DNA from: Cantharellus purpuraceus
Lineage: Eukaryota > Basidiomycota > Agaricomycetes > Cantharellales > Hydnaceae
DNA: 64,000 nt
Assembly: GCA_025174535.1 (NCBI GenBank)
Contig: JALBUN010000010.1
Span: 868,001-932,000, forward strand
Direction: 5' to 3'
The position numbers were made by a program, and so were the translations under genes. Under the pieces are notes generated by a model. That model had not been told where the DNA came from, did no database searches, and worked only from the letters and a program-made list of their open reading frames with translations. Positions within the stretch are counted from its first letter, which is position 1. Every line of letters begins with the position of its first letter. Positions 1 to 64,000 of the stretch are shown here, piece after piece.

Positions 1-1680
1 GAGCTGTTTGGGCACCTGAGAGGGGGTCAATAAGGGGATAGATTCGACGACGACGAGACTTCTATGAGGGAAATGGATTATTTGAGTAGTGAATGAGCGG
101 GGAAGTAGTCCTGGCCAGAACTCTAAAAAGGGTTTAGGCTGAGCAGTTCGGGTATCCATGTTAGGTGTTATTCCAGGAAATCCAGAGAGCAAGTTGCTAA
201 GAGCAACTCGGGTTGCGTTGCCGACTATTACTGGCGACGAGGCTTGAATGAATATTCTATTGACTTAAGGTTTGTTAGGTATTCTAGTCAGCGAAGAACC
301 TCATTCTTACCGCATTTGAGTCGTTGCTTTCTGTTGGCTGGTAGGATCATCCATGACGGAGCCATACAACTGGTATTCCAGGACAGAGATATCACCGTTG
401 GCAAGCTCTTGCTTTAGTATCATGTTTGTCATTGTCTTGAAACTTTCAAACTTCTCTTGAATGTCAAGGCCCACGGGATGCACAGAAAACTCCGCCTGAT
501 ATCCACCTCGAGCCTGTATGGCCACTTTCAGTGTTGGAGGTGCTGGCAGGCCCTTGACATTGCTGATGCGAACGCGATTGGCCCCATCAGGCGTAAACGT
601 GACATTTGTGAAGTCAGCAATCACATCTGGGTTGAAGTAAATCGGACCTTGGAGCTCGTATCTAAAACCAATAATGTGATTAATTGAAGACAGGCATTGC
701 CAAAGGTTGGCAACGTACAAAAACTGAGTCTTTACGGTTTCGACGGATACGAGACCGTTCTGATCCGGGTGCTTGGTGATAACGCTTGATCCATCCCAAT
801 TAATCTCAACGATAGGATGAGACAGGTCAAAGAAGGTTGGCATCAAACGCTTGAAACCAGGAAAGTTTCCACCTGTCTGTAGGAGATCAGGAGGGACGTC
901 CCGCATAAATAATATATTATAGCACTCACCACATATGGGCCGCACTCCACCAGATGGCCGGCTGCTAGTGCATGGGCTAGTTTGTCGAAGTCACCATGTT
1001 GCCATTTATGCCACCATGCAGCCAGTGCGATCACTGGACTTGCATCAGTGACTCTTCCAGTGATAACTATGTCTGCGCCTTCCTGCAGTGCCTTGACGAT
1101 CCCCCACGCACCGATGTACGCACTGGCAGCAATTGGCTTCTTTCCCCACTCTTTTAAAGTGGCTCCGTTGTGAAGATGGATGACTTGTTCCGGGGAGCGT
1201 TCACAGGGGAGTAATACATCGTCACCTTCTACCCATGCGACTACCTTGCGTTTACCCACGCTGGATATTTCATCTAGAGCCTTTTGAACTTCGGTTGCAA
1301 GCTGCTTAGGGTTGAAAGCGCCGGCATTGACCACCAGCTTGAGGTCTTTGGAAGTAAACTGTCGTATAGCGAGTCTAAATGATTGAAGAAACGGCATTTC
1401 ATAGCCTTTCGTTGGGTCCTCGATATACTCCAATGCCTTCCAGGGTAGGTTCATCTAGAAACATCGTGGTCATTATAGCCTGGAGCTGCTGGCGCTGGTC
1501 ACACCTCTGAGAGCCAGTCACCGACGATAGCGTCGACGGGACTTGCCCCTGAAAGCATTTGCACCATGGCATCTTGTCCTGTGGAATGGCATCATAAAGT
1601 CGATGAAACATATGTCGTCGGCAACACATACGATCGCCAGTTGCCCCGCTGATATTGCCAATAACAATAGGCCGAACCAT
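1..1680 (-). CDS. AtuA-type acyclic terpene utilisation (DUF1446) family protein, 3' end outside window
   Basis: Resembles the AtuA/DUF1446 family, whose bacterial member acts in acyclic terpene (citronellol/geraniol) catabolism; the fungal role is not established. Six exons can be placed by family continuity and GT-AG borders: 1680-1632, 1578-1505, 1454-930, 876-719, 661-311 and 256 to the window edge. The spliced protein opens MVRPIVIGNISGATGDRQD and continues through the family blocks VDAIVGDWLSE, VVNAGAFNP, WVEGDD, ASAYIGAWGI, GADIVITGRVTDAS and GHLVECGPYVTGGNFPGF. The last visible exon has the DTRTAQPKPFLEFWP block. About 470 residues are visible and the C-terminus lies off the left edge. 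All borders keep frame with no internal stop, so the gene looks intact. Its 5' end faces the retrotransposon block. The start at 1680 is the only ATG in frame just before the conserved N-terminus. Family call is firm; substrate is unknown. Confidence 0.88.
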
Positions 1681-2440
1681 GGTTGCGAGTCACTACGCGT
1701 TCAACTCTGTTCAGGTCTGGTAAGCTCTCCTTAAATAAAGACGCATACAGGGTAGCAGGCCTGGGAGCCTTGTTGCCTCCGAGAGAATGTGGGAAATTCC
1801 TGAAGTCAGGGGAACTCGGTGTCCGACCCAACGCCTCTGGAGGCCAATTGCATTTCAGGTGATGCCTACGGTGCACCCTGATCACCGCTTCAATCAAAAT
1901 TGTTACTTATAGAAGTTTGGAATTAAGTTGCCAAGTGACGTGCTGAGTATAACTCGCTAAATGTACAGGTTGAGATTGGGTTAGTGTTGCGGAGTGACGC
2001 GTAGACGACCAAGCATTTGGTCTTGTTTGGTACTGGACTGTGTACGTGGACGAAGGGATTCGTGGGAGAGGTTTGTCTTCTACTCCCACGAATCCCAGGT
2101 ACGATACTTTAATGAGCGCATACATCACCGGTCCTAATCTCTCCTACGCATTTGGTTTCTACTCCCACGAATCTGTTGGAGCCGCGCCCGTTTTGGTAAG
2201 CCCAAGCGTAGGCCCGTGCACATGGCGCCTGTCGCTTGGCCGCCATAATATAAACAGAGATGTGGCATGCATACACCTCAGTGAATGAACCTTCACTGAG
2301 GTGGTATGTTGTTCTTGCATGTAGATCATCACAGTACTGATGAGGCAATAGCTTCTCAATTAGGTAGTTATGTATGTCCTAAGTGAATGAACCTTCACTG
2401 AGGTGCTTGTCAATTAGCCTACTGCACAAATAAGTTCTAC
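1681..2440. other. Intergenic, upstream of the AtuA-like gene
   Basis: No gene is recognised. A short perfect hairpin (11-bp arms acctcagtgaa, 6-bp loop) lies at 2275-2302, and a near copy of its right half and loop recurs at 2380-2403, about 100 bp away. A direct repeat around ctactcccacgaatc occurs at 2080-2095 and 2160-2175. These may be terminal scraps of an old transposon. No coding similarity was seen. Confidence 0.5.
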
Positions 2441-2444
2441 AGGT

Positions 2445-3070
2445 TATGGGCCCTGCAGAGCCTACACAGCCTACCACTGCAAAGGCATTTGCTGTTCCAA
2501 AGCTAGCATCAGATGGGTCCAATTGGGTGACCTGGAAAAGCCAGATGCTTGCTGTCTTGGCTTCTAGTTGCAGTGTGATGTGACATGTACAGGGGACAGC
2601 CAGAGTGCCAGCCCCTCTCCCTATGGACACCTCACTTGTCCTAATGGAGAAAGAAGAAGAGCACCTAGAGAGACTTGAACCACAGTGGGATGACTATGAT
2701 CAACGTGAGGCCCTAATCCCCAGGTATTTATGATGATCCCCAAAAGCCTCCTGATTGAGGTGTTCCAACAGTGAAGCAGATATGGGATGCCATATGTGCA
2801 AAACATGAAGCAAAAGCAATAACCATCAAAGATAGATATCTGACATCACATGTACAAAATGAAATGTGAAGATGATGTGAATGTCTGGATGCACCTTAAG
2901 AATCTGATGAAGCTGCAAGAACAGCTTGCCAGCATGAGAGATGCACTCACTGACATCAAACTAACCACTGTCATCCTTGGATCTCTTCCAAAGTCCTACC
3001 GACCTCTCATAAATGCCATATCAATGTCTGCCAGGCATGCCAAGGTCAATCTCCAACCCAACATTGTAGT
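2445..3070 (+). pseudogene. Ty1/copia Gag fragment (broken)
   Basis: The frame from 2445 gives a copia Gag N-terminus with the block DGSNWVTWKSQM, followed by an in-frame TGA, further frameshifts and the later Gag segment near 2850-3060 (NVWMHLKNLMKLQEQL, then LGSLPKSYRPLINAIS). This is the UBN2-type Gag of Ty1/copia elements. No protease, integrase or RT of the same element follows, because the sequence is cut at 3071 by an LTR-A copy. It is a dead remnant. Confidence 0.72.
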
Positions 3071-3514
3071 TGAGATGACTATATTCATTAACACCCAGAT
3101 CCCCATGCATATGAATCTATACTCCATTTGGAAACCATCACATCTCCATCAGTCCATCTGATCATCACCATTGACCTCACTCATCTGCCTCCAGTTCCAA
3201 TTGATGCATCAGCATCACCATAGGAACCAGACATCTGTCCCCATCCGACTCAGACATATTCATGTAAGGCTGTTGGCCTCAGAGATCCATTACTGGAGTA
3301 ATTATTATTAGATTCCAAAGATGCATTTAAGTCATACTACTAGGGACTTCATTCCCCAGTTCAAATATTGAATCACACCTAGCTTCTAAGTCCAATCCAA
3401 ACTACCTAAGTTGTACTTCATCTCCAAAATCTCAGACACAGGTATTAGTGAGGGTGCAGCACATAAGCTGAAGCCAAGTCTGTTCTGACCCCCCATCAGA
3501 CCTAGTGCATAACA
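3071..3514 (+). repeat. LTR-A copy, forward, without minisatellite
   Basis: Matches the LTR-A family start (tgactatattcattaa) and end (ctagtgcataaca). It is 444 bp because it lacks the 12-bp minisatellite carried by other LTR-A copies. Flanks are gtagt and gtata, so a TSD is not clear. It interrupts the copia Gag remnant. Confidence 0.7.
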
Positions 3515-3737
3515 GTATATTCAAACTGCCATACTCACTTCTACCCTAATGCCATGATCCACTGCCAATTCTGAACATGCATGAGCTGTCAAGGTGCCTG
3601 CTTCCAGCATTGACACCATCTCTGAGGTTGTCAAAGAGCTGATGGGCCACATAGAGGCTGTCAATGAAGAGGATGACACCCCACCCTCCCTGAATCTGGT
3701 GCAAGTCATCTCCCTGCTCACCAGCAGCATCCATACC
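3515..3737. other. Unassigned spacer between two LTR-A copies
   Basis: An open stretch of about 45 codons (3594-3730, plus) precedes the next LTR-A copy. It resembles no family recognised here and is probably a fragment of retroelement coding sequence. Confidence 0.35.
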
Positions 3738-4411
3738 TGTTACGCACTAGGTCCGATTTGGGGTTGGAGGTTGGGTTGGAGGTTGGGTTGGAGGTTGGGT
3801 TGGAGGTTGGGTTGGAGGTTGGGTTGGAGGTTGGGTTGGAGGTTGGGTTGGAGGTTGGGTTGGAGGTTGGGTTGGAGGTTGGGTTGGAGGTTGGGTTGGA
3901 GGTTGGGTTGGAGGTTGGGTTGGAGGTTGGGTTGGAGGTTGGGTTGGAGTCAGAGTCGGAGTCAGGTAAGTTGTGGGGTTGGAATGGACTTGGCTTCAGC
4001 TTATGTGCTACGCCCTCACTAATACCAGTGTCTGAGATTTTGGAGACGGAGTACGAGTTAGGATCGGACTTAGGAACTAGGTGTGATTTGATATTCGAAC
4101 TGGGGAATGAAGTCCCCAGTCGGGCAACTTAAATACATATTTGAAATCTAATAATAATTACTCCGGGGATGGGTCTCCGAGGCCGATGGCCTTACATGAG
4201 TATGTCCGAGTCCGATGGGGATGGATGTCCAGGTTCCTATGGTGATGCTGATGCATCAATCGGAACCGGAGATGGATGGGTGGAATTGGCAGTGACAATC
4301 GGACAGGTAAATGGAGATGTGACGGTTTCCAAATGGAGTATAGATTTCATATGCATGGGGATCTGAGTGCATCAGATGGGGATCTGGGTGTTAATGAATA
4401 TAGTCATAACA
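3738..4411 (-). repeat. LTR-A, 3' LTR of truncated chromovirus E4, with expanded 12-bp minisatellite
   Basis: 674-bp LTR in reverse orientation, starting tgttacgcac and ending gtcataaca on the plus strand. About 16 tandem copies of the 12-mer ggttgggttgga lie at about 3765-3947. Just right of it, the minus strand reads a purine-rich tract (aatggagagatac), the polypurine tract expected before a 3' LTR. E4 is therefore a minus-strand element whose 3' LTR this is. Confidence 0.82.
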
Positions 4412-4538
4412 GTATCTCTCCATTTAAGGCTGAGCCCCTGAGGCCTCATGTCTGTGGATTGAATAGGTGAGATGGTTGGGCACAGTCGGAGTTATACTGG
4501 GGAAAAGGAGGGGCATGATTGAGGTCTTATCCCCAATG

Positions 4539-6290
4539 ATGTCAAACCCTTTGGCAAGCATGAGTGTGGCTGAGCTTGAGCAGTTGCTCTTGGCCCGACG
4601 GAAGGAAGAGGAAGAGGAGCGGAGATGGAAAGAGGAGGAGGAAGCAGAACGGAGACAGAAGGAAGAGGAGGAGGTGGAACGGAGATGGAAGGAGGAGGAG
4701 GAGCGGAGACGAAAGGAGGAGGAGGAGCAGAGATGGAAGGAGGAGGAGGAGCGGAGACAGAAGGAGGAGGAGGAGGAGGAGCGGAGATGGAAGGAGGAGC
4801 GGAGACGGAAGGAGGAGGAGGAGGAGTGGAGACGGAAGGAGGAGGAGGAGGAGCAGAGACAGAAGGAGGCGGTGGAGATGGAACGGAGAAGGAAGGAGGA
4901 GGAAGTGAAAGCTGAGAGGGCCCGCAGGGTCAAGGAACTTGCAGCCGCGAAGGAAGCTGTGAGACTGAAGGAAGTGGAGGAGCAGGCGCATGAGCTAGAA
5001 GCCACCATGGAGGTAGAGGAGGTGACTGGGGCAGGGGTGACCAGTCACCCAGGAAGTCCGAGTGTGCCAATACGGGCATGGACCCCTGAGGTCACCATCA
5101 TCTCCATTATGCGGACAGAGTCAACCCATCTGACAACTGTCCTTATGGAGGACTCACTGTTATGTCCACGGTCACAGCCGTTATTTGCGGTGGGTGCAGC
5201 TGAGGAAGATGACGTGGCGGAGGTGGAGAGGGTGGAGGTGGAAGTGGATCCTGATGCCAATATGGAGCTCAATGCAAATGCGGAGCCTGGGGCAGGTGTG
5301 GATGTTGGGACAGATGCAGAGCCGGATCTAACCTCGAATTGCTATTGGGTAGCTGCAGTTGAGGCTCGCAAAAGAGCGGAGCTTTATGCTGCTACCACCA
5401 AGAAGAATCTCAATGTCGCAGTCTTTTCATTGAAGGTGCACCCGAGTGCTGATACAGAGAAGCGGGAGGTGGATTGGAGGGTCATATGGTGCAAGGTGGA
5501 GAGTCACATGTTGGCGACCCATAAGAAGGAGCTGCATGTCGCTAGGTCGGCGATCCAGTTTCACAAGTGCAAGATGGAGAAGGCGGCAGCGGAACAGCAG
5601 GACAAGGAGGAGGAGAGGGAGCACTTGGAGGCCACATCGAGAAGGAGCGGACCACTCAAGGCTCTGGCTCCAGCGGAGCCATTCGGTGGGCCTGGCGTAA
5701 TTTGTGACTTGTGTTGTGACACAGGTGTGGAGTGTGTGTGGCCTACTGGCCCAACTTGCCACCTTCGGTCCTGCAATCGTTGTCGGGGTTGGAAAGGAGG
5801 GTGTAGGATCGATGGAAAGTTCGATCCCTGGAGTCGGAGTGTCAAGCCCCGACTAGTGGTACAAGGAGGGGTGGAGAAAGAATCGGAAGGTTGTCCAACC
5901 AAAAAGTGGAGAACAGAGATGGGTGCTGTGGCAGCTGGGGGTAGCGGTGTCGGGTTGGAAGGGGCAACGACTGGTGCAGGTACAGGGCATGTCTCTGTGC
6001 CCAATAGTACCATGGGCCAGCTTATCCGGCTGGTTAATCTGCAGTCGGAGCACCTTCGGTGGACGGAGGGGTTGTTAGTGGACTTGGTGAAGACAATGAA
6101 ATGGAAGGAGGTTCTGGAGGGTCAGTGGACGGCTGAGTTACGTTGGCTGCAGAAGTTCATGGCCCCTTTGGATGAGGATTTGGACATGGGGGATGAGAAC
6201 GATTGGGTGTCAGATGTAGAGAGTGATGATGAGTTGGAGATGGAGCCTGAGGTAGACAAGGGGAAGGGGAAAAGGAAATGCAATGTATAA
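4539..6290 (+). CDS. E4 antisense accessory ORF: coiled coil plus Zn2Cys6-like cysteine cluster
   Basis: 583 codons open from ATG 4539 (a second in-frame ATG lies at 4536) to TAA 6288-6290. After a short MSNPLASM N-terminus comes a long charged region rich in E, R and K (about residues 20-150), predicted coiled coil. An acidic middle follows, then six cysteines from residue 389 spaced C-x2-C-x6-C-x12-C-x2-C-x6-C, and an acidic C-terminus ending in KGKGKRK. The spacing equals the fungal Zn(II)2Cys6 consensus. It lies between the 3' LTR (left) and the pol C-terminus (right) of a minus-strand Ty3 chromovirus, so it runs antisense to the element. AATAAA at 6405-6410 follows the stop by 115 bp. 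The TATA seen in E3 is deleted here. It has no zinc knuckle of Gag type, and true Gag in this family is on the other strand. Function unknown; a DNA- or chromatin-binding role is inference. Confidence 0.72.
   Translation: MSNPLASMSVAELEQLLLARRKEEEEERRWKEEEEAERRQKEEEEVERRWKEEEERRRKEEEEQRWKEEEERRQKEEEEEERRWKEERRRKEEEEEWRRKEEEEEQRQKEAVEMERRRKEEEVKAERARRVKELAAAKEAVRLKEVEEQAHELEATMEVEEVTGAGVTSHPGSPSVPIRAWTPEVTIISIMRTESTHLTTVLMEDSLLCPRSQPLFAVGAAEEDDVAEVERVEVEVDPDANMELNANAEPGAGVDVGTDAEPDLTSNCYWVAAVEARKRAELYAATTKKNLNVAVFSLKVHPSADTEKREVDWRVIWCKVESHMLATHKKELHVARSAIQFHKCKMEKAAAEQQDKEEEREHLEATSRRSGPLKALAPAEPFGGPGVICDLCCDTGVECVWPTGPTCHLRSCNRCRGWKGGCRIDGKFDPWSRSVKPRLVVQGGVEKESEGCPTKKWRTEMGAVAAGGSGVGLEGATTGAGTGHVSVPNSTMGQLIRLVNLQSEHLRWTEGLLVDLVKTMKWKEVLEGQWTAELRWLQKFMAPLDEDLDMGDENDWVSDVESDDELEMEPEVDKGKGKRKCNV
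4640..4900 (+). repeat. GGA/GAG-rich low-complexity coding repeat
   Basis: Imperfect tandem units built on gaggagga and gcggagacggaag encode the E/R/K-rich coiled coil of the accessory ORF. The same tract in E3 (about 40070-40270) has fewer units, showing unit-number change between copies. Confidence 0.75.
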
Positions 6291-6451
6291 CATAAAAAAA
6301 TGGAAATGATATTGATTATAATCTGTCAGAGTGGAGAAGAATGAGGTGGAGTGATATTCCTTCGGAGTTTTTTGGGCAGACTTGTAATTTCCCTTGTGAC
6401 TTGTAATAAAATGATGATGCAAAATAATAGAATTAGCATTAGTAATGGAAC

Positions 6452-6599
6452 TTAAAGATTCATAAGAGGGCCAGGTTTGTCTGGATAAGTGGAGTGAAAG
6501 TCGGAGATGGATTCAGATGCGTGATTGAGTTTGGACACGGAGATCCATGAGGACTCTTCATTGGTGCCTTCGTATTCAGTCCATTTGACTAGGTACTGG
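6452..6599 (-). pseudogene. E4 pol C-terminus (chromodomain end), truncated
   Basis: The minus strand reads the end of the chromodomain and the terminal DKPGPLMNL seen also in E3. The N-terminal side is cut at 6599/6600 by LTR-B sequence. It sits tail to tail with the accessory ORF, with 161 bp between the two stops. Confidence 0.75.
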
Positions 6600-7408
6600 T
6601 GTTTTGGAACCCACAAAATTACGGTGCAACCTTCCAGTAGTTTCCATCTATTAATAGGTACAATATTCCAGAAGCATTAGTCAGCTCCTGTAAATACAAT
6701 ATATAAGGAGGTCATTCTGCCTCTGAAATAGTAACATATTCTACCACTTCTACCCATCTTCTGCACACCAGTGTGACTAGAGTGACATACAGTGTCATCC
6801 TCTATCTCAGTAACTGTTGATTACCAGTTCAAGGATCTTTTACAGTTGTGTAACTGTACTTGATTGCACTCGAAGTAGTGATATTCCTGCTTTGGGCGTG
6901 AGTGTAGTATCTGCCTCACGTGACTACAAATCTACAGGGTGAGATTGTCTGTTGATAGTCCTGCCATTAGTGCTCTTTGTTTAAGTTACTAGTGTGTACT
7001 GCCTTTGCAGAGCATTAGAATCTTGAACTTGTGTGAAGCAGTTGCTAGACTACTTCACACATCGCTGTTACCCGCTTCTGAGTGCCACTGGTTGGATGGT
7101 TGGATTCATCCACCTACTTCCTTTAGCCTCTAAGTGCATTCCCCTCTTTTTGGAATGTCTGGACCCCTAAGCGTCTGTGAACTCTAGACTCTGGAAGTCT
7201 TATTCATTTCTTGCTGCTAAGAAATGTATTACCTTTCTGCGTATAGTCTGCATTGACCAATACAAAGGATTGTAACCAAAGTACAAACGTTAAATTGTTT
7301 CTGGAGTTGTGCTGCAGCAGGGTTTGATATTCTTCTCAGCTGTTCATTCACGGAATTGTGGTGATTTAGAGTTTGCCCTAACACCATAATTTTGCGGGTT
7401 CCAAAACA
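6600..7408 (+). repeat. Chimeric LTR-B: 25 bp reversed end joined to forward 3' half
   Basis: 6600-6624 is the reverse complement of the LTR-B 3' end (tgttttggaaccc). It is joined directly to forward LTR-B from its middle (caaccttccagtag) through its 3' end at 7408 (ttccaaaaca). The left flank actgg and right flank gattt do not match, so this is not a simple insertion. It joins E4 to E2. The LTR-B TATA-like region (caatatataagg) is at about 6700. Confidence 0.8.
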
Positions 7409-8755
7409 GATTTCATCATGAATTTCACTTAGAAGATTAGATTGCTCAGCCTTGGGTACGCATAGCCTGTAATTGCCATTCCAATCTTCAAAGTAAAGCA
7501 ATCCATCCTCATTTTCAAAAAAGAGTGGATGCTTCAGACTGATCCAATTAGACTCCTGTCGTAATTCGGATCTGACCCTTTTGAAGTAAGGATCTTTGGG
7601 ATATGCACCAACTATTTTCTGAATCTCTTCCTGAGCAAGGCTAGAGACTAGATTATAGCTTTTGGCTGTCACGTATGGAATAGTGAAATCTTCTTCCAGG
7701 CTGGTATTGGCTTGGATGGAAGAAGCATGCACGTTCAGTGGAATTCTCTGGTTCTCTTCTTCATGTGCAGCCATTAACATTAAAGTTCTGGCTTCAAAGT
7801 GAGGAGAGATATCAGAATAAAAATCCACAAGTGGATCCTGTTCCGAGTCCAGGATAGTAGGAATGGAGTCATCAGAAGAAGGCCCATCTTGATATGGAAC
7901 ATTCCTTCTGAGTCTGGAGATAGGATCTACATTGGAGTGAACCCATCCCACTCGGTGTACAATGTTTAATTCAGGGTACGCAGCAAATACCGTTCCCCAA
8001 GTTAATAACCGCTGATTAACATTTTGGTAGGTCTGACTCCAGATGAGGGCTGCATGGTCTGTAATGGCTACTACTTTCTCCCCTTCAATGTAGGGTTGAA
8101 ATTTGATAAGACCGTCTCGTAATGCAAGTGCCTTTCTTTCCATAGGAGAGTAATTCCTTTCAGCTGGTTTCAAGGTGCGAGACCAGTAAGCAATGACTTG
8201 TTCTACTGAAACTGTAGTGTTTTCGAAGTCTTTATCCCAAGTACCTGGCTTAGGGAGAGTTTCATCTTTTAACACAGGAATCACCAATTGTGGTACAGGT
8301 AATCCTTTGTCATAAGCTGATTTGAGTTTCTCATACCCTTTGGTACCTTTGAGATCTCTGATTTTGAGAGGTTGAATCTGCTGAAGTATAGCAGCAATTC
8401 CAACATCACATGCGTCAGAGTAGACTCTATATCTGAGACCAGGAATGGCATACGCCCTGACTGGTGCACTGACAAGGGCATTTTAGCCAAATCAAAGGCT
8501 TCTTGTTGAGTATTGCCCCATTCCCAAGTTGAATTCTTTTTGAGCAATTCAAACAAGGGAGCTACAATCCATGCATAGAATGGTATATATGAGGAGAAGT
8601 ATACCACCATTCCAAGGAAGATTTGTAGGTCATGCACATTCTTTGGTTCTGCCAATTCCAGTATAGCATCTATCTTCTCTTTGTGAGTTGATAGACCTAA
8701 CTGTGATACCTTTTTCCTAACAGTAGCAATGACTGGTAGGCCAAATGGCACTTAG
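7409..8755 (-). pseudogene. E2 Ty3/gypsy pol: end of RT, RNase H and start of integrase zinc region (truncated)
   Basis: Reads on the minus strand from the RT connection (LELAEPKNVHDLQIFLGMVVYFS) through an RNase H block (YWSRTLKPAERNYSPMERKALAL, then ITDHAAL) to a pre-integrase stretch ending LLSEIHDEI, where LTR-B cuts it at 7408. Frames change near 8285 and 8755. RNase H and RT order fit Ty3/gypsy. The integrase core and 3' LTR of E2 are not found in the window. Confidence 0.82.
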
Positions 8756-10009
8756 CAGGGGATAAGGTGATTCCAGACTTTTCTATAGCTCCAAACACTT
8801 TGTCTAGATGATCCAAGTGTTCTTTGAATGTCTTGGAATATATGACAATATCATCAATATAGACCAGGGCAAACACCCATAGAAAAGGTGCTAGGACACC
8901 TTGCATTACTCTTTGAAAGACTGCAGGTCCATTCTGATACCCAAAGGGCATCCGTTTGAACTGATACAGTCCTCTATGAGTTCTGAATGCAGTTTTTTCT
9001 TTGGCACTGTCCAACATTTGCAGCTGTGTGAAACCCGCTAATGCATCCAAGGTGGATAACCAACAAGATCCAGTGAGTGCCCGCAAAATGGAATCTTGTC
9101 TAGGCAAGGGAAATTCATCTGGGACAGCAATCTCATTGAGTTTCCTATAGTCTATACACATTCTAGGTTTCCCATTATGATAGGCTATAAGTGCTGGAAA
9201 ACCCCAAGGACTTTTGGATGGTTTAATGACTCCGAGACTGAGCCAAGCATCCATTTGCTTGTCAATGACTTCCCTTTTGGCAGGTGAGGCATTATAAGGA
9301 GGTAGTGAAATTTCTTTGGCCTCAGGCCTGAGATTGATTTCAACTTTTGCATCATAATTGCCAAGTCTACCATCAAGACCAAATGCATCTTTATGTGCCA
9401 GAACTGTATCTTGGAGAGCCTTCCTATTGGTGTCATTGAGCTCTGGTGAGAAGTCAATTTCATCCAACAGTTGGTTTTCAGGAACATCCTCAGGGGGAAT
9501 TTCCTGAGCCTTAGGTCCTCCTTGTACCACCTCTCCATCTGATTCAAGAGAGGCAACAGTAGGTACCGCACCAGACTCAAAGTTCTGTTGAGCAAGAGCT
9601 TTTATGAGTCTGGCATGAGAGAGACAAGTCTCTAATTGAGTCTGGTTCAAATTAGAAGTCCAATCCAGCCAATTGGAAGGATTTCTAGCATGACCCAGAA
9701 GTTGTCCTTGATGTATAGTAACTGGTTGTGATGAAAAATTGCTAACATGTAGGCATGGGTTATTCCGAGATACAATTGCATCTGAGATGCCATAGAAATC
9801 TTCAGGCCCATGATTGGAGTGAAGCACTTTTTCCACATAAACTTCATTACTATTCCCAGGGAAATAGATAGAAGCAGGAATTAGAGATGCAGTTTCAGGA
9901 GGAATTGTGATGGAATGTAAGGCCCTGACACTTGAATCCAAAATGTGTGCTCTAATCCGTTTCCAAGATTTCTTAATACGTCTATGAGCCTTGAACTTTG
10001 CAGTCAGAG
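8697..10009 (-). pseudogene. E2 Ty3/gypsy reverse transcriptase
   Basis: Minus-strand RT of the Ty3/gypsy class: MCIDYRKLNEI, then STLDALAGFTQLQM (motif A Asp present), RMPFGYQNGPAVFQ and the catalytic VYIDDIVIYSK. The linker before RT (VRALHSITIPPETASLIPA) runs to 10009, where E1 is inserted; the upstream protease resumes at 17019. A frameshift follows the palm near 8750. This element is different from E1: the box is YIDD rather than YLDD and no chromodomain is seen. Confidence 0.87.
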
Positions 10010-10588
10010 TGTTAAGTGCTGAAAACTCGGAGTTTAAAGGAGTAGCTGGTGTTTGGATACTAGTGAGGAAGGGGATGGGACTTTACTGTTCCAGTTCAAC
10101 TGGAGACAGATGGGGACAAATAACATTTGAGTCAGATCGAGTGGACTTGGCTTCAACTTATGTGTTGCGCCCCCTTGAATTGTCGGTCCAATATTTCGGA
10201 GTTCGGAGTATGGAGTTGGATCAAAGATCCGGAGATTGACTTGTCAAGAAGCTAGTAACCAAGAAGCTGATGGGGAATCTTAGTCGATTTACGAACTACT
10301 GTAACATACAAGAAGTAGCCCGTATAAGTATGTAGAGAATTGAATGGTAAAACTAAAAGCAATAAGACAATAAGACTAATATGGAATACAACATGGAAAG
10401 GAGTTTGGAGTTCAGACTCATGTCCGAACTAATACTAAACAATTAGAAAGTATAATGGTTGTTGTAACCCATAAGAAGAAGACTACTAATGAGGAGAACA
10501 ATGGCAGGGTCTGGAGTTGATGGAGGTGGAGTTGACGGAGGTGGAGATGGAATCTGGAGATCGGAACTCAGTGTTACAGGATGTAACA
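10010..10588 (-). repeat. LTR-C, 3' LTR of E1
   Basis: 579 bp, plus strand tgttaagtgct to ggatgtaaca. Carries a short ggtggagttga repeat near its right end. Pairs with the 5' LTR at 16407-17013. Confidence 0.92.
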
Positions 10589-10732
10589 GTATCTCCCTTC
10601 TAGATCGAGCCCACGAGATCTTAGTCAGTACCATGGGAAAGTTGCAGGTATATGCGGTTGAATTGGCGCATGAGGCGAGGCCCTTATTAAAACGTGTGTT
10701 ACCTCATTCCTTATCTCTTACCACCATCTACT
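10589..10732 (+). promoter_or_regulatory. Leader of the E1 antisense ORF with AT-rich TATA-like box; minus-strand polypurine tract
   Basis: 144 bp between LTR and the accessory ATG. attaaaa at 10686-10692 lies 41 bases before the ATG, matching the place of the clear TATA in E3. The first 13 bases, read on the minus strand, are the purine tract that primes plus-strand DNA synthesis in LTR elements. Confidence 0.5.
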
Positions 10733-11530
10733 ATGCCTTCCGCTGAGGAACTTCGCCAACAACATGCCGAATTGGACCGGTCGATCGCTGAGGCTGATGC
10801 TGCGGAGAAGAAGGCGGAGGAGGAGAAGAAGAAAGAGGCGGCTTGCGCGAGGGTCGCTGAGGCCACACGAGTCAGAGCGGAGGCCGTGAAGAGGAGGGCT
10901 GTGTCGCAAGTAGCCGTCAAAGGCAAGGAGGTCGTCCGAGACCTCGACGAGGAGTCCGAGCTGGACCTCATCTGTGATATGTGCATCAAGCACAAGGAGG
11001 GTGTAAGTGCAGCGGATCCGTCTCCCAAACGTCGTAGGACATGGACCATGTCCTCAGGTCCTGGGGTCGAGTCAATACCGCCAGCATTGGTAGAGGCCAT
11101 GCAGGACATCAGCCTCAACTCGGCTGTGGTGGCTCGTCGTTTGATCAATGTGTCCGATCATGGCGAAGGAACAATTGCGGCCCTTCAGGGCATCGAGGCT
11201 CATTTGGGTGAGCTTGCAGGAATGTTCCATCACTACATGATGGAACCGAGATGGGGTCCACTCCAAGGGGAGTTGGACTCGTTGAAGCTGGAACTCCTGG
11301 GTGCCGTATATGACACGGACTCAAACTCCTCCGGGTCTTGGGATACCACGGATAACTTCGATGGGTTGGATGATGACGAGTGGAGGCCATGGGAGGAGAT
11401 TGACAGGATGCTTGAGGATCAGAGACTGGAGTTGGAGATTCCAGAGCAGGAGATTTCAGAGAAGGGGGGGACAGTGGATGGGGGTTCTGAGGAATCGGAT
11501 GTAGGGGAGTCGGAGATCATGGAGTCTTGA
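10733..11530 (+). CDS. E1 antisense accessory ORF, short form
   Basis: 265 codons from ATG 10733 to TGA 11528-11530, open while the flanking pol is frameshifted. The N-terminus MPSAEELRQQHAELDRSIAE runs into an A/E/K/R-rich helix (residues 15-75), then a CxxC pair (ICDMC) followed directly by a basic KRRR stretch and an acidic C-terminus. Compared with E3/E4 the order is the same: helix, cysteines, basic patch, amphipathic segment, acidic tail. However, four of the six cysteines are missing. It is antisense to gag-pol, with stops 58 bp apart. A decayed relative of its N-terminal half lies at 33790-34121. No known function; homology to the E3/E4 ORF is inferred from position and layout. Confidence 0.68.
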   Translation: MPSAEELRQQHAELDRSIAEADAAEKKAEEEKKKEAACARVAEATRVRAEAVKRRAVSQVAVKGKEVVRDLDEESELDLICDMCIKHKEGVSAADPSPKRRRTWTMSSGPGVESIPPALVEAMQDISLNSAVVARRLINVSDHGEGTIAALQGIEAHLGELAGMFHHYMMEPRWGPLQGELDSLKLELLGAVYDTDSNSSGSWDTTDNFDGLDDDEWRPWEEIDRMLEDQRLELEIPEQEISEKGGTVDGGSEESDVGESEIMES

Positions 11531-11588
11531 TGTAGTTAGAGAATGTGATGAATGATCGATTGGAGTTTCTTGGAGAAAATGGAGTGAA

Positions 11589-12440
11589 TTAAGGCAAAAT
11601 GGGACCAGGTTTATGAGGATGGGCTGTGTGGAAATTGGAGATGATCTCCATCGCATGTCCTAATTCCGAAGCTGGTAGCCAGGAAGTTTCTTCATCTGTT
11701 CCTTCGTATCCTGCCCACCTGACAAGGTATTGCAGTTTACATTTTCGTCTCTTGTCGATCTTGGAGTCCAGAATTGCTGATAATTCGTACTCCAGTTCTC
11801 CATCTATGATGACAGGAGGAACTGGAGTTGGTTCTCGACCAGAGAATGGATCTGGAGTTGATGGTTCAAGCATGGAGACGTGGAAGACGGGGTGTATGGA
11901 GCGCATGCTTTCTTGGAGATGGAGGGTAAAGGAGTTAGAGCCTGCTTGAGCGATGATTTCGAAAGGACCAAGATATTTCTCCGATAGTTTCTTGGAAGGT
12001 CTCTAGTACATATGCTGTCAGATTTGACGAAAACCTTGTCTCCAACCTTGAAGTCCAGAGCTGGAGATCGACGGCGGTCAGCGGAGGTGGAGTAATGGAG
12101 TTGGGCATTGGAGATGGTCTTTCAGAGATGCTGGTGGAGTTCATGGAGATCCACAGCGAAGTCTTGAGCTCTTGAAGAAGCGAGGTCTCATTCCGGATGT
12201 ACGGAGATGTTTGGGTGGTCACCCTTGTTGGCAAAGAATGGAGATAAGCCAGTAGTGGCGTTCGGAGCATTATTATACGCAAATTCTGCGAGTGGGAGTA
12301 AGTCGGACCAGTTGTCCTGTTGGTAGTTGCAATAGACTCGGAGGTACTGTTCAAACGTCTGGTTCATTCGTTTGGTTTGTCCATTGGCTTCCGGATGGTA
12401 TCCGGAGGTGAAGTGGAGTTTAATGTCCAAGGCCTTTCCA
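11589..12440 (-). pseudogene. E1 integrase C-terminal part and chromodomain (frameshifted)
   Basis: 12430-12188 carries the HPEANGQTKRMNQTFEQYLR block with the catalytic Glu region of the integrase core and the FAYNNAPNATTG stretch. 11906-11589 carries the post-integrase segment (HPVFHVSMLEP) and a chromodomain (CKLQYLVRWAGYEGTDEETSWLPASEL) that defines a chromovirus. The region between is frame-broken. Chromodomains direct integration to modified histones in related elements. Confidence 0.87.
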
Positions 12441-12445
12441 AGGGT

Positions 12446-13090
12446 TCAGAAGAAAGAGGACATGAACTCCATACCTCGGTCGGAGGTAATGTGTGATGGA
12501 GCTCCATGCTTGGAGAAGACATGGAGCACGAATAATTTTGCAAGCATAGGAGCTGTGATGGTGTTGACTGTAGGAATGAAAATGGACTGCTTGGTGAGGC
12601 GATCCACAATAACTAGGATGGTGTTGTAACTGGAGGAAGCTGGAAGCTTCTCAATGAAGTCCATGATGGAGTTCCACGGCCTCTCCAGAACGGGGAGTTG
12701 CTTGAGTAGTCCATAAGGATGATGTCTCTGTGACTTTGAGTGCATACAAGTGGTACATGATTTGATGTAGGACTTAACAGAACCACGGAGTTTGGGCCAG
12801 ACGTAGTCTCGCCTGATTAGGTCTATAGTTTGGTTTTGTCCAAAATGACTGGAGATCAGATGGTCATGTTTATTCTGGAGTACGTGGAGTCGGAGATTGT
12901 TCACATCAGGAACGTAGATGCGGTTGTCTAGATGGAGTAAGCCTTCTGAGTCAATGGACCAGCGATTGGTCGGTTTATTGAGATGATCGGAGATGGCTGG
13001 ATCTGATCGGAGTGCAGATTGGATATCGGAGTGGAGTGTGTCAACGTCCATAGTGATGGCTGCTCGGAGGACTGGGGAGTAGAATGTCGT
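12446..13090 (-). pseudogene. E1 integrase N-terminal zinc domain and core
   Basis: Minus strand. The H2C2 zinc domain (HDHLISSHFGQNQT, then CTTCMHSKSQRH) is followed by the core with MDFIEKLP (first Asp) and ITSDRGMEFMSSFF (second Asp). The catalytic Glu is in the next, frame-shifted segment. A codon is lost before MDF compared with E3 (SMDFIEKLP). Confidence 0.87.
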
Positions 13091-13945
13091 AGCTCAGAGG
13101 GATGCCGTTAACTGTTCATTAGTGAACACAGGCCTAAAATTATGCGGATTTACTGCTGCATAATTATTTCCTCCCTCTTTAGGATAGATGTCCCATCGTC
13201 TAGTTAATGAGTCTGGTTTTGTACCGAGTTTGCCAGGATGGAATCAGATTACCAGATTGAACTGGGACAGGAATTCAGACCAGCGGGCTTGCTGCCGTGT
13301 AAGGAGTTTGGTAGTTGAAAAGTATTTGAGGTTCTTGTGGTCTGTGATGACATCGACCGGAGTTGGGGATCCTTCGAGGCAATGTTGCCAGGACTTGAAA
13401 GCTTCAAAGATTGCGAGTAGTTCTTTATCATGGACATCGTAGTTGAGTTCCACCGGAGTGAAAGTCCGGGAGTGGAAAGCTATTGGGTGGACCTCATTAT
13501 CTGTTGGAGAGATGGTTGATAGGATGGCTGCTAGTGTGTAGTCGGAGGCATCGGTTTCTACAATGATCGGGGATCTGGGGTTCCATTGGGATAAGACCGG
13601 AGCTGTGATGAAAGCTCTCTTTAATGTTTCGAAGGATGTCCAACAGGAGTCCGAGAACTCCCATGGAGTTCCTTTATGAGTTAAACGAGTCAGTGGAACT
13701 GTGAGATCGGAGTAATTGAATATGAAATGCCTATAGAAATTGGCAAATCCTAAGAAGGATTGCACGTCCTTGACTTTGCGAGGTTCTGGCCAATCCTGTA
13801 TTACCTGGACTTTGCTGGAGTCCATAGTAAGTCCGTTTGGAGACAATATATCCGAGGTACTCGACCGTGCTCTCATGGAAAGAACATTTGTTGGCTCGAG
13901 CATACAGCTTGTGCTTCTGGAGTTGGAGAAGGACTTCACGGACAT
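13091..13945 (-). pseudogene. E1 RNase H
   Basis: Minus strand RT connection and RNase H: SFLGFANFYRHFI, IIVETDASDYTLAAILS, AFHSRTFTPVELNYDVHDKELLAI and ITDHKNLKYF. Asp and Glu positions of the RNase H fold are present. A frame change near 13840 separates it from RT, and a stop follows EFLSQFNLVIRF. Confidence 0.88.
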
Positions 13946-14657
13946 GGTTGCTGTGTTCGTCGGAGTTGTTGGAGTATATCAGGATATCGTCCAAGTACAC
14001 GAGGACCCATATATCCAGGAGGTCAGAGAAGATGTTGTTCATAAGACGCTGGAATGCTGCCGGAGCGTTGGTAAGTCCAAAGGGCATAACACACCACTCA
14101 AACGAGCCGTAGCGAGTGCGAAACACGGTCTTCCATTCGTCACCTTCATGAATCCGGACAAGGTGGTAAGCATGCCAGAGATTGATTTTGGTGAAGAATC
14201 GAGCCTTTTGAGGACTGTCAAGCAAATCGGAGATGCAAGGAAGTGGATAATGGTCTTTTTTGGTGATTTTATTGAGACCCCTGAAATCAACACAAAGTTG
14301 GAGGGATCCGTCTTTTTTCCGAATGAAAAGGACTGGAGCACTGCCCAGAGATCGGGTCGGCCGGATGAAACCATAAGATAGGTGCTCATCGATGAATTCT
14401 CGAAGAGCCTGGAGTTTGCTCTGGGACAAGGAGTAGATTGGACCAAAAGGAGGAGATGTTCCATCTTTCATTTCAATCTTCAAATCGTACGGCTTGTGAG
14501 TGGGTAGTGTGTCGGCATGGGTTTTGCTAAAGACATCCATGAATTCATGATATTTGGTTGGAACATTTTTCATGTCGACCGGAGGGTCCTCGGAGTTCTT
14601 TGGAACTGTTGAGGAGATGAACAACTTGAATGTGTGCGTCGGCTCAGGAAGAGTCAC
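13731..14657 (-). pseudogene. E1 reverse transcriptase with Asp-to-Asn change in motif A
   Basis: Minus strand, 308 codons. RT blocks: [50 protein letters not shown] and the catalytic VYLDDILIYS. Motif A reads [12 protein letters not shown] where chromoviruses normally have TKIDLRHAYHLV, so the first catalytic Asp is Asn. E1' at 39180 has the same two changes. The ORF loses frame after EYLGYIVS. Confidence 0.88.
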
Positions 14658-15198
14658 GGGTGAAGGCTGCCGCGTTGATGAAAGCTATTTTTGGAGCAAC
14701 GGGTGGAGATGGAGTTACAGAGTTGAGTGGAGCTGATGCTACCGACTCGGGTGGCGCCAAGGATTTAGTCTCTATTGGAGTTTGGAACGAGATACTGCCC
14801 AATATCCAGTCAATCAACGGATTGTAGCGGGTGAGCCAGTTGTGTCCCAGAACTGCCAAGCAACTAACATCCAATGGAGTTACATAGAAAGTAACGGAGT
14901 GGGTTTCTCCTGTAGGAAAACGGAGTGGGGAAAACAGAGTGGCAATTCGATTGTGGAATTGATAACAGAGTTAGAGGATCCGTCGAAAAGCCATAACGGA
15001 ATCAGAGTGATGTCTTTAGACCGGAGATGATGTCCGGAGACAAATGAAGTGTTGAGGAACCAGTGAGTGGAACCAGAGTCCACTAAGGTTGGGATTGGAG
15101 TTAAGGGAATGAGATCGGAGGTAAGTCAGAGTGTCAAGGAGTTAGGATCAGAAAGAGCGGATGTGTTGAGACGTAGCTCCGCGAAAACACCGATGAGT
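14644..15198 (-). pseudogene. E1 aspartic protease (frameshifted)
   Basis: Minus strand 15083-14880 has the active-site block VDSGSTHWFL, and 14874-14644 has the second block CLAVLGHNWLTRYNPLIDW. These are the DSG and hydrophobic-hydrophobic-G blocks of retroviral-type proteases. One frame change lies between them near 14878. Confidence 0.78.
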
Positions 15199-16200
15199 TC
15201 AATGCAACCCTTGTTCGGTGCCGGAGTTGGAGGGTTGCTTATTATTATTTTGGCTCCATAGCCTTGGCTTTGGAGCTCTTGTCGGACTTGTTGTCCATTG
15301 AGGCAGCACGGGCTTTGTGGCTGCAGAGGTGGTCTTTGGACAATCCTTGGCAACATGACCTATTCGTCCACAGAAGAGGCAGAGATTCTGCTCGATATGA
15401 CATTGTCGTTCCTGTAGAGTAAGTTTAATGTCTTTACCAAGCTTGGTAGAGAGGTTGGGGGTCTGCTTTGGAGTTCTGGAGATAGAGGCTGTGGGGGTGG
15501 ATCTGGGGTTTCCGGATTTACTGGAGTTGGGCTGCTTCTTGTTGTCGCTGCCCTGGGTGTTAGAGGATGAAGTGGACTTGCCCTTGTTGTTGGACTTGTC
15601 CTGGTTCTTGCCCGAGGCGGTCTCACGAGCTACCTCGGAGCATCGTTCCCAGTACTGAGCATCGATGGACTGTGCTAGAGTCCGGAGTTCAGCTAGGGTG
15701 ACGGGTTTGCCTACTCTGGCGACCTCATCCTTAATCTGGGATGGGAGGCCATTGTATAACTGGCGTTGGAGTGCAGCGTTTCCCCATTGGACACAAGCAG
15801 CTAGTCGATTGAAATCAACTAGATACTTAGTGATCCTCTGGTTATCACGCATTTGGAGATTCTCAAGTTCGGCCTTGGCTTTGGCCTCTGGGTCATGAGG
15901 TCCGAAGTTGGTTTTCAACTCGGACACGAACTCAGAGTAGTCGTCTAGCCAAGAGGCTTCGGAATTGGAGGTTAGGGTGGGTTTGAACCAGTTGAATGCA
16001 GTTCCCTTCAAATAGGATAGAGCATAAGTAACTTTAGCACTATCATCGGAGAATGCATCAGGACAGTCACAGAAATTGAGGGTACATTGTGTGAAGAAAG
16101 GCTGGAGTTTGCGGGAATCGGATCTGTCGAAGGTATCTGGTTCTCGGACCTTGGTCCGAGCAGAAGACTTCTTCGGAGATGATATGGAGTTAGCCAACAT
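15199..16200 (-). CDS. E1 Gag (capsid and nucleocapsid)
   Basis: 333 codons on the minus strand. Capsid-like segment KVTYALSYLKGTAFNWFKP, then ELENLQMRDNQRITKYLVDFNRLA, a low-complexity S/N/K/P region, and a CCHC zinc knuckle CLFCGRIGHVAKDC. This is the standard Ty3/gypsy Gag, on the same strand as pol, showing that the plus-strand ORF at 10733 is extra. The start at 16200 is the first ATG of the long frame. A short N-terminal frame (ATG about 16379) overlaps in another frame and is open in E1' but stopped here. Confidence 0.85.
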   Translation of the reverse strand: MLANSISSPKKSSARTKVREPDTFDRSDSRKLQPFFTQCTLNFCDCPDAFSDDSAKVTYALSYLKGTAFNWFKPTLTSNSEASWLDDYSEFVSELKTNFGPHDPEAKAKAELENLQMRDNQRITKYLVDFNRLAACVQWGNAALQRQLYNGLPSQIKDEVARVGKPVTLAELRTLAQSIDAQYWERCSEVARETASGKNQDKSNNKGKSTSSSNTQGSDNKKQPNSSKSGNPRSTPTASISRTPKQTPNLSTKLGKDIKLTLQERQCHIEQNLCLFCGRIGHVAKDCPKTTSAATKPVLPQWTTSPTRAPKPRLWSQNNNKQPSNSGTEQGLH

Positions 16201-16406
16201 ACTGAGGGCTTCCGCAGGTTAGGGATTAGGATGGATGATAGATTAGCTAGAGGAGTGCCTTCCTAGAGGTTAGCCTCGAGCTCCTGGTCGGATGATGGTG
16301 CTTCTCCAGGGACTTCCTCAATGGTAGCAGGTGGTACTCCCGCTCGGATGGAGGTCTGGGTGCTTTGGGGTGGCATGACAATTTGAGGGTGTAAGTTCGT
16401 ATATAC

Positions 16407-17013
16407 TGTTAAGTGCTGAAAACTCAGAGTTTAAAGGAGTAGCTGGTGTTCAGATACTAGTGAGGAAGGGGATGGGACTTTACTGTTCCAGTTCAACCGG
16501 AGACAGATGGGGACAAATAACATTTGAGTCAGATCAAGTGGACTTGGCTTCAACTTATGTGTTGCGCCCCCTTGAATTGTCGGTCCAATATTTCGGAGTT
16601 CGGAGTACAGAGTTGGATCAAAGATCTGGAGTTTGACTTGTCAAGAAGATACTTGTCAAGAAGCTAGTAACCAAGAAGCTGATGGGGAATCTTAGTTGAT
16701 TTACGAACTACTGTAACATACAAGAAGTAGCCCATATAAGTATGTAGAGAATTGAATGGTAACTAAAAGCGATAAGACAATAAGACTAATATGGAATACA
16801 ACATGGAAAGGAGTTTGGAGTTTGGACTCATGTCCGAACTAATACTAAACAATTAGAAAGTATAACGGTTGTTGTAACCCATAAGAAGAAGACTACTAAT
16901 GAGGAGAACAATGGCGGGGTCTGGAGTTGATGGAGGTGGAGTTGACGGAGGTGGAGTTGATGGAGGTGGAGATGGAATCCGGAGATCGGAACTCAGTGTT
17001 ACAGGATGTAACA
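16407..17013 (-). repeat. LTR-C, 5' LTR of E1
   Basis: 607 bp, plus strand tgttaagtgctg to ggatgtaaca. It has a 16-bp duplication (agatacttgtcaagaa) near 16640 and one extra ggtggagttga-type unit relative to the 3' LTR. The internal region next to it begins gtatatacgaactt on the minus strand, with no tgg. Confidence 0.92.
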
Positions 17014-17018
17014 CAGAG

Positions 17019-17547
17019 CTGCAAGGTCAGGAAGGGCTCTTATTTTAAAGGTGTGACCATTCTCATCCAATAAGGGTGAGCTCACTGAGTTCTCAATCTT
17101 GGCCTTCCGTCCAGTATTACCAAACATAAGATAGCTATCTGAGCCTTCTCTTATAAGCGAGATTGAGTACTGATCAGCAAAATCATTCCCAAGAATGACA
17201 GGGGTAGTCATGCCTTTGACCACATAAGCTTCAACTTCAATCTGAACTGGTCCAGAGTCAGAGTCAAAGTAAATGGGCACCATAATGTATCCAGAAATTT
17301 TGGATGTGCCAGTAACTTGTATCAAGTTAATTTTCTGACCCGTTTTGATCTTAGGAGGATTCTCCATAGAGCAGAGAGCTTACTGAGAGATAAGGGTTAT
17401 GTCTGAACCAGAATCAGCTACAAGGGTGGTTTGATTCTTTCCATATTCTCCCAGCCAAACATTTGTAGTGGTAGCAGAAGATCCAAGGAAGGCACAGCCC
17501 ACTGGTCTGGACATGAAACGCTTGAGTTTAATCAAGGAGTTTGGAGC
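17019..17547 (-). pseudogene. E2 aspartic protease
   Basis: The minus strand reads VGCAFLGSS, then the active-site block VADSGSDITLIS, one TAA stop near 17380, and the second block MTTPVILGNDFADQYSISL. The left edge is the E1 insertion (TSD cagag) and the right edge the LTR-B insertion (TSD ggagc at 17543-17547). It links the E2 Gag (right of 20405) with RT (left of 10009). Confidence 0.83.
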
Positions 17548-20404
17548 TGTTTTGGAACCCGCAAAATTATGGTGTTAGGGCAAACTCTAAACCACCACAA
17601 TTCCGTGAATGAACAGCTGAGAAGAATATCAAATCCTACTGCAGCACAACTCCAGAAACAATTTAACGTTTGTACTTTGGTTACAATCTGTTGTAATGGT
17701 CAATGCAGACGATACGCAGGAAGGTAATACGTTTCTTAGCAGTAGGGAATGAATAAGACTTCCAGAGTCTAGAGTTCACAGATGCTTAGGGGTCCAGATA
17801 TTCCAAAAAGAGGGGAATGCACTTAGAGGCTAGAGGAAGTAGGCGGATGAATCCGACCGTCCAACCAGTGACACTCAGAAGCGGGTAACAGCAATGTGTG
17901 AAGTAGTCTAGCAACTGCTTCACACAAGTTCAAGATTCTAATGCTCTGCAAAGGCAGTACACACTAGTAACTTAAACAAGAGCACTAATGGCAGGACTAT
18001 CGACAGACAATCTCACCCTGTAGATTTGTAGTCACGTGAGGTAGATACTACACTCACGCCCAAAGCAGGACAATCACTACTTCGAGTGCAATCAAATACA
18101 GTTACACAACTGTAAGCGACCCTTGAACTGGACAATCAACAGTTACTGAGATATAGAGGATGACACTGTATGTCACTCTAGTCACACTGATGTGCAAATG
18201 ATGGGGTAGAAATGGTTATTTATTCAGAGGCAGAATGGGCTCCTTTTATATTGTATTTACAGGAGCTGACTAATACTACTGGAAACTTCTACCTGTTAAT
18301 AGATGGAATCTACTGGAAGCTAGTGGAATATGTGAGAAGGGGGTGGAAGTTTCCTAGCCAATGAGCTGCTTGGATTTGCTCTGACTCATGGCATGAGTCA
18401 TGGATGGAGTTGTATGGGAACCACCTTTTCCCTATCAAATTCCATTTATGCAGCACCAATGTGCTATTCTTTGCTTTTCCATTCCTAAATATCAGCATAT
18501 ATTTGATGCTTGTACCTGGAATGGACTTATTCAAATATTCTCTATTTTTCCATATTTTTTCAGGAATATTCCATGCAGAACTCGGCTCAGAATCATTTAT
18601 TTCTGCTGTGCTACAGTTGTGGACCCATAGGCGCCCACAAACCTTCGCGCAGCCGGCTCTCCCCTTTTGCACCAGGCATTTGGCCTGAATTCAAGCTCAG
18701 ATGTCTCTCATCAATAAATATTCTGTAACTTAACAACCACAGCCTCTCAGGGCACTATTTTCCATGCAGATCATCACCTGAGATGTGGCTATCCAAACCA
18801 GTGCAGAAAACAGGGTGGACACCCTTCTTTTTGCCTGATCAGTGCCTAGCTCAGGGATCAGATCAGCTGATGGGTGATCAAATCAGGTGATTGCCTTGGA
18901 ATATTCTACCCCTTTCCATAACATTCTAGCTGTTTCCCTCTATTATTAGATAGAACTTTCCAGAACCATTATTCAGCTCCTGATCAGTGTTAGTGCTGTG
19001 ATCAGATCCTGTGATTGGCTTGGAATATTCTACCCCTTTCTTCCACCTTCCACAACCTTCCAGTAGTTTCCATCTATTAATAGGTACAATATTCCAGAAG
19101 CATTACTCAGCCCCTGTAAATACAATATATAAGGAGGCCATTCTGCCTCTGAAAGAAGAACATATCATCATATTCTACCCATCTTCTGCACACCAGTGTG
19201 ACTAGAGTGACATACAGTGTCATCCTCTATCTCAGTAACTGTTGATTACCAGTTCAAGGATCTTTCACAGTTGTGTAACTGTACTTGATTGCACTCGAAG
19301 TAGTGATATTCCTGCTTTGGGCGTGAGTGTAGTATCTGCCTCACGTGACTACAAATCTACAGGGTGAGATTGTCTGTCGATAGTCCTGCCATTAGTGCTC
19401 TTGTTTAAGTAACTAGTGTGTACTGCCTTTGCAGAGCATTAGAAGCTTGAACTCGTGTGAAGCAGTTGCTAGACTACTTCACACATCGCTGTTACCCGCT
19501 TCTGAGTGCCACTGGTTGGACGGTTGGATTCATCCACCTACTTCCTTTAGCCTCTAAGTGCATTCCCCTCTTTTTGGAATATCTGGACCCCTAAGCGTCC
19601 GTGAACTCTAGACTCTGGAAGTCTTATTCATTTCTTGCTGCTAAGAAACATATTACTTTTCTGCGTATAGTCTGCATTGACCAATACAAAGGATTGTAAC
19701 CAAAGTACAAATGTTAAATTGTTTCTGGAGTTGTGCTGCAGCAGGGTTTGATATTCTTCTCAGCTGTTCATTCACGGAATTGTGGTGATTTAGAGTTTGC
19801 CCTAACACCATAATTTTGTGGGTTCCAAAACAGGAGTCATAGTATGAGTAATCACAGGAGTCATGGTATGAGTCATGGAAGGAGTCATAGCATGAGTCAT
19901 GGCAGGAGTCATTGCATGAGTCACCATTACTCAAATAACTCGGTCAATACTTCGTTTCCTGGGCTGATCAGCACAGCTATGGGTAGGCACAGCTTCTATT
20001 GAACTCTCCACTGAAAATGGAGTCAGGAGGTGCAGTGGTTGTGAAGATATTGAGGATTTACTGGCAGTGGTGACCAGATTGAGTCGGAGATTGAAATGAG
20101 TCATGTGATTGAAAATGAGTCAGTTGTCCGGGTGACTCCAGCTGACCTTGGGGCTGCTGACATCTGCAAAGGTTTGTGGGTCCATGTGGGTCCCAAAACT
20201 TCACCCAGCAGAACAATAAGTTTGTAGACTCATTTCTGCATGGAAAATTCCCGAAAAAATATGAAAAAATAGAGAATATTTGAATGGCCCTGAATCAAGA
20301 GAAAGCAGCACATATATGCTGATATTTTAAGGCCATGAAGTGAAATTGTACAGTTTTGGGACTTTAAACAAGATCTTTTTTAAGGGAAAACCAGTTCCCA
20401 TACA
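17548..20404 (-). repeat. Solo LTR-B, reverse, interrupted by a second LTR-B; TSD ggagc
   Basis: Starts tgttttggaaccc and ends ttcccataca on the plus strand; 5-bp TSD ggagc at 17543-17547 and 20405-20409. With the inner insertion and its TSD removed, it is about 1430 bp, equal to other LTR-B copies. Its sequence is visibly more diverged than the inner copy, so it is older. It lies inside E2 between Gag and protease. Confidence 0.9.
18411..19832 (+). repeat. Solo LTR-B, forward, nested in the older LTR-B; TSD ggagt
   Basis: 1422 bp from tgtatgggaacc to ggttccaaaaca with inverted termini and TSD ggagt (18406-18410 and 19833-19837). Nearly identical to the copy at 37281-38712 except for a 10-bp deletion near 18788. 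It has a TATA-like box (caatatataagg) at about 19122. The flanking host has short repeats of ggagtcatgg type (19833-19925). Confidence 0.92.
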
Positions 20405-21642
20405 GGAGCCCAACTAGAATTCCTTAGGAATGCAGCTACATGTTTGGAATCTTTCATTAACCTTCTCCTCTCTTGATGAGAATTAGGAGTGAATGTCTCA
20501 GAAAAAGAGTTTTCCAGAGACAAAGGCTCAGAAGATTTTTCTCTATTAGGTATGGATCCCCCCAGTCAGGACATACTTTCCAGCAAGCTCATGGCTGGTT
20601 TAGCAAGTTGACAATGTGCCTCTGTATCCTGAGCAGATTCCTGTTGATCTGATGAAGGTTCTTCAGGGATATTCTCAGTGGCAACATTATTAACATGAGC
20701 ACTGTCTGAACTTAAATCCACTTCTGATTCATGAAGTGATTCAAGGTACATATCCTCATAGGCGAGGTCTGCATTAGCTTCTTCATTAGAAACCATGTAA
20801 TGTGTATGGGCAGAGCGAGATGCTGAACTGGCATGTTTGCACTCATTATCCCAATGCTTGTTACTGCCACAATGCCTGCAAGGTCTAGCTCCTTTGGATT
20901 CAGGTGTGGAATTTTTAGACACATTAGAATCATCCCAAGGGAATTTTGGAGGATTCAATTTGGATGACCATCCAACCAGATGAGCTCTAGCATCTCTAAA
21001 AGATCTGTTCGAGTCAAACCTAGGTTTGGGTTGATGCAAAGAATTTTCCAAATTTCTAATACATCTTTCCAGGTTGTCTCCTGAAGAGAAAGGAGCATGC
21101 GACAATGATTCCTCGTGATACTTGATAGCAGTTTGGAATTCCACTGCAGATGCACACTGATGAGCGTCAATGACTGTATGCCAATATGGTGGTGCACCAT
21201 TCATGATTTCCAATATAAGCTCTGAGTCTGACAGCTTGCCGACCAGTCTCAATAGCTCTGACTTTCTAATGTAATACTCGCTAGGAGTCTCATTAGCAAA
21301 GCCAGACTCTCTGAAAGTAGCACAAGTTGCTCTAGCTTTCTGCCTATCCAACCAGGCTCTGTTCATATAGTATGAACCAATGACTTCTCTGATGGACTTC
21401 CAGTCCTCAGTTGCTTCTTGGCGATATGACAATGGTAAGGAGAAAAACCATCTCTCAGCTCCTTTACGCAACTGCAAAGGGATAATTTGTCCCAATTGCT
21501 TGAAGACCATAGGAGATCGCTGAGCCAAATGATTTACTTTCAATATCCATTGAGCCAAACTATCAGGGTTTCCATCCCATTCAGGGACTAAGTCCTGACG
21601 CAACTTGTTATCAAAGTAAGCTTCCAGCTTGCTCTGAGTCAC
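20405..21642 (-). pseudogene. E2 Gag, C-terminal part with zinc knuckle
   Basis: The minus-strand frame 21642-20566 (358 codons) has a capsid-like region (WDGNPDSLAQWILKVNHLA, then RKGAERWFFSLP) and a zinc knuckle CRHCGSNKHWDNEC, followed by a serine- and acid-rich tail. The frame continues to the LTR-B insertion with a few stops. Confidence 0.82.
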
Positions 21643-23290
21643 TGGAGCGTCTAATCTGAGATTAGGATTTCTCTGATCAAGATCCCCCAGTCTAGACTAT
21701 GACCGTAACCTCCACCATCACCTCCATCAGGAGGACCTGAGCTTCCATGCCTACCCAGAGGGGGAGGATTACTCCTTCCACTTCTATGTGGCAATGATGG
21801 TCTAGGCAAAAATGGATTAGGTGTATGAGGGGGACCAGAAGATCCATCATCATCAGGAGGTTCTCCTCCAGGAGGTGGAGCACCTCCTCCAGAAGCTCCA
21901 TAAGTTCCATGAGGAACCCTAATGGATTCTGGAATGCCTAAAGTACCCCTGCTCTGAACCTGAGGAGGAGTATAGAACATTTCTTCCAAACCAGCAGATC
22001 CTGTAAGTTTACTAGGATCCTGATGGTAAGGAGAATTGAAAAGAGTAGAGGGTCTGGGACCACAATTGTAAACCGCAGACTGTCTCTGTCTAATCTGTTC
22101 ATGATTAACTGGAAAGTTTTCTCCTTGATCCAATCTGGGAATCAAAGGAGCCTCCTTAACAGTATAGGCAACAGTTGACTGCTGAGCATCCCTGACTGGC
22201 ATAGATGCATGAGTGGGAAGATCATGTCCAAGGACAGGATTCACTGATGCATTAATGACTTTAGCTTCATAAAAACTAGTATCCACAGCAACCTTTCTCT
22301 GCAAAGCAGCTTGGGCAGCAGTGAAGCGAATTTTGAAACCATTAATGTCAGAAGACATCTCAGAAATATCTGGGAGAGCAGGAGACAGAAAGTCATCCTC
22401 CTCCTGCTGTCCCTACATTGCCTTCAGAATGGCCTAGTGACTCCCTTTGGAGTTCCAAAGACCTGGAAGTGCTTTGTGTTACACTACATGAAGATGTAGA
22501 AAACTTTTTGGCATTTTATTGGGATGCTGTATCCAAGTACAAGGGTTCTTGGAAACCAGTAAAGGAAGTTTCATCTGCTGCAGAACACTTTCTCTCATTT
22601 GCAATATGATTAAGAGTGTCTAACAGTTGCTTATACTTCCATGGATCAAGATAATATCCCATACTACCATGCTGACTAACTCATCCAGGATGTCTGAGCA
22701 GTACCACATTGAGTAACACTAATTCTTTCCTGAAGAGTCCAGTAGCAAGACAATTCAGAGCTCTAGTACCTGGTGCTTCCATACGATTAAAGCTCATCTC
22801 TGCAATGCTAAGGAGTGCATCTCTTCTGGAAGAGAGTAGGGGATCAAGTCTGACCTCTCTCCGTACTCTTGCTGCACTGAAGCTTTTCAAAGGCTTACCA
22901 GGCACTACGAAGACATTTTGTAATGGTCCTGTGATTAGGGGTCCATCAAAAGTCCAATTGGTAAGTGCATGGTTAGTCTGATCAACTTCCACAGCAAAAG
23001 AGGCATCAGCAGCACTAATCTCTTCATCCGTAGTAAATGTCTGGTCAAGATCATTCACAGGAGTGAGTGGGGATCTAGTGTGCAAGAAGCCAGGAGTGAT
23101 AGGGGCAATAGGTTGCTCTGGTTGAGCAGCCAAAGGAGTAGATGGGTCGTCCTCAAGTTGTTGTTGTTGAATTGTTGAAGTAGACATGTTGCTCAGCTTG
23201 AATGAGGTCAACTTGTCATGAGGTCAATACGATTCAAAATGAGTTTGTATACAAGTTGGTGTTGGATAAGGGTTTAGATAAAGAGGAGAG
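21643..23290 (-). pseudogene. E2 Gag N-terminal region (frame-broken)
   Basis: Two minus-strand segments, 23211-22681 (begins MTSFKLSNMSTSTIQQQQ) and 22358-21651 (glycine/proline-rich, GGGAPPPGGEPPDDDG), precede the capsid segment and belong to the same Gag by order and strand. 22359-22680 between them carries coding-like sequence with stops. The 5' LTR of E2 is not found; the element ends against another remnant near 23290. Confidence 0.62.
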
Positions 23291-24142
23291 TTAGGACATT
23301 GACTCCAGCCATTGTCGTATTGAAACTTGAATGTGCTATAATTGTGGCAAGTGTGGCCATATCTCCCCAGCATGCACTGAACCATGCAGAGAACATATTT
23401 GAGCTGATCTGACAAAAGCAGCCCTTGACAGTATGGTCTCTGAATCAGTTGCAGCTGCAATGGATGCCAAAGAAACAGCACAGAAGGCATCCACTCCAGC
23501 ACAAGAGGAAAAGCAGGGTTTTCAGGCCAGTCAGTGGTGAAGAGCATGCCCCACTTGACAAATCGGTTTTCAGTTCTTGAATCATGTACAATAGGGCTCA
23601 CAAGCGATATGCTACACTCATATCCCCCCCATGATCAGACTGAAACCAAAACAGCCATGCCTAAAAATTCTTCTCAACTCCTAACTGAACATGATGACTC
23701 TTCCCACATTTATGTTTGATCTGCAGACATCCATTGATGTACAAGAATCCCTCTGAAAATCCACTCTGTAGACACTGGATACCCTCTAGCAGTGGATGCA
23801 CTTCTCAACAGTGGAGCTACAGGAATGTTCATTGATGTAGAATATGTCAAGGCAGAAAAACTTCAAACACATCCCCTGCCACGTGCCATACCTGTTTATA
23901 ACATTGATGGGACCCCCAATGAAGCCAGTTCAATCAAGGAAGAAATTGACCTCATCTGCACATATAGGACCCATATGGAACATGCCACATTCTCTGTTAC
24001 AAGCTTGGGAAGCCTTGGTATCATCATTGGTCACACTTGGCTCATAAAACACAATCCAGAGGTGAACTGGTGCACAGAAGAGATAAAGATGACACATTGC
24101 CCTGATTCATGTGGAGAAGTACCAGAAAACAGAGAGCCCTTA
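23291..24142 (+). pseudogene. E7: Ty3/gypsy Gag zinc knuckle and protease fragment
   Basis: On the plus strand a CCHC knuckle (CYNCGKCGHISPAC, about 23340) is followed by broken frames. The protease frame 23792-24140 has LLNSGATGMFID where an active enzyme has DSGAT, so the catalytic Asp is Asn, and the second block LGIIIGHTWLIKHNPEV. It is cut at 24143 by LTR-G. Confidence 0.75.
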
Positions 24143-24953
24143 TGTAAGTACCCAAGGTACTTACTTACTGTAGTATATAATCATAATTAATGTATGCAGC
24201 ATTCCATTAAGGAATGCTGTCTTCTTGGTAGATATATGCACCCATAGGGTGCATATGTATAGCTATTATGTAATCCAGTGGACCCAAGTACATGTGTGAG
24301 TCCACATGTAGTAGACAGACCTTAGTAAACAACCACACTGTACAGCACATCACACAACCAATATACTTGGTTGAGTTCTGTGTAACATTGTGAACTAAGA
24401 CACCAACTTACACTTCTTTGAACTTCCAAAGGAAGAATCAAGTGATTCTTCCTCATTATTGAAGTTTTCTAGTCAATACTAGAAAACCGGCTGTTGCTGG
24501 TGTCAGATGTATACCAACCCCCCCAGTCACTCATATAAGTGAGCAACTAGTAGACTAACTTAGTGTAAGTACCCAAGGTACTTACTTACTATAGTATATA
24601 GTTATATAGTTATAATTAATGTATGTAGCATTCCATTAAGGAATGCTGGCTTCTTGGTAGATATATGCACCCATAGGGTGCATATGTATAGTTATTATGT
24701 AAGCCAATGGACCCAAGTACATGTGTGGGTCCACAACCAATATACTTGGTTGAGTTCTGTGTAACAGTGTGAACTAAGACACCAACTTACACTTCTTTGA
24801 ACTTCCAAAGGAAGAATCAAGTGATTCTTCCTCATTATTGAAGTTTTCTAGTCAATACTAGAAAACCGGTTGTTGCTGGTGTACAGACATATACCAACCC
24901 CCCCAGTCGCTCATATAAGTGAGCAACTAGTAGACTAACTTAGTTAGTCTACA
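24143..24953 (+). repeat. LTR-G: two direct, abutting copies
   Basis: Copy 1 is 24143-24563 and copy 2 is 24564-24953. Both start tgtaagtacccaagg and contain the same small palindromes. Copy 2 lacks about 30 bp present in copy 1 (near 24310-24360) and ends in ttagtctaca, while copy 1 lacks this last stretch. No matching TSD is seen outside the pair. Confidence 0.72.
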
Positions 24954-25557
24954 AAGATAGAAGAAAGAAAGGAGTCATCATAATGATGACTTGCAGTAGA
25001 GTGAGTTGTGCTGGCAGCACCCAGGACATCATAAATGATGAATGATGGCACGTAGTCAGCAGCAGAAGCCCCCATGAAGGGGACCCTAGAGAAGTTGTAG
25101 GGACTTTGTCAGGGTTCAAATGAGTCATATTCTATTTTTAGTATTTTCTCTTGATGCCCCTATCAGCACAGCCTGTCAGGGTGCGTCTCCCCTATTTCAT
25201 TGCCCCTATCACTTCCCCTATCTTTCCTCCCTATTATTCCCCTATCTTGGTTCTCCTATCCATCTCCATCATTTAGTATAAAGACTTGCCTTGGTGCAGT
25301 GTGATCCCCTCAGCTTGATCTCTGAGGATATCTGCTGTACCAGGTAAGTCCCATGTATTTATCAGAAACAGCTGTATAGACTGAGGATATCCGCTGTACC
25401 AGCTGGCATTATCTCTTATCGGCTCTCATCTATTGAATATCTTGTTGTTGTGGCCTCGTCATCAGCATCGCCCTCACAGACTTCCCATAAGGAGGACTCT
25501 AGGAGAGAGTCATTGAGGTTGTGAGACCACACAGATGATCGTACAATAGATCATCTG
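24954..25557 (+). other. 5' region of E5, probable 5' LTR
   Basis: Begins near 25113 with tgtcagggttc, holds pyrimidine-rich cccctatc repeats, a TATA-like tagtataaag at about 25275 and a duplicated gaggatatctgctgtaccag motif (about 25324 and 25384). It precedes Gag-like sequence. Exact LTR borders are not certain because no second copy or TSD was found. Confidence 0.45.
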
Positions 25558-26576
25558 TTGAACAGGAACCCCTCATCAAGTGGTTCTCTGATTAGAGAAG
25601 AAAGGAGGAGACAGTCATTAACTGCCTCCAATGTTCCTAAAGGAAAGGAATGTGCTCAATATACTAGCACAAGTAGAAGTAGCAATACTTCTGCTAGGGA
25701 ATCACGCAGCATGGAGTGGCATGAAACCCACAGGTCAATCATGAGATGAAGAGCATTAGTGAAGCTAGTGCTCAGGCAGCTAAGATGGCTGCCGAAGCAG
25801 GGCATGCTGCCACTACTATGGGGCAGCAAATTGCAGAGCTAGGAATGATGTTAAAATCACTCCAAGAGAACTCCAAGCAACACAAGTCACATTGCCAAAG
25901 ATCAGATTCTCATTGAGAATCTGAATCCAGAGAGCCTGGATCTCCCTGGAGTGAGAGGATTCAACTGAATGATCAGTTGGACAGAGGGAATCAGAGACCC
26001 AGTAATCCCTGTAAGGCAAGGATTACTGATCCAGTTTGAGGAAGAAACTCCTCAATCTATGGCAAAGGAGCTTGATCAAGAGATTGAGCTATGGAAACAA
26101 TGAGAAGTTGAGGCTTCTCGTAAACACAGATTAGCCCTTGAATAGAAGGCTAAACATGCAGAGCAGGAGCTTGGCCAGCTGTTTAGAGAGCAGTGGCCCC
26201 AGCAAGAGCTCAATGTGGCTGTTGATTTAAACTGACAGTCACAACATGTGCTGAACAGTTATCAGCACATATGAGCAGTGGGCCTTTCAGGAGACACCTG
26301 CCATGAGCAGCAAGATACCCAATGGGTACCTCAAGAAGATGTTCCCCATAACAGGGAACAATCAGCACCATTGACCCTAGAAGGTCAAGGCATACTGGAT
26401 CAATTGGATACAATTGATCCTATTGACAGCATTACTCACATGGTGCGAGTAGCCATAGTCAATAATAGAGATACAGACCCAGAGAAGTCTGTACTTGCCA
26501 AGGCAGGCATTAAAGCATTGCCTGCTGAGCAATATGCAGGAGGCACAGATCTTGAAGAGTTCAAGATCTTTGTAGC
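25558..26576 (+). pseudogene. E5 Gag, part 1
   Basis: Broken frames. The segment before the insertion reads LEEFKIFVA, and after the LTR-A excision point it continues GMLWWLKMNNLLGPS, showing one capsid-like frame split by the insertion. Confidence 0.6.
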
Positions 26577-28031
26577 TGTTATGACTATATTCATTAACGC
26601 CCAGATCCCCATCCAATCCACTCAGATCCCTGCGCATATGAAATCTATACTCCATTTGGAAACCGTCATGTCTCCATTTACCTGTCCGATTGTCACTGCC
26701 GATTCTGCCCATCCATCTCCAGTTCCGATTGATGCATCAGCATCACCATAGGAACCTGGACATCTGTCCCTGTCGGACTCGGACATACTCATGTAAGGCT
26801 GTCGGCCTTGGAGACCCATCACTGGAGTAATTATTATTAGATTTCAATTATGTATTTAGGCTGTCCTGTTAAGAAAAGATATGGAGGGGTGTTGTGGGTG
26901 AGTGTAAGATGAAGGTGAGGGATGGTGGCAAAGTAGATTTTTTTGAATAGGGGAGCAATTACTGTAAGGATGCAGATATATGCGGGGTCGATGGAAAGGT
27001 GTTGTTTAGTAGAGTGATGTTACCAAATATTAAGAACTGGGACTTCTGCAAAATATTTGAGCAGAAATGGGAATAGCAACACTTCGAAAAAGTGTTTGCT
27101 TAATAGAAGTGGATGTAATGATCCAAATCGTTCGTAATTTGAGATAGCAATAGTTGATGCAATATCCAAATGGGATATGCAAAAGATTTCAAATTGAATA
27201 GGTCGTTTAGGAGTTATTCCAGGAACGACAGAAAGTTGACACAAGCTGTTTGTTTGCAGCTTGGAAGGGATTGAGAATAGTGAATCTCCCTGTTGATACT
27301 CGTACACAGTTGTAGTTAATATACAATTTGACAATCACATGATAAAAAAGCCTTTTAGTAAGATTGAAACATATGATAAAAGAAATGATGTGGATACTGA
27401 TAATATGTGATGTCATGGGGAAAAAAATTTTATAGAGAAAGGAGTTTTTACCCGTTTGACTTGAGGTTTATGACGAATGAAAATCATCATAATACCTCCC
27501 TTTTTGAATAGTAGCCACCCCCGTAGAACGAAAGGATGGCTCACAAAATAAAATCGAAAATCACCTCCTCCTCATCCCTTAATCAAAAAATTCCCAAACT
27601 TTTCACAACTTTTCCTTATCATAAAACTCCCCCTTCTTGCTCCAATAGATTGTAATATTACTTGAATAAATTCTTGACATGTCCGACTGGGGACTTTATT
27701 CCCCAGTTTGAATCACGCCTAGTTCCTAAGTCTGACCCTAACTCCCTAAGTCGTACTCCATCTCTGAAATCTTGGACACCAGTATTAGTGAGGGCGCAGC
27801 ACATAAGCTGAAGCCAAGTCCGTTCAGACCCCCACAACGTACCCGACTCCTCTGACTCCTCCCAAACCTCCTCCCAAACCTCCAACCCAATCTCCAACCC
27901 AATCTCCAACCCAATCTCCAACCCAATCTCCAACCCAATCTCCAACCCAATCTCCAACCCAATCTCCAACCCAATCTCCAACCCAATCTCCAACCCAATC
28001 TCCAATCCCAATTTGGACCAAGTGTGTAACA
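26577..28031 (+). repeat. Solo LTR-A in E5 Gag, TSD gtagc, containing LTR-D and a 12-bp minisatellite
   Basis: Starts tgttatgactat and ends agtgtgtaaca. TSD gtagc at 26572-26576 and 28032-28036. Without LTR-D it is about 637 bp. Near its 3' end (about 27875-28000) are some ten copies of the 12-mer ccaacccaatct, the reverse-strand counterpart of the array in the E4 LTR. Confidence 0.9.
26867..27679 (+). repeat. Solo LTR-D nested in LTR-A, TSD tgtcc
   Basis: 813 bp, tgttaagaa to ttcttgaca, imperfect inverted termini. TSD tgtcc at 26862-26866 and 27680-27684. AT-rich, with no other copy in the window and no coding sequence. It is the third level of nesting: LTR-D in LTR-A in E5. Confidence 0.87.
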
Positions 28032-28036
28032 GTAGC

Positions 28037-28886
28037 AGGTATGCTATGATGGCTGAAGATGAATAATCTTCTAGGGCCATCAAGTACAAAGTTTCAACTA
28101 TTGTACTTAGGCACTTGCCTTAAAGGTGAGGCCCAGGAATGGTTCAACAGAAATGTAGAACACTACAACAGGGCAGTCCAAGACTGGACCCTGGAAACTG
28201 CAATCCAAGGATTGCAGCATAGATTCCTACACACCCTGATGCATCCTGCATCAAATAAATTTGACTCTGTAACACAGGGTCAAAGGACTGTTCACAAATT
28301 AATGAACAATCTAGATAAGTATGCAGGCTGCATGATAATGCCACCAGATGCATACATGTACAGGAAGAGGTTTGTAACCGCAATGTGCAAACCTTTGAGA
28401 CAAGAAGTCCTCAAGAAGGGCTTCAATGCTGAGTTTAGTAGTATTGAGCAGTTGTATGAAACTGCTTGAATGATAGAGGAAGCGACGTGATACCACCACG
28501 GTATGCAATGCCTGGAGAATGTGACTAACACGTCCTCCTCAACCCATAGACCAGTAGTCAATAGAACTACTGGTATGATGAATGCAGGGAGTCGACCCAT
28601 GCCCCATGGACAGCTCCCAATACACACTCATGACAAGCGAGTGCGCCAAGGCTAGAACCCTGTAGTGGAGGCTCCAGGTTCAATTCCAACAATTACTCCT
28701 TTAAGGGTAATTATCAATTGAAGTCACCAGCACATGTGAGTGGTGATCAACCAAACAACATTACCAGTAACATTGTGTGCTATGAATGTGGCCAGATAGG
28801 TCACATGTGACCCAGCTGCCCCAAACTAAAGGGCAACATAAGGTTGGCTGTGGTCCGAAAGGACATGTCCTCACACATAGTGGAGG
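28037..28886 (+). pseudogene. E5 Gag, part 2, with zinc knuckle
   Basis: Capsid-like segment LGTCLKGEAQEWFNRNVEHYN and LMNNLDKYAGCM (28059-28466), then a knuckle CYECGQIGHM-stop-PSC at about 28779-28818, where TGA stands in place of an Arg codon. Cut at 28886 by LTR-C. Confidence 0.8.
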
Positions 28887-29553
28887 TGTTACATCCTGTA
28901 ACACCAAGTCCAAACTCCAGACCTCCATCTCCCTTACCTCCATCCCTGTCAACTCCACCTCTGTCAACTCCACCTCTGTCAACTCCACCTCTGTCAACTC
29001 CACCTCTGTCAACTCCACCTCCATCAACCCTGAACTCCATTATTGTTCTCTTTATATGTAGTTTCTTCTTATGGGTTACAACAAACCTCCTTCTTTTATA
29101 TTGCTTAGTTTCAGTTCAGACTTGGGTCCAAACTCTGAACTCCTTTCCATGTTGTACTCCATATCCGTCTTATTGTCTTATCGTTTTAGTTTCAGCATTC
29201 AATTCTCCACATACTTATACAGGCTACTCTCTGTCTATTACAGTAGTTCATATATCAACTAAGATTTGCCCCATTAACTTCTTGGTTGCTAGCTTCTTGA
29301 CAAGTACCTTCTTGACAAGTTGAACTCCAGATCCCTGATCCAACTCTGTACTCTGAACCCCAAAATATTGGACCGACAATCTGAGGGGGCACAACACACA
29401 AGTTGAAGCCAAGTCCACTCAATCCAACTCAATAGTATTGCTCCCACTCTGTCTCCGGTTGAACTGGAACAGTAAAGTCCCATCTCCCTCTTTACTAGCA
29501 GCTGAACTCCAGCCTTTTTCCATTGAACCCCGAGTTGTTTCAGACACTTAACA
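28887..29553 (+). repeat. Solo LTR-C in E5, TSD ggagg, with 15-bp minisatellite
   Basis: 667 bp, tgttacatcctg to gacacttaaca, TSD ggagg at 28882-28886 and 29554-29558. About six copies of a tcaactccacctctg unit at about 28948-29030. Same LTR family as E1, in the opposite orientation on this strand. Confidence 0.9.
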
Positions 29554-30440
29554 GGAGGACAATATAGACAGATTCTCCCCAATAGAGGGAGAACATGAAG
29601 AAGCAATGGATGATCCCAAGGACCATCTAGAGGAAAAAATGCCAGCTATAGAAGTAGCTGACAAATGGAATGAGGAGATTGCCCCATACAAATGGGACAA
29701 CCAAGATGACGCCCCCAAAGAGGAGGCTACACCAATGTATTGCTCTAATGTGATACGAATTTGACCTAATAATCAAATTCCACCAAAATGCACCTATGCA
29801 GTGCATTTCTGTAGTGCAACAAGATTCCCAAGAAGCAGGGAATCATGACAGCTGCATATAGCTGCTGTCAGCATTGACAGATCAGCTGAACCTATGTATA
29901 ATCATAGGAGCCAACAGAAGTTGACAGTGCAACCTGATAGGCTGTGCATAAATGATAAAACAATCTCCAGGTATTGGGAGATTGGTGGAACACTTGCTCA
30001 CTGTCTATTAGACAGTGGGAGCGAGGGGATAATGATATCTCCTGAATTCACAGATGCGACAGGTATGAAAACCTTCATGCTAGAGCAACCCATTGCACTG
30101 CAATTAGTGTGCATTGGGAGCAGGAGTACCATAAAGTTTGGTAGTCGAGACATTGAAGAATACTTCAATGTCACCAGCATTGAGTATTATGATGTAATAC
30201 TTGGTACTCCATTCCTATGAAAGCTAGGAATATGCCTGGACTTCAATGGCCCAGGCTGAATCATGATAGGAACTGAAGAAGTCCCCACCAATGAAGAGCA
30301 TAATACCAATGCTCTTCATACCCTGTCATGGGGTACAAACTTAATACAAAGAAGGAGCATTGGCATGAATAAATGACACCAAGGGGGTAACTCTAAACAC
30401 AAGCTACCCACAACACAGTCCTTCCCAAAAGAAGGACCCC
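29554..30440 (+). pseudogene. E5 protease
   Basis: The plus frame 29894-30220 has the active-site block CLLDSGSEGIMISPEF and the second block YDVILGTPFL, then TGA in place of Arg before KLGI. The DSG is intact although the frame around it is decayed. Confidence 0.8.
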
Positions 30441-31320
30441 CCAATGGAGGATCCAAATAAGAACACGAGGCAAATAGCTTCGTCTCATGAAGGATCAACC
30501 ACCTACATGGCTGATCAGATCCCTCAGTTGAGGGATCAATGGAAAGAAAAGTATGCTGACCTATTCAGCAGCATACCATTAGAACTTCCCCCATTTAGGG
30601 AAGTTAACCATGAGATTAATCTCATGGATCCTGACAAGCAAATACATTATCGCTTGCCTAAGTGTCCAGAACACTACTGAGCAGAACTTTCAGAGAAAGT
30701 TCTGCAATACACCACTGCTAAGTGGTGGGTACCAGCTACAGCCTGACAGGCTGTACCAATGCTATGCATTCCCAAGAAAAATGGGAAGCTCTGTACTGTG
30801 TTTGACTTGCGTGAACAGAATGACAATACGGTGAAGGATGTAACACCCTTCCCTGATCAGGACAATATCAGACATGATGTTGCCCACCGTACATATCAAT
30901 CTAAACTTGATATGTCTAAGGCATACAAACAGATATACATCAGGCCAACAGATATACATCAGGCCAACAGATATACCCAAGATGGCATTTGCAACCATCT
31001 TGGGGACATTCATCAGCCAAGTCATGCAGCAAGGGGGCTGTAATGCCCTTGACATTTCAGCGGCTCATGACCGCCATTTTCCAAGAATATATCGGAAGAT
31101 TCATCCATGTATATCTGGATGACATATTTGTGTACTCTCATACTATACGAGAGCACAAACACCACCTAGAGATGGTGTTCACCAAGCTCAGGAAAGCACA
31201 TATGTTCCTGAGCAAGGATAAGATTAATCTATACTCAACAAGTATGGATTGCCCTGGTCACCTAATAGATGACCAAGGCATGCATGCAGATGTTGATAAA
31301 ATGCAGCAAATATGAGAGTG
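30441..31320 (+). pseudogene. E5 reverse transcriptase
   Basis: Blocks PKKNGKLCTVFDLREQND, KLDMSKAYKQIYI and VYLDDIFVYS with frame changes between them. A 20-bp tandem duplication (cagatatacatcaggccaa) lies at about 30931-30970. TGA replaces Arg codons at about 30678 and 30745. Confidence 0.83.
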
Positions 31321-31750
31321 GAGATGACCTATGTCATACCGCAAAGTCCAATGTTTCCTTGGACTAGTGCAGTATCTGGTACACTACATGCCAGATGTAA
31401 CTGCATACACAACCCCTTTATCAGGTTGTGCTCATAATAATCATCCATTCTTATGGATGCCGCTGCTGGAGAAATGCTTTGAAAGCATTAAGCTCCTAGC
31501 ATGTAGGGCTCCAATATTGAAGCCCATCAATGTCAATAACCCTGATACTATTTGGGTTATTACTGACGGCTCCAAGACTGGAGTCAGAGCCATCTATGGA
31601 CAAGGAAAAGATTGGCAGACCTGTCAGCCTACCAGATTCCTATCCAAGAAATTTAGTGCTGCACAACAGCACTATAAGACTCACAAGCACGAGACTATAG
31701 CTGTGCTTGAAGCCCTAATGAAATGGGAAGATAAGCTACTAGGATGAAAG
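31321..31750 (+). pseudogene. E5 RT connection and RNase H, part 1
   Basis: FLGLVQYLVHYMPDVTAYTTPLS, then WVITDGSKTGVRAIYGQG and ETIAVLEALMKWEDKLLG. It breaks at the LTR-F insertion (TSD gaaag at 31746-31750), after a TGA that stands for an Arg codon. Confidence 0.83.
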
Positions 31751-32524
31751 TGTTATTTTGAAGTGAGTCCAATATGAATTTTTGGACTTACCTCTGGGGG
31801 AATAGAGCCAGACTTCTGGGGAGAAAGGATGAGAGGGGGACAGGGGGACAGGAGCATATAGGAGGCTCAGGAGGTTTGGAGGGGTGAAGGGGGAAAAAGG
31901 GAACAGTTAAAGGGATGTTATAGGGAACAGGGGAAGCCCCTGTGAGTTCCAGGCCATTCCAGACATTCCATTATTTTTTATTTTCATCATCTCCTCATCA
32001 TGGACTATCCCTTCCATCATCACTTCATCACATATTCTATCATTGGGCTAGAACATTTAAGAAGGACTTTTACATCCATGAGGCCCCTTATCATGTATAA
32101 ATTATGCTTGTATTGCCCTTGAACAATTCAGAGTAATTATCTCTCATCATTCTTGTCTGTATGTTTAAACTATTCGTATCTGGAATAACTCCAGAATGAA
32201 CATGTATTTCTACTAGATTGTGCATATTCTGTTAGAATATTGCATACTCTATCCGAATCCTGAATTATGAAGCCATACTGTCACTTGCTATTTTCCTATT
32301 GAGCATTTACTCATATCTGAGTCATCTGCTCCTGCTGCTCGCTTAAATTATCAATATCTAGACAAAGACTCAACCAAATTACTTCAAATTTCGTGGGAAG
32401 ATACTATTCAACTGTATCCTCCATTAGACTATGCATACACCCAGTTCCCATCACTCCCTCAGTCACTATTCGACATCTACTCTTCACTCCCCCACAGCAA
32501 GGCAATTTTACACTATTCTCAACA
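31751..32524 (+). repeat. Solo LTR-F in E5 RNase H, TSD gaaag
   Basis: 774 bp, tgttattttg to attctcaaca. TSD gaaag at 31746-31750 and 32525-32529. Removing it rejoins the RNase H frame (KFVLVTDHKGLEY). No other copy in the window. Confidence 0.9.
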
Positions 32525-33317
32525 GAAAGTTCGTCCTAGTAACCGACCACAAGGGTCTTGAATACTTCAAGACCCAAAAGAACCTGTCTTTTAGACAGAT
32601 TAGGTGGTGGGAGTTCCTATCCCATTTCAACTTTACTACCCTGCATGTAGATGGGGTAGAGAACAAAGTAGCGGACTGTCTGTCACACTACTATGCTGAT
32701 GACTCCCCAACAGAGAGTCATCCCAACTACATCTACATGAGTGCAGATGTACATCTCAACTGTGAAGGAGAACTGCTCCCTACAGAGTGGTTCATTGAGA
32801 TCAGGACAGCAGCAGTCACCTGAAGGCAACTGCTTGAGAAAAAAGAGAACAGAGTGCTGGAAGCTGAAGCACTCAATGTTCAAACCAAATTATTGAATGA
32901 TGATGGAACACCATTGTGATCCCATGTTGAGCATGGGATCAACCTCGTGCAGATTGTACAAGGTGCATATAAAAAGGATACTGTCCTTTCTAAGGTGCTG
33001 GAAGCACCTAAAGAGCATGCATGATTTGGCATGCATGATGGTCTAGTATGGACCAAAAATATATACAGATGTGATGTCATCTGTATACCCTGCTCAGCAT
33101 TTCTGAAGGGGAGGAGGCTGGAATAATCAACCATGCACACCAAGTAGTTGGCCATTTTGGTCAACTAAAGACTGTGAATTACATTCGACAGTCATACCGA
33201 TGGCCAGGCATGGCCACTGATGTCAAATCATTCTACACTTTGTGTGTGAAGTGCCAAATGAATAAAGGCAGTGTGAAGAAACCCATAGGGCTTCTTCATA
33301 GCTTGCCAGTACTGGAA
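32525..33317 (+). pseudogene. E5 RNase H end and integrase zinc region, truncated
   Basis: VLVTDHKGLEYFKTQKNLSFRQIRWWEFL and VADCLSHYYADD, then broken frames to HQVVGHFGQLKTVNYIRQSYRWPGM and CVKCQMNKGS (H2C2 zinc domain). LTR-B sequence cuts it at about 33318, before the integrase core. Confidence 0.8.
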
Positions 33318-33620
33318 TTATATGGGAACCTCCTTTTCCCTATCAAATTCTATTTATGCAGCACCAATGTGCTCTATTTTGCTTTTCCATTCCTAAATAT
33401 CATTTGGTGCTTGTACCTGGAACAGCAGAAATAAATCATTCTGGGCTGAGTTCTGCATGGAATATTCCTGAAAAAATATGGAAAAATAGAGAATATTTGA
33501 ATAAGTCCATTCCAGGTACAAGCACCAAATATATGCTGATATTTAGGAATGGAAAAGCAAAGTATAGCACATTGGTGCTGCATAAATAGGATTTGATAGG
33601 GAAAAGGTGGTTCCCATACA
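33318..33620. repeat. LTR-B fold-back (head-to-head LTR-B starts)
   Basis: 33318-33421 is the forward start of LTR-B, and about 33423-33620 is the reverse complement of LTR-B bases 1 to about 200. The outer parts form an inverted repeat with arms of about 100 bp and a spacer of about 100 bp. Confidence 0.78.
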
Positions 33621-34732
33621 GAGGGGGCGCAACACAAGTTGAAGCCAAGTCCACTCGATCTGACTCACTAGTATTGCCCCCACTCTGTCTCCAGTTGAAC
33701 TGGAACAGTAAAGTCCCATCTCCCTCTTTACTAGCAGCTGAACTCCAGCCTTTTTCCATTGAACCCTGAGTTGTCACAGACACTTAACACACAGCTGCCC
33801 TCACCAAAGCCCTTTTCCTTGCAGCCTCAGTCTTGACTTGGGCAACTTCAGCGGCCCTCTTGTGAGCTGCCTCCTCCTCTTTTCTTTTCTCCTCCTCCAC
33901 CTTCTTCCATGACCTCCACCTCTGCAATCGACTTGTCCAACTTGGCACATTGCTGGCAAAGTTCTTCAGCAGAGGGCATATCAGATGGTGGTAAGAGATA
34001 AGGAGGGAGACAACATGCATTTAATATTGGCCAGCCCCATGTGCCAATTCAAATGCATATACTGACATTATTCCCATGATGCTGACTAAGATCTCATGGG
34101 CTCAATCTAGAAGGGGGATGCTTTTACATCCTGTAACACCAAGTCTGATCTCCAGGCTCCATCTCCACCCCCTCCTACTCCAGGTCTATCAACCTCATTT
34201 CCAACAACCCTGAACTCTGTCTATTGTTCTCTTGATAAGTAGTTTCCTAGTTATGGGTTACAACAACCTTCATCTTTCATATTGATTAGTTATAGTTTGG
34301 ACTTGAGACTGAACTCTGAACTCCTTTCCATATTGTATTCCATATCTGCTCTATTGTTCTCCCACTCCAGATTTCTCATTCAATTCTCTGTATACTTATA
34401 TGGGCTATTTTCTGTATGTTACAATAGTTTGTATATCAACTAAGTTTGACCCCAACATCCTCTTGGTGGCACTAGCTTCTTGACAAGTGACTTCTTGACA
34501 AGTCAAACTCTGGATCCCTGATCTGACTCCATACCTCTGAACTCCAAAATATTGGACCAATGATCCAAGGGGGTGCAACACACAAGTTGAAGCCAAGTCC
34601 ACTTGATCTGACTCAATAGTTATTGCACCTCTCTGTGATCAGTTGAACTGGAACAGTAAAGTCCCCTCCCATATATCTCTAGTACCCAAACTCCAGTTAC
34701 CTCCTTGAACTCCATTTTTCAGCCACTTAACA
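33621..34732 (+). mobile_element. Deleted E1-family derivative: LTR-C part, antisense ORF fragment, LTR-C
   Basis: 33621-33789 is the 3' part of LTR-C, 33790-34121 is the N-terminal part of the antisense accessory ORF on the minus strand, and 34122-34732 is a decayed LTR-C. Gag and pol are absent. The layout agrees with the E1 3' end. Confidence 0.68.
33790..34121 (-). pseudogene. Fragment of E1-type antisense accessory ORF
   Basis: The minus strand from about 33980 leftward reads MPSAEEL-like sequence and an E/K/A/R-rich helix (KRKEEEAAHKRAAEVAQVK), matching the E1 ORF at 10733. A frame change separates the first 20 residues from the rest. It is cut at 33790 by LTR-C. Confidence 0.65.
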
Positions 34733-34937
34733 ATTCTACTCCATCTTCTGCACACCAGTGTGACTAGAGTGACATACAGTGTCATCCTCTATATCTCAGT
34801 AACTGTTGATTGTCTAGTTCAAGGGTCACTTACAGTTGTGTAACTGTACTTGATTGCACTTGAAGTAGTGATTGTCCTGCTTTGGGGATGAGTGTAGCAT
34901 CTGCCTCATGTGACTATGAATCTACAGGGTGAGATTG
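34733..34937 (+). repeat. LTR-B internal fragment
   Basis: Middle of LTR-B (from tctactccatcttctgcaca to ctacagggtgagattg), interrupted by the E1' 5' LTR at 34938. Confidence 0.8.
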
Positions 34938-35559
34938 TGTTACATCCTGTAGCACTGAGTTCCGATCTCTGGATTCCATCTCCACCTCCATCAACTCCAC
35001 CTCCATCAACTCCAGACCCCGCCATTGTTCTCCTCATTAGTAGTCTTCTTCTTATGGGTTACAACAACCGTTATACTTTCTAATTGTTTAGTATTAGTTC
35101 GGACATGAGTCCAAACTCCAAACTCCTTTCCATGTTGTATTCCATTTTAGTCTTATTGTCTTATCGCTTTTAGTTACCATTCAATTCTCTACATACTTAT
35201 ACGGGCTACTTCTTGTATGTTACAGTAGTTCGTAAATCAACTAAGATTCCCCATCAGCTTCTCGGTTACTAGCTTCTTGACAAGTATCTTCTTGACAAGT
35301 CAAACTCCGGATCTTTGATCCAACTCTGTACTCCAAACTCTGAAATATTGGACTGACAATTCAAGGGGGCGCAACACATAAGTTGAAGCCAAGTCCACTC
35401 GATCCGACTCAAATGTTATTTGTCCCCATCTGTCTCCAGTTGAACTGGAACAGTAAAGTCCCATCCCCTTCCTCACTAGTATCTGAACACCAGCTACTCC
35501 TTTAAACTCTGAGTTTTCAGCACTTAACAGTATATACGAACTTACACCCTCAAATTGTC

Positions 35560-36790
35560 ATGCCACCCCAAAGCACCCAGACCTCCATCCGAGCGGGAGT
35601 ACCACCTGCTACCATTGAGGAAGTCCCTGGAGAAGCACCATCATCTGACCAGGAGCTCGAGGCTAACCTCCAGGAAGGCACTCCTCCAGCCAATCCATCA
35701 TCCATCCCAATCCCTAACCTGCGGAAGCCCTCAGTATGTTGGCTAACTCCATATCATCTCCGAAGAAGTCTTCTGCTCGGACCAAGGTCCGAGAACCAGA
35801 TACCTTCGACGGATCCGATTCCCACAAACTCCAGCCTTTCTTCACACAATGTACCCTCAATTTCTGTGACCGTCCTGATGCATTCTCCGATGATAGTGCT
35901 AAAGTTACTTATGCTCTATCCTATTTGAAGGGAACTGCATTCAACTGGTTCAAACCCACCCTAACCTCCAATTCCGAAGCCTCTTGGCTAGACGACTACT
36001 CTGAGTTCGTGTCCGAGTTGAAAACCAACTTCGGACCTCATGACCCAGAGGCCAAAGCCAAGGCCGAACTTGAGAATCTCCAAATGCGTGATAACCAGAG
36101 GATCACTAAGTATCTAGTTGATTTCAATCGACTAGCTGCTTGTGTCCAATGGGGAAACGCTGCACTCCAACGCCAGTTATACAATGGCCTCCCATCCCAG
36201 ATTAAGGATGAGGTCGCCAGAGTAGGCAAACCCGTCACCCTAGCTGAACTCCGGACTCTAGCACAGTCCATCGATGCTCAGTACTGGGAACGATGCTCTG
36301 AGGTAGCTCGTGAGACCGCCTCGGGCAAGAACCAGGACAAGTCCAACAACAAGGGCAAGTCCACTTCATCCTCTAACACCCAGGGCAGCGACAACAAGAA
36401 GCAGCCCAACTCCAGTAAATCCGGAAACCCCAGATCCACCCCCACAGCCTCTATCTCCAGAACTCCAAAGCAGACCCCCAACCTCTCTACCAAGCTTGGT
36501 AAAGACGGTAAACTTACTCTACAGGAACGACAATGTCATATCGAGCAGAATCTCTGCCTCTTCTGTGGATGAATATGTCACGTTGCCAAGGATTGTCCAA
36601 AGACCACCTCTGCAGCCATGAAGCCCGTGCTGCCTCAATGGACAACAAGTCCGACAAGAGCTCCAAAGCCAAGGCTATGGAGCCAAAATAATAATAAGCA
36701 ACCCTCCAACTCCGGCACCGAACAAGGGTTGCATTGAACTCATCAGTGTTTTCGCGGAGCTACGTCTCAACACATCCACTCTTTCTGATC
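35560..36790 (+). pseudogene. E1' Gag
   Basis: A short N-terminal frame starts MPPQSTQTSIRAG at 35560. The main Gag frame starts at 35736 (MLANSISSPKKSS) in another frame. It matches E1 Gag to the zinc knuckle, where CLFCG is followed by TGA and ICH in place of RIGH, so the knuckle is broken. Confidence 0.85.
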
Positions 36791-37280
36791 CTAACTCCTT
36801 GACACTCTGACTTACCTCCGATCTCATTCCCTTAACTCCGATCCCAACCTTAGTGGACTCTGGTTCCACTCACTGATTCCTCAACACTTCGTTTGTCTCC
36901 GGACATCATCTCCGGTCTAAAGACATCACTCTGATTCCGTTATGGCTTTTCGACGGATCCTCTAACTCTGTTATCAATTCCACAATCGAATTGCCACTCT
37001 GTTTTCCCCACTCCGTTTTCCTACAGGAGAAACCCACTCCGTTACTTTCTATGTAACTCCATTGGATGTTAGTTGCTTGGCAGTTCTGGGACACAACTGG
37101 CTCACCCGCTACAATCCATTGATTGACTGGGTATTGGGCAGTATCTCGTTCCGAACTCCGATAGAGACTAAATCCTTGGTGCCACCCGAGTCGGTAGCAT
37201 CAGCTCCACTCAACTCCGTAACTCCATCTCCACCCGTTGCTCCAAAAATAGCTTTCATCAATGCGGCAGCCTTCACCCGT
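36791..37280 (+). pseudogene. E1' protease
   Basis: VDSGSTH followed by TGA (tggttt to tgattc), then the second block CLAVLGHNWLTRYNPLIDW, in the order seen in E1. Cut at 37280 by LTR-B (TSD cccgt). Confidence 0.78.
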
Positions 37281-38712
37281 TGTATGGGAACCACCTTTTC
37301 CCTATCAAATTCCATTTATGCAGCACCAATGTGCTATACTTTGCTTTTCCATTCCTAAATATCCGCATATATTTGATGCTTGTACCTGGAATGGACTTAT
37401 TCAAATATTCTCTATTTTTCCATATTTTTTCAGGAATATTCCATGCAGAACTCAGCTCAGAATCATTTATTTCTGCTGTGCTACAGTTGTGGACCCATAG
37501 GCGCCCACAAACCTTCGCGCAGCCGGCTCTCCCCTTTTGCACCAGGCATTTGGCCTGAATTCAAGCTCAGATGTCTCTCATCAATAAATATTCTGTAACT
37601 TAACAACCACAGCCTCTCAGGGCACTATTTTCCATGCAGATCATCACCTGAGATGTGGCTATCCATGGCTGTCCAAACCAGTGCAGAAAACAGGGTGGAC
37701 ACCCTTCTTTTTGCCTGATCAGTGCCTAGCTCAGGGATCAGATCAGCTGATGGGTGATCAAATCAGGTGATTGCCTTGGAATATTCTACCCCTTTCCATA
37801 ACATTCTAGCTGTTTCCCTCTATTATTAGATAGAACTTTCCAGAACCATTATTCAGCTCCTGATCAGTGTTAGTGCTGTGATCAGATCCTGTGATTGGCT
37901 TGGAATATTCTACCCCTTTCTTCCACCTTCCACAACCTTCCAGTAGTTTCCATCTATTAATAGGTACAATATTCCAGAAGCATTACTCAGCCCCTGTAAA
38001 TACAATATATAAGGAGGCCATTCTGCCTCTGAAAGAAGAACATATCATCATATTCTACCCATCTTCTGCACACCAGTGTGACTAGAGTGACATACAGTGT
38101 CATCCTCTATCTCAGTAACTGTTGATTACCAGTTCAAGGATCTTTCACAGTTGTGTAACTGTACTTGATTGCACTTCAAGTAGTGATATTCCTGCTTTGG
38201 GCGTGAGTGTAGTATCTGCCTCACGTGACTACAAATCTACAGGGTGAGATTGTCTGTCGATAGTCCTGCCATTAGTGCTCTTGTTTAAGTAACTAGTGTG
38301 TACTGCCTTTGCAGAGCATTAGAAGCTTGAACTCGTGTGAAGCAGTTGCTAGACTACTTCACACATCGCTGTTACCCGCTTCTGAGTGCCACTGGTTGGA
38401 CGGTTGGATTCATCCACCTACTTCCTTTAGCCTCTAAGTGCATTCCCCTCTTTTTGGAATATCTGGACCCCTAAGCGTCCGTGAACTCTAGACTCTGGAA
38501 GTCTTATTCATTTCTTGCTGCTAAGAAACATATTACTTTTCTGCGTATAGTCTGCATTGACCAATACAAAGGATTGTAACCAAAGTACAAACGTTAAATT
38601 GTTTCTGGAGTTGTGCTGCAGCAGGGTTTGATATTCTTCTCAGCTGTTCATTCACGGAATTGTGGTGATTTAGAGTTTGCCCTAACACCATAATTTTGTG
38701 GGTTCCAAAACA
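37281..38712 (+). repeat. Solo LTR-B in E1', TSD cccgt
   Basis: 1432 bp, tgtatgggaacc to ggttccaaaaca, TSD cccgt at 37276-37280 and 38713-38717. TATA-like caatatataagg at about 38003. The 10 bases ccatggctgt near 37664 are missing from the copy at 18411. It is the best reference copy of the family here. Confidence 0.93.
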
Positions 38713-39344
38713 CCCGTGACTCTTCCTGAGCCGACACACACATTCAAGTTGTTCATCTCCTCAACAGTTCCAAAGAACTCCGAGGACCCTCCAGTCGACA
38801 TGAAAAATGTTCCAACCAAATATCATGAATTCATGGACATCTTTAGCAAAACCCGTGCCAACACACTACCCGCTCACAAGCTGTACGATTTGAAGATTGA
38901 AATGGAAGATGGAACATCTCCTCCTTTTGGTCCGATCTACTCCTTGTCCCAGAGCGAACTCCAGGCTCTTCAAGAATTCATCGATGAGCACCTATCTTAT
39001 GGTTTCATCCGGCCGACCCGATCTCTGGGCAGTGCTCCAGTCCTTTTCATTCGGAAAAAAGACGGATCCCTCCAACTTTGTGTTGATTTCAGGGGTCTCA
39101 ATAAAATCACCAAAAAAGACCGTTATCCACTTCCTCGCATCTCCGATTTGCTCGACAGTCCTCAAAAGGCTCGATTCTTCACCAAAATCAATCTCTGGCA
39201 TGCTTACCACCTTGTCCGGATTCATGAAGGTGACGAATGGAAGACCGTGTTTCGCACTCGCTACGGCTCGTTTGAGTGGTGCGTTATGCCCTTTGGACTT
39301 ACCAACGCTCCGGCAGCATTCCAGCGTCTTATGAACAACATCTT
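38713..39344 (+). pseudogene. E1' reverse transcriptase, truncated
   Basis: An open frame reads the same RT as E1 from [13 protein letters not shown] to [14 protein letters not shown]. It has the same [12 protein letters not shown] motif A. It stops at the E3 LTR before the YLDD box. Confidence 0.87.
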
Positions 39345-39864
39345 TGTTATGCACTAGGTCTGATTGGGGTCGGAGATTGGGTCGGAGGTCAGGTCGGAGG
39401 TCAGGTCGGAGTTGGAGTATGTCGTGGGGGTTGGAACAGACTTGGCTTCAGCTTATGTGCTGCACCCTCACTAATACCGGTGTCTGAGACTTTGGAGATG
39501 ACTTAGGGAGTTAGGATTGGACTTAGGAGCTAGGCGTGATTCGATATTCGAACTGGGGAATGAAGTCCCCAGTCGGGCAACTTAAATACATATTTGAAAT
39601 CTAATAATAATTACTCCGGTGATGGGTCTCCGAGGCCGACGGCCTTACATGAGTATGTCCGAGTCCGACAGGGATGGATGTCCGGGTTCCTATGGTGATG
39701 CTGATGCATCAATCGGAACCGGAGACGGATGGGCAGAATCGGCGGTGACAATCAGACAGGTAAATGGAGATGTGGCGGTTTCCAAATGGAGTATAGATTT
39801 CATGTGCGCGGGGATCTGAGGGGATTGGATGGGGATCTGGGCGTTAATGAATATAGTCATAACA
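39345..39864 (-). repeat. LTR-A, 3' LTR of E3
   Basis: 520 bp, tgttatgcac to agtcataaca on the plus strand. Only two or three degenerate units of the minisatellite region are present (ggtcggaggtca, about 39370-39405). Confidence 0.87.
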
Positions 39865-40005
39865 GTATCTCTCCATTTAAGGCCGAGCCCCTGAGGCCTC
39901 ATGTCCGTGGATTGAATAGGTGAGATGATTGGGCGCAGTCGGAGTTATACTGGGGGTCTGGAGACATATAAAAGGAGGGGCATGATTGAGGTCTTATCCT
40001 CAACG
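39865..40005 (+). promoter_or_regulatory. TATA-box leader of the E3 antisense ORF
   Basis: TATAAAA at 39967-39973 lies 39 bases before the ATG at 40006, a normal fungal promoter distance. The first bases, read on the minus strand, form the purine tract next to the LTR. In E4 the same leader has lost about 16 bp including the TATA. Confidence 0.6.
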
Positions 40006-41676
40006 ATGTCAAACCCTTTGGCAAGCATGAGCGTGGCCGAGCTTGAGCAGTTGCTCTTGGCCCGACGGAAGGAAGAGGAAGAGGAGTGGAAACGGAAAGA
40101 GGAGGAGGAAGCAGAACGGAGACGGAAGGAGGAGGAGGAGGCGGAACGGAGATGGAAGGAGGAGGAGGAGGCAGAACGGAGACGGAAGGAGGAGGAGGAG
40201 GCGGAACAGAGATGGAAGGAGGAGGAGGAGGCGGAACGGAGAGAGGCGGTGAAAACAGAACGGAGAAGGAAAGAGGAGGAAGCGAAGGCCGAGAGGGCCC
40301 ACATGGTGAAGGAACTTGCGGCAGCGATGGAGGCTGCAAGACTGAAAGAAGTGGAGGAGCAGGCGCACGAGTTAGAGGCGGCCATGGAGGTAGAGGAGGA
40401 GGTGACCGGGGCAGGGGAAACCAGCCACCCAGGAAGTCCAAGTGTGCCAATACGGCCAGGGACCCCAGAAGTCGCCATCATCTCCGTTACACGGACGGAG
40501 GCGACTCATTCGAGGATTGTCACTGCGGAGGACTCGCCGTTACGCCCACGGGCACGGCCCTTATTTGAGTTAGGGGCAGCTGAGGAAGATGATGCGGCGG
40601 AGACGGAGAGGGTGGAGGTGGAAGCGGATCCCGATGCCAATGTGGAGCTCGATGCAACTGCGGAGCCCAAGGCGGGCATGGATGTTGGGACGGATGTGGA
40701 GCCAGATCCTACTTTGAATTCTTACGAGGAGATGGCTTGGGTAGCTGCGGTCAAGGCTTGCAAAAGAGCGGAGCTCTATGCTGCTACCACTAAGAAGAAC
40801 CTCAACGTCGTGGTCTTTTCCCTGAAGGCGTACCCAAGTGCTGATACGGAGAAGCGAGAGGCGGACCGGAGGGTCATATGGTGCAAGGCGGAGAGTCGCA
40901 TGTTGGCGACCCGTAAGAAGGAGCTGCGTGTCGCGAGGTCACAGCTTCGGAAGCGTGAGATGGAGAAGGCGGCGGCAGAACAGCAGGACAAGGAGGAGGA
41001 GAGGGAATGCTTGGAGGCCGCAGCGAGAAGGGGCGGACCACCCAAGGCTCTGGCTCCAATGGAGCCATTTGGTGGACCCGGCGTAACTTGCGACTTATGT
41101 CGTGATGCGGGTGTGGAGTGCGTGTGGCCTACTGGCCCAACTCGCTGACTTCGGTCCTGCGATCGTTGTTGGGGTCAGAAAGGAGGGTGTAGGATCGATG
41201 GGAAGTTCGATCCCCGGAGTCGGAGCGTCAAGCCCCGATTAGTGGTACAAGGAGGGGCAGAGAAGGAATTGGAGGGTCGTCCGACCAAAAAGAGGCGGAC
41301 GGAGACAGGTGCTGTGGCAGCCGGGGGTAGCGGCGTTGGATCGGAAGGGGCGACGACTGGTGCAGGTATGGGGCGCGTTTCGGCGCCAAATAGCACTGTG
41401 GGCCAGCTTATCCAGCTGGTTAACCTACAGTCAGAGCACCTTCAGCGGATGGAGGGGTTGTTGGTAGACTTGGTGAGGACGATGAAACGGAAGGAGGTTC
41501 TGGAGGGTTGTTGGACAGCCGAGTTACGTCGGTTGCGGAAATTCATGGCCCCGTTGGACAAGGATTCAGACATGGGAGATGAGAAGGATTGGGTGTTGGA
41601 TGTAGAGAGTGATGAGGAGTCGGAGACGGAGCCTGAGGTAGATAAGGGAAAGGGGAAAAGGAAACGCAATGTATAA
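40006..41676 (+). pseudogene. E3 antisense accessory ORF with one TGA inside the cysteine cluster
   Basis: Frame from ATG 40006 to TAA 41674-41676 (556 codons) with a single TGA at 41146-41148 (codon 381). Layout as in E4: MSNPLASMSVAELEQLLLARRKEEEE N-terminus, charged coiled coil, acidic middle, six cysteines from residue 362 spaced C-x2-C-x6-C-x12-C-x2-C-x6-C, basic RSVKPR, and acidic C-terminus ending KGKGKRKRNV. The TGA lies between the third and fourth cysteine where CGA (Arg) would fit, so a single C-to-T explains it. AATAAA lies at 41778-41783. Confidence 0.72.
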
Positions 41677-41824
41677 AATAAAAATGAAAATGATTATAAA
41701 TTTCGGAACAGAGAAGAATGAGGCAGAGTGATTCCTTTGGAGCTTTTTGAGCAGGCTGGTAATTTCCCTTGACTTGTAATAAAATGGTGATGCGAAATAA
41801 TAGAATTAGCATTAGTAATGGAAC

Positions 41825-43061
41825 TTAAAGATTCATAAGGGGGCCAGGTTTGTCTGGATAAGTGGAGTGAAAATCGGAGACGGATTCAGATGTGTGATCA
41901 AGTTCGGATGCGGAGATCCATGAAGACTCTTCATCAGTGCCTTCGTACCCAGTCCATTTGACTAAGTACTGGAGCTTGCACTTGTATCGATGGTCGATCT
42001 TCGAGTCCAGGATCTCGGATATCTCATATTCATTATCTCCTTCGATGATGATCGGGGGAGGTGGAGGTTGCATGCGACCAGAGATCTCATTTGTGGTAGC
42101 GGGTTCGAGCATTGATATATGGAAGACCAGATGAACTGCTCGGAAGTGGTCTGGGAGGCGGAGGGTGAAAGACCTGCTGCCCGCGCGAGCAATGACCTCA
42201 TAAGGACCTAAGTATTTCTCGGAGAGTTTCTTCAATGGGCGGGTGGTCCGGAAGTGTTCGGCCTTAATGAATACTTTGTCTCCGATTTGCAGGTCCGGAG
42301 CCGGGATGCGGCGTCGGTCTGCAGAGACTTGATATTGTTTCTGAGCATCGGAGATGGTCTCTCGGAGATGTTGGTGTAGTTGATCGAGGTCGGTTACGAA
42401 TTGGCAGGCTTTGGTGGAGGCAAGTTCTTTCTCGGGGTGGACGGAGATGTTCAGATGGTAGCCTTTATTAGCAAAGAACGGAGAGATGCCGGTAGTCGTG
42501 TTTGGAGCGTTGTTGTAGGCAAACTCTGCGATCGGAAGTAGATCAGCCCAGTTGTCTTGTTGATAGTTACAATAGATTTGGAGATATTGTTCCAGGGACT
42601 GATTCATTCGTTCCGTTTGTCCGTCTCCTTCAGGGTGGTATCCGGAGGTGAAATGGAGCTTCATGTTGAGAGCCTTTCCCAATGTGCGGAAGAAGGAGGA
42701 CATGAACTCCGAGCCCCGATTGGACGTGACATGCGACAGGACTCCGTGTTTAGAGAATACGTGGAGAACGAACAATTTAGCTAGCGAGGCGGAGGTGATG
42801 GTGTCATGCGTCGGAATGAATGTGAACCTGTCAACAATCACGAGTATGGTGTCATATCCAAGCGATGGGGGGAGCTTCTCTATGAAGTCCATGGAGATGG
42901 AGTTCCATGGTTGCTCTGGGATCGGAAGTTGTTTGAGCATTCCGTAGGGTTTGTGCCTTTGCGATTTTGAGCGCATACACGTGGTGCAGGAGTTACAGTA
43001 GTGTTGAATGTATTCCCGCATTTTTGGCCATACATAGTCTCGTCGGATTAATCCTTGTGTG
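41825..43061 (-). pseudogene. E3 integrase and chromodomain
   Basis: 398 open codons on the minus strand. End of the zinc domain (CTTCMRSKSQRHKPYG), core with SMDFIEKLPPS, DRGSEFMSSFF (written TSNRGSEF, so the second Asp is Asn) and HPEGDGQTERMNQSLEQYL, then the C-terminal LRLPDHFRAVHLVFHISMLEP and chromodomain CKLQYLVKWTGYEGTDEESSWI. The frame is unbroken although the upstream pol is missing. Confidence 0.88.
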
Positions 43062-43613
43062 CGATTTTGCCAGGGTGACTTGATATGGATCGGTGGGACA
43101 TAGGGAACTTTAGTTTGCTGCTGAAGCCTCTCAAGCTATTTAGTGTATCGTACACCTACTTCTGTGCACTAGAAATACTCATCTCATGTCCAACGGTGCC
43201 TCTGGCTTGTTCTCTCCAGATAAGGAGGGTGACTACAAGGACGCCCAGTCCTCCTCCAATTCGGTCAGTGTTATGTTTAGACATTTACTTCTGCCATTCA
43301 TTATGCTTGCAGAAAGATACATGATGTTCCTAATGAAGCTAGAATTTTCTTGGACTATCAAACCTCGGTTGACCGATCAAGCATGGCAAGATGTACCATG
43401 AAGATGAAAAGGTTTGTGGCAGGGTGGATGATCTGTTCAAGTCCGATGACCCTGAACCATGGTGAGACAGCAGCATGGTTGATGATATACTGATTTTATC
43501 ATCCTAGATTATTGTTCAATACTAGTGGTTCCAGTAAAACTTGGCTACTTGTTGAGGGTCTCTGCCAGCATTGGGGGTTCTATTTTACAGGTCATGCACA
43601 TCCCACTGGATGA
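43062..43613 (+). other. 5' part of copia remnant, unassigned
   Basis: Starts abruptly after E3. A short frame at 43186 (MSNGASGLFSPDKEGD) may be the start of the copia Gag that follows, but stops and frame changes prevent certainty. Confidence 0.4.
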
Positions 43614-44435
43614 GTGGCCCTTGGTTCAGAAGATGTGCAAGCCTCATGGGAGGCTCTTGCAAGTTCTAATGGCTTCATCAAGGAACTAAAGGAATCACCT
43701 GGTACATGGGACCAGAAATGCAAGGTCAATTCAGACATTGCCTGTTGCATCTTTGACAGCCTCTTGCTATCAAGGAGCTTGGTTCTTGAAGAATTTCTCC
43801 AATGTGGGGCAAGCATCATGGATGAAGATCTTTTTTGTTGCTGGACCCAACTTCAACTGGCTCCATTTGAGGAGAATGGTTCAGACATATTCACTTGGGT
43901 TTTGACAGTAATCCTTAAATGTGTGGATAGTCAAGGTAGAATTGATGTCAAGTATAGCCCAACAGCCATGTGGATGCATCTCAAAAGCACACATCGATCT
44001 CAAATAGCGAACAGCAGGTACCATGCGATGCAGAAGTTACTCAATACTCACAAGGATGACGCCGAGTCACTCACGGAATATTTTGCCCGCATAAATGCCA
44101 CAACAAATGATCTCATCGCATTAACACCTAGTGCTCTCACCGCACCTGAGATCATGGGCGAAATCGGCATCCATGCAGCGATATCAGGACTGGATCAGGC
44201 TGAGTATGGAGCATTTACTTTATCTCTTCTCCTACTAGGGAGCCTAGACTGCCGTGCTGTTACAACTGCCTTCCAAAACGAGGATATGAAATGTGAGACT
44301 TCACTCATCTTGTCTACTGCACTTGTGACCTCCCACGCTAGGAAGACAAACCCCTCTGCAAATACAGTGTGCACAACATGCAAGAGGAAGGGTCACCTTG
44401 CCGACAAATGCTGGATAGGCCACCCTGAACTGTGA
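43614..44435 (+). pseudogene. Ty1/copia Gag
   Basis: 273-codon plus frame with a copia Gag layout: MWMHLKSTHRSQIANSRY, LLNTHKDDAESLTEYFARI and a zinc knuckle CTTCKRKGHLADKC. The downstream protease belongs to the same element. The frame is open here but the element is truncated. Confidence 0.82.
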
Positions 44436-45119
44436 CCAGCTCACATAGAACAGCGTGGGAAGGGCACCGTGAGTGGAAAATCAAGATCGGCAAATAGCGC
44501 CCAAGAAGCAAAGCAGGGGGACGAATCCCCCGAACTTGCTACCAATGCAAGTCTACCTACTGCCCACTCATGCTCCTCACCTGATAGCCTATGGAATGCA
44601 AACACCGGAGCCACAAGCCATATGACTCCAAGGAGAGAATGGCTGCATGATTACGAACAATATCGCACACCAATCCACTTAGCAAATGACGAGACTGTAT
44701 ACTCAGTTGGAAGGGGTGACGTAGTTTTTCGGCCAATCATAGATGGAGTCCAAGTCAAGGAAATAAGATTCTCTAAAGTTCTACATGTACCCGCGTTGAG
44801 AAATAACCTACTAGCAGTCATTCGCCTCTCTACCCACCATGCATTCATAACCAATATCACCAAAGAATACATCTCCTTTTCACTCGATGGGGAGCTACAC
44901 ATGCGAGCACCGATATGGAATGGGGCAGGCTACCTAGATGGAACAACAGTTCCATATTCGGAACAGGTACTCGTCATCATGCAAGCTAATATTGACCATC
45001 CACTACTGCACAAATGCTTAGCTCATATCGGGGTGGTTCAGTTGGAACGCTTCATTAAGGATCAAATGGCAGATGGGATTAATGTCAAGTCAGAGACACC
45101 TGTACCCACAATGTGCCAA
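44436..45119 (+). pseudogene. Ty1/copia protease and GAG-pre-integrase region, truncated
   Basis: LWNANTGATSHMTPRREWL is the copia protease active-site block, with Asn where Asp-Ser/Thr-Gly is expected. Then KVLHVPALRNNLLAV, the pre-integrase HKCLAHIGVVQLERFI, and an abrupt end at 45120 in LTR-B. Integrase core and RT are absent. Confidence 0.83.
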
Positions 45120-45476
45120 CTGTATGGGAACCACCTTTTCCCTATCAAATTCCATTTATGCAGCACCAATGTGCTATTCTTTGCTTTTCCATTCCTAAAT
45201 ATCAGCATATATTTGGTGCTTGTACCTGGAATAGACTTATTCAAATATTCTCTAATTTTTCATATTTTTTCAGGAATATTCCATGCAGAACTCGGCCCAG
45301 AATCATTTATTTCTGCTGTGCTACAGTTGTGGACCCATAGGCACCCACAAACCTTCATACAGCTGGCTATCCACCTTTGGACCAGGCATTTGGCCTGAAT
45401 TCAAGCTCAGATGTCTCTGATCAATAAATATTCTGTAACTTGACAACCACAGCCTCTCAGGGCACTATTTTCCGTG
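45120..45476 (+). repeat. LTR-B 5' quarter, forward
   Basis: tgtatgggaacc onward, ending at the junction with a reversed LTR-B piece. It gives the copia frame a spurious C-terminal extension. Confidence 0.85.
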
Positions 45477-45957
45477 CACTCAGAAGCGGGTAACAGCAAT
45501 GTGTGAAGTAGTCTAGCAACTGCTTCACACGAGTTCAAGATTCTAATGCTCTGCAAAGGCAGTACACACTAGTTACTTAAACAAGAGCACTAATGGCAGG
45601 ACTATCGACAGACAATCTCACCCTGTAGATTTGTAGTCATGTGAGGTAGATACTACACTCACGCCCAAAGCAGGAATATCACTACTTTGAGTGCAATCAA
45701 GTACAGTTACCAACTGTAAAAGATCCTTGAACTGGTAATCAACAGTTACTGAGATAGAGGATGACACTGTATGTCACTCTAGTCACACTGGTGTGCAGAA
45801 GATGGGTAGAAGTGGTAGAATATGTTACTATTTCAGAGGCAGAATGGCCTCCTTATATATTGTATTTACAGGGGCTGAGTAATGCTTCTGGAATATTCTA
45901 CCTATTAATAGATGGAAACTACTGGAAGGTTGTGGAAGGTGGAAGAAAGGGGTAGAA
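45477..45957 (-). repeat. LTR-B 3' half piece, reverse
   Basis: Reverse complement of the LTR-B segment from its TATA region to near its 3' end, fused to the forward 5' piece. An inverted TATA-like region is at about 45855. Confidence 0.82.
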
Positions 45958-46229
45958 TAGACCACACTCCTTGCCAGCGATCAGGACTTGACCTCTCTCT
46001 CCCTGTTTTCTAGGGAGGCTTTCCCCGACATCAGGACTGTGGACTATTGGCTGGGAGGCAGTAAAAGGGAATGCTACCCTCAATCTGGGACCATGGAAGT
46101 CCACAACAAAGTGGACGGCTGGCAAAGGCGTCTCAAGGTAATCTCTCTTATATCTTTTAATCCAGATGCATCAGCTTGTTTGTTATCCTGATACTTGATG
46201 GAGAATTTCAAACATGCATTCGATATGGA
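45958..46229. other. Orphan unique segment with exon-like features
   Basis: 272 bp of non-repeat sequence between LTR-B pieces. On the plus strand ttttctag at 46006-46013 and ggtaatctc at 46137-46145 would bound an open stretch of about 41 codons (GGFPRHQDC frame or REAFPDIRTVDYWLGG frame). No family recognised. Confidence 0.35.
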
Positions 46230-46655
46230 AAGGTCAGGATCAGGTCAGATCAGCTGATGGGTGATCAGATCAGGTGATTGCCTTGGAATATTCTACCCCT
46301 TTCCATAACATTCTAGCTGTTTCCTTCTATTATTAGATAGAACTTTCCAGAACCATTATTCAGCTCCTGATCAGTGTTAGTCCAGTGATCAGAACCTGTG
46401 ATTGGCTTGGATCTGATCACTGGACTAACACTGATCAGGAGCTGAATAATGGTTCTGGAAAGTTCTATCTAATAATAGAAGGAAACAGCTAGAATGTTAT
46501 GGAAAGGGGTAGAATATTCCAAGGCAATCACCTGATCTGATCCCTGAACTAGGCACTGATCAGGCAAAAAGAAGGGTGTCCACCCTGTTTTCTGCACTGG
46601 TTTGCACAGCCATGGATAGCCACATGTCAGGTGATGATTTGCCTATCTCAGTTCA
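46230..46655. repeat. LTR-B palindrome with perfect 130-bp arms
   Basis: 46263-46392 and 46413-46542 are exact reverse complements, separated by 20 bp. Outside the arms the right side continues as reversed LTR-B to about 46640, and the left side has a short stretch of forward LTR-B. Confidence 0.88.
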
Positions 46656-47100
46656 ATCTCATTATCCGTTTCCGTCCAGGTCAACTCGGAGCAAAGCCTG
46701 ACGCGCTAACTAGACGCTGGGATGTCTACCCTAAAGAGGGGAATAGCGACTATGCCACTGTAAACCCCCACAACTTTCATCCTGTGTTTACTAATGAGCA
46801 GCTGGCATCGTCCCTATGAGCATCCACCCTCATAACTCCCACTCTCCGAGCTGTCACCATTATGGACATTGACCAACTCCATTCTGACATCCGCTCATCA
46901 CTCTGATCCGATCCCGTTGCAGTTAAACACTTGGACAGCCCTTCCGATCTGAAATGGTCACTTGACCCCAAAGGACACCTCTGACACAACAACCGGATAT
47001 ACGTCCCCGACGCCAACGGCCTCTGACTCCAAGTTTTGCAGTATTATCATGATCACCCGATCTCCGGCCACCTTGGGTAGCTTTCAGGTAAACTCCAATA
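46640..47100 (+). pseudogene. Ty3 chromovirus pol fragment (RNase H end to integrase zinc region)
   Basis: Plus strand QFNLIIRFRPGQLGAKPDALTRRWDVYPKEG, then HNFHPVFTNEQLASSL, TIMDIDQLHSDIRSSL and NRIYVPDA, with several TGA codons. It is related to the same region of E1 but clearly more diverged. It ends within about 35 bp of the CWF19-like stop codon. Confidence 0.82.
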
Positions 47101-47130
47101 GCATGACCGAAACTCGAGCCAGTATTACAA

Positions 47131-49759
47131 TTACACTCTCGACTCAATCATCCCAGTCCAATCGTGCTTATCATATTTCGCTCGAAAAGCGGCGACCCGT
47201 TCTTTATTGAATCCAAAGTTGATTTTTCTTGGGCGACGCCACCGCCGAGGCTCGACGTCCAATTGGTTTCCAATGATTTCTGCGGCGAAATATCTAAACA
47301 ACACATGAATGAAAACACAGACTGGGAACATAATGAAGTGAAGCCTTACCGCGGAAATTCTCCACCACCCTTATCTCCCTCGTCAATGGCTCCATCTGCC
47401 CCCCCGCCCCCTCCAGCATCATCTGAGCCTTCAATTACATGACCATAGCCTTTCTCACCCTTATGGTCCCATTGAACCATAAAGTACGGGAGATGAGGCA
47501 CCATCGCACGTCGAAACCCACCAGGCCGCGCAGAAAAATCAATGAGTTTCTTATGTTGCGACCATTCGCTTTCAGATTGCAAGATAGACTCCTACAACTA
47601 ACGTCTCAGCTCGATTAACAAAGATGAAGTGGGACAATTTTCGAACCTTGAAGTACGCGGGCAACAGTTCAAAAATGCTCCAGGAAACCGGAACACATTC
47701 AATATAAGTGTGCTTTTGCCATTTGATGTTGACAATGGTCTCGTAGAACACCACCCCTTTGCCTTCCTCTGCATACATGCGCATCAAGCATTTCATGAAA
47801 TTCTAGGGGGGCAGCAGGGGTATCAGCAATTTTCCAACATTGAGTTGGCTACTTACCCTGATCTCGTCCCACAGGTCGTCGTCCCCTTCCAATGTCGACA
47901 AATGATGCTGTATTGGCACAATATGACAGTGTCCATCGACTAGCTCCTCGTGAGGGGGACATGCGAGATAACAACGAGTAGCCATAGCAATAACAGGAGC
48001 CTTTGGTGGCGAGTCATCTTCGCCATAACAATGGTAACACGTGTCCAGCACTCTCTTAGTCCGAGCATAGTCTAGAGAGTCTGTCAGGTATAACAATATC
48101 ATAAGAATCGAATGTCGCACCATTGATAGCAAACTGTCGTTTCATTGCGTCCGAGCGCATCTTTTTACGTCCGAGTTTCTCCGCATTATCGTCCATGTAC
48201 TCCAAATCATCCTGTATAAAACAGTATTGATAACCTAGTAATGAAACATAGTGAAGTGTCCCACCTGGAACTTCCCATCGCCCACGATGGCTCTCGCAAG
48301 TTCAGCATCGAAGTCTTTCTGATCGGCCATGCCAGCACTAAACTTTTCTTGTCGTAACATATCGCCGAGGGTTGTGCTGTCATCGTCCGCATTGTATCGT
48401 ACAAACTCTTTAGTTTTGGGGTCGTGAGTTTCCACCTGTCCTAAGTTGAGCACAGAGGGCTCATATAACTGTATATGACATACCCGATCTTTCTTCTTTA
48501 TATTACCAGATAGAACCGGCCCGTCATTTTTGCCTTGGCCAACATCGTACAATCGCCCTCTTGCATCCATTGTCGGCAATACCTCCACCCTTACCGCCCT
48601 GGCCTTACTTCCGCCTTCAGAAGGTCCCCCACCAAGAGATCTTGCTACTTGAGCATCATACTCTTGCTCCAATTTTTCGGCATTGGGGCTCCCCATAAGC
48701 TTTGCCTTTAGTACTTGGGCTTGCAGTTTATTCAGTTCGGTCGGGGATAACCCATCAGCCTTCCCATGTCCAGCAATGGGTGGCGTCATGACTGTGGGTA
48801 TGGGGGTGGAAACCGAAGAAGCGGTAGCAGGAGAGGAGGCTTCAGAAGGCAACCGTAGCGAATCCAGTCGTTTATTGGTAGGAGGAACACTTCCTCGGCC
48901 AGTACCAGGAGTAGAGGGCCCACTATGGTCCGCACCACCGGGACGGCGAAAAGATGAGGTGCTGCGACTGACAATCGCGGCAGCCCCAACCTCCGAAAAC
49001 ATGTATCGCTGCTCACCACCCCTGGTCACCTCCCTACTCTTACCAGGGCCACCCCTTCGACCTAGGGAGGCGCGTCTGCCCTCCCGTTCATCAAGGATCC
49101 GTCTTTCTTCTTTCGCTTCCTTGAAGGCTTCCAGCGTGCCAAACTTATCCAAGGCGACTTCCTCGATGGATTTGTGTTCTTCTTCGACCGTTTCATACAC
49201 TCGACGAAGCTTCATCATGCGCCATTGCGATCCTGGCCCGCCTGGGGTGGAAGGTCTAGACTTTGGAGGAACATACTCGTCGATAGACTTTCCCTCCTTG
49301 AGATGAGGATTTATTTCTCTCGAGCTGATGACGAACTGCACCACGTTTTAGATACACCCAGGAAAGAACAACAACAAACGAACTTTGTCGGGATCAGGGC
49401 GTTCCTGTGGTTCTTTTCGCTTTCTCTTCGTACCAAATGACGAGAAGAAGTCCTGGCCATCAGCTTGTAAGCTCTGTGGTTCAGTGACTAATGTCTTCTG
49501 TGGCTGAGCGCACGAGTTGGCGGTTAACCACCACTTATTCCGAAGACAAGCACCAAGGACGGACCGTTTCACCATCAATATTCTTCTCAATCCATTCATC
49601 CTCCTCATCCTCCTCTGCAACCCTATGCGCATGCTTTCGCTTGTGTTTCTTGTGCTTGTGCTCATCAGTGAGACTCTTTTTGTGTTTGCGCTCTCCGCGC
49701 TCAGTGTCCTCCCGGGCTCTGTCTCGTTTACGAGGCTTGTCGGTGGTGGAATCAGGCAT
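47131..49759 (-). CDS. CWF19-like protein (CwfJ family), spliceosome-associated
   Basis: CWF19/CWF19L2-type proteins (yeast Drn1 relatives) associate with late spliceosomes and lariat turnover in the nucleus. Start chosen at ATG 49759 (MPDSTTDKPRKRDR), the first in frame with a lysine/arginine-rich N-terminus (HKHKKHKRKHAHRV). Next come SREINPHLKEGK, SQWRMMKLRRVYETVEEEHKSIEEVALDKFG, and a proline/serine linker. CwfJ domain 1 contains RVLDTCYHCYG and the HIT-like GHCHIVPIQHH; the second domain begins EWSQHKKLIDFSARPGGFRRAMVPHLPYF and ends DVEPRRWRRPRKI. The last exon (about 47325-47131) joins the previous one at EFPR|YFAAEI. At least five introns. Frame is kept across all exons that could be joined. 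The 3' end abuts retrotransposon sequence; the 5' end is divergent from the DUF427 gene, 223 bp away. Confidence 0.9.
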
Positions 49760-49982
49760 CAGTGACGTCACGTGTTCAATCCCTTGCGCGTGACAAAGCC
49801 TATGAGAGTCCTTGTAACTCTTTCGGCCATCATTGTTAAGCTTCCATGGCTGCTGAGACAGCAATGATCTCTCTGAAAGATGTTCAGGGGGTCGGGCCCA
49901 GAATGACATTTATGTAGCCATCTTGCGCAATAGTCTTTGTAAGAATACCTCCTTTTCTTACACTCCCACAATCCACCCAACA
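49760..49982. promoter_or_regulatory. Shared divergent promoter, CWF19-like / DUF427
   Basis: 223 bp separate the two ATGs on opposite strands, so promoter elements must be shared or overlapping. No clear TATA box. If CWF19 used an upstream in-frame ATG (about 49909) the spacer would be shorter. Confidence 0.5.
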
Positions 49983-50519
49983 ATGGTCAAAGTGACTTTG
50001 AACGGAACAGTGTTGGCAGAGTGAGTGGATAGACTGTTGTTACGCCGATCGACCGCTGAACCTTGGATAGATCTGACAACACGATTGTCGTGGAGAGTAA
50101 CCATTATTTCCCACCCGACGCCGTCTCTGAGCTCTTGACGAAAGATTCTCCAACCACGTCAGTTTTCTTTCAATTATCAAATACTGTACTCACACTTATA
50201 TCCAGGACTATCTGTGGCTGGAAGGGGTCAGTGTCACTTCTAGTGGTACCTTGATGTCACAATGACTGGCTCGACAGAACAGCCCAATATTACAACGTTG
50301 ACGTCAACGGAAAGGTTGTCAAAGATGTAGCTTGGTATGTGTATATATTGTGAATTGAATTGCTAGGCGTTCATCGAGTATTCAGGTACTACCCTGAGCC
50401 ATTCAATGCTGCAGCCAACATCAAAGATTATGTTGCATTCTAGTGCGTAAATGATCCTGCCAGCATCCTACAGCAGCTTACGATTTTACAGTAAGAATAA
50501 AGTGGAAATTGTGGAGTAG
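49983..50519 (+). CDS. DUF427 domain protein
   Basis: Small beta-rich DUF427 protein, function unknown. Exon 1 reads MVKVTLNGTVLAE (49983 to about 50021). After an intron, SDNTIVVESNHYFPPDAVSELL (about 50071 on), later exons carry TAQYYNVDVNGKVVKDVAWYYPEPFNAAANIKDYVAF, and the last exon ends YKNKVEIVE with TAG at 50517-50519. These are the hallmark DUF427 blocks (AWYYPEP, IKDYVAFY). About 100 residues, usual for single-domain family members. At least four short introns. Convergent with the PRP2-type gene, 180 bp apart. Confidence 0.85.
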
Positions 50520-50699
50520 CCGAAGGAAGAATCAGTTGTCAGCGTCGATGTTTCAGTACAGATTGAATATAAGAACGACCGCCTGATATACGAGGGAAGC
50601 TATTCTTATAATTTTGAAGTCTCTCCGGCAGATCCGATTGCTTTTGGCATCTTCTTGTCTCCGACCGCCAATTGCTCGAGATCTGCAGGCCTGGAAAAG
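50520..50699. other. Convergent 3' intergenic spacer
   Basis: 180 bp between the stops of the DUF427 (+) and PRP2-type (-) genes. No coding signal recognised; it must hold both 3' ends. Confidence 0.5.
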
Positions 50700-54521
<3,822 letters not shown>

Positions 54522-54967
54522 AATGACCTGGACTGCGAGCAGCTATGAGGAAGCAACACGAGACAGTAGTAGTACCTGCTAGTTGCCACCGTATCGGAGA
54601 TTGGAATTTACATGTCACCCATCACCTGCTACAAAACTTGAGGATTTCCTAATCATTGGAACCCTAACCCTAACCCTTGATCGAACCATCTAAACCATCT
54701 AACCATCTAAAAACCATCTAAAACATCCAGGAAGCAAACCATCTACCCGAATTCACCTAAAACTGAATTGCTTGACATTTCTGTCTTCCCGAGTCACGTA
54801 TGGTAGCTCATACATAGTCCGGTCAGGTGGCTATCGATGGCCAGTGCAATGTTTGTGAGATTCGCCACGCAATTTGTGACTACAGTATTGATATGTTTTG
54901 TCGTACCGAGTCGGTGTTATTCGACAGACAGCATATATAAATATATAAATCGTACCTCCTGATATTC
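54522..54967. other. Intergenic with short telomere-like motif
   Basis: Between the PRP2-type 5' end and the CLYBL-like 3' end. Holds accctaaccctaaccctt at 54661-54678 and a series of degenerate aaccatcta repeats (54685-54745). No gene seen. Confidence 0.6.
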
Positions 54968-56495
54968 TCAATTGGCAACGACAGGGATTTCCAAGCCAGC
55001 CGCCTTGGCTAGACTAATGGTCCGTTCGGCTTGTTTGATCAGCGGAGCGTCAATCATTTCCATCCCACCCTTCCCATCGCCCAAGTCCAAACCAAATGCA
55101 CCTTTGGAAGATGCGTGGGAAATCTCCATTTGATGCAAAATTTTCGCTGCACGTTCAATTTCTGTGTTCTGGGTCAATTCAGGAGGCAACTTCTAGTGGA
55201 ATGAATGACCTACCCTTCTCCGTCGGAACGAACGTGTTTTGGATAGTCTCCACCTGTCTCGGATGGATCGCTTGCTGGAGACAGCATTAATGTCAAATAA
55301 TGCTCCATTCCTGGAGAACGGGAAAGCAGAAGACCTTGCCGTTATACCCTAATCGTCGAGCCTCTTCACACTCTTCACGAAGAACGTCTTCGTCTTTGTA
55401 ATTGACGCATACCTGGCATTTCTGGTTAAAGGGCCATTGCTGCGTACTTCCGGTAAGTAAAACGTACCATGTCTATTGCTTGCAGCTGGAACGCCTTTGC
55501 TGCCAAGGCAATCCTGGACCGAGGGTATAGCAGCTCTTGTCGAGCCGATGTGCGGATGATGGACGTATCCGCGCAAACTTTCCAAACCATGTTCTATCAG
55601 TCAGATCATCAAAATTCTCGTGTCCGGAAGGGGCGCACAATCCTCTGCAGCAAACTTGCTCTCTGTTGGTTAGAATGTTGACAAAGACCGCTGGGGGCAC
55701 ACGTACGAGTAACGCGGAAACGTCGGCGACGCCTTCCCGGGACCTCCATGCAGCAATGTCACCTATAGACCAAAGAGACCTAGCGCTTTCGATCGAGGCA
55801 ACCACTCGAATTGGAGATTTCGTTGAACGGGAGCTGAAACATTGCGAGATGGTCTGTGACACTTTATCGAGGTCTGCCGTAGAATTAATTTTGGGAAGGA
55901 CCAGAGTTTGAATTGTAGGCACTTTGAGCTTTCGCATTAAGGCGATGTCAGCAAGACCTAACATTATGCTTAATACACGTACAACTGCTGTAATATCGTC
56001 TTGGAAGAACGGCGTATCGATACTGTTCACACGCACAGATAGTCGCTCTGACGGTGGTAACTTCGAGTCAGGATTCTCCTGCTACAATTCTGAGTCTTGG
56101 AGTGAGGGGGAAGGGTTAGACTGTCTGACTCACCCCCAGGAAACGAACTAAACTAGCACGAGCAGATTCCTTCTGCGAAGGTGCCACACTGTCCTCGAGA
56201 TCGTATATGAGGGTGTCAGAATCACTTGTCAAAGACTTTTCGAGCATTCTTGTGGAAGACGATGGGACTGATTTCATAGTGCATAAGTGTCGTTGCCAGC
56301 AGTCATGGAGGTATCTGGTGCGCGCTCACCATATAGATAGGCTCTTTGAGGCCTTGATGGTTCGGCGACAGCAGTGCTGTACTTTTGTCTCCACGGCACA
56401 TTATAGGAAACCGAGATGATCTTGCCTGTGCTTGGTGAGGCATGGAGCTGTATACTTGGGTAGAGCCTGGAGCTGCGACATAGCAAGGAAAGCAT
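54968..56495 (-). CDS. Citrate lyase subunit beta-like (CLYBL/HpcH family), probably mitochondrial
   Basis: HpcH/HpaI aldolase-fold lyase of the CLYBL group; animal CLYBL cleaves citramalyl-CoA in mitochondria. Start at ATG 56495: MLSLLCRSSRLYPSIQLHAS is a basic, hydroxylated N-terminus resembling a mitochondrial presequence. Exon 1 ends RAYLY and joins V-PSSSTRMLEKSLTSDSDTLIYDLEDSVAPSQKE. Then VRVNSIDTPFFQDDITAVV, KVPTIQTLVLPKINS, RVVASIESARSLWSIGDIAAW, CVNYKDEDVLREECEEARRLGYNGK, the QAIHP region, and a C-terminus ending LAKAAGLEIPVVAN. DLEDSV and the IESA and P-x-IN motifs are the family's substrate/metal-binding blocks. At least seven introns; no frame break found. Fungal substrate not proved. 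Confidence 0.86.
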
Positions 56496-57607
56496 AATTC
56501 CTCCTCAAACGTGTTACTGTAGCACAAGTTTGAGTCAGCCAACGTATTATCACTCGCTGCTGGTCGTGAGCAGAGTCCAGAGCCTGAGCGTGCTTCGCAC
56601 GAATCTCTTACAAGCTTTGCCCTCTGGCTCTGGTCCAGTGACGTCGTATGTGCTTAGCAAGCAGCTGTGACAACGTTTTTCAACAGAAGTTGCCTTCTTC
56701 ATATAATAGCTTCTGGGTGTTTAAGCAACTGGGATTTTGCATCAGCTCGGTATAGCATTTTGTCACTTTGTGTGCTAATAGCAGAAGTTATTATTGCCCA
56801 CGACTCCAGAGTCTCGTGGTTATCGTTTCACTATGTCTACATTGTCTCTTTTGTTGTTGTTGCCTTTGTGGCAGCAACCGAGCAAACGGGACACATGGAC
56901 TTCATATATAGCCTTTAGTTTTTTCATTTTATCAGGCAAGCCATCATACTGACAATATGAAGCTCTAGTGGGGACATTGTCCCTTGTGTGCGGGTGATTA
57001 ATGGCCTTGAGAATCAGGAACACACTTTCCTTATTTCCTGTATTCGTGAGAGTCTGGGAAGCAAGCCTCATCTGTGTTGCTTGGTGTGAGATCCGCAAGC
57101 ATGGAGCTTAAGCGCTTACCCCTGTTGGTACCTTGGAATGCACTATTAGGGGACAAATCATATGGCCAGTATACACGAATTCTTTAGCACGGACTTCATT
57201 ATGAAAGATCTAACAATATTTTTATCGCAGATTCCCTTGTTTTTTTCATACGCGAACACGTTTCATTTTCCTTACGCGCCAGTCGGATTTCCACGCCGCC
57301 GATGCCTGTGTGCATTGTAGAAATCCTACCAAGCCACGTTGATCTCGGGCTCCTGCATGGGACAACCACCGGTGGGATCATTTCTAACCTTGTAAATTCA
57401 CGCTTCGCAATTAATAGCACCGACAGCGCTTGAAAGGGTCTGGCGCCAGGGTCGTGTATGCCAGATGCCTTTGTGACCCGCCGCCTTTGTGACAAGCGTG
57501 ACATATACTTCATCAAAATTGCCAAAGTGGACCCTTTGGCGTCTGGGCGCTTGACCGCTCTTGTCATGTGGAGGACTCTGCGTATTTTGCTTGGAATACT
57601 CTAAAGC
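56496..57607. other. Intergenic, no gene recognised
   Basis: Long spacer upstream of both the CLYBL-like (-) and DUF6533 (+) genes. Several short open stretches (for example 57199-57567 minus) have no recognised motif and look random. It should contain both promoters. Confidence 0.5.
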
Positions 57608-59384
57608 ATGAACCACGATGAAGCCCTAGCACCCGAGACAGTGTTTGATCTGTGAGTAGCGTGGCAGCTTTTCGAGTTGGAGAGTCTGACTATGATTATG
57701 GCCAGGAAATTTTGGCATTATTTCTTCATTGCATCATGTGTGATTGTTTTCTATGACCATGGTGGGAGTCGCATGTGTGTTCACAGTACCTCATGCACTC
57801 ACACACTTCCTCACAGCCCTCACATTTTCGCAAGAGGTAGAGCATGTCTGGAAGCGAAGACTCACTCTGGCAACACTGCTCTTCCTTGTTATTCGTTATC
57901 TTACTCCGTTAGAACTACTGGTTTTCATTCTGGGTGAGCGCATCGTGTATGAGTCTCGTGTCGCAAGTATCTCACCCGTTTCACGTAGGTTTCTATCATC
58001 CGGCTTTATCTACACCAGTATGCCATCTACGTTGTTAGAAGTGACTAGGAATGTACTAATTGGAACCCTCATAAATAACTAGGATACGTGAGTTTTTTCA
58101 AACATGATATACACTAAGTGAAGATGATAATAACATCATTCAGTTGCCGCACATTTGTGAAATTTCCCGGCGCTGCTGCCATAACAACGATAGCTTGTGA
58201 GCCTCTACTAACCGACTTTGTGCGCTGAGTTGACCAAAAAATGATCTATGGCGATCCTCTAGTCATAGAAAGTAAGCATATCCTTTTTTCTGATTATTAT
58301 ATGTGAAGCTCATTGCCTTCCTTTTCAGTTCTCATGTCACTAAGGACCTATGCATTGTACGGTCGCAATAAGCTTCTTTTGGTCTGTCTTTTGGTCCTTC
58401 TCGGATGCCAGATTGGTGTAATGGGTGCTGTTGTTCATACCGGTCGACGTGAGTGTACAGCTCTCGCTTAACTACAACCTCTTAGCGCAACTTCAGCTGT
58501 GCCTTTTCCAAATGGGGTCGTAGGTGAGTAAAACAGGTATTTGTGCATGCAGCTGCTCACCTGATATCCCTACTTCTATAGGTTGCATATTGACAGGAAA
58601 AAATGCATACATGGGTATTACCTTCTTCCAATCACTTCGCGTTGTGTGATTCTGACTGCCATCTAGCAGCGTTCTGGTTGTCGCCTCTAGTGCTGGATAC
58701 GGCAATATTTGGGCTGACTCTTTACAAAACTCGACAACGTAGAAAGAATGCTCACGAGATCTCGTACGTGCGGTGTCTTGCTACTATCACAGTGCCATTA
58801 AACCATCGTGCTCTTTAGACTCCTTAGAGTGATACTGATGGACGGCATCATGTACTACGTGGTGATTTGTGGTGTAAATTTAATCAACGTCCTGGTGTAT
58901 CTTGTGAGTCTGTTAGTGCGGGTGACAGTGTCATAATTTATTCATGCGGTTGCACCTCAGTCGGCTCCTGTGGACTTGAAGGCCGTAGGGACAACGTGGG
59001 TGTCTAAATTCGTTATTTCCAGTCTTATTTTAACTGTGTACTAGATTAACATGTTCCATGACGACAGTTATGATATCTCGGCTCGTCTTGAATTTGCAAA
59101 GTTTTCGAGCGCAACAGGATCCTGAGCAGTTGGAGCTGGCCAATCGTGATCGAACGTGCACAAATTCGGCCGTATTAACAACACAGATTCAGTCTACTTT
59201 GAGTGACAGACCATCAGAGTACGTGCATGACAGTCGGCGATCACTGTCGAATATCCGTCATACATCTTGGTTTGGGACTTTGGGAGATCGGTTAGCCGAT
59301 GACGAGTGGGGCATAGGAGGGGTAAGAGAACGCCAACAAAGTGATGGGATGGAACCCGGTGATACCAAACAATCGTCGTGCTGA
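57608..59384 (+). CDS. DUF6533 multi-pass membrane protein
   Basis: Member of the large basidiomycete DUF6533 family of predicted seven-helix-like membrane proteins; function unknown. ATG 57608 (MNHDEALAPETVFDL), an intron, then FWHYFFIASCVIVFYDH joined over an intron to ALTFSQEVEHVWKRRLTLATLLFLVIRYLTPLELLVF. This is the DUF6533 signature (a polar E-V-E-x-I/V-W-K/R stretch between two membrane spans). Next comes LMSLRTYALYGRNKLLLVCLLVLLGCQIGVMGAVVHTGR, with the LRTYALYGR motif. Later spans lie at about 58660-58720 and 58810-58910. The cytoplasmic-type tail follows MISRLVLNLQSF and runs to a C-terminal KQSSC (59384). Six or more introns. The exact exon map in the middle is uncertain. Confidence 0.78.
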
Positions 59385-59536
59385 CGTGGAGGACATGCAT
59401 TCGATAGCTTCGACAGATAGAAGTCCGAAAATGATACCCCTTTGACATGGTTAATCACATTGCTTGTAGCAAATAATAGCGACTGTAAGATAGTTTCTCT
59501 CCATTACACATTCCATCGTGGACGGTGTGAAAATGA

Positions 59537-60837
59537 TCAAAATATGGGTATGAAGTCCTGGATCCGGTCTCTGGCATCTTGAGCAATGCATTCCGCTATC
59601 CATGTTAGACTCCTGATCTCATGCTCCTTTAGCTTGATGTAGCTATAGAACACTCCGTATTGGAATTGCTGCAAGAACGCGAGTTTATTCAAGTGCACCT
59701 CCATCGCGAAGAAGCGGTCCTCCAGCGCCGACGCAACAGCTGACACATCCCCATCCCCATCTAGTCCAGCACTGGTGCCACTGGGGCGTGAATGGGCAGT
59801 ACCCGAGGAGTCGAAAAAAACGCGATACTCGGGAACGTTTTCGCAGACCTGCCTGACTTGATCAATGTCGTCCGCTTTTGCAAGTGCAGTATTGCCTTCA
59901 GGAAACAGGCGGCCAAAGGCCGGGAAAAGCTTGGCGCGCTGTTCCTTGGTGAGTTCGGTATTGAATGAATTGATGGTGATATTGATAGTACGCCTGTCCG
60001 CCTCAAATTCCAGAATGCGAGACATGTTTTCAGCGGTGGGTCCGCCGAGGTTGGCACAGTAACGATGGAAATCCTCGAGGTAGGCCTTGTATAATGTGTT
60101 ACGAATGATCTCGATATTGAGGTCATCGAGGTCAGATGCAGAGAGGCAATCGCGGAAATATGGCGCTAACATACCCAATGTCAGTCCGTGTCAGCAGCTA
60201 CACCTGCAATACGCACCTAGTGGGGTCTCTACTAACACGCTATGGTAGAGTTCCTCCACGTTCGTAGCCACACACAAGGCAGGCATTGTGTCAAAGATAC
60301 CTAGAGGATGACATCGTTCCAGAAGTTCATGAGTATCTCGTTCGTGCAGCGTTCCAGTGATCAAGAGGACGACGTTGTCGATCATATAGGCATAACTAAC
60401 TAGAACTTCAACCACAAAGTTGAGTGATTAGACAGTAGACGCACGTCATATAGTCCAAGAATTTGCTTAAAGGCTCCACTGCATTACTGCGCATATAATG
60501 GAATTGCTCGACGAGCATCTGCGTCGCCCTGTCTGCAATTGTAGATGTTGATATTGGGAGGGATTCATTTGCCAGAAAGTTGCCATAGTCGGTAGAAGCA
60601 AGCTGCATTCTAAAGTCTGCTATTGTGTCAAAGGAGAGAGAAGCCCTTAAGCGAATAACCTGCACCTTCAATGGTCTCGCATTGGGTCAGGTTTGCATAA
60701 TGGCTTTGAGTCAGGATGCCCCCCTTGTAGCCCCGTACCACTCCCTCTAGGTAGCCTGAATCCACCTGAACCCTCTCGTTAGATTTGCATTGGTCAAGTC
60801 GAAACAACGCACGTACATTGAAGAACAGTCCCTCCAT
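59537..60837 (-). CDS. VMA6: V-type proton ATPase subunit d
   Basis: Subunit d couples the V1 stalk to the c-ring of the vacuolar proton pump. ATG 60837; exon 1 is only MEGLFFN, then a 53-bp intron (GTACGT to TTCAG), then [33 protein letters not shown]. Further exons: [74 protein letters not shown], then [62 protein letters not shown] and a C-terminus ending [10 protein letters not shown] with TGA at 59539-59537. About 355 residues, usual for the family. Divergent from the PPPDE gene, 156 bp apart. Identity is firm. Confidence 0.95.
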
Positions 60838-60993
60838 GGTTGAAGTCGACGTAGACGCCTGTATGAGGTAAGCGTACCATTGTGGAATCTCAAACATGAC
60901 CAAATACAAGCGCGAAGCTTGCGCAAGTGCGACGCGCAAGTACTCCTCTTCCTTTATTTATAAGGGTGGGATATTAGGATTGATATCACCAAC
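60838..60993. promoter_or_regulatory. Shared divergent promoter, VMA6 / PPPDE-thioredoxin-PUL
   Basis: 156 bp between opposite ATGs. A TATA-like tttatttataagg at about 60952-60964 lies about 30 bp before the PPPDE ATG. Confidence 0.55.
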
Positions 60994-63399
60994 ATGTCTT
61001 CCGTCAAACTATATGTGTATGATCTTTCCAATGGACTCGCTCGTCAACTTTCGCTACAGATGACTGGGAAACAGATTGATGGAATTTGGCATACTTCCGT
61101 AGTTGTCTTTGGAAAAGAAGTGTTTTATGGCCAGGGCATCTCCATTACAGTCCCAGGCAAGTCCCATGTATGTCCTGTTCTCGAGTCAAGTGTGTCGCAA
61201 TTCTGAGGGGGTGTATGCTAGCATGGCTCACCCATGCAGATTATCGATATGGGAGAGACCGCTATAGACGAAGAGACTTTCCAGCAATATCTAGCGGAGA
61301 TCAGGGAGCACTATACGGCTGATAAGGTTGGTGTACTATTCTGTATCCGTTAGCTATAAATTATAGGACTGATCTCTCCCAGTATCATCTACTAGGTAGA
61401 ACCCAATCTACACCAGTGTCCTATCGTTTCTCATTGTCATTCATTAGACTTCAATTGCAATTCATTCACGAACGACTGCATCGGATTTCTCACCGGAGGC
61501 TCAATACCATCATGGATCAAAGGTTTGTTCGTTAGGCTCGAGATTTACAGCGGAACTTATGTCGACTGGCCTAGATCTGCCGCAGGACTTTTTATCCACG
61601 CCATTTGGAGCTGGCAAGTCGAGTTTCATTGCTTGCTTCTGCCATAGAAACTCATATCGAGCACTTCACCATCAGCTCTCCGACCCACTATCGACAACAT
61701 GTACCGCCGACCAAGTGCTACAACCGCTGGTCCGTCTCCTCCGTCTAACATGGAGCTGGGGGCCTCACTTCTTCAGGCCGTGGCGTCGCAGGCTGCATCT
61801 GGATCCTCCAGAGTCCCTTACCCCACTCCCGTACCCACCCCTCCACGCGTTGACCAGTCTACTCTCACAGCACCCCTTCAAATTGTCACAAACCCTGCGT
61901 CGCTCAGGTCGCTTTTATCATCGCATCGATGCGTAGCCGTCTTCTTTACATCGCCTACTTGTCCACCCTGTCGCATTGTTGAACCTGTCTTTGAGGACTT
62001 GGCTCATAATAAAGCCTCGGGAGGTGTGGCATTTGCAAAGGTAGATTTAGCCACAGGATTAGGGGGCCAGATAGCTGGTCAGTGGAGCGTTAGAGCGACT
62101 CCAACATTTCTGTTCTTTTTGGATGGCAAAAAGGCGCGTATCGTTGCTTGCGACCAACATGTAGAGCTAATCTCTGTGTATAGGTACACGAAGTAAAAGG
62201 TGCGGATGCTGGTGAACTACGCACACAAGTCGATCTTCTCATCTTCCAAGCATACCCCCGTGAGCTGTTTATCAACTGCCTAGAAGGCTGTATCTGACTT
62301 GTCCTCACCATAGTACATCCACATGCCTCCAAGTCATTTCCGGCTATTCGAGGGATCTCTCTTCAGCCTATCCTCTTTTCGCAAGTCCCAGCTTGGGATG
62401 CAGCTCTTGGCAAACTCCACTCTTTCATTGACGCATGCGCATGCAAGACGGAGCTTGATGAATCCAACGTCAAAGGCATCCTTTCAGGGAAAGTTGTACC
62501 CTTTCTCCGAGTCCGTTTTCCAGCGCCAGGACAGTCGTCCAGTGCCAATATGTCACCCCCACAAGTAGACCTGCTGTCCCAGTGGAAGTCGGCAACTGTT
62601 GCGCTGTCCAAAGCGTTACCGCCACCTGAAATGTTCCCTCTGGTGGACTTTTGGCGCCTCGGACTTCTTGATGTCAATGTCTCCTCATGGGTGGCAGCGG
62701 CAGGAGTCGATGGAGCAACGGATGTTACCGACATGCTTTTAAACATGGCTATAAACGTGCTGGAGACCACTTTGCCCAGTTCTCGTAATCTCATCTTGAC
62801 GACGTTGCGGTTACTCGCCAACGGATTCGCGAACCAGTCTCTCGCGCGACATCTTCTTGACCCTGCGTTGAAACCCTCTTGTTTGGGGCATTCGTCTCGG
62901 CAGAACGTGACCGACTTTCTTGTTCCGACACTGCTCCACGCCGATGCGCCAGTTCGCACTGCGGCGGCCAGCTTGGCTTTCAACATGGCAGCCCATTATC
63001 AGCGTCCCCTGGTTGCGGCGCAACGAAGCGGAAAGAGAGGCGGCGACCCTGTGGCCGATAACGAAGCAGAGGGTCAGGGCGACTGGGAGGTCGAGATTGT
63101 CAGCGCTGTGGTGGAAGCACTTGCGAGGGAGAAGCAGAATGAGGATGTTGGTGAGTGTGCGCGTTACTTTGCATGATCACAAAAGTGGCTAATTCATTAC
63201 AGTGCACCGTCTCGCGGCGTCGTTGGCACTGTTCCTGCACCTTTCGCCCTACTGGACCCAGTTATCCTCTTTTGTGGAAGTATTACGGGTAAAAGATACG
63301 CTGAGTTCGAAGCTGCAGCCAGGTGGTTGTGGCGAGCGGGGTGTTCAGAAAAAGGAGGTGCAGATCCTGTTGCGGGACGTGATTGCAATGTGTTCATAG
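60994..63399 (+). CDS. PPPDE (DeSI-type) thiol peptidase - thioredoxin - PUL fusion protein
   Basis: Three domains in one gene. PPPDE: MSSVKLYVYDLSNGLARQLS, the catalytic His in GIWHTS (residue 33), VFGKEVFYGQGI, then QIIDMGETAIDEETFQQYLAEI and the catalytic Cys in FNCNSFTNDCIGFLTGGSIPSWI. Linked by LPQDFLSTPFGA and PTIDNMYRRPSA to a thioredoxin domain with the CPPC redox site (about 61960-61971) and ATPTFLFFLDGKK. Then a PUL domain of helical repeats (about 62340-63399), ending LLRDVIAMCS with TAG at 63397-63399. PPPDE enzymes of DeSI type remove SUMO or ubiquitin, and PUL domains bind Cdc48/p97, so a role in ubiquitin/SUMO turnover is a fair inference. Introns separate most blocks; the last is at about 63152-63203. 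All catalytic residues are visible. Confidence 0.88.
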
Positions 63400-64000
63400 C
63401 AGGTGGTTGTACCTATATTTATATTAACTCTATTCACTGGAGCTATACCGTATCGAGTCGGTCAACGGGAGAACATGGGATTTGGCGCTCAAGGTAGCGT
63501 GGCGGGTACTTGAGTGAATTGACGCAAGGTTGATCGTGGTCTGAAACGCGTTTGAAGACGTTTCGGTTGCGCCCTGTCCTGTACGGATTGGGAGATGCTC
63601 GCTTGGGTAGAACTGTATGTCAATTTGGACGCGCATGCGCTTGACTGTTTAATTTCTCGACGTTTGACATGAATGCTGTATATAAACCGACCGGCGGGGC
63701 TAGTACGTGTTGGCGCCCTCTTCGGTATGCGGCCTCTTTGCATGCGCTGCAGGGACGGGGGCGGGTAGGGGCTGCACTCTGACTGGAATGTGGACGTGCA
63801 GCCAGCCACATGTCTAGGTACGATGAGAACTGCGAGTGGTACGTATGAGCTGCCTGTTGCTTGATCGCATCACAGAAATTCTTCGCGTATCTATGTTGAA
63901 GAATCGCCGGTTTGGCACCTTCCGTGCTGCATATATAGTGTTCTGGTAGCGCGCGAGGATACAGCGGCGGCGCAGAGGTGACCGTCGCCGTGTTGTGCCA
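63400..64000. other. 3' flank and probable promoter region of an off-window gene
   Basis: No coding family recognised. TATA-like tatataaa at about 63678-63685 and catatatag at about 63932 lie in GC-rich sequence. Orientation of any gene beyond 64000 cannot be told. Confidence 0.35.

Follow-up and report, generated by a model that had tools for sequence, protein, structure and literature searches.

The 64-kb window analyzed here is the whole stretch G000:C10:868001-932000, taken from a genome of 40.15 Mb in 50 contigs that was also searched, and it contains three elements designated E4, E3 and E1. E1 is encoded on the minus strand, with a 5' LTR at about 16407-17013, gag at 15199-16218 (Pfam matches Ty3_capsid and zf-CCHC), a reverse transcriptase at 13731-14684 (RVT_1), the end of pol at 11589-12002 (Chromo) and a 3' LTR at about 10010-10588. 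The two LTRs, whose ends are approximate, are 92% identical and the 5-bp target-site repeat CTCTG flanks both ends of the element. A further ORF lies on the plus strand at 10733-11530, in the interval that separates pol from the 3' LTR. A TATTAAA box (10685-10691, +) was located by eye 48 nt 5' of its ATG. The sequence-only reading had described E1 as an element with a zinc-knuckle Gag and pol on the minus strand, to which the plus-strand ORF is additional, and the domain matches agree with that description. The ORF itself is real, but it belongs to a copy with an internal deletion near 10997 which, compared with other copies of the same family (family B), removes an intron and the second half of a zinc cluster.

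The corresponding genes of E4 and E3 belong to family A, from which family B is divergent. In E4 (locus L001 of the genome-wide set), the antisense ORF extends on the plus strand over 4467-6290, that is 607 codons from stop to stop and 583 from the likely start ATG at 4539. Its translation holds a zinc-cluster-like motif, C-x2-C-x6-C-x12-C-x2-C-x6-C, at 5703-5804 (+), and a candidate poly(A) signal of the antisense gene, AATAAA, was read at 6405-6410 (+). E4 is a 5'-truncated element that has kept, besides this ORF, the 3' LTR (3905-4411, -; 88% identity by blastn with the LTR of locus L034, running on into a 12-bp tandem array at about 3714-3997) and the last piece of the chromodomain as a pol remnant (6461-6604, -; tblastn). 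The E3 gene (40006-41676, +) is homologous to the E4 ORF with 73% identity and is preceded, 39 nt 5' of its ATG, by TATAAA at 39967-39972 (+). It lies between a 3' LTR (39345-39864, -) and the C-terminal part of pol (41825-43021, -), in which Pfam recognized the terminal Tf2-1 SH3 and Chromo domains. The proposal that all three elements have a long antisense ORF in the stretch separating pol from the 3' LTR thus held for place and orientation; as a single open frame it failed in E3, which has one in-frame TGA at 41146-41148. The antisense gene and pol converge, with about 58-150 bp between the gene end and the pol stop in E1, E3 and L034. The domains of a Ty3/gypsy chromovirus are present in the host elements, namely the Gag capsid with its CCHC knuckle, RVT_1 and a terminal chromodomain (all in E1, the Chromo domain also in E3).

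The E4 protein gave at least 95 matches in the same genome, with 72 of 1318 candidates scored. Eight of the best 30 family A places have no internal stop, so that the argument drawn from E4, an ORF open though the surrounding pol is broken, carries modest weight; its 583 open codons themselves were confirmed. At the 30 family A loci pol, recognized by its integrase, lies antisense on the 3' side of the gene in 27 and an LTR on its 5' side in 29 (the locus without LTR being L022). The integrase was not found in E4 itself and in L017, which lies at a contig end, and L021 has only a fragment elsewhere. Among 20 family B loci, the chromodomain occupied the expected place in all except L048 (19/20) and the LTR in all except L039 and L047 (18/20). 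Every one of the 50 loci (30 A and 20 B) thus has pol, an LTR or both on the expected side, and the antisense placement proposed from the window extends to the whole genome. Two distant family B copies (40% and 46%) also adjoin a chromodomain, one of them with an LTR in view.

The same arrangement was seen from the side of the chromodomains. An antisense family B gene lies within 2.2 kb of 29 of the 33 family B chromodomains, and the sole same-strand neighbour is part of an adjacent element. For family A, at least 55 of 116 chromodomain rows had an antisense family A gene and none had one on the same strand among the matches listed; one partial row (C7:338461) was left out of the count, and one row placed under family A (C28:47115, 81% identical) in fact belongs to family B, as does the gene that it matched. 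Six of the 61 family A misses were examined; each contains family A sequence in the expected orientation, mostly partial or interrupted. Six 10-kb family A loci picked among the well-preserved copies showed simple LTR pairs, 91-96% identical, in five cases (L033 has a longer repeat). In each of the six, gag-pol is forward but disrupted; five have an antisense frame open over 594-614 codons. The elements conform to Ty3/gypsy chromoviruses in their LTR pairs with TG...CA ends and in their 5-bp target-site repeats, which match in three of the four elements read (L034, L035 and E1; not L031).

These positions bear on the idea that one element acquired a zinc-cluster gene of the host, by capture or as a nested insertion, without deriving any function from it. 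Both the antisense orientation and the intron would follow readily if a genomic gene had inserted, and a common family of fungal regulators has this cysteine spacing. Against it, the gene occupies the same place in two divergent families, where it is under constraint, pol or an LTR stands where expected at all 50 loci, and even the distant family B copies adjoin a chromodomain. Homologues found mainly as free host genes, the outcome that the sequence-only reading had named as fatal to its proposal, are not what the 50 loci read show. We consider a passenger gene of this kind quite unlikely, a free host gene beyond the matches scored and an ancient capture as the origin of the antisense gene both being possible.

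Coding constraint on family A was measured with a natural copy, L034, as reference and five other copies, using context-matched resampling and counting each distinct site and allele. The antisense ORF had an observed/expected N/S ratio of 0.66, and the synonymous count was reached by 0 of 1000 shuffles. The same test, on segments whose domains were labelled by eye, gave 0.49 for the RT part and 0.59 for the IN part of gag-pol, 0.81 for gag (P 0.134) and a non-significant 0.88 for the 3' LTR (P 0.311). When 31 family A copies were compared, N/S in the antisense frame was 0.60 for singletons and 0.63 for shared variants, and four other frames exceeded 1.1. For the sense-strand mirror frame the values were 0.59 and 0.71, close to those of the antisense frame because the wobble positions of the two frames coincide. 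This mirror frame, with 5-8 stops in 378-431 codons in four copies where the antisense ORF has none, was ruled out as a coding frame by its stops alone. Stop-making changes in family A were fewer than expected in the 31 copies, 3 versus 5.8 and 1 versus 4.0, without reaching significance, and borderline in the L034 test (4 versus 8.7, P 0.055).

For family B, L041 served as reference and 17 copies were compared, L047 and E1 being omitted from the 19 non-reference rows. The six copies of the L041 subfamily gave a non-significant N/S of 0.87. The eleven copies of the other subfamilies gave 0.60 (0 of 1000 shuffles) and 9 stop-making changes for 24.8 expected. Substitutions between copies are therefore non-neutral (0.66 in family A, 0.60 between subfamilies of family B), and the dN/dS near 1 that the sequence-only reading had set against its own proposal does not describe them. 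The pattern, drawn from decayed copies of one genome, is what would be expected from selection during activity followed by neutral decay.

A chance open frame arising from purine-rich repetitive sequence has some observations on its side. The N-terminal part of the ORF is a GGAGGA-type repeat open in several frames, and stop depletion is weak in family A. Codons one step from a stop (CAA, CAG, CGA, TGG) are also somewhat scarcer in the antisense ORF of L034 (29/607) than in its gag (28/308), IN (22/332) and RT (15/232). In the E4 ORF they number 38/608, close to IN and RT, so that composition accounts for little of the openness of E4. Openness by itself is weaker evidence than place, orientation and constraint. 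Constraint was measured outside the N-terminal repeat, and chance leaves unexplained the intron, the cysteines and the homology with a metagenome protein (P0004, 39-40% identity). In our judgement the constraint tests in both families, together with the family B intron, refute this explanation, which we regard as most improbable.

Sequence elements compatible with an antisense transcription unit were found around the gene. Of the 29 family A copies with a recognizable start, 27 have TATAAA about 40 nt upstream of the ATG, the exceptions being E4 and L003; the count leaves out L021, where the pattern matched at a wrong place, and L012, whose start was missed. As read in the sequence, this box sits in the internal region, outside the LTR. 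Of 31 copies, 28 have a recognized gene end, and in 26 of these AATAAA follows at no more than 220 nt. In family B, the start pattern recognized 10 of 20 loci, none of them of the close subfamily, and nine of these ten have TATTAAA or TATAAA 25-48 nt upstream.

Most family B copies contain in addition an intron of 54-73 nt with GTRAGT and YAG at its splice sites and, between them, a TACTGAT branch motif and a pyrimidine-rich tract. It is complete in 15 of 19 loci when the pattern is widened to take in the close subfamily; L039, L040, L043 and L055, in which the pattern was unmatched, have gaps in the alignment there. The branch motif is missing from the opposite strand of all 15 complete introns. 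Predicted splicing preserves the reading frame and restores the full zinc cluster in most family B copies. A pattern for the end of exon 1, with four free positions followed by fixed bases, had 44 matches in the whole genome, all of them with GTRA (44/44; reversed control 0), although these matches are not independent events because the copies share ancestry. No intron was seen in family A. Splicing of the sense genomic RNA cannot remove an intron of the antisense strand, which therefore survives retrotransposition; for the same reason the conservation of this intron points to antisense transcription, which we infer from the genomic sequence.

The functional unit could be the antisense transcript itself, acting as a non-coding RNA, a source of dsRNA or through interference, with the protein secondary. 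The convergence of the gene with pol, and its end so close to the pol stop in E1, E3 and L034, would suit such a role, and hbz transcripts of HTLV-1 also have non-coding activity according to the passages on hbz in PMC10186651. An RNA function does not account for codon-level constraint in the antisense frame, for stops below expectation between family B subfamilies, or for conserved cysteine spacing and a frame-preserving intron. We judge it unlikely. Near-fixed position and orientation, the constraint tests and the TATA, AATAAA and intron signals support instead the earlier interpretation of the ORF as coding for an accessory protein, presumably kept by selection while the family was active.

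The predicted protein is characterized by six cysteines. The motif C-x2-C-x6-C-x10/12-C-x2-C-x6-C was found in 7 of 8 family A copies (E4 and 6 of the 7 other stop-free copies; not L005), in P0004, and with all six cysteines complete in 10 of 14 spliced family B copies. A tryptophan stands two residues past the third cysteine in nearly all of them (family A, spliced B and P0004). Zn2Cys6 proteins follow the rule C-x2-C-x6-C-x5..12-C-x2-C-x6..8-C, which the antisense protein fits, and its spacing is one that we take to be that of the fungal Zn2Cys6 clusters. Over 116 columns, which run from the cluster to within a C-terminal helix, the family A profile can be aligned with that of family B (E 4.6e-5 in this single comparison, probability 69%), and the two families therefore likely derive from one ancestral gene.

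Whole proteins gave no Pfam match above cut-off and no match with Zn_clus. Cut-out segments, which were mosaics of two copies, matched Zn_clus (PF00172) with E 0.029 and 0.089, that is 14.9 and 13.4 bits for a cut-off of 21, and in one of the two segments zf-C3HC4_3 scored better (0.063) than Zn_clus. There was no bZIP among the Pfam matches of the antisense protein, and Transposase_28 (PF04195, TRP28) was absent from matches with E up to 1 or 10. In an AlphaFold model of E4 residues 289-607 the cluster is preceded by two long helices predicted with confidence and followed by a third long one of moderate confidence; pLDDT was below 50 over most of the cluster in this model, and a second model had a mean pLDDT of 50. 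Foldseek returned two matches (best E 5.6), neither of them meaningful, and a PDB profile search no match. With sub-cut-off Pfam scores and no confident fold for the cluster, the protein is therefore not assignable to the Zn2Cys6 family, like which it may work. It resembles Gal4-type Zn2Cys6 factors in the cysteine spacing and the basic residues that follow, and differs from them in its score below the Zn_clus cut-off, in having no other Pfam domain above cut-off and in being encoded by an element.

P0004, a metagenome protein of 362 amino acids, is the only convincing relative among the matches of the protein database searches, with 40% identity over 41% of the query and 39% over 79% of residues 290-607. 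Three other candidates (P0005-P0007) were dropped, the part common with them being by eye only an E/K/R-rich coil. The spliced family B protein had no match in the protein database search. P0004 itself matched at least 113 places in this genome (113 of 708 candidates scored), many of them family A places; seen as a whole they gave no sign of a third family.

Zn2Cys6 proteins prefer CGG half-sites, and the LTRs of both families are enriched in TCGGA. TCGGA occurs 9 times in the 529-bp LTR of L034 for 2.1 expected and 5 times in the 579-bp LTR of E1 for 0.7 expected. It ranks 1, 2, 4 and 4 among the observed pentamers in four LTRs, and 13 and 18 in gag and IN, which are themselves rich in it (6 versus 2.0 and 7 versus 3.2 expected). 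It is absent from the tested copy of the repeat at 6627-7409, taken as the LTR of another element. TCGGA was noticed before being tested, and other pentamers reach the same enrichment. Nor do the four LTRs count as independent samples, since two come from one element and A and B share about 70 bp; the enrichment is for these reasons only a lead towards a possible target.

The gene may also be real with a protein whose target is chromatin or integration and not LTR transcription, either as an anti-silencing factor, such as VANC of VANDAL transposons, or as an insertion tether working with the chromodomain. The evidence for a conserved antisense gene applies equally to such a protein, the many decayed copies make silencing pressure plausible, and an acidic tail and a coil are compatible with many nuclear roles. 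The TCGGA excess points, weakly, to the LTR as the target instead. We hold a chromatin or integration role for a tentative, less favoured possibility.

HBZ, the product of the HTLV-1 antisense gene, has coiled-coil and acidic parts. Antisense genes are already known in two groups of elements. In plant Ty3/gypsy elements of the Retand, Grande and RIRE2 type, as in the fungal elements, an antisense ORF lies between pol and the 3' LTR in nearly all clusters; the passages on these ORFs in PMC11963269 report them in 97% of Retand clusters with TRP28, with a proposed regulatory role. The Retand product is likewise a suspected DNA-binding regulator, and Retand tandem repeats often lie near the 3' end (same passages of PMC11963269). 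Retand-type elements differ in being non-chromovirus plant elements with TRP28 (PF04195), of which the fungal gene has no match; the latter codes for a cluster of six cysteines and is interrupted by an intron in family B.

In HTLV-1, the antisense gene hbz gives spliced and unspliced transcripts from a TATA-less promoter in the 3' LTR, as described in the sections on hbz of PMC10186651. This gene and those of the deltaretroviral proteins APH-2/3/4 lie, like the fungal one, on the 3' LTR side after the last sense gene. Following the same sections of PMC10186651, HBZ comes from spliced transcripts and regulates sense transcription, two properties that the fungal gene may share, splicing in family B. 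HBZ is a bZIP protein made from a TATA-less LTR promoter, unlike the fungal gene with its TATA-like box in the internal region and its putative zinc cluster. The resemblance is in arrangement only, and no sequence relation is claimed.

A survey of fungal chromodomain Gypsy elements (PMC2864245) lists an "additional ORF" in the legend of Figure 3; the text around it gives no strand, sequence, domain or intron, and an overlap with the antisense gene is possible. A term search of the main texts of PMC3248453 and PMC3411680 did not find the word antisense. A full-text literature search, with most subscription journals outside its scope, returned, among the papers listed, no report of such an antisense gene, so that within that search the fungal version appears to be new.

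Taken together, fixed place and orientation, coding constraint, a TATA-like box, a poly(A)-like signal (family A) and a spliceosomal-type intron (family B) are supported. The best explanation, which we find somewhat probable, is that a clade of fungal chromoviruses carries the antisense ORF as an accessory gene coding for an HBZ-like, element-encoded putative DNA-binding regulator. Pol II would transcribe it from the inner edge of the 3' LTR toward pol, and in family B the mRNA would be spliced. The protein, predicted to combine the six-cysteine zinc cluster and a basic patch with a charged coil, another helix and an acidic tail, would enter the nucleus, dimerize and bind DNA. Its most likely target would be the element's own LTRs, rich in CGG-type half-sites (TCGGA), where it could tune or switch sense transcription, as HBZ does in HTLV-1 and as has been proposed for TRP28 in Retand. 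A fuller version, possible rather than probable in our view, is that the clade evolved, independently of retroviruses and plants, a TATA-driven antisense zinc-cluster factor, spliced in one branch, which binds CGGA clusters of the LTR as a sense/antisense switch and whose intron marks the strand transcribed while being immune to loss by retrotransposition. If true, this third and apparently unrelated case, found in fungi and using another putative module for DNA binding, would make an antisense regulator beside the 3' LTR a recurrent solution of LTR retroelements. The conserved antisense intron would be an unusually clean genomic hint of antisense transcription, and fungi are tractable for studying the self-regulation of LTR elements.

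Other features were noted in the genome and in the window. The stretch just after the 5' LTR is similar in families A and B (L031, L034, L035 and E1) and reads GTATATWYRAAC, which may represent a shared primer-binding arrangement. A short unit of the LTR is present in additional copies at L040, L041 and L046, three of the 20 family B loci. Internal stops in decayed copies genome-wide are mostly TGA, which might reflect C-to-T decay. Within the window, the 12-bp tandem array at the E4 LTR (3714-3997) has a related inverted stretch at 27850-28032. Further family B LTR matches lie at 33983-35529 and 28887-29553, and a short piece of the family B antisense gene at 34015-33923, these being remnants of the same clade. 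A putatively LTR-like repeat family is present at 6627-7409, where it adjoins E4, and at 17547-18131, 19053-19833, 37901-38712 and 45476-45932. A pol fragment with a Pol_BBD domain, which we take to be Ty1/copia-like, extends over 44469-45398 (+).
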